Source: a virus. From it: a DNA stretch of 28,918 nt. Below the pieces are notes generated by a model, which searched no databases, had not been told where the DNA came from, and worked only from the letters and a program-made list of their open reading frames with translations. Numbering within the stretch: the first letter of the stretch is position 1; every line of letters starts with the position of its first letter. The stretch lies in the IMG/VR virus record IMGVR_UViG_3300046698_000139, positions 1 through 28,918 of that record; one strand, given 5' to 3'. Both the position numbers and the translations under genes were made by a program. Below are positions 1 through 28,918 of the stretch, one piece after another.

Positions 1-125
1 ACCTCGACAGTGATCAATGTCACAACCTCGGGCGCGGCGTAGTTGCCGCTGAGCGCGATGTTGAAAACGGTGGACTTGAAGTTGATGCCCTGCTTCTGAT
101 AAACGGCGGTGACTGCGTTCGCCAT
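1..125 (-). CDS. Structural-module protein, 3' part outside window
   Basis: Only the first 41 codons are inside the window; the gene continues past the left edge. The start ATG at 123-125 has a strong ribosome binding site (AAGGAG, eight bases upstream). The protein begins MANAVTAVYQKQGINFKSTV and looks like a soluble, beta-rich phage structural protein, but too little is visible to recognise a family. It follows the 240-aa gene after a 25-base gap on the same strand, so it most likely belongs to the same head/tail unit downstream of the capsid gene. Confidence 0.7.
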   Translation of the reverse strand, partial: MANAVTAVYQKQGINFKSTVFNIALSGNYAAPEVVTLITVE

Positions 126-150
126 GTGCGTTTCTCCTTGGTTGAATTTG

Positions 151-873
151 TTAGATCAGCTTGACGTAGAGGCCGAACGACCTCCACTCCCATCCTATGT
201 TTCCCTGGAGGTTGAAGTTCCATCCGTGTCCCGGCCCTTTGCCGCCGCGGTTCGGCGATCCCAGCCGGAACTGGAGATGCTGTTGCTGTTGAGTCAGTTT
301 GCGCGCGATCTCATCCCAGGCGTTCTGCGCCTGTTGGCCATAGTTCGTGACCCATCCCTGATTGGGCCGCTCCATGCCGATCAGCGCCGCAATCGAGAAT
401 GCAAGCGCGTGGGCGGCCAGGGGATGAATCTCGACAATGCTGGCGTCGGTCGTCAGCGGAGCCGGCCGGAATGTTCCGCGGACGCGAATGTCGAAGTTAC
501 CCGGCGCCACCTGCGGCGGCGTGTCGGGAAGAATCGTGCATTCTTTGCATGGATGGTACTGGTTATTCGGCGCGCCGGCCTTCTTGTAATCGACGTAGCG
601 AGGTTCGACGAGTCCGGCAAGAGGATAGGTCTGATTTGCAGGGCCGGCGCCCGTGGCGAATGGAACAAGGTTGTTCTCATCTGCTCCCACGGGCACATTC
701 GGGACGACGATCACCTTCTCGATGTTGGGCGAGCAAGCCCCCTCAAGATAGATGATCGCCGTCTCGTAAGCAATCGTGCAGAGCGGAGCGAAATACTCGG
801 GGGTGAGCCAATCGAAATAGGGATCACCCACGAGTCCCGACACCTGCCCGTAAACGTCCTTGCGTGTCTGCAT
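151..873 (-). CDS. Hypothetical head/tail accessory protein (240 aa)
   Basis: I do not recognise the family. I chose the ATG at 873, one base after the TAA of the upstream 316-aa gene and preceded by AAGGGCG; the longer open frame upstream overlaps that gene and has no support. The protein starts MQTRKDVYGQ, has a CKEC pair near residue 108, a hydrophobic Ala-rich helix near residues 148-165 and a Gly/Arg-rich C-terminus ending in aromatic residues. It is the third gene after the capsid-like gene. In P22-type phages that position holds tail accessory or head-completion proteins, so a head-tail connector role is possible by position only. Confidence 0.7.
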   Translation of the reverse strand: MQTRKDVYGQVSGLVGDPYFDWLTPEYFAPLCTIAYETAIIYLEGACSPNIEKVIVVPNVPVGADENNLVPFATGAGPANQTYPLAGLVEPRYVDYKKAGAPNNQYHPCKECTILPDTPPQVAPGNFDIRVRGTFRPAPLTTDASIVEIHPLAAHALAFSIAALIGMERPNQGWVTNYGQQAQNAWDEIARKLTQQQQHLQFRLGSPNRGGKGPGHGWNFNLQGNIGWEWRSFGLYVKLI

Positions 874-874
874 G

Positions 875-1825
875 TTACGCCCTTGCTTCGTCCCTGCGCT
901 TCTGCTCAGCCTTGACCTTCTTCCATTCATCGGCCGAGAGCGTGTTGAGTCGAACGTGGTCAACAGTGATCTCCCCGCTCAGGTACGCGAGCAGCGGGTT
1001 GACCACATAGGAGCACTTGCACATGCCCGTCTTCGAGACGTATTGCGCATTGCAGCGCGGGCAGGAGTCCTCGGGCCGCACCTGCGTATTGCGCCAGGCG
1101 CGCGCCGCGGGAATCCATTTCTGCTCGAAAGCGAAGTCCGCCCAGACCCGCTCGTTGTTTTGGATGTTAGCCCGCGTCTTGGGATCGTCGGCCCACACGT
1201 CCGCCTGCTCAAGCACGGCCATGCAGCGGTTTCGCATCTGCTCGTCGGTCTGCTTCACCAGATCACCCAGCAGCATGTCCTCGAATTTCAGATACCGCTC
1301 GCCCTTCTTGAAGATGTAGCGGGGCACCCTCACGGTGGACTTGGGAGTAATCCCCTCCATCGTCCCCTCGAAAACAATCACCCCTCCAGGTTTCGAGTAG
1401 ACATCCTCCGAGGAAAGGCCGTTATAGAAAAAGCTGAATTCCATTGCCTGCTCGATCGGCAGGATGATCTTCGGCTCGTGATGGCCGCGAACGCTGTGGT
1501 CGGACATCTCGCGGTTGCCCGTGAAACGGAAGACGGTGCGAGTAGCTGTGACAACCTTGATTCCGTAGGGCTTACCCGGCTGGCGCGCGGGAACGATGTA
1601 ATCCCAGGGGGAGTTTACGCACTCCAGGGGAAAGGGTGATCTGTTGAGGATCGTTGCGGGCTTGATCTCGCCGCGCAGCTCAAGTCTGGTCAGTTCGCGC
1701 TCGCGGAGCTTGTTGCGCTCCGTCGCCGCTACGCCGAGGTTTTGAGGGCTGATGACGTAGCCAGCCGTCGCGAGAATGTTTGCCGATTCAGGCAGTGCCG
1801 GGTGCTCGATTACCGATGTTTCCAT
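875..1825 (-). CDS. Hypothetical virion-module protein with C-terminal zinc-finger-like motif (316 aa)
   Basis: Start ATG at 1825 has the ribosome binding site GAAGGAG about ten bases upstream. No family was recognised. Residues 1-245 look soluble and mixed alpha/beta. Residues 255-271 hold four cysteines (C255, C258, C269, C271; CPRC then CKC), a likely metal-binding knuckle. The C-terminus is a charged, Lys/Arg/Glu-rich helix. Its reading frame ends one base before the next gene. A repeated hairpin element lies 27 bases upstream of the start and matches the one before the scaffold-like gene, suggesting shared control. The zinc-knuckle theme recurs in the portal-like protein of the same module. 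Confidence 0.75.
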   Translation of the reverse strand: METSVIEHPALPESANILATAGYVISPQNLGVAATERNKLRERELTRLELRGEIKPATILNRSPFPLECVNSPWDYIVPARQPGKPYGIKVVTATRTVFRFTGNREMSDHSVRGHHEPKIILPIEQAMEFSFFYNGLSSEDVYSKPGGVIVFEGTMEGITPKSTVRVPRYIFKKGERYLKFEDMLLGDLVKQTDEQMRNRCMAVLEQADVWADDPKTRANIQNNERVWADFAFEQKWIPAARAWRNTQVRPEDSCPRCNAQYVSKTGMCKCSYVVNPLLAYLSGEITVDHVRLNTLSADEWKKVKAEQKRRDEARA

Positions 1826-1851
1826 GGTGGTACGCTCCTTCTGGTGCGCTC

Positions 1852-1873
1852 CGAGGATTCTCCCCGCGAGGTT
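1852..1873 (-). promoter_or_regulatory. Repeated 5' leader hairpin, copy 1
   Basis: On the minus strand the 15 bases CGGGGAGAATCCTCG (1866-1852) are identical to 5950-5936. They are preceded by AACCT, with only the two intervening bases differing. The core can fold as CGGGGA-GAA-UCCUCG, a six-pair stem with one G-U pair and a three-base loop. It lies 27 bases before the ATG of the 316-aa gene and abuts the stop codon of the gene before it. A role as an mRNA-stabilising or translation-control hairpin is inferred. Confidence 0.5.
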
Positions 1874-2567
1874 AGACGTGACTCATCAGACCGCGATCGT
1901 TGACGAGCCGGTTGCGGAAGCCAGATAACGCCGGGTTCCCTTTGACAAACTCAAGGTTGGTCTTGCGCTGATACGTCACTTCATTCAGAAACCAATCGTA
2001 CTTGGCTTCCTCGCGCACATCCGCCTCTTCAATGTCGCGCTGCATGGCCCTGACCAGCGATTCCTCATCGATGGTCCCATGCAGGTGCGCGCCGTTCTCC
2101 CATATCGAGATCGACTCGCGCACGTCCTCAAGCAGCGGAATCTGCGGCCATGGGCCTCCGCCGGAGAGCATGAAATATCCGCCTCTCTCCGGGAACGGAC
2201 CCATCATCGGCGTCACATTGTCCTGAGACAGAGCGGATTCCCATTGCAACTTATTGCCAAAGCTGGACGGCGGAAACCACCGCTCCAGAATCCAGCCGGT
2301 ACACGGGTAGAGCGGAACCCATAGCATCCCGATGCGGATGGCCGTCGGCGCAATCTGCTGAGTCTTGAACGCCACATCGTGCGCGCGCTCCTCAAACTGC
2401 ACCTGCTCGGTTCCCTCATCGAACTCGGTCCACATGCCGGCGCGCTGGACGAGATGGTTTTCCGCCAGGATGATGCGCCAGTTGGGATCGCCGTGCTCGT
2501 TCTTACCGCCCCATGCGAGCAACTTGGCTGTAATCTCGGCGGGCGTGTCCCTTAAAGGGTCAAGCAT
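1872..2567 (-). CDS. Hypothetical structural-module protein (231 aa)
   Basis: First gene after the capsid-like gene and its terminator-like hairpin. It starts MLDPLRDTPAEITAKLLAWG and is rich in Trp and Pro, with a run of aromatic residues in the middle (around 110-125) and a helical, acidic C-terminal third. No family was recognised. The ribosome binding site is not strong: the bases before the ATG are AT-rich with no clear GGAG. In P22-like gene orders this slot often holds a head-tail adaptor, and the 231-aa size would not contradict that, but nothing in the sequence proves it. Confidence 0.7.
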   Translation of the reverse strand: MLDPLRDTPAEITAKLLAWGGKNEHGDPNWRIILAENHLVQRAGMWTEFDEGTEQVQFEERAHDVAFKTQQIAPTAIRIGMLWVPLYPCTGWILERWFPPSSFGNKLQWESALSQDNVTPMMGPFPERGGYFMLSGGGPWPQIPLLEDVRESISIWENGAHLHGTIDEESLVRAMQRDIEEADVREEAKYDWFLNEVTYQRKTNLEFVKGNPALSGFRNRLVNDRGLMSHV

Positions 2568-2573
2568 TTTGCT

Positions 2574-2605
2574 CCAGAATGAAGCGGGCCGCCGAAGCAG
2601 CCCGC
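2574..2605 (-). terminator. Intrinsic terminator-like hairpin after capsid gene
   Basis: Minus-strand stem GCGGGCTGC / GCGGCCCGC (nine pairs, one G-U) with a TTCG loop (2593-2596), followed by TTCATTC. The T-tract is weak, so partial termination after the capsid-like gene is the more likely effect. It shares loop and stem length with the hairpins at 5964-5992 and 11053-11080. Confidence 0.65.
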
Positions 2606-2632
2606 CCAGGTTATGACCCGATTGTTACCGGG

Positions 2633-3925
2633 TTAGTTGGAGAAACTCGACTGGATGCTCAAGCCGTAAATCACGCCCGAGGTAAAGTTGTTGCGCGAAG
2701 CGTAGTTTACCGCATCGTACAACCACGCATCCTTGTAGCTGGATGTGTTGCTGCCGGACGGCCGCTGGAACCAGATGCCCTCAATCTGTCCGGGGACAAA
2801 CTGCGGGGCATCGTTGAAGCGGCAGCGGATCATGCTGGCGCGGTCCATGAAGTAGAGCTTGTCGATCGCGGCCACGGTGTCCAGGCACCACTCGACGCCG
2901 GCGATCCGCTCCTCGGTGAACGTGTCGGGCACGCCGTCGAACTTCGGAGCCTTGCCGGTCGGCATGGTGATCTGCTGAATGGCAAAGCCGAGTTGGTTCC
3001 ACGAGGCGCGCTGCGCATTGTGGCCGTACCAGAAGTTCTTGGGCCGGTCGCGGTTGTAAGTGGTGTTGCCCAGGGCCTGCTGCATCCTGGTCAGAAACGT
3101 CTCGACGATGCCCAGGGTGAGCAGCGAGTTGGCGTTGTAGGCCGGGCTCTGGACGTAGGAGAGGCTCCGGTCCATCCCCAGGTACTCGCCGGTGGTGTTC
3201 GGGCTGACGATGTACTGGATGCCGTTGAAGAACAGCGGCGAGCCGGAGGCCACGTTGTTGACCATCACGTAGTCGCCAGCGACCACGCCACCGGGGACGT
3301 TATCCACGGTGATCTGGTTGCCGGTGCCGATGCCGTTCTTGGGAGCGTCAACCACATTCGCGGAGCCGCGGAGTTGGTAGTTGCCGTCGCCGGACATGAA
3401 CTGCACGGTGTCCTGAATGTCGATCAGGCGGGAACCGAACGGTGTGGTGGCCAGGGCGATGGGGTTGGCGCCACCCCCGGCGTAGGTAGCCGCAACGGTA
3501 GCGATCTGGCCGGTGTTGAAGCCCTGCAGCGACTGGTTCCGCTTCTTGGGCATCTTGGTGTGCGCGTCGGCCACGAGCTTGTCGACGGGGTTGACGGCGA
3601 TCACCGTCTTGCCGGACGAGCCGATGCGCTTCTGGAGGTCGGTGGCGGTGATTGCGAGCAGGATCTCAACGGGGGTCATAATCCCCTCGTTGTAGGCCCC
3701 GCCGGTGCCGGTCGGGTAGTTGCCGCCGTCAGTCGAGCCAGCGCCGAAGCTGCCGCCGTACTCGTACTGCAGCATGACGCGGAACTCTTGGAGGCTGGTG
3801 ATGGTCTGCGGGCCCATGGTCGAGAACCGGCGGTCCAGCTCGGACTCCATGTTCTCGATGACTTCCTTGGGCGGGGTGTAGGTTTGCAGCATGATAACGC
3901 TGTCGGCTTGGGCTGTGATTGGCAT
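2633..3925 (-). CDS. Putative major capsid protein (430 aa)
   Basis: The product is a 430-residue soluble protein starting MPITAQADSVIMLQTYTPPK, with many beta-type stretches, Gly/Asn/Thr-rich loops around residues 60-80 and 195-240, and a C-terminus ending in short aromatic strands. Size, composition and position directly after a scaffold-like gene fit a coat protein of the HK97 fold; P22 coat is also 430 residues, which may be coincidence. The ATG at 3925 is preceded by GAAGGAG with good spacing. The 276-base leader contains interleaved inverted repeats, and a terminator-like hairpin follows the stop, consistent with separate high-level control. The call rests on gene order and composition, not on a recognised signature motif. 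Confidence 0.75.
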   Translation of the reverse strand: MPITAQADSVIMLQTYTPPKEVIENMESELDRRFSTMGPQTITSLQEFRVMLQYEYGGSFGAGSTDGGNYPTGTGGAYNEGIMTPVEILLAITATDLQKRIGSSGKTVIAVNPVDKLVADAHTKMPKKRNQSLQGFNTGQIATVAATYAGGGANPIALATTPFGSRLIDIQDTVQFMSGDGNYQLRGSANVVDAPKNGIGTGNQITVDNVPGGVVAGDYVMVNNVASGSPLFFNGIQYIVSPNTTGEYLGMDRSLSYVQSPAYNANSLLTLGIVETFLTRMQQALGNTTYNRDRPKNFWYGHNAQRASWNQLGFAIQQITMPTGKAPKFDGVPDTFTEERIAGVEWCLDTVAAIDKLYFMDRASMIRCRFNDAPQFVPGQIEGIWFQRPSGSNTSSYKDAWLYDAVNYASRNNFTSGVIYGLSIQSSFSN

Positions 3926-3995
3926 GGTGATACACTCCTTCGCGCTTAATCCGACGTAGGGATCAAGTGCGGCATTGCTCGGTTAGGAGTGGGTG

Positions 3996-4044
3996 GAGCG
4001 CCTGGCGAGACCGTCAGGCGGCTTGGGGCTGTGAGCGTCTCGCC
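3996..4044 (-). promoter_or_regulatory. Interleaved inverted repeats in capsid gene leader
   Basis: Eight-base arms GGCGAGAC (4004-4011) and GTCTCGCC (4037-4044) are perfectly complementary, and six-base arms CGCCTG (3999-4004) and CAGGCG (4015-4020) are too. The two pairs interleave and share one base, giving either alternative hairpins or a pseudoknot-like fold. The element sits about 75-120 bases upstream of the capsid-like ATG. On the + strand the outer stem is followed by TTTTCTCTT, so it could also stop rightward transcription. The rest of the 3926-4201 gap has no convincing gene and no clear promoter. Confidence 0.45.
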
Positions 4045-4201
4045 TTTTCTCTTGAGGTTCCATCCCTGACCGGAGCCGAAACCCGGTACGGCGTCTTTAG
4101 GAGGTCGCCACTCGATACTTCAACTTTCGCTCGATCTTGCCGTTCTAAACTTGGGGTGGGCCTTTCGCATTTCGCTACTCAGCCCCTTTTTGGGTTGTCT
4201 C

Positions 4202-5911
4202 TTAGCGTCTGGCCGCCATCAACTGCCGTTGCCGGCCGAATGTGCGGCTCAAGCGTTCGCTGCCACTCAAAGAATGCCAGTCTTTGTCCTCTTTTGCAAG
4301 TTGAGATTCAGCCGCGCGCCACGCTTCATCGGAACTCATGGCCTTTGGCTGGACCGGACCACCCTGCGCCGGCTCCCTGCTGGCGGTGGGTGCAGTGCCC
4401 GCCTGAGCGGATTCCGCGGCCCCTTTGACCTCGGCGCCGTACTTGCGAACCAACTTGGTAACGATCCGGTTCAAAAGCGACTTGCCGGATTCGTCTCGCG
4501 ACTGGAGAACCCCGTCGAAGGCTTTCACCCGCTGCTGCATGTTTTCGGGGGTCGGGTTAGCCAGATACTGCATCTCAAGCTGAATCTGGCGGTTGAACTC
4601 GTAGGGGTCGGCCTTGATGAACGACTCAATCTCGCTCCCCACGGCGTTCTTGAACGCGCTGATGTTCGTTCCCGGCAGCGGTGTATTGAGCTGCCAGTCG
4701 GGGATCACCGCGCCGGCTTTGCGCAGCCCGGCGATGATGTTGTCCACTTGGTCAAAGGTCCGCTTGCCGGCCTCGGAGAAGAACTTGGCAGTGCCATCCT
4801 TGCGCACCTGATCCCGGCTCTGCTTGCCCGCTCCGTTCTTGGCTGCCGCGTTGGCCGCCTCAATGCGCTTGGCCTCGTCCAGCCGGGCCTGGACATCCTT
4901 GCGGGTGTTCTCGTCCAGGTGCGACAGGTCCGGGTCGGGCTTCGTCCCGTCCTTCGGGTGCAAGTCGTCCTTGATGATCGAGAGGGCCAGTTTCAGGTCG
5001 TTGTCGCGCTCGCGGTCGGCTTCCGAGGCGTACTGGTTGGCGGCAATGCGAGCGTCAACCTCTTCCAGCGTGCTGTCGGCGTAGCGGTCAACGACGTGCT
5101 CACCGAACAGGTAGAGGTCGTCACCGTAGACTGGCGCGCCGGTGTCGTCCACGACCTGCTTGCCGTCCGCCCCGATGACCGCGAACTCCTGCATGAACGA
5201 GTCGAAAGCTCCGGCCATCCCTTCGGGTGTCTCGGCCGCCTGAAACTGCATTCGGAGGGCTGTGGTACTGGCTGCCGTCTTCTTCGCATAGTTGGCCGAC
5301 TCGGCGTTGGGGAAGATGCCCTTGAACTGCGACAGCTCGGCGTGCTCGCGGGCCATCTTGAATAGCGCGCCCTTGGCGGCCGGGTCAGCCTCAAGAGCCG
5401 CCTTGAGCGCATCGTTGCCCTTGATAAGCTCGTTGAGCGCTTGGGGCGTCAGCGCCTTCTCTTCGGCCAGCGAATACTGCTCCTCGGCTGTGCCATCCGG
5501 CGCGGGCGTCTCGGCATCGGCCGGCTTCGTCTCGGCTGGCGGTTGCTCGCCGGGAGTTTCCGCTGGCTTCGTCTCACCCTCGGCGGGAGCGGCCTCTGTT
5601 GAAGTCCACGGTGAGTCGTCCGTGATCTCGACGCCGGGGTTCTCGGCCTTGAACGCTTCCAACTCCTGCCGCCATGTCACTTCGGCTTGATAGGCGTCAA
5701 CTGCGTTGCCGTACTCGGCGGCGTTCATCTTTGCTGGCGGCTGTGGGCCGCTGGGCGGGGCGCCTGCCGCTGGTTGTACCGTGGTTGGCGGCGCAGCAGG
5801 CGCTGGGGTTGACGGGGCCGCTACTGGTGCGGCTGATGCGGCTGGAGGAGCCGCGGCGGGCGCTGGTGCCGCTGCTGGTGCGGCGGCGGGAACTACTGGA
5901 GTCGTTGCCAT
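4202..5911 (-). CDS. Putative scaffolding protein (569 aa)
   Basis: Residues 1-60 are almost entirely Ala and Pro. Residues 75-150 are acidic, low-complexity and Pro/Glu-rich. Residues 150-480 are strongly helical and charged, and the C-terminus is basic and helical (RQRQLMAARR). A disordered acidic N-terminus, a helical body and a basic C-terminal helix directly upstream of the coat gene are the usual features of phage scaffolding proteins, whose C-terminal helix binds coat during procapsid assembly. At 569 residues it is longer than P22 scaffold (about 300), mainly from the low-complexity N-terminus. The ATG at 5911 has AAGGAG eight bases upstream, behind a repeated leader hairpin. No protease motif was seen. 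Confidence 0.7.
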   Translation of the reverse strand: MATTPVVPAAAPAAAPAPAAAPPAASAAPVAAPSTPAPAAPPTTVQPAAGAPPSGPQPPAKMNAAEYGNAVDAYQAEVTWRQELEAFKAENPGVEITDDSPWTSTEAAPAEGETKPAETPGEQPPAETKPADAETPAPDGTAEEQYSLAEEKALTPQALNELIKGNDALKAALEADPAAKGALFKMAREHAELSQFKGIFPNAESANYAKKTAASTTALRMQFQAAETPEGMAGAFDSFMQEFAVIGADGKQVVDDTGAPVYGDDLYLFGEHVVDRYADSTLEEVDARIAANQYASEADRERDNDLKLALSIIKDDLHPKDGTKPDPDLSHLDENTRKDVQARLDEAKRIEAANAAAKNGAGKQSRDQVRKDGTAKFFSEAGKRTFDQVDNIIAGLRKAGAVIPDWQLNTPLPGTNISAFKNAVGSEIESFIKADPYEFNRQIQLEMQYLANPTPENMQQRVKAFDGVLQSRDESGKSLLNRIVTKLVRKYGAEVKGAAESAQAGTAPTASREPAQGGPVQPKAMSSDEAWRAAESQLAKEDKDWHSLSGSERLSRTFGRQRQLMAARR

Positions 5912-5935
5912 GGGTGTTGCTCCTTGAAACTGCTG

Positions 5936-5957
5936 CGAGGATTCTCCCCGTCAGGTT
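5936..5957 (-). promoter_or_regulatory. Repeated 5' leader hairpin, copy 2
   Basis: Second copy of the element at 1852-1873: 20 of 22 bases match, and the distance to the start codon is nearly the same (25 against 27 bases). It lies between a terminator-like hairpin and the ribosome binding site of the scaffold-like gene. A transcript starting or processed just upstream would carry it at or near its 5' end. Confidence 0.5.
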
Positions 5958-5963
5958 GTGGGC

Positions 5964-5992
5964 CAAAAGAAAGGGCCGCTCGAAAGCGACCC
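5964..5992 (-). terminator. Intrinsic terminator after 407-aa gene
   Basis: Minus-strand stem GGGTCGCT / AGCGGCCC (eight pairs, one G-U) closed by a TTCG loop and followed by TTTCTTTT. It ends the unit containing the portal-like and 407-aa genes. The 5993-6178 stretch between the 407-aa stop and this hairpin holds only an ORF of 29 codons without a ribosome binding site; it is AT-rich and I see no gene there. Confidence 0.75.
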
Positions 5993-6178
5993 TGAAACGT
6001 CAGTGAAACGGCGAATGGTGTTATTGGAAATACCGGAAGGGCCGCAAAAGTGGATCGTTGGGCCATTCAAGTTTCGATGAAGAACGCCAATCTATCAAAG
6101 CAGCCATCAATCCAAACGGCAAAATCCATCCCCATACCAGCAAATGGAAGACGCATAACGTTAGATCTATAAGACGCT

Positions 6179-7402
6179 TCATTCCTGCACCGCAAGCGAC
6201 TTCTGGACGGCTATCTCCCTTTCGCTATCGCTTGGAGGATTGTTTTCAGGATAGGAACCGGGATGAGATTCAAGAGTTCCATCCTCATTTTCAGCCACAT
6301 GGAACGAAGCGAATCCGGGCGCGTGCGGCGAGTAGGGATCGCCGGGCTGGACCGGACCCTGAACCGCATCAAACTGCTCCGGAGCGCCGAATGGCGCAGA
6401 ACCGGAAATACCCTGCTGCGGCACGGATCGCTGTTGTGCCTCCGGTCCTTTGCCGCCGCCAACTACGGCAATCCTCGCGTTCTCGGCCTCGGCCACCCAC
6501 CCGCCCTGTTGTCCAGGATAGGCCTGTTGTCCAGGATAGGCCTGTTGTCCAGGATAGGCCTGACCGTGACCCTGCGGATATGATCCCCCATCGGGAACTT
6601 GCGCGCCTGGATGGCCGCCAAGATTGAATCGAGTTGGCTTGCCTACCCGCACAACCCGATCCCGCACGTAGCCGTTCGGATCGCCACCGTCGATAAAGAA
6701 GACCGGCCCATCCGGGCTTTCCACCGTCACATTCGCGATGGCGGAGATGTTGGGATTTACGGAGCCGTCGGCCTCGATCACGCGAACAGGGTCTCCGACT
6801 TTCAACTCCGGGCCCACGCCATAGGAGCCGGGATAGTCGGTCCCGTCGCCGGTCTGCGTCCAGTTGTCCGCACCGTCAGGCCAGCGTCCGGTACCGGAGC
6901 CGTCGGCTTCCGCCTTTTCCTTGTCGAACACATCCTTCGGGACCACCAGCGTCGGCGGATGCTGGAAGGCCAGATTCTTCAAACGTGCGTCATGGTCACT
7001 GTCGCTTTCGAGCGCCTGCCGCTCGGCGACCGGAACATGAAGTCCAGGGTTGCCAACCAGCTCCGAATCGATGGCGGGCACTGGCATGTTGGGGGTGTTT
7101 GGGTTGCGGTTCCACTCTTGGACGTTTGCATGATCGGTGAGCAGCGCGGCGTGGGCATCGGCGACCGGGAGATCGAACCAGCCGAAGCCCGCGCCCGCCG
7201 AGAGCGGGGGAACACTCAGGGCCACGTCTCCAACCTTGCGGCTCGCTCCTGCCAGGACAAGTTGCGGCCCGGAGAGCGGATCTGCGTAGAGAAGCGACAG
7301 GAACTCGCGGCCATCGGCCTGAAGTTGCGAATTCACCACAAGCGCGGGGACGGCGACGCCGTTGCGCACGAAGGTTACGGTTGAGTTGAAACGCTGTTGC
7401 AT
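6179..7402 (-). CDS. Hypothetical structural-module protein with YPGQQ repeats (407 aa)
   Basis: Starts MQQRFNSTVTFVRNGVAVPA with TAAGGAG eight bases upstream of the ATG, 12 bases after the portal-like stop. Residues 1-80 look beta-rich. Residues 80-160 include a Pro/Asn-rich stretch, and residues 200-260 form a second beta-rich region. Residues 270-300 are a Gly/Pro/Gln linker with three perfect AYPGQQ repeats, and the remainder is low-complexity and Pro/Gly-rich. The position between portal and scaffold and the disordered linker suggest a minor capsid or head-decoration protein, but no family was recognised. Confidence 0.7.
   Translation of the reverse strand: MQQRFNSTVTFVRNGVAVPALVVNSQLQADGREFLSLLYADPLSGPQLVLAGASRKVGDVALSVPPLSAGAGFGWFDLPVADAHAALLTDHANVQEWNRNPNTPNMPVPAIDSELVGNPGLHVPVAERQALESDSDHDARLKNLAFQHPPTLVVPKDVFDKEKAEADGSGTGRWPDGADNWTQTGDGTDYPGSYGVGPELKVGDPVRVIEADGSVNPNISAIANVTVESPDGPVFFIDGGDPNGYVRDRVVRVGKPTRFNLGGHPGAQVPDGGSYPQGHGQAYPGQQAYPGQQAYPGQQGGWVAEAENARIAVVGGGKGPEAQQRSVPQQGISGSAPFGAPEQFDAVQGPVQPGDPYSPHAPGFASFHVAENEDGTLESHPGSYPENNPPSDSEREIAVQKSLAVQE
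6505..6558 (-). repeat. Three perfect 18-bp tandem repeats inside the 407-aa gene
   Basis: The unit CCTGTTGTCCAGGATAGG (as read on the + strand) occurs three times head to tail with no mismatch, then decays after four bases. In the coding frame it gives the AYPGQQ repeat. Identity at the DNA level points to recent slippage expansion, so copy number may vary between related phages. Confidence 0.9.
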
Positions 7403-7413
7403 GGTGATTCTCC

Positions 7414-9981
7414 TTATGCTGAGATGAACTTCGAAACCTTATCAACCAACTCCTTTGCGGCCTGCACGGGCGCACCGCTCAGTTTTGGAGTTGTGATCGG
7501 AACCGCTGCCTGTTGGCGCAGATTGGCGAGCGCAGCCATGGCATCATCGAGCGCGGCAGCCTCCAATTGTTGAACTGTTGGATTAGGTTGCGGCGGCGGC
7601 GGCGCACCGGCGCGACCAATCTCCCCTTTGAGCTTCTCTTTGTAGCTTGCAACCTGCGCCTGATAATCGATGGCCAGGCGCTTGAACGCAATGATATTAG
7701 CCCATCCCATTGGATTCTGCTGCTTCACATCGCAATTTTCTGCGCAAAATTGATCAATCGTCGGGAGCAGGATGTTGTAATCCTCAACCCACTTGTTCGG
7801 CGCGATCGATGGATTGAACATCGGCGTACCGTCGTCAGGATCGGTCATCTGCATCCCGTTCGGTCCGATCTTCGGCGTCGGCGGTGTCTGGAGCAGCCTG
7901 CGGATGTCCTGGAGCGTCTTCGACCGCTGCGCGGCGCCAGGCGCAACCGAGCCCGGCAGCCCCCAGTAGTCGTTGAGTAGCTGCTGGTTGGCAGTCTCGT
8001 CAAGCCACGCGAGGGCCGCCGGGTTCTGTTTCTCAGCCATCTCCATGATCGTCTCGCACCACTGGCGCTTCTGCTCGGGTGTCATGGGCAGGCCTTCGTC
8101 GGTGTTCGCGCGCACCCTCACCCGGCCCTGCATCTCGTCGAGATGGACATAGTTGTTCCGGAACTCGCTGCCGTTCTCTTCGATCACTTGCCAGAGCGAG
8201 CCGGTATAGGCCATGTTCTGCTGGAGGCACTCAATCGCGTTCTGGCCCGCTGAGGCATGCTCATCCTTCATCGAGTCGTAAACGTCCGATAGCGGCCCCA
8301 TTGCCTGATCCAGCATCTGCTTCTGGCCCTTGCCAGTCTCGACGCCTGGGGTAGTGCCAGTGCCAGAGACCTGCGGAGGGATGCCGGAGATGATCTGGCA
8401 ATAGTTCCAGAGCCGGTCGAGGTAGTCGAAGAGGCCGGCGTCCATCTGGAACTGGAAGTGGTAGATGGAGTTCGCAAGCGGCTGAGTCACGCCCTCACCC
8501 ACCGATGGCGTCGGATTGAGCACTCCGCCCGTTAGCGGCTTGCCGCTCATCTCCCGAATGTCGATGCGCCGAGGGTCAACCAGCGTGATGCCGGTCGAGC
8601 AGCGCTCCATGTAGTCGTCGAGGATATTGTTGATGGCGTTGAACCGCTCATTGAACGGAACAACATTGTCAGCCACGCTCGGCGGGTACAAGCCATATCC
8701 GCGGTGCAGTTTGCAGGCTGACCACTCTTTGATGAGGACGGCTGGTTCGACCGAAAGCACCAGTGGCCCGTACATCGTGACCTTCATCCCATAGGGGAAG
8801 ATGGCCTTGAGTTGCTGTACGAACGCATCGTCATTCTGAATCCGGTAGTAGGAATTCGGCTGGACCCATATCAGCGAGTAGGTTCCGCGCGCGGCAAAAA
8901 TATCGGCCGTGACCGAGAACGACGACGAGAAGACCATCGTCCGCACCAGCCGCTCATAGCTGGCATTGTCGTTGGTGGCGCTCTCGACCCCCTCGGTGAT
9001 CTCCGGGGCCATGTCGGGGAAGGTTGCCCGCACATCCGAAGCGTCAACTTCCCACTCCAGCGCCAGCAGTGGAACGTCTTCGAGAAACTCCTTGGTTGGA
9101 TCGGTGTCCACCTGTAGCGGAGAGAAGACCGACCATTTCGGCAGGCCATTGGGCTTCTTCTTGGTGCCCACCTGGCCGATCACCGCGGCGGTCTCGCCCG
9201 GCTGAAAGTCTTGGGGATTGAGTTGCGCGCCGCACTGCGGGCACCTCATCTGCCCAGTTTCGGGAGAATCGGCGCCGCAGTTTGAGCAGTGGAAGTGGTC
9301 CTCGGAGATTTTGGCGTCGATGTCGCCGAAGACCGGCTCGTTCTTGTATCCCACCCAAACGCCATCAATCACGAACCGGGTCCACTTGAAGTAGACACCG
9401 TAGAGGAATAGGTACTGCGCTTCGAGTTGCAGCAGGCCCTTGGTCTTGTTAGCCTCCTCGATGATGGTGATGGCTTCCTGGCCGGCCTTGGCCGTGGTCA
9501 TGTCGGCCAGATTCTCGGCGTTCTCGGGGCGGATGACGACCGGGGGAACGGCGCGCGCGACAGCGGAGGAGAAGTTGCGCCGACAGGTCTGAGTGATGTT
9601 GTTGACGTACTTTTCGAGATAGCTGTAGTCGGTTTCTTGGTTGTTCTGGCGGTAGTAGGCAACGGCGTCGAAGTAGGTCCGGGTGATGGGGTCCCAACCG
9701 AGAATCTGCTTGCCCTTGTCGTACTCGGTGTTCTTGAGCCAGTTGGGCATCTTCATAATGCGATCGGTGGCCCACTGAGTACGGAAAGGCTGGATGATCT
9801 CGCCGACAATGCGCTCGCTCTGCTCCTTGGTCAATCCGTGGAGGCGGTCGAGGCTCTGAGAGTCGCCTGGTTGAGGATTTTGGGGAGTCTTTTCGGCGGT
9901 GGCGGGAGTGGTCGTCTGCTGCGGTGAAGATGGTAAATTGCCGCCGGATTGCATAGTAAGGACAGGGGGACTAGCCGCCAT
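7414..9981 (-). CDS. Putative portal protein with inserted zinc ribbon (855 aa)
   Basis: A large soluble protein with a Pro/Gln-rich N-terminus (1-45), a helical region (50-200) with many aromatic residues, a zinc ribbon (C232, C235, C247, C250; CSNC then CPQC), a central beta/alpha region (280-520) and a long helical C-terminal part. The size, helical stem-like regions, the stretch FNAINNILDDYMERCSTGI near 447, and location upstream of scaffold- and coat-like genes fit the portal of P22-type phages, the dodecameric ring through which DNA is packaged. Four-cysteine ribbons are not part of the usual portal core, so this is an insertion. Start ATG 9981 follows AGGAAGG and overlaps the previous gene by 11 bases. 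Another in-frame ATG lies at 9951. Confidence 0.75.
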   Translation of the reverse strand: MAASPPVLTMQSGGNLPSSPQQTTTPATAEKTPQNPQPGDSQSLDRLHGLTKEQSERIVGEIIQPFRTQWATDRIMKMPNWLKNTEYDKGKQILGWDPITRTYFDAVAYYRQNNQETDYSYLEKYVNNITQTCRRNFSSAVARAVPPVVIRPENAENLADMTTAKAGQEAITIIEEANKTKGLLQLEAQYLFLYGVYFKWTRFVIDGVWVGYKNEPVFGDIDAKISEDHFHCSNCGADSPETGQMRCPQCGAQLNPQDFQPGETAAVIGQVGTKKKPNGLPKWSVFSPLQVDTDPTKEFLEDVPLLALEWEVDASDVRATFPDMAPEITEGVESATNDNASYERLVRTMVFSSSFSVTADIFAARGTYSLIWVQPNSYYRIQNDDAFVQQLKAIFPYGMKVTMYGPLVLSVEPAVLIKEWSACKLHRGYGLYPPSVADNVVPFNERFNAINNILDDYMERCSTGITLVDPRRIDIREMSGKPLTGGVLNPTPSVGEGVTQPLANSIYHFQFQMDAGLFDYLDRLWNYCQIISGIPPQVSGTGTTPGVETGKGQKQMLDQAMGPLSDVYDSMKDEHASAGQNAIECLQQNMAYTGSLWQVIEENGSEFRNNYVHLDEMQGRVRVRANTDEGLPMTPEQKRQWCETIMEMAEKQNPAALAWLDETANQQLLNDYWGLPGSVAPGAAQRSKTLQDIRRLLQTPPTPKIGPNGMQMTDPDDGTPMFNPSIAPNKWVEDYNILLPTIDQFCAENCDVKQQNPMGWANIIAFKRLAIDYQAQVASYKEKLKGEIGRAGAPPPPQPNPTVQQLEAAALDDAMAALANLRQQAAVPITTPKLSGAPVQAAKELVDKVSKFISA

Positions 9982-10294
9982 TGGCCTTCCTCTTGATGGT
10001 TGTCATACGCTGTTGAGCTTCCGCTAACTCTTCCGCAATTCCCTTCGCGCCCTCCACCCGCGACCGCTTGAAGGCGGCTACGTTGGCGAACGCAATCACG
10101 TTGGCGATGGTGGGCTTGCCGGGGATCGGCTGGATCTTCGACAAGTCCGCATCTTCACCGATAACCGGGGCGGTCTGCTGGTTCTGGATGTAATCGAGGA
10201 ACTTCTGGCGCAGTTCGTCGAGCGCAGTCTCGGCCTTGACGGCGCGCGCCCGCTCCTCATCGAACCGCTCACGGCTGACGAAGGGCCAGCGCAT
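9971..10294 (-). CDS. Hypothetical small coiled-coil protein (107 aa)
   Basis: Starts MRWPFVSRERFDEERARAVK. Residues 8-40 form a charged helix and residues 75-103 a second one, with a Pro-rich turn at 55-62. The start ATG overlaps the stop of the 144-aa gene as TGATG, and the 3' end overlaps the portal-like gene by 11 bases, so translation of the three genes is probably coupled. No family was recognised; a small head-assembly factor is possible from position only. Confidence 0.75.
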   Translation of the reverse strand: MRWPFVSRERFDEERARAVKAETALDELRQKFLDYIQNQQTAPVIGEDADLSKIQPIPGKPTIANVIAFANVAAFKRSRVEGAKGIAEELAEAQQRMTTIKRKANGG

Positions 10295-10728
10295 CAGTTG
10301 TACTCCGTCACGACGACGCTGGTCCCTGTCGCGGTTGCGGAGCGCACTTGGATCATCGTGGTCGCCGCGGCGATGTTTGCCGAAGGGATGCCCACGATGG
10401 GCTGCCCGAGCTGGCCGATGACTTCGCCGGCCATTTCGTGCTGGCCGATGGGGCTGCCCAGAACAATCGGCAAATCCTCGGCGCCGATAATACCCTCACT
10501 CGCCGCGCCAGCCCGAAAGATGGTCGTGAAGCCGTTGGCGGTACCGTCGTTCGGGATCTTGTAGTCGATTGCGTTTTGGAGCGTGTTGGCGCCGCCGCTA
10601 GCCGTGATTGGACTCTCGTCGACAACCAGCCGGCGGACGGTCGATGTGGCGAGGATGGAGACGAAAGCTCCGGCACTGCCGTTGATGTTGATGATGCGCT
10701 TGTTGCCTGCAAAGCCTGGCTGGCTCAT
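10294..10728 (-). CDS. Hypothetical virion-type protein (144 aa)
   Basis: Starts MSQPGFAGNKRIININGSAG. It is rich in Gly, Ala, Thr and Ile with alternating beta-type stretches throughout and few charges, like many small phage decoration or stabilisation proteins. The ATG overlaps the stop of the 61-aa gene as ATGA, and AGGCAGG lies upstream. It is not a recognised family. It sits two genes before the portal-like gene in a tight chain of overlapping frames. Confidence 0.75.
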   Translation of the reverse strand: MSQPGFAGNKRIININGSAGAFVSILATSTVRRLVVDESPITASGGANTLQNAIDYKIPNDGTANGFTTIFRAGAASEGIIGAEDLPIVLGSPIGQHEMAGEVIGQLGQPIVGIPSANIAAATTMIQVRSATATGTSVVVTEYN

Positions 10729-10910
10729 TTGCTACCTGCCTTCTTGCCAAAGATGCGTTGCCCGGCCCTCTTTGGCTTGATGTTCGATGGTTTCTCCGCT
10801 GCGCCGGAGTTGAGCGGTTCTTCCTGCTTCATGTGGAACTGCTCATTGCCGGGAAGCGGAATCTTCTTGGCCTGAAACATCTTCTTGCCCTTCGATTGGT
10901 TCATGTCCAT
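10725..10910 (-). CDS. Small Lys-rich protein (61 aa)
   Basis: The ATG at 10910 is preceded by GAGGAG with eight-base spacing; a second ATG two codons later is also possible. The peptide is basic (many Lys), contains KKIPLPGNEQ near residue 15, and is predicted to be disordered. It opens the chain 61 aa - 144 aa - 107 aa - portal, joined by overlapping stop/start codons. Function unknown. Confidence 0.65.
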   Translation of the reverse strand: MDMNQSKGKKMFQAKKIPLPGNEQFHMKQEEPLNSGAAEKPSNIKPKRAGQRIFGKKAGSK

Positions 10911-10922
10911 AATCGTTTCTCC

Positions 10923-11087
10923 TCAAATCTTTGTGGCCCAGGTGCTGCTGCGGCTCGTGTTGCCGCGGGCTCTACCGCCGCTCTGCTTCGAGCCCGCGTG
11001 ATCGCCGGGAAGCGGCAGAAACCGGCGAGGCAACTTCTTGGAATGCGGCGCCAATGAAAAGGGCGACCCGAAGGTCGCCCATCTCAT
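10923..11087 (-). CDS. Doubtful small basic ORF
   Basis: A 54-codon frame starting at ATG 11087, or 43 codons from a TTG at 11054, ending 12 bases before the next gene. It has no good ribosome binding site, and its first codons lie inside the terminator hairpin, which argues against it. In its favour, it encodes a basic peptide with KKLPRRFLPLPG, resembling KKIPLPG in the next gene. That may mean a decayed or real paralogue. Confidence 0.25.
   Translation of the reverse strand: MRWATFGSPFSLAPHSKKLPRRFLPLPGDHAGSKQSGGRARGNTSRSSTWATKI
11053..11080 (-). terminator. Intrinsic terminator after M15 peptidase gene
   Basis: Perfect eight-pair minus-strand stem GGGCGACC / GGTCGCCC with a TTCG loop, followed by TTTTCATT. 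It lies 33 bases after the M15 stop codon and separates the lysis-type region from the head module. It is the clearest terminator in the window. Confidence 0.85.
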
Positions 11088-11112
11088 GCTCTGGATTGCC
11101 GCATCCTCCTTT

Positions 11113-11559
11113 CTACGGTCCAACTGCAACGTGCGTGTAGCCGGACTGGCCGTTAGTCATGCCTTCAAGTGCCATGCGGCGCTGGGTGGTCAGTGCGCCG
11201 TTGTAGCTGATGTGGATGCAGCGAAACAGGCCGGCTGAGTTGCGCTCCAGGATCACCTGGTCGAACGGTAGGCCGCTCTGGAGCCGAATCCAATCAAAAA
11301 TGACTCGATACATAAACGGCATCGAGTCGAAATCTGCGGCGCCGTTCAATCCGAGGTAGAGATGCTGGCTGTCCGCGGCCCCGCCAACGCGCTGGTTGTG
11401 CTCCGGGGTGCGGTAGCCATCATGCACGTTCACCGGGCCGAACTTGACCCGGATAGGCTCCAGCAAGAGGGTGCAGAGTTGGACGGCGTTAGCGATGATC
11501 TGAGGAGAGCAGCCAGCCACGCCAAGTTCGGTATCTGCGAAGTACGGACTCAGTTGCAC
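11113..11559 (-). CDS. Putative endolysin, peptidase M15 family (148 aa)
   Basis: Likely zinc D,D-/L,D-carboxypeptidase or endopeptidase that cuts the peptide cross-bridges of peptidoglycan. Residues 43-54 hold VNVHDGYRTPEH, typical of the M15 fold. SQH at 64-66 and GAAD at 73-76 give the zinc ligands H66 and D76, and CIHIS at 114-118 gives H116. E105 in VILERN may be the general base. The H-to-D spacing is three residues longer than the common SxHxxGxAxD pattern. The start is GTG at 11559 with AGGAGG four bases upstream; an ATG just before it is out of frame. The length matches single-domain M15 phage lysins. There is no signal peptide, so export would rely on the holin. Confidence 0.88.
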   Translation of the reverse strand: MQLSPYFADTELGVAGCSPQIIANAVQLCTLLLEPIRVKFGPVNVHDGYRTPEHNQRVGGAADSQHLYLGLNGAADFDSMPFMYRVIFDWIRLQSGLPFDQVILERNSAGLFRCIHISYNGALTTQRRMALEGMTNGQSGYTHVAVGP

Positions 11560-11594
11560 TCATCCCTCCTGTGCGGGTCGTGCTGCGTTGTAGG

Positions 11595-11969
11595 TCATGC
11601 GGTGAGCGCCAACCTCTTCGGTGTTTGCAGCATCGGCTTTGCTCCCGGCCTTCCCCGCATCAGAGCGCCTGTCAGCACTCCATCGGCAAATGCTCCAGGA
11701 TCTCCCTTGACGCTCAGAGATGCAAAGAGTCCGCGCTTGAATTCCACGGCACGTCCATAGTCGAATCCATTGCAAATCCACACGCTGAATCCCCACTGCT
11801 CGGCGCGATAACGCTTAGAATATGCGTCATTCTGGTAAGGCTCCCTAATCTCCGCTTTGATGCCGTACTTGTCTAACGCACAACAAAGTTGAGTGGCGTC
11901 AATCTGCTCGCTATACCAACAGAGGTATCGAGGCGGGAATTTAGGAACTAATGCGATCTCTCTGGTCAT
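11595..11969 (-). CDS. DUF2007-like small protein (124 aa)
   Basis: The start at ATG 11969 (MTREIALVPKF) is set by CAGGAG five bases upstream; the open frame further upstream has no support. Residues 16-75 read as a compact alpha/beta unit (residues binned by length and hydrophobicity: strand, helix ATQLCCALDKYGI, strand, strand SVWICNGFDYGRAVEF). This resembles the small DUF2007/signal-transducing fold. The resemblance is by eye and weak. The C-terminus is basic. It lies between the 179-aa gene and the M15 gene. The 214-base gap upstream has only a 24-codon GTG frame after GGGGAG, too weak to call. Confidence 0.65.
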   Translation of the reverse strand: MTREIALVPKFPPRYLCWYSEQIDATQLCCALDKYGIKAEIREPYQNDAYSKRYRAEQWGFSVWICNGFDYGRAVEFKRGLFASLSVKGDPGAFADGVLTGALMRGRPGAKPMLQTPKRLALTA

Positions 11970-12183
11970 GTGTCTCCTGAATGAATTGCGCGGGCCGAGG
12001 CAGAGGCGTGTTCGCATTAGCCTCAAATGTCCACCCCGGCAACGTCTGCGATGACTCCGCGCAAACTGTTGGACCTGGAGAGCAGAGCCGAACTCACTAT
12101 CTCCCCAGGCTATTGCGCTGGCGGCTGGTTTCTCCCTTTCAGGTGCCCAACTACGGCCCCAGCCCGCGCAAACTTGCCGTGCC

Positions 12184-12723
12184 TTAGACCTTGACGATAC
12201 CCGGCTCCGGGTTCGTATCGACGGTATGGTTCCATGCGCTCTTCGATTGACTCTCCGGGGAGTGGTGGAACCAGGAGAAAGCCGACGTGGATTCAAAGCG
12301 GAAGGAAGGTACAAGCACCTTCACCTTCGCCACCGTGTCCGCTACAACTTGCGCTTGATACATGGCCTGCGCATCTTCGTGAGCGGTGATGCCTGCGGCC
12401 GGCGCTGGAGCGGGTGAGTTCCCCGTCACAATGCCAATCACAGTCACGATGCCCGCGCTGATGATATCCGCATACAACTTGTAGTTGTCGGGAATCGGAA
12501 GCGTGTTGAAGACGGTCGTGAAAGCACCGATGACCTGGATCACGTTCTGTGCGTTGGTGCCGGACTTCCACGCCAGAAGAACCTGATCGGCTGCTTCATA
12601 GGCGTTTATGGCTGCAATGCCGTTCGGCGTGTTGAGCTGGCCGGTTGCAGCGAGTAGAGATTTGAGTTCCGGTTCAATAGCGGCCATTACACCGCCAGCG
12701 GTTTTAGCTGCATTTTGACACAT
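12184..12723 (-). CDS. Hypothetical protein with one hydrophobic helix (179 aa)
   Basis: ATG at 12723 with AAGGAG eight bases upstream fixes the start (MCQNAAKTAGGVMAAIEPEL). Residues 1-75 are helical. Residues 82-102 form one hydrophobic segment (YADIISAGIVTVIGIVTG), followed by a Pro/Ala linker and a helical, Val/Ala-rich C-terminal part. It may be membrane-associated. It follows the peptidase gene after an 11-base gap in the lysis-type region, so a role as second holin or membrane accessory is possible but unproven. Confidence 0.7.
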   Translation of the reverse strand: MCQNAAKTAGGVMAAIEPELKSLLAATGQLNTPNGIAAINAYEAADQVLLAWKSGTNAQNVIQVIGAFTTVFNTLPIPDNYKLYADIISAGIVTVIGIVTGNSPAPAPAAGITAHEDAQAMYQAQVVADTVAKVKVLVPSFRFESTSAFSWFHHSPESQSKSAWNHTVDTNPEPGIVKV

Positions 12724-12734
12724 GGTGAATCTCC

Positions 12735-13460
12735 TTATTTGATGGCGGAGAGGTCCGCCTGTAGCTGGTTGAGGTTGAATCCGCTGGGAGAGCCTTTCGC
12801 GCCCATCCAAACGGATGAAAGCAGCCCATGGGCCTCGTCCACGTATTTGTTCCAGAAAGCCACGGTCATTCTGTAGACCGCCCCCCACGAGATGAAGGTG
12901 AAAGTCTTCGCGTCGTATCCAACTACGAAAACGCAGTGGCCTCCGTCAATCCCGCCATCATCCGTGGTCACGTCCCACAATTTCGGGATGCTGTCCATGA
13001 TGAAGTTAGGCACATCCATGCCGATGTAGCAGCCGCCAAAGAGCGCGATGGTCTGCCGGATCTCTGTTAGGTTGGCAACCTCGGGATCGGCGAACGCCAG
13101 CAGCGCATGGCCGGCCAGCGTGTTCTTCTTCCACGCATTCAGTACGTCCAACTCGATGCCACCGTTGTCTGTCGAGGCATCACCGTTCACATAGCCGTCC
13201 CATGCCTCGTAAGCGGCCAGGATGTCGCTATCGAATACCGTGAGTTCCAGCCCGACGTTGGAAAGACTCCAGACCTGCACCGCGTGGCCGCATCCGGCTA
13301 TGGTGCAGTCTCCCAGGGTGTCGTTCAGCATCATGCCCCAATCGGAGACGCCATGAGTCCAGTCCACGCTCGCGGGCGGGGGAGGTAAGGAGGGCGTGAG
13401 GTAGCGGGCCATGCGGAGCGTCCGGCTGTCTGTGCGGATTGCTTTCCGTCCGAGCTTCAC
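12735..13460 (-). CDS. Papain-like (C1-type) cysteine peptidase (241 aa)
   Basis: I chose the GTG at 13460 because GAGGAG lies seven bases before it; the GTG five codons earlier has no ribosome binding site. Residues 47-60 read DTLGDCTIAGCGHA, placing C52 at the N-terminus of a helix as catalytic nucleophile (C57 is the alternative). Residues 172-182 read DGGHCVFVVGY, with H175 as catalytic His, followed by FISWG near 189, the position of the papain NSWG motif. The Asn of that motif is missing. No signal peptide or propeptide was seen. It lies between the holin candidate and the 179-aa gene, so it could act on the envelope during lysis, or instead process virion or host proteins. Confidence 0.75.
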   Translation of the reverse strand: MKLGRKAIRTDSRTLRMARYLTPSLPPPPASVDWTHGVSDWGMMLNDTLGDCTIAGCGHAVQVWSLSNVGLELTVFDSDILAAYEAWDGYVNGDASTDNGGIELDVLNAWKKNTLAGHALLAFADPEVANLTEIRQTIALFGGCYIGMDVPNFIMDSIPKLWDVTTDDGGIDGGHCVFVVGYDAKTFTFISWGAVYRMTVAFWNKYVDEAHGLLSSVWMGAKGSPSGFNLNQLQADLSAIK

Positions 13461-13480
13461 GGTGGTGCTCCTCACGATGG

Positions 13481-13774
13481 TTACTTCGTTGTCGCCGCGT
13501 CCACTTCGGCGGCGGTTGGCGCGTTGCCGTTGCTCATGATGGCCTTGGACTCGGCCACGATACCGGCGGGGCTGTGCGAGGTCTTGTAGGTCACGTAGAT
13601 TCCCGCCAGCGTCACGATGGCCGTGCCCAGGTCAGGGTTGGACTTGAAGAATTGCAGCACCAGCGCCTTCGCCTGCGGGTCCGCCACTATGATGCCTGCT
13701 GCTACAGCCAGGAAAGCGGCGATGCTGTGCGTACTCCAGTTGTGTGCCTTGAACCATGCCGATAGCCAGTTCAT
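13481..13774 (-). CDS. Putative holin (97 aa, two membrane helices)
   Basis: Residues 17-32 (HSIAAFLAVAAGIIVA) and 49-63 (LGTAIVTLAGIYVTY) are hydrophobic helices separated by a short charged turn, with an aromatic N-terminus (MNWLSAWFKAHNW) and a polar C-terminal tail. Size and topology fit a two-helix holin, which forms the inner-membrane lesion that releases endolysin. The gene sits immediately upstream of a peptidase gene and 1.9 kb from the M15 lysin on the same strand. The ATG overlaps the stop of the 44-aa gene as ATGA, with GAGGA upstream. Confidence 0.75.
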   Translation of the reverse strand: MNWLSAWFKAHNWSTHSIAAFLAVAAGIIVADPQAKALVLQFFKSNPDLGTAIVTLAGIYVTYKTSHSPAGIVAESKAIMSNGNAPTAAEVDAATTK

Positions 13775-13905
13775 CGCTCATCCTCTTCGTCTTCGCCTTG
13801 CTCAAAGCAGGCGCAATCGCAGTCCTCAACATTGCACTTCGATGACCCCGGATATTCAGGATCGCCGCCGTGCTCGTCTTCAACGTGTCCGCATGTGCAG
13901 TTCAT
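13771..13905 (-). CDS. Small Cys-rich acidic protein (44 aa)
   Basis: Encodes MNCTCGHVEDEHGG, then a linker, then CNVEDCDCAC and an acidic tail. Two CxC/CGH-type clusters suggest one bound zinc ion (C3, C5, H7 or H12 and the C-terminal cysteines). Similar CxCGH...CxxxxCxC peptides are common among phage and actinobacterial hypothetical proteins. The ATG is preceded by GGGAGG, and the stop overlaps the holin ATG as ATGA, so it is translationally coupled to it. The cysteine pattern resembles that of the + strand 76-aa protein at 28494. Confidence 0.7.
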   Translation of the reverse strand: MNCTCGHVEDEHGGDPEYPGSSKCNVEDCDCACFEQGEDEEDER

Positions 13906-13918
13906 CGCTTGCCTCCCT

Positions 13919-14080
13919 TTACTCAATCGTTAAGCCAATCTCGATGCACTTATCCTCGATGATGCCGCGCAACTCTTTGTCGGTCACGAGCATCATTTCC
14001 GGCTGATCTTCGGGGCTGTCGCGGTCAGGCAATTCCTGCACCGCCTGAACGATTGAATCGATCCATTTCTGAACTTCCAT
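13919..14080 (-). CDS. Small acidic protein (53 aa)
   Basis: Starts MEVQKWIDSIVQAVQELPDR and ends with a helix and a short strand (IGLTIE). It is acidic and probably helical. The ATG at 14080 follows AGAGCAGGG. A longer 77-aa version from a TTG at 14152, directly after the preceding stop, is possible but has Gly/Ala-rich non-helical sequence and no ribosome binding site. Function unknown. Confidence 0.55.
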   Translation of the reverse strand: MEVQKWIDSIVQAVQELPDRDSPEDQPEMMLVTDKELRGIIEDKCIEIGLTIE

Positions 14081-14153
14081 CCCTGCTCTCACTTTCCCGT
14101 CAGCGTGCTCACCGGCCCGCCCGTCTTCCGTGCTTCCAGCCACAGCTTCCAAT

Positions 14154-14546
14154 TTATTGCGGCACGCCTCCTACCGCAGTGATACAGGTTCCCTTTTGAA
14201 TACAACCTGTCATATCGGACGGCTTCCACATTATTTCTGGTGCGCATCCTGTCGGTTTGATCTGCGCGGGAACGATGAACTTGAAGTCGGCGCTGTACTC
14301 AAAGCCCACAAACCACGGACATAGGTCATAGGGATGCGCGTCGTTCCATGTCCGCAGAACAGGCGTCACATACTTGGTCGTGATGTGATCGTGGAGTTGG
14401 CCGATCTTCGCCTCAACCGCCGCTTTCTCCGCATACAGAGCCTTGGCTTGCGCTGCTTCTTCCGATGTCAGTTGAATCACCTGAGCCGTCTGCGCATGGA
14501 GTGCCGCCGCCAGCAGCAGGGAGAAAAGTAGGGTCAGTCGGTTCAT
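14154..14546 (-). CDS. Small exported protein (130 aa)
   Basis: The start ATG 14546 is set by AAGGAG eight bases upstream; that site lies inside the 33-aa gene, whose stop overlaps this ATG as ATGA. Residues 1-20 (MNRLTLLFSLLLAAALHAQT) are a Sec signal peptide with likely cleavage at ALHA|Q. Residues 26-55 form a charged coiled-coil helix, and the C-terminal half has five cysteines (two CxxxC-like spacings) that could form disulfides in the periplasm. There is no lipobox. Together with the preceding membrane peptide it might form an envelope-disrupting pair, but that is speculation. Confidence 0.75.
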   Translation of the reverse strand: MNRLTLLFSLLLAAALHAQTAQVIQLTSEEAAQAKALYAEKAAVEAKIGQLHDHITTKYVTPVLRTWNDAHPYDLCPWFVGFEYSADFKFIVPAQIKPTGCAPEIMWKPSDMTGCIQKGTCITAVGGVPQ

Positions 14547-14644
14547 TGTTGCTGCTCCTTCCGTTCGTTCGCGCATACCACAACAGCAAGCGCGGTCCAG
14601 AAAACCAGCACCACTCCGAGGTACAGCTTCGCAATGAAGATCAT
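14543..14644 (-). CDS. Single-pass membrane micropeptide (33 aa)
   Basis: Encodes MIFIAKLYLGVVLVFWTALA followed by a few more hydrophobic residues and a charged tail ending KEQQQ. Nearly the whole peptide is one membrane helix. Its start overlaps the stop of the ribbon-helix-helix gene and its own stop overlaps the start of the exported 130-aa gene, both as ATGA. The three form one translationally coupled chain, which is the main reason to accept so short a gene. Function unknown; small phage lysis or superinfection factors have this shape. Confidence 0.6.
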   Translation of the reverse strand: MIFIAKLYLGVVLVFWTALAVVVCANERKEQQQ

Positions 14645-14805
14645 GCCCCACCCTTCCGGCGCTCTTTCCACACTGCAAGCGGGCGTTCCAGCTCCGCCTC
14701 AATTAGCGCCTCAACCCACGCTTTGAGCGTCATCCGGCAAGCCTTTGCCCGAACCTTCGCCAGATCGTGTACAACAGGGTCGATCTCAACTTTGGTGCGC
14801 GTCAT
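14641..14805 (-). CDS. Ribbon-helix-helix (Arc/CopG-like) DNA-binding protein (54 aa)
   Basis: Residues 2-8 (TRTKVEI) form the N-terminal strand that would enter the DNA groove. Residues 10-23 (PVVHDLAKVRAKAC) form helix 1, and residues 26-40 (TLKAWVEALIEAELE) form helix 2. Length and pattern match Arc/CopG-type repressors, which bind as dimers of dimers to short inverted repeats. A likely promoter lies so close upstream that the mRNA would start at or near the ATG, without a ribosome binding site. Autoregulation is plausible. The stop overlaps the next start as ATGA. Confidence 0.75.
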   Translation of the reverse strand: MTRTKVEIDPVVHDLAKVRAKACRMTLKAWVEALIEAELERPLAVWKERRKGGA

Positions 14806-14811
14806 ACACCC

Positions 14812-14839
14812 ACGATACACCCTTTTTGCGCCTTGTCAA
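14812..14839 (-). promoter_or_regulatory. Probable sigma70-type promoter for the RHH operon
   Basis: A perfect -35 box TTGACA (14839-14834) is separated by 16 bases from TATCGT (14817-14812), a four-of-six match to the -10 consensus. The expected start point is about seven bases further on, at 14805, which is the A of the ATG of the RHH gene. The transcript would therefore be leaderless or nearly so. Confidence 0.6.
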
Positions 14840-14853
14840 GGGGGATCGAGTAC

Positions 14854-15072
14854 TTAAAACTCAGCGCCTTCAAGTTTTAGCCACGGTTCGGGTGGGTACG
14901 CTGGATGCCAGCCGCAGTGACGGCATGGAGTGGATGTATTTGTTGGGAGATCCTTACGGTCTCTTATCTCTTTTGCGTTGAACATGATGATGCCGCCACA
15001 ATTTAGCCCTTGGCATGGAATGTAGACATCAGGCTCCGAGTGATTCGTTGAAACCCATGTGCTTTTCGACAT
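14854..15072 (-). CDS. Small zinc-binding-type protein (72 aa)
   Basis: Starts MSKSTWVSTNHSEPDVYIPC. CQGLNCGG in the first half and CRHCGWHPAYPP in the second give four cysteines, plus a possible His, typical of a zinc ribbon. I use the ATG at 15072; the TTG just before it is less likely. The ribosome binding site is poor (GGGGG about six bases upstream). It lies just upstream of the RHH promoter. Function unknown. Confidence 0.6.
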   Translation of the reverse strand: MSKSTWVSTNHSEPDVYIPCQGLNCGGIIMFNAKEIRDRKDLPTNTSTPCRHCGWHPAYPPEPWLKLEGAEF

Positions 15073-15115
15073 CAAAAACCCCCAAGGTACTCAAGGAAAA
15101 TCCATTGTCAAGCGC

Positions 15116-15220
15116 CTATTTCTTCGGCTTCTTTGGAGTAGGCGGGACTGGCTTGGGCAAGCACGGTATTGGCTCAGGGGGAGGAAATGGGTTGACTGGA
15201 GGGACTTTCTTGGCGCTCAT
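15116..15220 (-). CDS. Pro/Lys-rich micropeptide (34 aa)
   Basis: MSAKKVPPVNPFPPPEPIPC followed by more Pro and a KKPKK end. Thirteen of the 34 residues are proline. The ATG overlaps the stop of the 216-aa membrane-protein gene as ATGA, and GAGGAATCC precedes it. That coupling is the evidence for a real gene. The upstream membrane protein also ends in a Pro/Lys-rich tail, so the two may work together at the envelope. Confidence 0.55.
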   Translation of the reverse strand: MSAKKVPPVNPFPPPEPIPCLPKPVPPTPKKPKK

Positions 15221-15867
15221 GGATTCCTCGGTATCTGCGCGTCCTGCGCGGGTTGGTTGTTGAATGACACTCCCCCAGGCCGTTGAAAGTAGGAGTGCTT
15301 CGGTTTGACAGGCTTCGGCTGAGAGTCCTGCGGGATAATCGTGACCGGCGGATCGGTCGGAGGCATTGCATAGTACCGCTGCCAATCCTCGGTGAGCTTG
15401 ATAATCGCAGGCGCCCTGCCAGCCAGGTCCATCAAGGCGCTCCCAGCCTTCCATGCCCGCTCTACCGGCCACACCATAGCGACGCACAGTACGGTAGTGG
15501 CGAGGCTCCAGACCGCAATGCGGTTCTTGAAGCCGTCCTTGCGCTTCTGTTCTGCTGCTATTTCCATATCCTTGCGTGTTCGGCGTTCGGTTCGCGCTTC
15601 GGCGAAAAACTCCCGCGAATCCGCGATGAAGCCAGGTTCGTCGTCTCCGTTGTATAAGTCCTTCATTATGCGTCTGTGGTCCACTTGCAACGCGGCCATG
15701 GGGCACTGATTCTGATGGTGCGCAATGGCACATTCGACGGCGGCGGACGCGGCAATAGTGGATGCGGCGGTAGCTGCGACTGTGGCAGCATCGGCAGCGG
15801 CGTGTCTCACTTCTTCCCTCACCGCCGCTATGAGTTTCATCTCGCCGTCTTGGCCCATTTCGTCCAT
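15217..15867 (-). CDS. Single-pass membrane protein with Ala-rich helix and Pro-rich tail (216 aa)
   Basis: Residues 10-50 are an Ala-rich amphipathic helix. Residues 80-112 are a highly charged helix. Residues 116-134 (IAVWSLATTVLCVAMVWP) span the membrane, and residues 158-216 form a Pro/Lys/Gln-rich tail. Arg/Lys flank the N-side of the helix, so the charged domain is probably cytoplasmic and the Pro-rich tail periplasmic. GGTGAGGG precedes the ATG; a second in-frame ATG lies three codons later. The overlapping 252-aa Arg-rich frame on the same strand is rejected. The topology recalls an inner-membrane lysis or spanin-like factor, but no family was recognised. Confidence 0.7.
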   Translation of the reverse strand: MDEMGQDGEMKLIAAVREEVRHAAADAATVAATAASTIAASAAVECAIAHHQNQCPMAALQVDHRRIMKDLYNGDDEPGFIADSREFFAEARTERRTRKDMEIAAEQKRKDGFKNRIAVWSLATTVLCVAMVWPVERAWKAGSALMDLAGRAPAIIKLTEDWQRYYAMPPTDPPVTIIPQDSQPKPVKPKHSYFQRPGGVSFNNQPAQDAQIPRNP

Positions 15868-15921
15868 CCCTCACCCCTCAATCCGCCACCCTTGCGGGCT
15901 TGCTATTACTGCACTAGGCGG

Positions 15922-16083
15922 TTACTGCTTCTTCTTTCCCGGATCGCCGTCTGGCCCGCGCATCCACTCCTCAAAATCAGTTTCCGTCACTGCCCGCACA
16001 ACCGGCTGTGCAGTCTTGCGCTGCCCGCCCACGCGCGGCTGGCCCTTCTTCATCCCGTTCTTGCGCGGCGGATTGGTCATCAT
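15922..16083 (-). CDS. Small basic protein (53 aa)
   Basis: Starts MMTNPPRKNGMKKGQPRVGG and ends DPGKKKQ. TAAGGATCT precedes the ATG pair; the second ATG (16080) has the better spacing. It begins six bases after the 1876-aa gene stop. It is basic and disordered with a short acidic patch (TDFEEWMRGPDGD) in the C-terminal half. Function unknown. Confidence 0.55.
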   Translation of the reverse strand: MMTNPPRKNGMKKGQPRVGGQRKTAQPVVRAVTETDFEEWMRGPDGDPGKKKQ

Positions 16084-16089
16084 AGATCC

Positions 16090-19000
16090 TTAGTAAAATG
16101 GCACATCTCTTGGCGTTCCGGCCACGTTGATAACCAAACACCCTGTCGGCCCTACCGCTGGACAGTTGTTTACACCAGGCGCATCCACCGTTGCACCTAT
16201 CGACACTTGCCCGGTCCCAACTGTTTCTGCCGGTCCCGTTAACCAAAACGAGTGAGCAAGTAAGGTGAGCAAACCGTTATATGGCGTGTCGGTGTCAAAA
16301 CTAAGCAAGCCGTTGGCACCACGAGTTTGATCCGGGCACCATTGCAACCACGGTCTAGACGTTATACCTACACCAGTAAATCCAAAACAAGCTGACGGAC
16401 CACCGCTAAAATTGACACCGCGCATGACGAACTGCCACGGTAAACCACCACCCGAAGGTGGCAGAAGCGATACTCCATTTTGCCCCACCCCTGCGTTGTT
16501 CATGCCAAAGATAGAGTAGGTATCGTATGTACTGGTTGAATCGAGAGTTTCTCCAGCAAAGAACCCGGTGTAATTGCTGGTGTACCCTCCGAGAGTTGGA
16601 TTTGGGTCTTGTAATACCGTACCTGCTCCAACTCCAGACCCGGAGCGATTTGCTGTTGAGGCCACTGTTGCTCCCAACAACGGTGGAGATTGAATATGAT
16701 TCGTTCCTGTTTCGATTGAATTAACAATCAAATTGGAAACCAAGTTAGTCCAGTTATCTGTTGGATGGTGGTAATCTGTGCTATCTTGCAAGTAGTAATT
16801 TGGATCAGCAGAGTTATTTACAGGTCCGTCAACATCCACCAGCAACCCACCCAAAGAATTGATGTATAAACCTTGCTCGTTGAGCAAAACATTCGTTTGC
16901 GCGGCAGTCACATCGGCCCAACAGTAGGCATCTGGACCATAGGGGGTTAGAGTGGTATCGACGAATGCCGCACCATCTGCATGAAGATTCTGCCAAAGAG
17001 TTTTATGCGCTGCAAAAATAGTCGCAGCGTTCTCACAGGATGCCGCGTCCTGATCGAAATGAAGAATGAATAAAACTGGAGTTGTTGCACCGCCCGCTGG
17101 TGTGAACGGGTGCATTGTTGTTGTATAATTTGTAGCTTCATTTACAGCAGTATCTCCACTTACTGTGTTATCGACAACAGTGACGCCAGCTTGTTGGGCA
17201 AGCGTTGAATATTTAAGTTGCGAAGGTAATGTATACCTGCAAGCATTTGATACTCCCGTCACAGATGGGGTGCCGCTGTAGGCTGTATAAAAACCCAACT
17301 GCTGAAGTCCGATTCTTGGACCGCCTCCGTTGGTCGAGATGGCTAATCTATAGTAGGTGTATAGACCAGGGGTAATTGGAAAATTCACAGCAACGTTTGC
17401 TACCCATGATGAGAATGTTTCGGTGTCCAGCGTAGTCCACGAGACACCATCGGTTGAGCCTTCAAAAATCCAATTTGTAGGGCTATTGCTCAAATCTCCG
17501 TAGAAATCCCAGGGAGTTATAGAATAAGACGAGAATTGAGTCTTAGATGGAAATTGATATTGTACATATTCGTTGGAGTTTGTAGCAGCATTCCATCCGC
17601 CGTTGGTTGGATTGAATACCTGCCACGGAAAATAATAACTGTAACGACTAGAAGCAGTCACTAATCCAGACGGGGCATTGTTGGAAGTCATAACAGGAGC
17701 AAGCTGTAAACTTGCGCTCCATTGAGTTGTAGACAAACCGGCGCTTAAAACCGTAACTAACTGCCCGTTCAAACCTGTATAGGGAGCAGAAAACCCTTGT
17801 AAGATGTGGATGTTTCCCGCAACCTCATTGTTGTTTTGAGTGAATGTGATTACACCGCTGGAGATACTGATTGCTGTTGGAAATTCGGACGCCGAACCGG
17901 AACCGAACATACAGCTTGATGAAACACGCGAGCGTGAATCCCCATTATCAATCCAATGAGTATTTGCCGCTGGATAAAACCCGGTCAACACTGTCCCGGT
18001 CTGCCCGTTAACGCTATCAACTGCGCCTCCTCCCGAACCGCAGGGACTTCCGGTGTTGCTGATCAGGCCCGTGGTTGCTATCTGCAAACAGTCTGGACCA
18101 CCTGTAGATGGAGCTAGGCTGGTCGCATATTGATAGTCCAGGTTGTTTGGGATCAGCGGATGAGTTATATGCGAACTGTTGAGATTCTGCCAGCTTGCCA
18201 AATATGGAAATCCTACATTCAGAATGTCGTATATATCTTGGTAGACATTGACTGGCTCCGCATTGTTTTCGTCGTAACTCAACCCATTTACAGTTAGTGT
18301 TCCAGTGGCCGACGAGTGTACGTACTCGATCAGCCCTTCCTGCAAAGACGATGCCCGGTATGGGTCAGTAGCCATTGCTGGGCACGATTCGCATTGGTAT
18401 CCGGTGATAGTGTTCGCGCCAAGAACTCCATAAAACATCGCTCTCGTGATTCCACTGGCATACAGGCTGTTGATTGGGAATCCAACCGGGATAGAAAGAT
18501 CGTCGCGCGATAAGTTCTCCCATCCAAAACCAACTACGCCTTTGTAACATCCCCAGTTCGCTCCGTTGATAGCGTTTGCAAGGTTTCTCGATGTTTGGCG
18601 CTGGCTGGGTGTTTGAGGGAAGGCGCATGGCTCCAAAAAGTCTACAGCATTTGCACTAAACTCCGGTTTCCAAAACTCCTCTGCAAACCAATCGTCGATT
18701 GCCGAGTTCGATCCGCTGGAGATGATATGGAGGTTGCTGATCGATACAGGTTCCGAGAAACCTCCCGCTCCTTCGGCATAATCGGTGCGGTGCGCCCATG
18801 CTCCGCCGTTTACCAGAGATGCCCCATCGGAACTGAAATTGAGATCGGCAATCTTGAATCCGTTGTCCATTGAAGAGGTAAGCAGACCAAGTGCATCGTT
18901 CGTGAAAGTCATGTCGTGGACAGAGCTATAGTTGGCGTTGTTGTTGGCGAATAAGCCCACAAAGGCTTGCTTGATTCCGATTCCAGTCACATCCGAGAAA

Positions 19001-21720
19001 GCCAGTGGACCACCAAACATCGCTGGCTCTGTCAGCATCGATCCCGGCGTGGGAGTGTCGTAGGTGAGATAATCCCACACTCCAATAAGTTCCACGCCAG
19101 CGGAATATGCCCCACCGGGTCCAAGCCAACTTACATTGGGTTGCATCATTACCTGCACGGGCATGGCGGCAGGAAGTAAGGCGGCAAGATTAGTGCATTG
19201 AGACGTGAAAGCCGATGTTCCTCCGTTCCAGCAAGATACATTTCCGAAGACAATGGCGGGGGCTACAGAGCATCCCACGGGGGCGGTGCTCCAAGTTGCG
19301 CTCGTCACTACACCGGATGAGTTAGTAGTGGCTGTTCCTTGTCCTTCGACATAGTATTCATCGCCTAAGGCAATGCCTCCCGTGTAGGTGCAGGAGTTGC
19401 TTACTGCAAAGATGTTCACCGTGCCGCTATGCACATACCCTGCTCCGCCAGCGCCGATTGAAGGCGTCCCGCATGTCCCGCCCGTGAGTGTGCAGGTCGC
19501 CGTCGCTCCGTCGCCTCCCAGCGGCACAACCGCGACTGTCGGCGCTGTCGTCAGGCCGTATCCGTTGTAGACTGCCGTAACGGTGGAAACGACACCGCTT
19601 GAATTTGTGTTGGCTATGGCAAACTCCCCGCCGCAGGGACCGGCATAGACAGCGGGGCATCCCCCGGTGAACGTCATTTGCATCTGTGCGCTGTGCGGGT
19701 AGCCGCTCCCTCCATTCGTCACCGTGTAACCTGTGATTCCGCCTCCAGCTACTGTTGCTGTTACCACTGCGCCACTGCCTCCAGCGGGAGATTCATAGCC
19801 GCCGTCGTCTTGCGCCACGCCAGAGGTCACATAATAAGGAGATGTGACCATGAGGTAATTCCCTGGAGGAACTGCACAAGTAGCTCCACCGAGATTTGTT
19901 GCATAAGTCGCGCAAGCGTTGAATGCGGGCACGTTGTCTGTGCCGATGAACCAGTTGGCTTGTCCTGTGGTTAAAGACGCTTTGTCCACCGTCGCATAGT
20001 TTCCTGAAACGGAGAGAATCTTGACCACGTTTCCTGGTTCGCCTTGGGTAGCTGGATACGGAGGCCATGCGCCTCCATGCGCTCCGCTTTGCAGCACAAG
20101 GTATTTGCCTACATCAGCCGACGTGAATCCGACGTATGAAGTAACGTAACTGTCTCCGGTGTTGTAGTAGTTACCTGCTGTACCTTTATCCACGTAAACC
20201 GCATTTGCCAGCGCACCGAAGGCCGTTACTGCGAGTTCAATGTTCGGAGCCGTGTTGGTCACTTCTACGCTCGTGCCCGACGGAGTAATGGCAATGCCTG
20301 GCCCAGGCGTGATGTTCAGAGCGCCGGTTAGGCTATTAAGGCTGCTTACTCCACCGCTCCCGCTGCACCCCGTGCAACTGGTAACGGTGAGGTTGCCGCC
20401 AATGTCGATGCTCCAGTTGGCCGCGCTCACCACGGTTGGTCCTACTGATTCAATATCAACTGCGCCGGTCATGGTGCCGGGATGAGTCGAATATGCAGAA
20501 CTCTGCGACGATATGTTGACGTTCCCCGCATTCGCTTGGCTTGAGTTAGCATCGATCACCACGTTGCCTTGCGACTCTAATCCGATGCCAGATGAATCTA
20601 TGCTCACTGGCCCTGTCGCCGCGAGATTGATAGCACCATCGGGGCCATTGTTTTTTGATGGGTCACTATCGCAATGATCTGGGTCGGTAGGACCGCCTGT
20701 GCAGTTGTCTGCCGTCAGGGTAACGTTTCCGTCGCCGACTTCTGGCCCTGCATCGTTCTTGAAGGCTCCAGCGTTGAGACTGGCGTTTCCTTGCAGAAGA
20801 GCTAGTTCACTGTTATCGTTTTGCAGTTCACAGCACGACCATCCATTCGCAAGCAAATCGATAGATTCCTGATTGTCGAAGGTATCAGTCGCAAGCACGT
20901 TCACTTGTGGCCGAGAAGATAGATTGCTGGCTAGTTTATTCGCGTTCAGGTTTATATCAGCACTTTGGTCTGTTGGCTGTGCTTGGACGGTGAAGTTCGC
21001 GGGGAAGGTGAACGTCTCCGAAGTGGTGACGCCATAATCAGCGAGTGAGTCCACGCAACCACCCGAGCCAGCATCGAGCAGCAAGTACCCAGCTATGCCT
21101 CCCGATGGAGGGCATCCTGTGCCGCCGCCGCTACAAGAATTCGGCTGCGCCACATACGCAGATCCGCTCCAGAGGTAGGCAACCAGGCATGGAGAGCGCG
21201 CGTCCTCGATGCTTACCGCGGCGCTTCCGGTTGCCGCCGTAATCATTCCTGTAGTGCCGCCGAGTCGTGACCAGTCCGGCGTTAGAATGACCTCGTAAGG
21301 CAATCCGGCCGCGTAGTTGATCGCCTCCTGGAGCCCTGCGGTCGCTGAGGTCAGCGTGAACGTGTTGTGCTGGTGAACGGGACTGACGGTGATCGAGCAG
21401 CTTGAGTTACTGGTGTACACCGCCGACGGCACCACAATCTCTGAGTTGGCCGGCACATGGTCCTTGATGTAGACGGGGGTGCCCACGTTGAAGACCGGCT
21501 TTAGAGGCATCCCGCTCGCGGTCGCGGTGCAGAAGTACGGAGCGGACCATGAGAATTCGCCTGTGTTGCCCTGGGGCACACTCCACTGGCCGAAGTTCGA
21601 CGCCCAGAGGATGCCGGCCGTGTTGCCTGGACCCTGCGTGACCTGGCCGGGGGTCTGGGCGAGGGCTGAGCATCCTGCGCCCAGCCCGAGTATCGCAAGC
21701 AAAAGAGTCAGTTTTTTCAT
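16090..21720 (-). CDS. Giant exported tail-spike-like protein with SGNH esterase and discoidin-like insertion (1876 aa)
   Basis: Residues 1-22 are a signal peptide (cut at ALA|Q). Residues 35-190 are the N-terminal domain shared with the next two upstream genes. Residues 460-490 hold a tail-fibre motif (LNSLTGALNITPGPGI). Residues 496-1200 look like a pectate-lyase-type beta-helix (VTAFGA at 498; AFNACATYATNLGGATC near 600), with three Gly-rich GSGY-type repeats at 650-770. Residues 1233-1246 carry SVNGQTGTV. A GDS at 1260-1262, VSGDTA at 1520-1525, HFDQD at 1554-1558 and DYHHP at 1649-1653 (D1649, H1652) fit SGNH blocks I, II, III and V. Residues 1345-1480 resemble an F5/8 type C domain. It has no clear ribosome binding site and starts four bases after the preceding stop. 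The C-terminal half is AT-rich. Likely role: host-surface polysaccharide binding and deacetylation. Confidence 0.8.
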   Translation of the reverse strand: MKKLTLLLAILGLGAGCSALAQTPGQVTQGPGNTAGILWASNFGQWSVPQGNTGEFSWSAPYFCTATASGMPLKPVFNVGTPVYIKDHVPANSEIVVPSAVYTSNSSCSITVSPVHQHNTFTLTSATAGLQEAINYAAGLPYEVILTPDWSRLGGTTGMITAATGSAAVSIEDARSPCLVAYLWSGSAYVAQPNSCSGGGTGCPPSGGIAGYLLLDAGSGGCVDSLADYGVTTSETFTFPANFTVQAQPTDQSADINLNANKLASNLSSRPQVNVLATDTFDNQESIDLLANGWSCCELQNDNSELALLQGNASLNAGAFKNDAGPEVGDGNVTLTADNCTGGPTDPDHCDSDPSKNNGPDGAINLAATGPVSIDSSGIGLESQGNVVIDANSSQANAGNVNISSQSSAYSTHPGTMTGAVDIESVGPTVVSAANWSIDIGGNLTVTSCTGCSGSGGVSSLNSLTGALNITPGPGIAITPSGTSVEVTNTAPNIELAVTAFGALANAVYVDKGTAGNYYNTGDSYVTSYVGFTSADVGKYLVLQSGAHGGAWPPYPATQGEPGNVVKILSVSGNYATVDKASLTTGQANWFIGTDNVPAFNACATYATNLGGATCAVPPGNYLMVTSPYYVTSGVAQDDGGYESPAGGSGAVVTATVAGGGITGYTVTNGGSGYPHSAQMQMTFTGGCPAVYAGPCGGEFAIANTNSSGVVSTVTAVYNGYGLTTAPTVAVVPLGGDGATATCTLTGGTCGTPSIGAGGAGYVHSGTVNIFAVSNSCTYTGGIALGDEYYVEGQGTATTNSSGVVTSATWSTAPVGCSVAPAIVFGNVSCWNGGTSAFTSQCTNLAALLPAAMPVQVMMQPNVSWLGPGGAYSAGVELIGVWDYLTYDTPTPGSMLTEPAMFGGPLAFSDVTGIGIKQAFVGLFANNNANYSSVHDMTFTNDALGLLTSSMDNGFKIADLNFSSDGASLVNGGAWAHRTDYAEGAGGFSEPVSISNLHIISSGSNSAIDDWFAEEFWKPEFSANAVDFLEPCAFPQTPSQRQTSRNLANAINGANWGCYKGVVGFGWENLSRDDLSIPVGFPINSLYASGITRAMFYGVLGANTITGYQCESCPAMATDPYRASSLQEGLIEYVHSSATGTLTVNGLSYDENNAEPVNVYQDIYDILNVGFPYLASWQNLNSSHITHPLIPNNLDYQYATSLAPSTGGPDCLQIATTGLISNTGSPCGSGGGAVDSVNGQTGTVLTGFYPAANTHWIDNGDSRSRVSSSCMFGSGSASEFPTAISISSGVITFTQNNNEVAGNIHILQGFSAPYTGLNGQLVTVLSAGLSTTQWSASLQLAPVMTSNNAPSGLVTASSRYSYYFPWQVFNPTNGGWNAATNSNEYVQYQFPSKTQFSSYSITPWDFYGDLSNSPTNWIFEGSTDGVSWTTLDTETFSSWVANVAVNFPITPGLYTYYRLAISTNGGGPRIGLQQLGFYTAYSGTPSVTGVSNACRYTLPSQLKYSTLAQQAGVTVVDNTVSGDTAVNEATNYTTTMHPFTPAGGATTPVLFILHFDQDAASCENAATIFAAHKTLWQNLHADGAAFVDTTLTPYGPDAYCWADVTAAQTNVLLNEQGLYINSLGGLLVDVDGPVNNSADPNYYLQDSTDYHHPTDNWTNLVSNLIVNSIETGTNHIQSPPLLGATVASTANRSGSGVGAGTVLQDPNPTLGGYTSNYTGFFAGETLDSTSTYDTYSIFGMNNAGVGQNGVSLLPPSGGGLPWQFVMRGVNFSGGPSACFGFTGVGITSRPWLQWCPDQTRGANGLLSFDTDTPYNGLLTLLAHSFWLTGPAETVGTGQVSIGATVDAPGVNNCPAVGPTGCLVINVAGTPRDVPFY

Positions 21721-21724
21721 AGGA

Positions 21725-22696
21725 TTAGTTCAGAATCGCATACGAGAAACATCTGGGGTTAGTGGTTGGAGCAGTGGTTGTGATGGTGAAACTGGTTCCG
21801 GCAGTGCGCGCGCTGATGGTCGGTGGCGCCGTGGCTGCGGTGGCATTACAGGTGACACTCAAAGCAGTGCTGAGGCTCGGGTCTTCCTGCACCAGAATGG
21901 TCGAGGTCGCCGTGACAGCAGTCGTATTGACGACAACGGTCGTTCCCGAGGCCGCCACATTCACGAATCCGGCCGGTGCCGCTGCGCAGACCGCTGGAGA
22001 TGAAGCAGAGGCGCATTTGGTCGCGCTGGCCAGAGATGTATATGTCGCCGCTCCAAGTACCGGGGTTGTCAGCGTCGGGCTGGTCGCCAGAACACTCTTT
22101 CCGCTTCCGGTCGAGTTTGACGCTGGCGTGCCGTTGCCGGTGTACGGAATCGCGGTCGCATTGCGCTGATCGAGGATCGTGGTATTTGCGCCGGCCGTCG
22201 CTGCGGTAATCATTCCGCTGGTGCCACCCATGGCAACCCAGTCTGGAGTCACCACAACGATCCCATAGCCTGAACCGATCCAGTTCAGCGCCTCTTGCAG
22301 CCCCAGCGTTCCGCTTTGCAGGTAGTAATTCGAGTGCGCATGGGTCGCGGGCAGGCCAACCGAGCAGCCGGCGCCGTTATAGCTTGCAATCGAGGGCGTC
22401 ACGGTCTCGGTGTTCGCCGGAACGCCCACATCGACGATGGTGATGGGCGCCGTGGTCGAGAACAATTTGAAGTTGACCCCGCCGGACGTGCCGTAGCACT
22501 GGCTGGGGCTGGTCCAGGAGAGGCCAAGATCGCTCGGCTTGATGGTCCAGTGGGCAAAGTTGGCGGCGTAGAGCTGGCCGGCGATGTCAGCCGGGCCGTT
22601 GGCGGGCTGGGTAACGCTGGCGGTGGGGCTGGTGACTTGAGCAGCGAGCGCCAATGGCAATGCCAGGACCGCTGCGAGCAAAGCATATCTTTTCAT
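21725..22696 (-). CDS. Exported tail-fibre-like paralogue B (323 aa)
   Basis: Residues 1-19 are a signal peptide (MKRYALLAAVLALPLALAA|Q). Residues 40-190 match the shared domain of the 1876-aa and 309-aa proteins: AANFAHWTI, ANTETVTPS (94-102), GLQEALN (132-138), PDWVAMGGTSGMITAAT. Residues 200-222 (SVLATSPTLTTPVLGAATYT) are a motif I know from phage tail-fibre proteins. The C-terminal strand-rich part (ATAPPTISARTAG ... CFSYAILN) resembles the end of the 309-aa protein. The ATG follows AAAGGAG. Likely a fibre or receptor-binding subunit; why it carries an export signal is unclear. Confidence 0.75.
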   Translation of the reverse strand: MKRYALLAAVLALPLALAAQVTSPTASVTQPANGPADIAGQLYAANFAHWTIKPSDLGLSWTSPSQCYGTSGGVNFKLFSTTAPITIVDVGVPANTETVTPSIASYNGAGCSVGLPATHAHSNYYLQSGTLGLQEALNWIGSGYGIVVVTPDWVAMGGTSGMITAATAGANTTILDQRNATAIPYTGNGTPASNSTGSGKSVLATSPTLTTPVLGAATYTSLASATKCASASSPAVCAAAPAGFVNVAASGTTVVVNTTAVTATSTILVQEDPSLSTALSVTCNATAATAPPTISARTAGTSFTITTTAPTTNPRCFSYAILN

Positions 22697-22724
22697 GGCG
22701 ACGATGCTCCTTTGAAAATGGTTC

Positions 22725-22779
22725 GGGCTGGGCCTCCGCGAAGAGAACCCAGCCCGGTTGTCGGCTCTGAAAAGAGCCG
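22725..22779 (-). promoter_or_regulatory. Two tandem hairpins between paralogue genes
   Basis: Arms 22725-22733 (CGGGCTGGG) and 22748-22756 (CCCAGCCCG) form a perfect nine-pair stem. Arms 22762-22768 (CGGCTCT) and 22773-22779 (AGAGCCG) form a seven-pair stem with a four-base loop. Neither is followed by a good T-tract, though AACCATTTTC follows the first on the minus strand. They fill the gap between the 309-aa stop and the 323-aa ribosome binding site; attenuation or mRNA stabilisation is inferred. Confidence 0.55.
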
Positions 22780-22807
22780 CGGCCCGCTGTGATGCTGCGG
22801 GGATGGT

Positions 22808-23737
22808 TTACTTGCAGTTCCAGCTAAAGCTGTACGCTGTGGTGCTGGCCAGCGCCGAGGCCACAGAGACCGTCATAATGCCGTGGCTTGAGTAGGAGTT
22901 CGTCACGGTCAGGGTTGGCGGTGCTGTCGCTCCAGTGCTCGTGACCGTGCAAGAGCCTGGTGCAGCTTGGAACTGTCCACTGTTCGCCCAAGTTTCGGTG
23001 AATACAGTGCCAGTGGTCGCGGTGCCGGTGGTGAATGAATAGGTGCCAGAGAGAGCGGTGCCTGTCGCAACTTTGCTGGTCGCGGTGCCTGCGGCCGCGC
23101 CTGTCGCCGCGGTCGGGGCGGTGTTGACCCATGTTCCAGAGGCATACGCCGAGCCATTCCACACGTAGTAGGTCGGTCCAAGAGTGGTGATGTCCTCGAC
23201 CATGACTGAAGCATCACCCTTGGCCGCGCCGAGAATGGTAGCCGCCGTGGTCCCAGGGATCTGGTTGGCGATCGTCCACCAGTTCTTGTCCAAGAACAGC
23301 AGTGTCGGCCATGCGCCCTGCCCGGAAAGCGCGTTAATCGCCTCTTGGAGGCCTGCCGTGCCGGATCGCAACTGGAAGTTGTAGTGATTGTGGGCCGGGG
23401 CCACGGTCGCGCCGCAACTGCCGGCCGTGTTCACGACAGCCGACGGAGTGACTACTTCGGAGTTTGCAGTGTTCGCGTCCGCAATCAGGACCGGGGTGTT
23501 ACTCGCGTTGAAGACGAAGAAGTTCACGTTCTGGCCGGCGCTGTTGCAAAGGTTGCGGCCCTGGAAGATGTAGGTATTCGGGCTCTGGCCATTGATCGAC
23601 CACAGTTGGAAGCTGCTGGCGAAGTACCAGGGAGCCGTGAACGGAGTGTTGGCGGTTTGCGCTTCAAGCCTGGGAGCCGCGCACACGGCGGCGAGGATGA
23701 GCGCGACGGCGAAACCAAGAACTGACTTGTTGCGCAT
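22808..23737 (-). CDS. Exported tail-fibre-like paralogue C (309 aa)
   Basis: Residues 1-27 are a signal peptide (likely cut at LEA|Q). Residues 38-200 are the shared domain: ASSFQLWSI, ANSEVVTPSAV (91-101), TAGLQEAIN (127-135), VWNGSAYASG near 192-201. Residues 200-245 are a Thr/Gly/Ala low-complexity linker. Residues 260-309 repeat the APPT-type C-terminal strands of the 323-aa protein and end FSWNCK. The ATG follows AAAGGAG, with the bases around it (ATCGCCATG) close to those before the 323-aa gene, as expected after tandem duplication. Confidence 0.75.
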   Translation of the reverse strand: MRNKSVLGFAVALILAAVCAAPRLEAQTANTPFTAPWYFASSFQLWSINGQSPNTYIFQGRNLCNSAGQNVNFFVFNASNTPVLIADANTANSEVVTPSAVVNTAGSCGATVAPAHNHYNFQLRSGTAGLQEAINALSGQGAWPTLLFLDKNWWTIANQIPGTTAATILGAAKGDASVMVEDITTLGPTYYVWNGSAYASGTWVNTAPTAATGAAAGTATSKVATGTALSGTYSFTTGTATTGTVFTETWANSGQFQAAPGSCTVTSTGATAPPTLTVTNSYSSHGIMTVSVASALASTTAYSFSWNCK

Positions 23738-23782
23738 GGCGATGTTACTCCTTTGGGGTTGATGGTTGAGGTTGCTTGCCGC

Positions 23783-24268
23783 CTACCAGCTAATTGTGAC
23801 CGATGACGGCGATTGAAACGACATATTGAAACTCGAAGCTCCGCCGCCGCCCAGAAAAGAACGGAACAGCAGGGTATTGAGATTGGTAGGGCCTGAGCAG
23901 ACCGGCGTGGGATAGCTGTAGGTCAATCCGCCTCCGACGCTGCCATTGCCCTCAGCCAGCGTCATCCATGTGCTGCCGCCGTCGCAACTGACCTGCATCT
24001 GCCCGGTGCCCGAGCCAAACGCCCCACCGAGGCTAAAATCCGCATCGTGGGTCGAGTTGAAGTGGAGATTACCCGAGACAACCTGAGATCCGGGCGAGAC
24101 CGAACCGGATGTGAATGTGCAAGTTGTCCCGCTACAGTTGATGGTTCCGAGGCCTGGCGAGAACTGGTAAAAGTGCGTGTTGCCCCGTGCTCCGGTGGTC
24201 CGGCCCGGCGCGCCCGGCACTTGAGCCGCCAGCATCCCGGCGCAGAGCAGCAGAAGAGACCAGCGCAT
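23783..24268 (-). CDS. Exported beta-rich protein (161 aa)
   Basis: Start ATG 24268 overlaps the stop of the 488-aa gene as TGATG; the longer open frame upstream lies within that gene and is rejected. Residues 1-15 are a signal peptide (MRWSLLLLCAGMLAA|Q). The rest is Gly/Ser/Thr-rich with beta-type alternation and two Cys pairs (INCSGTTC at 43-50; further Cys near 94 and 124). It includes DGGSTWMTL, a common surface-protein strand motif. Function unknown; it sits inside the fibre cluster, so it may be a structural partner or surface adhesin. Confidence 0.7.
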   Translation of the reverse strand: MRWSLLLLCAGMLAAQVPGAPGRTTGARGNTHFYQFSPGLGTINCSGTTCTFTSGSVSPGSQVVSGNLHFNSTHDADFSLGGAFGSGTGQMQVSCDGGSTWMTLAEGNGSVGGGLTYSYPTPVCSGPTNLNTLLFRSFLGGGGASSFNMSFQSPSSVTISW

Positions 24269-25734
24269 CACTTCACCCCCACATTCAGCGTGATTGCCGT
24301 CGGCGTGATGTTTGAAGCGGTCTGGTTGCAGATGCTCCAATCGAGCACATCCGGCGAAGAATCGGCTGCAAGTTGAACCACCAAACCGCCAATGGCTCCC
24401 CATCCCACCGCAGCATTTACTGCCGCAATAGACGGCCAAGCGGTGGTGAATGTTGAAGTCGAAACAACGCCAGGTAGAGAGGCTGTTGCGGTCGTCGTGC
24501 ACGTGTTGGCGTTGATAGTCGTTGCCGGAAGCGACAACTGCACCATGGCTCCCGATGGAGCCGCCACAGACACGTTGGTCCGATGGTTGCTCGGGTCGTC
24601 GACCACCGTGAAGCCGGAAGCGAAGTTGAGATTCGACTCCTGCGGCTGCGCGGTTCCCGCTGACTGAACGGTCTGGTAAAATCCGCCGCAAAGGATGCCG
24701 GTGTCGTAAGCCGTGCCGTCTGAACTCAGGCAATAGCCAGCCGTGCCGCCGTCCCCGTTCACCAGGTAGCCACCCGCCGCGTTGATGAAAGACGAGAGCC
24801 CGCCACCCTCAACATCGACACCCCAGCCTGGTGTGCCGGTCCCAACGCCGAGCTTGCCGACGCCGGTGACGTTGTAGCCGCCCAGGCTGAGCGGCCCGGA
24901 GATTGACTGCTGGCCGTGGTTGGCCGGCGCCGACAATATCGGCACGGGGTAGTAGACGACGCCGTGGTAGTAAGGCAGGCCGTTCGATAGGTTGATGGTG
25001 CTCCCGGCGCCCATGAGCTGCCACTGCATCGGGTAGCCGGGCACCGGATTGCCGTACTGGTCGGTCAGTGAGACGTTGTAGCCGGTCCCCGTTGGCCAGA
25101 TCGAGTCATTGGCCGTCACAGCGCATACGGTCGTGTTCGAGGCTGGTACGTTGGCGCCGGAGGCCAGCGCTGTCGATTGAACGAATGACGCGCTCCCGGT
25201 CGTGTACCCCTGGAGTTTCTCAGCGCCGCTCACCGTCGAGATATAGACCGCCATGCCGAGCGCACCGGTGGGAACACCGCTCGAGGGCGGGTTGACCACC
25301 AGCGCCCCGGTTGTGCTCAGGGTTTGGACCGTCTCCGGGCTCGGCAACGAGTAGAGCACCGTCGAGGCTGGCTGGTAATACCAGGCATAAACCGTGTAGT
25401 AGACTCCAGAGCCGAGCGATCCTGACCCGCTGGTGGTGTTGACTGTCGCTGTTTGGGGGTTGGGAAGGAAGACGACCGAGCCATCGGTCGAGGTCGCGCA
25501 GGTGTTGTTGGTGGGAATGTTGACCTGGCAACCGGCGATGAATCCCTGCTGGCTGGGCACCAGCGTCATCGTGTAATTCGAGGCCGGGAGACCGTTGGCG
25601 CCGCCGATTGTGCCTGTCAGCGTGACCTGGGCGAGCTGCTGACAGGTTGGCGTGCAGTGGCCGATGGTGGGGCAGATCAGGATGAGTGCTGCGAGGATCA
25701 GACCGGCGAGGAGGATACGCTGGTTCCGAGTCAT
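24268..25734 (-). CDS. Exported tail-fibre-like protein (488 aa)
   Basis: Residues 1-27 are a hydrophobic signal or anchor (LLAGLILAALILICPTIGHC). Residues 30-270 are beta-rich with Ser/Thr/Gly repeats. Residues 300-350 show a Gly-rich KLGVGTGTPGWGVDVEGG stretch as in phage tail-fibre shafts. Residues 357-395 (FYQTVQSAGTAQPQESNLNF, then FTVVDDPSNHRTNVSV) match a widespread fibre motif. The ATG overlaps the stop of the 69-aa gene as ATGA with GGAGG upstream. The cysteine following the signal could be a lipid-attachment site (GHC), but the lipobox is poor. First gene of the exported cluster. Confidence 0.75.
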   Translation of the reverse strand: MTRNQRILLAGLILAALILICPTIGHCTPTCQQLAQVTLTGTIGGANGLPASNYTMTLVPSQQGFIAGCQVNIPTNNTCATSTDGSVVFLPNPQTATVNTTSGSGSLGSGVYYTVYAWYYQPASTVLYSLPSPETVQTLSTTGALVVNPPSSGVPTGALGMAVYISTVSGAEKLQGYTTGSASFVQSTALASGANVPASNTTVCAVTANDSIWPTGTGYNVSLTDQYGNPVPGYPMQWQLMGAGSTINLSNGLPYYHGVVYYPVPILSAPANHGQQSISGPLSLGGYNVTGVGKLGVGTGTPGWGVDVEGGGLSSFINAAGGYLVNGDGGTAGYCLSSDGTAYDTGILCGGFYQTVQSAGTAQPQESNLNFASGFTVVDDPSNHRTNVSVAAPSGAMVQLSLPATTINANTCTTTATASLPGVVSTSTFTTAWPSIAAVNAAVGWGAIGGLVVQLAADSSPDVLDWSICNQTASNITPTAITLNVGVK

Positions 25735-25940
25735 CTATTCCTCCAGCGGTTACGCCAACCCAAGAAAAGATCGCGCAAAGCCGCTTTGACGTAGATGTGA
25801 TACCAGAAGGGCAGCATCTTGCGAACAGATGCGCGCTCGATCACGAATACCGTTTGGCCGTCAATGACCGTTGGACGTTGGAGTTCCATGAACCCTAGAT
25901 CGCGGCGTAGATAAGGCGTTGCTGATGCGCGAGCCGTCAT
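25731..25940 (-). CDS. Hypothetical small basic protein (69 aa)
   Basis: Starts MTARASATPYLRRDLGFMEL. It has a hydrophobic, aromatic stretch (FWYHIYV near 45-51) and an Arg/Trp-rich C-terminus. Start and stop both overlap neighbouring genes as ATGA (with the 116-aa and 488-aa genes). Not recognised. The coupling to the exported fibre-like genes is the only context. Confidence 0.6.
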   Translation of the reverse strand: MTARASATPYLRRDLGFMELQRPTVIDGQTVFVIERASVRKMLPFWYHIYVKAALRDLFLGWRNRWRNR

Positions 25941-26287
25941 TGCACCGGCCCTTGCCCGACGACGGCCAGCTTCGGCCGGTTGGCTGCTTCAATCTCCGCC
26001 TGCTCGGCTTCCAACTTCTTCTGCGCCTCGTCCTGCTGCCTGCGCTGCTCCACCCCCAGCCGGAACCTGTGCTCCTCGATCGCGTTCTTGGTCTCGTCCT
26101 GGCGCAATGCGAACTCGGTTTGCAGCATGTTGAGGATGCTGCCGTGGATCTGGATGGAGTAGCCGCGCAGCCGCTTGGCGATTGCAATGTACTCCTGCTG
26201 CATGTTGGCGATGGCGGTGGCCACCGGCACGTTGGCGATGGCGTCCACCTGCTCCTTGAGTGTTTCAGTCTTGCCGTGACTGTCCAT
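25937..26287 (-). CDS. Hypothetical coiled-coil protein (116 aa)
   Basis: Starts MDSHGKTETLKEQVDAIANV. Residues 20-110 are almost entirely helical, with a Glu/Gln/Arg-rich segment (60-105) typical of a coiled coil. AAAGGAAATC precedes the ATG, and the gene overlaps the 3' end of the 188-aa gene by 23 bases. Possibly a small structural or chaperone-like protein for the downstream fibre-like genes, in the manner of fibre assembly chaperones; that is inference from position. Confidence 0.65.
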   Translation of the reverse strand: MDSHGKTETLKEQVDAIANVPVATAIANMQQEYIAIAKRLRGYSIQIHGSILNMLQTEFALRQDETKNAIEEHRFRLGVEQRRQQDEAQKKLEAEQAEIEAANRPKLAVVGQGPVQ

Positions 26288-26831
26288 GATTTCCTTTCTG
26301 GTAATTCAAATGCTCCCCGCCAGGCCCGCGCCCTTTAGGTTTGCAGTCCATGTTGCACGCCGGCCCGTCCGGAAAATGCCAACTCCGCATCGGTAGCCGC
26401 ATCTTTGCTTGGTAGTCGTGCGCCTCCGGCCCCAAAAGCATCCGGCCGCACACCGGGCACAGCCGGTAATCAACTGGGTACATCGCCGGCAGTCCACCTG
26501 CGTCCCGGTCCCGGTCGACCAGCCTTAACGCCGCGCGCCGACTCTTGCACCAGAACTCCCGCGGCGTGAACGTGAGGCCCACCGGGAGGTCATGGCTGCC
26601 AAAATCCCGCTCTTGGTCCGCCTCAGCAACCGTCAAGGTAACGTACCAGACTCGGCGGGAGACCGGCACCGACCGGAACCTCCGCATCCTCGACGTTGCC
26701 AGCATCTTACGAATCCGGAGGTCGGTCGCCTCCCGGCCGTACTCGGGGTGGCCAGGCACCCGATACCGGCTCCAATCCGTGTTGTTCGGATCGACTACCG
26801 GCCCGTATCCGACTTGGCTCCTGCTGCTCAT
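26265..26831 (-). CDS. Hypothetical protein with zinc-binding cysteines (188 aa)
   Basis: Starts MSSRSQVGYGPVVDPNNTDW; very Arg-rich. CPVC at 125-128 and CNMDC at 159-163 form a probable zinc site in the C-terminal half. The region 30-110 has a mixed helix/strand pattern. The ribosome binding site is weak (GTGGAAA). The 121-base gap upstream is AT-rich and contains TTGACC, a possible -35 box, but I could not place a -10. Function unknown. Confidence 0.65.
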   Translation of the reverse strand: MSSRSQVGYGPVVDPNNTDWSRYRVPGHPEYGREATDLRIRKMLATSRMRRFRSVPVSRRVWYVTLTVAEADQERDFGSHDLPVGLTFTPREFWCKSRRAALRLVDRDRDAGGLPAMYPVDYRLCPVCGRMLLGPEAHDYQAKMRLPMRSWHFPDGPACNMDCKPKGRGPGGEHLNYQKGNHGQSRQD

Positions 26832-26952
26832 TTTCCACGTGTCCCAGCCTCACCGATGCCTCACAAACGCGCTACAGGTCAATTGTGGAGGCTATTTTTG
26901 CCTAAAAACGTGTTTTGAGGATGATTGGTGGCAAATTGCCTCAGAATCACCA

Positions 26953-27387
26953 TCATACGAGCTGCATACATTTGACAGCTAATTTGCCGCCAGGCCCGCT
27001 GGGCATTCCACGCCACTCCCGCCCATAGGTGTGCCCGGCCACCATCCGCCCGGTCCCGATGTACCGCAGAATCCCCTCACGCACCAGCCCGTCAACCACT
27101 TCCCGCGACAAGTGCCCATGATCACACCGGGGCCCGTAGCATGGCTGGCTCACTCCCCACGACTCCAGCATGCGCATCGCGTGCCGGCTCAACACGCACA
27201 CCCGGCGCCGCTCCTTGCTAGCCACCCTAGCCGCTGCGCCACCAAGACGACGACGCCCGAACCGGAACACCCGGCCGCGGATGTGCGTCTCAATCCGGCT
27301 GCCCGTCTGGACCTGCTCGATGTGTGCGATTGGGGTGGCTCCGAAGATACCTACGGCTGAGATTGGCCGCTTTAGTCCAGCGTACAT
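26953..27387 (-). CDS. Possible winged-helix-like protein (144 aa)
   Basis: Residues 64-120 read as helix, helix and wing (LSRHAMRMLESWGV; HLSREVVDGLVREGI; LRYIGTGRMVAGHT), similar in layout to winged-helix domains. C83 and C88 lie in a short loop. Residues 1-60 are basic. The ATG at 27387 is preceded by a perfect 7+7 inverted repeat rather than a ribosome binding site, so the true start may be further downstream. As first gene of the leftward block it could regulate its own operon. Confidence in the fold is modest. Confidence 0.55.
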   Translation of the reverse strand: MYAGLKRPISAVGIFGATPIAHIEQVQTGSRIETHIRGRVFRFGRRRLGGAAARVASKERRRVCVLSRHAMRMLESWGVSQPCYGPRCDHGHLSREVVDGLVREGILRYIGTGRMVAGHTYGREWRGMPSGPGGKLAVKCMQLV

Positions 27388-27402
27388 ACCCGCTGGCGGG
27401 TA
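27387..27402. promoter_or_regulatory. Perfect palindrome abutting first leftward gene
   Basis: TACCCGC-TG-GCGGGTA, seven-base arms with a two-base centre. It overlaps the last base of the start codon. A related half-site, TACCCCGCC on the minus strand, lies next to a TTGACA box at 27570-27575. Possible operator for a repressor; could also be an RNA hairpin hiding the start codon. Confidence 0.45.
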
Positions 27403-27696
27403 GCTTAATCCGGCGTCGGGCCAAGATCGGCGTAACGGATAGCCTGGTCTTGCCTTGCGATGCTTTCGAGATCGAGAGCGCGCCTTGCGTCAGTTCGGGA
27501 CCGGGGCGTTCGCCTTGCACCCCCTCTACATCCCCACGGTTTCAGACGGTACACCTGCTTGGCGGGGTATGTCAAATAGAAAGATGGTGATGGCCGTCAC
27601 GGTTCGATGTGATAAGGGGGGAATAGGTATTGACAGTATTATGTGAGTTGTGCGAGAGTTGTTAGTGTAAGTGAGAAACACCTGGAGGCAACACCG
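27403..27696. promoter_or_regulatory. Divergent intergenic control region
   Basis: No convincing gene. Minus strand: TTGACA (27575-27570), 18 bases, TACCGT (27551-27546), similar in form to the promoter at 14.8 kb but with a weak -10. Plus strand: TTGACA (27630-27635), and TATTAT (27637-27642) which overlaps the wrong spacing to pair with it, so the rightward promoter is unresolved. The region separates leftward structural genes from rightward small genes, as early/late control regions do in phages. Confidence 0.45.
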
Positions 27697-27873
27697 ATGA
27701 AGCTGATTCGATACACTCATACGACCGTTACCCAAGAAGATTGGTGCGCGTCTATCACCACAGGGAGCGGAATTGAGGGCGCTATTCTCTCAGTTCGTCG
27801 CTTTCGGATTGCTGGGCGTGGTCCCAAGGGCAAGCCTTCGCGCGGCGGGACTGAGCAACTACCGATTGCCTGA
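27697..27873 (+). CDS. Hypothetical small protein (58 aa)
   Basis: Starts MKLIRYTHTTVTQEDWCASI. The ATG follows TGGAGG with eight-base spacing, which fixes the start over the longer frame. The N-terminal half is beta-like; the C-terminal half is basic and Gly-rich. First gene of the rightward unit. Not recognised. Confidence 0.55.
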   Translation: MKLIRYTHTTVTQEDWCASITTGSGIEGAILSVRRFRIAGRGPKGKPSRGGTEQLPIA

Positions 27874-27903
27874 GCAACGGCACGCGCTTAGAGGCGCAAC
27901 AAA

Positions 27904-28137
27904 ATGTCAATCGAATTCAAGATGGACTCACACGGTGGATTCTACGCAGCGGACACTGATAGCCGTTTGATCAAATACGCTTACCCGTCGAGCATTCATG
28001 CCGTGGAAGCGAAAAAGAATCCCGTGAAGACGGCGCAAGCGATGATCGCATGTGAAACGGCGGTTCCTTATTATCAGGGTCAGAGCTGGTGGGTTCCTCG
28101 CTGGCTTCGCATGTATGCCAAAATGCAGGAGGCGTGA
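27904..28137 (+). CDS. Hypothetical small protein (77 aa)
   Basis: Starts MSIEFKMDSHGGFYAADTDS with GAGGCG upstream. The middle is helical (AVEAKKNPVKTAQAMIACET) and the C-terminal part is aromatic (YYQGQSWWVPRWLRMY). The next gene begins one base after its stop. Small proteins of this type fill early regions of phages. Function unknown. Confidence 0.65.
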   Translation: MSIEFKMDSHGGFYAADTDSRLIKYAYPSSIHAVEAKKNPVKTAQAMIACETAVPYYQGQSWWVPRWLRMYAKMQEA

Positions 28138-28138
28138 A

Positions 28139-28330
28139 ATGTGGCAGTCTAAAACATGGTACGAGATCGGCGTGTATTGGCCTAATGACGATGCCTACGG
28201 GATACCAGACATTGCCATCACCGAAGAACACGCCCGTGCTAGAAAAGAGTTTGCGGAGCGCAATGGCTACAACGTGCCCGGAAAGAGTGAAGTTCACATC
28301 CGCAAGATCACGCTAGAAAGGATTGTATGA
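28139..28330 (+). CDS. Hypothetical small protein (63 aa)
   Basis: I start at ATG 28139 (MWQSKTWYEIGVYWPNDDAY) because AGGAGG lies eight bases upstream; the longer frame reaching back to 28052 overlaps the previous gene. The protein has an alpha/beta layout with a charged helix (EEHARARKEFAERNGY) in the middle. Its stop overlaps the start of the interrupted gene as ATGA. Confidence 0.7.
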   Translation: MWQSKTWYEIGVYWPNDDAYGIPDIAITEEHARARKEFAERNGYNVPGKSEVHIRKITLERIV

Positions 28331-28497
28331 CACCAGAACAAATCAGAGAACAATGGAATTAAGTCGGCTTAGAGCACTTGCCGGTTGAATATGTGGTTTA
28401 TGTTGTGGCGGGAATTTTGGTAGAGATTGCCGCTCAACTCGCAGAAACTAATAGATTTCTGCATGACAATAAGCTCTACATGGAGGGAAGGCTATGA
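28327..28497 (+). pseudogene. Small gene interrupted by in-frame TAA
   Basis: ATG at 28327 overlaps the previous stop (ATGA) and encodes MTPEQIREQWN, then TAA at 28360-28362. The same frame continues without further stops as VGLEHLPVEYVVYVVAGILV ... LYMEGRL and ends in a TGA that overlaps the next ATG (28494) as ATGA. Both junctions keep operon-style spacing, so the frame was a 56-codon gene. The TAA could be a nonsense mutation (CAA, GAA or AAA to TAA), a sequencing error or a readthrough site. TAA, TAG and TGA all end other genes here, so a changed genetic code is unlikely. Confidence 0.7.
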
Positions 28498-28724
28498 ATG
28501 TCAACACCATATCAGCCGAATGTGCGCACAATTACTGCTCAGAATGTACTTTCGAGGACTGCGCCTGCGAGTGTCATCTGGCGGAACTCTTGAGACTGAA
28601 AACAGCAGAGATTCAAAATGCTGGTTTCTTCCGTGATCGCGCATGGTACGAAGAGAACGATCCTCAATCGCTAGTCGATTCGATCCGTGAGCACAACAGC
28701 AATGAACCAACCGCCACAGCATAA
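28494..28724 (+). CDS. Small Cys-rich protein (76 aa)
   Basis: Starts MNVNTISAECAHNYCSECTF and continues EDCACECHLAELL: seven cysteines between residues 10 and 27 plus two His, a compact metal-binding cluster. The rest is a charged helix. GGAGGGAAGGCT precedes the ATG. The core (E/K)C-x-x-EDC-x-C-x-C is nearly the same as in the minus-strand 44-aa protein at 13771. Confidence 0.7.
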   Translation: MNVNTISAECAHNYCSECTFEDCACECHLAELLRLKTAEIQNAGFFRDRAWYEENDPQSLVDSIREHNSNEPTATA

Positions 28725-28755
28725 CCGCAGCACATCATGCAAGGGAGGCAACGAA

Positions 28756-28918
28756 ATGAACGATACGAAGTTTACGCCGGGACCGTGGGAGTTTGATGTT
28801 GAGATTCATTGGGTAAATCAACCCGGAGAACAGGAAGTGCATGGCGCTTGGGATGTTTACCCGGTAGACGACTGTGACCACATCATCGCCACAGTGAATC
28901 ACGTCTATCCTGACCGTA
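28756..28918 (+). CDS. KFTPGPW-type small phage protein, 3' part outside window
   Basis: The ATG is preceded by GGGAGG with good spacing. It encodes MNDTKFTPGPWEFDVEIHWV and continues to the right edge (54 codons visible). The opening K-F/Y-T-P-G-P-W is a common start of small hypothetical proteins in phages and prophages. Function unknown. Confidence 0.75.
   Translation, partial: MNDTKFTPGPWEFDVEIHWVNQPGEQEVHGAWDVYPVDDCDHIIATVNHVYPDR

Follow-up and report, generated by a model that had tools for sequence, protein, structure and literature searches.

Five consecutive fibre-like genes with predicted signal peptides in an Acidobacteriota short-tailed phage, and their possible export before joining the virion

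Gene content of the window

The window analysed here spans a 28,918-base IMG/VR virus record and is probably a fragment of a viral genome. From the right end, along the minus strand, small genes lead to five consecutive signal-bearing genes, g488, g161, g309, g323 and g1876 (25734-16090), followed by a lysis region and, beyond it, by a portal-like and then scaffold-like, capsid-like and connector-like genes; the head genes are named by their order, their size and comparison with relatives. Re-examination of the open reading frames agrees with the first-pass annotation as to the position of the five genes and their N-termini. The features are listed below, with predicted cleavage sites marked by a slash; ND is the domain described in the text that follows, and G001 is a 57.7-kb relative.

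24268..25734, minus strand: g488, fibre-like protein with a signal and 8 mature cysteines, a count that varies with the cleavage site chosen; orthologues in at least 13 loci, most with predicted signals
25654..25734, minus strand: g488 signal peptide (MTRNQ...PTIGHC/T), cleavage site uncertain
23783..24268, minus strand: g161, small signal-bearing protein, 4 mature cysteines; the L019 orthologue likewise has a signal
24224..24268, minus strand: g161 signal peptide (MRWSLLLLCAGMLAA/Q)
22808..23737, minus strand: g309, ND paralogue, 4 mature cysteines
23660..23737, minus strand: g309 signal peptide (...APRLEA/Q)
23141..23638, minus strand: g309 ND domain (HMM)
21725..22696, minus strand: g323, ND paralogue, 6 mature cysteines
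22640..22696, minus strand: g323 signal peptide (MKRYALLAAVLALPLALAA/Q)
22127..22588, minus strand: g323 ND domain (AlphaFold2 pLDDT >90 across mature residues ~21-160)
16090..21720, minus strand: g1876, large spike-like protein, 36 mature cysteines
21658..21720, minus strand: g1876 signal peptide (MKKLTLLLAILGLGAGCSALA/Q)
21148..21624, minus strand: g1876 ND domain (HMM)
17929..17952, minus strand: g1876 GDS motif (IDNGDSRS), from which an SGNH-hydrolase-like domain is deduced; the L001 counterpart has a GDSL match
17323..17658, minus strand: g1876 F5/8 type C (discoidin) domain, residues 1355-1466 (E=4e-5, below the curated cut-off)
16765..16785, minus strand: g1876 D..H motif (DSTDYHH), read by eye as a candidate catalytic motif for the same SGNH-like domain
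7414..9981, minus strand: portal-like protein, 89% identical to the G001 portal; named from order and size, with no informative family match

The products of g309, g323 and g1876 are paralogues across their first ~190 residues and have in common a new domain of ~160 aa directly after the signal, which we call ND. No known family matched g309, g323 or ND. The g323 product carries the tail-fibre motif LATSPTLTTPVLG and ends in a beta-strand domain with a weak K1-lyase_C match (E=0.03). In g1876, signal and ND are followed by a beta-helix-like start and by SGNH-like esterase motifs that the F5/8C domain interrupts; residues 1338-1470 match the tail-protein family phrog_17517 at the domain level (E=1e-23), and a PDB sequence search with g1876 returned no match. 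The portal-like gene marks the virion gene block that adjoins the fibre cluster.

Three further minus-strand genes were noted. A 97-aa protein with a hydrophobic segment (13481-13774) is holin-like in size and position, and a 130-aa protein of the lysis region (14154-14546), with its own A/Q-type signal and 4 mature cysteines, may be a spanin-like protein or another periplasmic protein of lysis. The 407-aa protein adjoining the portal (6179-7402), which has a short repeated AYPGQQ motif, was scored as signal-bearing, apparently a false positive given that it contains no cysteine.

Signal peptides of the cluster

All five cluster products start with signal peptides of the Sec/signal peptidase I type, in which a positive n-region, a hydrophobic core and an A-x-A-like site were scored with our own crude predictor. 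Cleavage sites are clear in g161 (LAA/Q), g309 (LEA/Q), g323 (LAA/Q) and g1876 (ALA/Q), and less canonical in g488 (GHC/T). The first-pass annotation had described signal-like N-termini on all five, with a clear A/Q site in four, and would have given the idea up had predictor scores been low; the crude predictor placed 5/5 above threshold and called 0/125 cytoplasmic marker proteins from the same phages (portal, terminase, capsid and scaffold proteins and three small flanking families). When the N-termini were shuffled at matched composition, the observed score was attained in 0-7 of 2000 trials. The search of related contigs that the same annotation had suggested revealed signals in orthologues of all five genes, and ND itself in about 80 other contigs. 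Among the 82 ORFs of G001, signal-like N-termini occur only on the four fibre-cluster genes and on two lysis-region genes.

Chance hydrophobic starts are ruled out by the shuffles, the controls and this conservation. Misplaced start codons are unlikely as well: starts are conserved among relatives, and the genes have Shine-Dalgarno sites, the site before the ATG being clear in three genes (GGAGG in g488, AAAGGAG in g309 and g323) and weaker in g161 (GGTGAAG), while g1876 starts a few bases past the g323 stop, indicative of translational coupling. Inspection by eye found no lipobox at the cleavage sites, which argues against lipoproteins.

Cysteine parity

Exported proteins that are held by disulfide bonds tend toward even cysteine numbers. 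In mature signal-bearing ND proteins the count was even in 63/64 (range 4-36; p=7e-18, a value that overstates independence as the sequences are related, though their counts and C-terminal domains differ widely), whereas no bias was seen in the controls, namely portal (18/32 even), terminase (15/35), capsid (5/16) and signal-less ND proteins (9/20). Other signal-bearing proteins of more than 250 aa from the same phages and from Tunturi 1, a set that contains one ND copy re-read from G005, were even in 25/27, and the window products g488, g161, g309, g323 and g1876 have 8, 4, 4, 6 and 36 mature cysteines, respectively. High cysteine content was considered as a cause and rejected, since terminase (1.5% Cys) and portal (1.2%) in the same phages have no even bias.

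The even-cysteine bias of the mature signal-bearing proteins is a test independent of the predictor and indicates, at the level of sequence, that the cluster signals are functional. DsbA-family genes were present in 4/4 Acidobacteriota genomes tested, and the predicted export and oxidative folding of the cluster proteins are well supported. The bias, which the first reading did not look for, supports the export signals described there on fibre- or spike-like proteins, where such signals are indeed unexpected. Large ejection-type proteins encoded after the nozzle-like gene in G001 (13378-20242) and in the tail modules of G004, G005 and G008 have no cysteines, unlike the fibres.

The ND domain and its two forms

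A profile search found ND in 76 virus-collection loci and 7 bacterial-genome contigs, and wherever an ND contig has a named host, that host belongs to the Acidobacteriota. ND is present in 5/299 genomes of the host class, and no relative of ND or of the portal was found among 50,697 isolated-phage records. Although AlphaFold2 models the domain confidently (pLDDT >90), Foldseek searches with ND against PDB and BFVD gave nothing below E=0.001.

The domain occurs in two forms, one with a signal and one in which the start codon directly precedes the domain. A conserved pair of cysteines is found in 72/73 signal-bearing copies and 0/24 signal-less ones, counts for which L030_2295 and L084_5453, at first scored as lacking a signal, were reassigned manually to the signal-bearing set: the automatic rule overlooked a clear signal in L084, and L030 has a non-canonical hydrophobic N-terminus that is signal- or anchor-like. 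Both forms take one slot in related phages, in the order terminase, small genes, ND, portal, scaffold and capsid. Signal-less proteins of uncultured relatives (L052, L057, L077 and L083) thus have the same domain in the same slot before the portal and differ in lacking signal and cysteine pair; at full length, the signal-less L077 protein and the signal-bearing L085 protein are 33% identical, with the paired cysteines in the signal form only. About two signal switches and three changes of the cysteine pair suffice on the tree, and a test of signal against cysteine pair on independent pairs had no power, with only 1-2 pairs. The correlation of the two characters is therefore weak when taken alone, there being few independent events.

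A signal-less and a signal-bearing ND gene lie side by side in one contig (L043, 2911-4772). On two Acidobacteriota contigs signal-bearing ND genes were found beside glycosyltransferases (L089, 7785-11024) or a polysaccharide flippase (L091, 6328-7018). These two copies have no phage neighbours, so that an exported ND protein need not belong to a virion; the two copies may be a source of the phage module or an escape from it.

Gene context and cultured phages

The cluster forms part of a tailed phage's late block of virion genes, and most ND genes likewise lie within the virion block. Resemblance to tail proteins and spike-type domains comes from g1876 itself (phrog_17517, F5/8C) and from relatives, which have GDSL esterase and weak pectate-lyase matches. 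Among the G001 head genes the terminase alone has a strong PHROG match; the portal-, scaffold-, capsid-, connector-, nozzle- and ejection-like genes of that genome are all without signals. The provirus G296, carried by a bacterial contig of 360 kb, has signal-bearing ND genes interspersed among portal-, capsid- and nozzle-like ones. G004 and G008 have a signal-less ND beside other proteins that bear signals. No further large fibre or spike candidate was found in G001 or Tunturi 1. Receptor binding could in fact fall to small candidates such as Tunturi 1 gp33 (124 aa, annotated as tail fiber, no signal) or, in G001, a protein of 357 aa. By reading of its sequence, G001 (locus L009) also appears to carry genes for GroES- and GroEL-like chaperonins (5007-5324 and 6182-7786).

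The same signal-bearing arrangement is present in Tunturi 1 and Tunturi 2 (PP887698 and PP885685; Tunturiibacter phages whose host is the soil isolate T. psychrotolerans X5P2), podoviruses that were isolated from clear plaques and whose purified virions were imaged by EM (PMC11924767). Signals were found on Tunturi 1 gp12, gp13, gp14, gp16 and gp17, with 20, 10, 20, 1 and 32 mature cysteines, respectively. Annotations within the two clusters include tail fiber, tail spike/pectin lyase (gp14) and virion structural protein (gp17), and pectin lyase in Tunturi 2. As in the window, these are consecutive large fibre or spike genes of an Acidobacteriota short-tailed phage, adjoining lysis genes (gp12-gp17), nearly all with A/Q-type signals and even mature cysteine counts; unlike the window, Tunturi 1 and 2 have 63-kb genomes without ND, resemble relatives of the window in sequence only over short local stretches, and have head genes without detectable similarity. 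The fibre genes of Tunturi 3, a podovirus of the same host strain, and of Tunturi 4, a siphovirus of another Tunturiibacter species, have no signals and few cysteines, which argues that the signals are not imposed by the host. A term search of the text of PMC11924767 found no mention of signals on fibre genes, its main text reports no virion proteomics, and we found no paper that notes the signal-bearing Tunturi cluster.

Discussion

Tailed-phage fibres normally have no signal peptide and are synthesised and folded in the cytoplasm, a reducing compartment; the products of this cluster depart from that state. In architecture they resemble podovirus spikes of the P22 tailspike and K1F endosialidase class, in which a conserved N-terminal module is followed by variable enzymatic or binding domains, and shared parts include beta-helix, SGNH, discoidin-like and K1-lyase_C-like elements; those spikes differ in folding in the cytoplasm and having no signals. 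It has long been known for P22 that purified tail spikes attach to finished heads outside cells. Virion proteins that cross Sec before joining the particle are familiar from filamentous phages, which have single-stranded DNA and Sec-dependent coat proteins and are extruded through the membrane without lysis. These are unrelated to the tailed phages of the window, and the gene set here is of another type, G001 encoding a terminase (PHROG match) and portal-, capsid-, nozzle- and lysis-type genes. A literature search that covered few subscription journals found no precedent for exported fibres in a tailed phage, and the literature searched describes no tailed phage whose assembly is split between compartments.

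It is about evenly balanced, in our judgement, whether the five genes encode Sec-exported, disulfide-bonded tail spikes or fibres that join particles at lysis, in a short-tailed phage of soil Acidobacteriota. The cluster proteins would pass the Sec translocon, be cut by signal peptidase I, usually at A/Q, and fold with disulfide bonds in the periplasm, while heads and tails would be put together and filled in the cytoplasm in the usual way. Once the holin opened the inner membrane, particles would meet the oxidised fibres in the periplasm or the lysate; ND, as the conserved N-terminal module, may dock the fibres onto the particle, and the variable C-terminal parts (beta-helix, SGNH esterase, discoidin-like) may bind or trim surface polysaccharide. 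Virion membership, the docking role of ND and the time of attachment are what we infer here, and a virion role is favoured because of the late-block position, the interleaving in the G296 provirus, the spike-type domains, the want of another spike candidate in G001 and the Tunturi isolates. The broader proposal, that several lineages of Acidobacteriota podoviruses finish their virions outside the cytoplasm by adding oxidised fibres to DNA-filled particles at lysis, is put forward tentatively, with a likelihood a little short of even.

Both a particle completed outside the cytoplasm and secretion from the infected cell had been envisaged in the first-pass annotation, and we favour the former. 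The main rival holds that the infected cell secretes these proteins, that they are adhesive or act on polysaccharide without joining the virion, and that they either loosen exopolysaccharide so that progeny can be released and spread or block superinfection, the virion having another receptor-binding protein. This is possible, though on balance we doubt it. It accommodates the well-supported export and oxidative folding and the enzyme-like domains (GDSL esterase and weak pectate lyase in relatives, pectin lyase in Tunturi 2), and is consistent with the signal-bearing ND genes beside polysaccharide genes in L089 and L091; moreover, the pairing of signal-less ND with other signal-bearing proteins in G004 and G008 suggests that exported proteins may be an extra layer. 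It sits poorly with the lack of any other large fibre or spike candidate in G001 or Tunturi 1, with the tail-fibre and virion annotations, and with the signal-bearing ND that stands where related phages have a signal-less orthologue and that lies between head and tail genes in G296.

The same L089 and L091 copies, together with the one provirus, could point instead to host-captured adhesins or depolymerases that are expressed from a prophage for lysogenic conversion. We consider this unlikely, as the genes are located in the late virion and lysis block, ND was found in only 5/299 host-class genomes, and the arrangement recurs in phages isolated from clear plaques (PMC11924767). Of the suggestions made earlier, a lysogen-only adhesin set as the main role is thus improbable, while capture of host genes holds in part, as an origin, in view of the L089 and L091 copies, and fails for most ND genes, which lie inside the virion block. 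Least credible of all is that the N-terminus is not a working signal and that the fibres are cytoplasmic and acquire disulfides only after lysis, in the oxidising outside. Such a course would agree with the standard assembly pathway of tailed phages; against it stand the near-universal (K/R)-hydrophobic-A/Q pattern across very diverse proteins, the signal-less ND without a cysteine pair in related phages that are equally exposed outside, and the fibres of Tunturi 3 and 4, from the same host genus, with no signal and few cysteines.

If the proteins are a secreted set, about a third of the sequenced contig would be devoted to secreted polysaccharide-active proteins. Cultured phages allow either reading to be tested already: Tunturi 1 and 2 have the arrangement, and Tunturi 3, on the same host strain, is without it. 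Should export precede attachment to the virion, tailed phages would be using the secretion and disulfide machinery of the host to make stable, cysteine-rich receptor-binding proteins, and heads and fibres would be built in separate places. The annotation of phage genes would change accordingly, in that a signal peptide would be no argument against a role in the virion.

Follow-up and report, generated by a model that had tools for sequence, protein, structure and literature searches.

A putative SGNH-type esterase domain split by a beta module and an F5/8 type C domain in a modular phage surface protein

The HE/HEF proteins of coronaviruses, toroviruses and influenza C unite two functions, binding and the removal of an ester, in a single viral surface protein, in which a jelly-roll carbohydrate-binding domain forms a linear insert in a discontinuous SGNH esterase (PMC9487903, PMC7495468). 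In the CE20 esterases XacXaeA, Fl8CE20_II and PpCE20_II an ancillary beta-sandwich resembling that of GH2 is inserted in the SGNH domain and makes up one three-dimensional unit with it, the enzymes being flanked in addition by N- and C-terminal beta-sandwich domains; the published residue numbers (Ser112, Gly199, ancillary domain Arg313-Lys370, His515) place this insert after the oxyanion Gly and therefore not between blocks I and II (PMC12313940). SGNH deacetylase spikes and fibres have been reported from phages and prophages, including phage G7C gp63.1, Possum gp66 and receptor-binding proteins of Klebsiella prophages, and the available portions of these reports describe an SGNH-type domain within a large modular receptor-binding protein, O-deacetylation that leaves the backbone uncut, and no insert in the SGNH core (PMC9569702, PMC10743462, PMC13123978). 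Domains of the tail-type F5/8 type C (F5/8C) family (phrog_17517) occur in Lysinibacillus phage LC76P1, Bacillus phage G and Erwinia phage RisingSun.

We analysed a viral DNA of 28,918 nucleotides (IMG/VR record IMGVR_UViG_3300046698_000139, here called the window) together with sibling contigs, and followed up an 1876-aa protein, the third in a tandem array of phage surface proteins and a long, variable one (Table 1). The reading that we prefer, with a probability of roughly 60 %, is that the distal part of this protein (residues ~1246-1668) is an SGNH-type esterase domain split by a small beta module and an F5/8C domain, the whole serving to hold a sugar and to remove an ester group from it.

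Table 1 Positions of the 1876-aa protein, its parts and two neighbouring genes in the window
Feature	Residues	Window position	Strand	Remarks
Modular protein	1-1876	16090..21720	minus	Single open frame, no stops; third of three tandem paralogs
N-terminal anchor	1-205	21106..21720	minus	Starts with Sec-signal-like leader; 59-68% identical to L002-L005
Central region	491-1195	18136..20250	minus	Common to siblings; identity to L015, L004
SGNH block I strand and GDS, S1262	1254-1264	17929..17961	minus	Aligned with MGDS (L015) and EGDS (L014)
Small beta module	1276-1338	17707..17895	minus	First part of block I-II excursion; conserved in L015
F5/8 type C (discoidin, CBM32-like) domain	1340-1478	17287..17703	minus	Profiles, AF2 core, Foldseek; missing from L015 here
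Rest of SGNH-type domain (blocks II, III, V)	1490-1668	16717..17253	minus	Profile and hhalign matches
Block II VSGDTA, G1522	1520-1525	17146..17163	minus	Motif and alignment
Block III HFDQD, Q1557 in place of canonical Asn	1554-1558	17047..17061	minus	Motif and alignment
Block V D-Y-H-H-P	D1649/H1652	16762..16776	minus	Aligns with the GDHLHP motif of canonical GDSL proteins from acidobacteria
C-terminal 55 residues	1822-1876	16093..16257	minus	Resembles C-terminal end of another L015 tandem paralog
Peptidase M15, likely endolysin		11113-11559	minus	PF08291, E 4.8e-10; downstream of 1876-aa gene
855-aa protein, candidate portal		7414-9981	minus	Weakly similar to L023 portal protein, E 0.006

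A first-pass annotation of the DNA had proposed SGNH blocks in this protein with a discoidin-like insertion, and its motifs together with D1649 and H1652 were all found at the claimed residues of the open frame, with GDS (1260-1262) at nt 17943-17935 and HHPTDN at residues 1651-1656. The order of these motifs is suggestive but modest evidence when taken alone, since a GDS followed 60-450 residues on by D..HP arises in 0.7% of shuffles of the 1876-aa protein. Block I does lie ahead of the insertion and not behind it, GDS ending at residue 1262 and the F5/8C domain beginning at 1340.

The inserted domain carries the F5/8C signatures SGLVTASSRY (1351-1360), YVQYQF (1385-1390), STDGVSWTTL (1422-1431) and YYRLAIS (1456-1462). 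PF00754 matched with 28.8 bits in one search (cut-off 28.2) and with 24-25 bits, under the cut-off, in hmmscan, and PHROG 17517, annotated as a tail protein, matched residues 1338-1470 with an E-value of 1.2e-23. The domain forms a jelly-roll in AlphaFold model 1, with a core pLDDT mostly of 64-93, and the best PDB matches that a Foldseek search with this model returned include CBM32 and the discoidin domains of lactadherin, neuropilin and factor VIII. On the basis of profile and structure residues 1340-1478 are a genuine F5/8C (CBM32-like) domain.

SGNH homology of the part behind the insertion was detected in several searches. PF13472 aligned to residues 1505-1655 over profile positions 25-173 of 178 with 16.4 bits (cut-off 32.9), and the 24 positions absent from the start of this match correspond to the block I part that precedes the insertion, as a split domain predicts. 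Comparison by hhalign with four canonical bacterial GDSL proteins, taken from genomes that belong to the same phylum as an Acidobacteriales genome, gave an E-value of 8.9e-7 and a probability of 91%, and the aligned pattern H-A-x-G ... T-L-x-P ... Y ... D-x-x-H-P brings D1649 and H1652 into register with the catalytic pair. An HMM built from these four proteins and the L014 paralog, thus without the window protein, matched residues 1509-1665 (E 1.2e-9 in a two-sequence search). The assignment to SGNH and F5/8C families made in the first-pass annotation agrees with the matches of PHROG 17517 and of this HMM, although PF13472 stays below its cut-off. A PDB sequence search with the window protein alone gave no match.

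Among the sibling contigs, the SGNH domain of L015 contains in order MGDSR, the beta module, AGVTIVQKSAGGDSAANE, GSQD and ENLHLTDPG with no F5/8C domain, and both flanks of the window protein match it in the same order, the first with 39% identity (E 5.9e-8) and the second with 32% (E 1.6e-8). The third paralog of L014 matched PF13472 above the cut-off (33.6 bits, E 7e-8) with blocks I and II contiguous and its chain interrupted after block III. In a three-way alignment of the window protein, L015 and L014 (A18) the GDS, a P-x-Q, D1558 and the block II Gly G1522 are conserved, G1522 being invariant. Alignments with many F5/8C rows forced L015 into F5/8C columns and were excluded from use. The flank homology to L015, the SGNH profile match behind the insert and the GDSL match of L014 with its contiguous blocks I and II place the F5/8C domain inside an SGNH-type domain, and the proposed order of blocks I, II, III and V with an F5/8C-type domain between I and II agrees with siblings and profiles alike.

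These comparisons also bear on the possibility that a chance GDS, an F5/8C domain and an incomplete SGNH-like domain merely follow one another as unrelated pieces. A GDS is weak when taken alone, a second one lies at residues 522-524 of the same protein, and those near F5/8C in L083 and L114 were dismissed as chance; L015 however keeps the block I flank with GDSR in order with blocks II-V, and block I of the window protein aligns with that of L014, which is part of a PF13472 match, so that we consider this explanation highly improbable.

The insertion had been described as following the nucleophile block directly, and this holds for its position between blocks I and II but not for its immediacy, as about 75 residues come first. 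These include the beta module, which is already present in the F5/8C-free L015. As read from the sequences, the excursion is thus a beta module of ~60 residues, of sufficient age to be common to both proteins, followed by the F5/8C domain, and among the siblings it is common to L015 only. The beta module also matched a further protein in the L004 tail region (E 6e-4) and a stretch within the L014 SGNH domain (E 0.6), and since it is found in the L004 protein and perhaps within L014 it looks mobile. L010 contains GDSRS, GLSGTEL, INDI and DGTHEGP with ~85 extra residues ahead of block V, by motif reading only. We also noted beta modules in the SGNH-type domains of L014:9995-12532 and L010:7391-11017, located between blocks III and V.

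Structure prediction was run with AF2 on an alignment of the window protein, L015 and four F5/8C rows (A12, run 1) and on A18 (run 2), with a mean pLDDT of 48.6 and 33.7, respectively. Most of the run 1 model outside the F5/8C core fell below 60, the esterase part was mostly below 50 and nothing was well folded in run 2, so that an esterase core emerged with confidence from neither run. At this low confidence model 1 places a block I strand at residues 1254-1258, and the predicted alpha-beta-alpha-beta-alpha order with a final helix behind the insert fits SGNH.

We use the name SGNH-type rather than canonical SGNH hydrolase because the block III Asn is absent, although this Asn is not universal among active enzymes. 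In HFDQD a Gln replaces the Asn and a Phe the Gly of GxND; L015 likewise has Gln (GSQD) and L014 retains Asn (GRND). The deacetylase activity suggested in the first-pass annotation is for this reason not assured. The substitutions in HFDQD, the Glu that L015 has at the block V Asp position and a precedent in the reverse direction, the vestigial lectin of one coronavirus HE (PMC7495468), would fit a split SGNH fold with reduced or lost catalysis whose role, shared with the F5/8C domain, is that of binding only. We regard this as unlikely, given that S1262, G1522, D1649 and H1652 are all kept, that the SGNH families SASA and PatB1 are active without the block III Asn (PMC9487903) and that CE20 esterases have Gln at this position (PMC12313940). 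Esterase activity of the split domain is therefore putative but plausible.

Under the preferred reading of a split, active esterase the chain would leave the SGNH fold after block I, form the beta module and then the discoidin/CBM32-like domain, and re-enter the SGNH fold at the helix that precedes block II. The inserted domain would bind a sugar of a host surface polysaccharide and hold it near the S1262-H1652-D1649 site, which would remove an ester group, probably acetyl, in the manner of the G7C-type deacetylase spikes, and this removal would let the phage move along the polysaccharide or expose a receptor. We infer that the two halves fold together, that the reaction is ester hydrolysis with acetyl as leaving group and that the insert binds sugar.

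The remainder of the protein is shared with siblings to differing degrees. The anchor of ~200 residues is common to the three paralogs, recurring at window positions 23144-23737 and 22127-22609, and tandem sets with a common anchor are present in several sibling contigs. The central region is 43.7% identical to L015 over ~600 aa and 35.6% identical to L004 over ~510 aa and possibly represents a beta-helix spike body, and residues 1822-1876 are 41% identical to the C-terminus of another L015 tandem paralog (E 3e-5). All three paralogs start with a Sec-signal-like leader which is kept in the siblings. Such leaders are present on five successive minus-strand genes of the window (16090-25734), which is unusual for a phage structural region; beside the three paralogs these are a 488-aa gene at 24268-25734 and a shorter one within 23783-24733.

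We infer a virion location and a tail spike role for the 1876-aa protein, although Sec-like leaders are unusual for tail proteins, speak against such a location and leave it in doubt. The protein could instead be a phage-encoded surface enzyme secreted through host Sec export with no part in a virion spike, as the leaders on the three paralogs, their siblings and two neighbouring genes and the lack of any spike or tail profile match besides F5/8C would suggest. This we judge improbable, as the third paralog is long and modular and, like tail fibres, varies on its C-terminal side while its anchor is conserved, the M15 peptidase and the candidate portal gene lie in the same gene run, and phrog_17517, matched by the F5/8C domain, is annotated as tail protein. 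The 855-aa candidate portal protein also gave a sub-threshold zinc-ribbon match, and searches of the sibling contigs for terminase and portal families returned no match, one of them being uninformative as its controls too stayed silent. Occurrences of GDSL and GDSR in the portal and the major head protein of L023 were dismissed as chance.

Taking the window domain as a split esterase, its likeness to HE/HEF is one of layout: a discontinuous SGNH domain encloses a jelly-roll domain, an arrangement which for the window protein is read from sequence only. HE/HEF are envelope proteins of animal viruses with O-acetyl sialoside specificity, and the window protein is by context a phage protein with an F5/8C-type insert; HE keeps the block III Asn where the window protein has Gln. 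The HE lectin sits after the oxyanion-hole blocks, so that its loop would be that of L014 and L010 and not the block I-II loop of the window protein. CE20 shares with the window protein both a beta-sandwich within SGNH and the Gln in place of Asn but differs in block I (GQSNM against GDSR) and block V (DxH against DYHH) (PMC12313940). The SGNH deacetylase spikes resemble the window protein in their modular setting, but as far as their accessible descriptions go not in having an insert. The tail-type F5/8C domains of other viruses belong to the same family and are 28-44% identical to that of the window protein, yet SGNH blocks on both sides of F5/8C were found in none other among 80 viral loci with this domain. 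We class the window domain as an SGNH-type split esterase domain and do not place it in HE or CE20. The architecture had been called unusual, which holds in three respects, its occurrence in a phage, the type of domain and the loop used; as HE and CE20 already show the general arrangement of a lectin-like domain in SGNH, novelty is confined to these three.

Provided that the two halves form one fold and that the domain is active, the protein would be a phage equivalent of the hemagglutinin-esterase layout of animal viruses and, among SGNH enzymes with an embedded lectin-like domain, a third independent case. The loops used are block I-II in the window protein and L015 and block III-V in L014 and L010, and it is a tentative suggestion, which we hold to be somewhat doubtful, that in this soil group the phages assemble their receptor-binding esterases by placing beta modules and carbohydrate-binding domains in different SGNH loops, independently reaching the HE layout. 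The F5/8C-free sibling and the siblings using another loop constitute a natural series on how insertion alters substrate binding and on why the loop behind the nucleophile tolerates 235 extra residues.

Scans of viral contigs with esterase, anchor and F5/8C queries found no esterase relative of the I-II type but L015, and a scan of genome contigs found none. Outside its F5/8C domain the window protein had no recognisable match by sequence in 50,697 phage records; a match in Achromobacter phage Axy09 was dismissed as chance. Within the incompletely covered literature we found no phage SGNH protein with an inserted carbohydrate-binding domain and no other case of placement between blocks I and II. 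PF00754 was found in 0 of the 23 sibling records and PF13472 above its cut-off in 1 of 23, the latter being a lower bound because this profile misses L015 and L010.

The GC content is 44-48% all along the cassette spanning blocks I to V (window 16717-17961), compared with 62% for the anchor, 54% for the central region and 58% over the whole window. The F5/8C domain, at 44%, is not distinct from its flanks, and the composition therefore suggests that the esterase may have been acquired with its insert as a single piece. Viral relatives of the tail-type F5/8C domain are common, with 193 of 244 pattern matches confirmed. A further tail-type F5/8C domain, 37% identical to that of the window protein, was identified at L036:1501-2268 in an open frame of a genome of the Acidobacteriota phylum and is possibly part of a prophage remnant.
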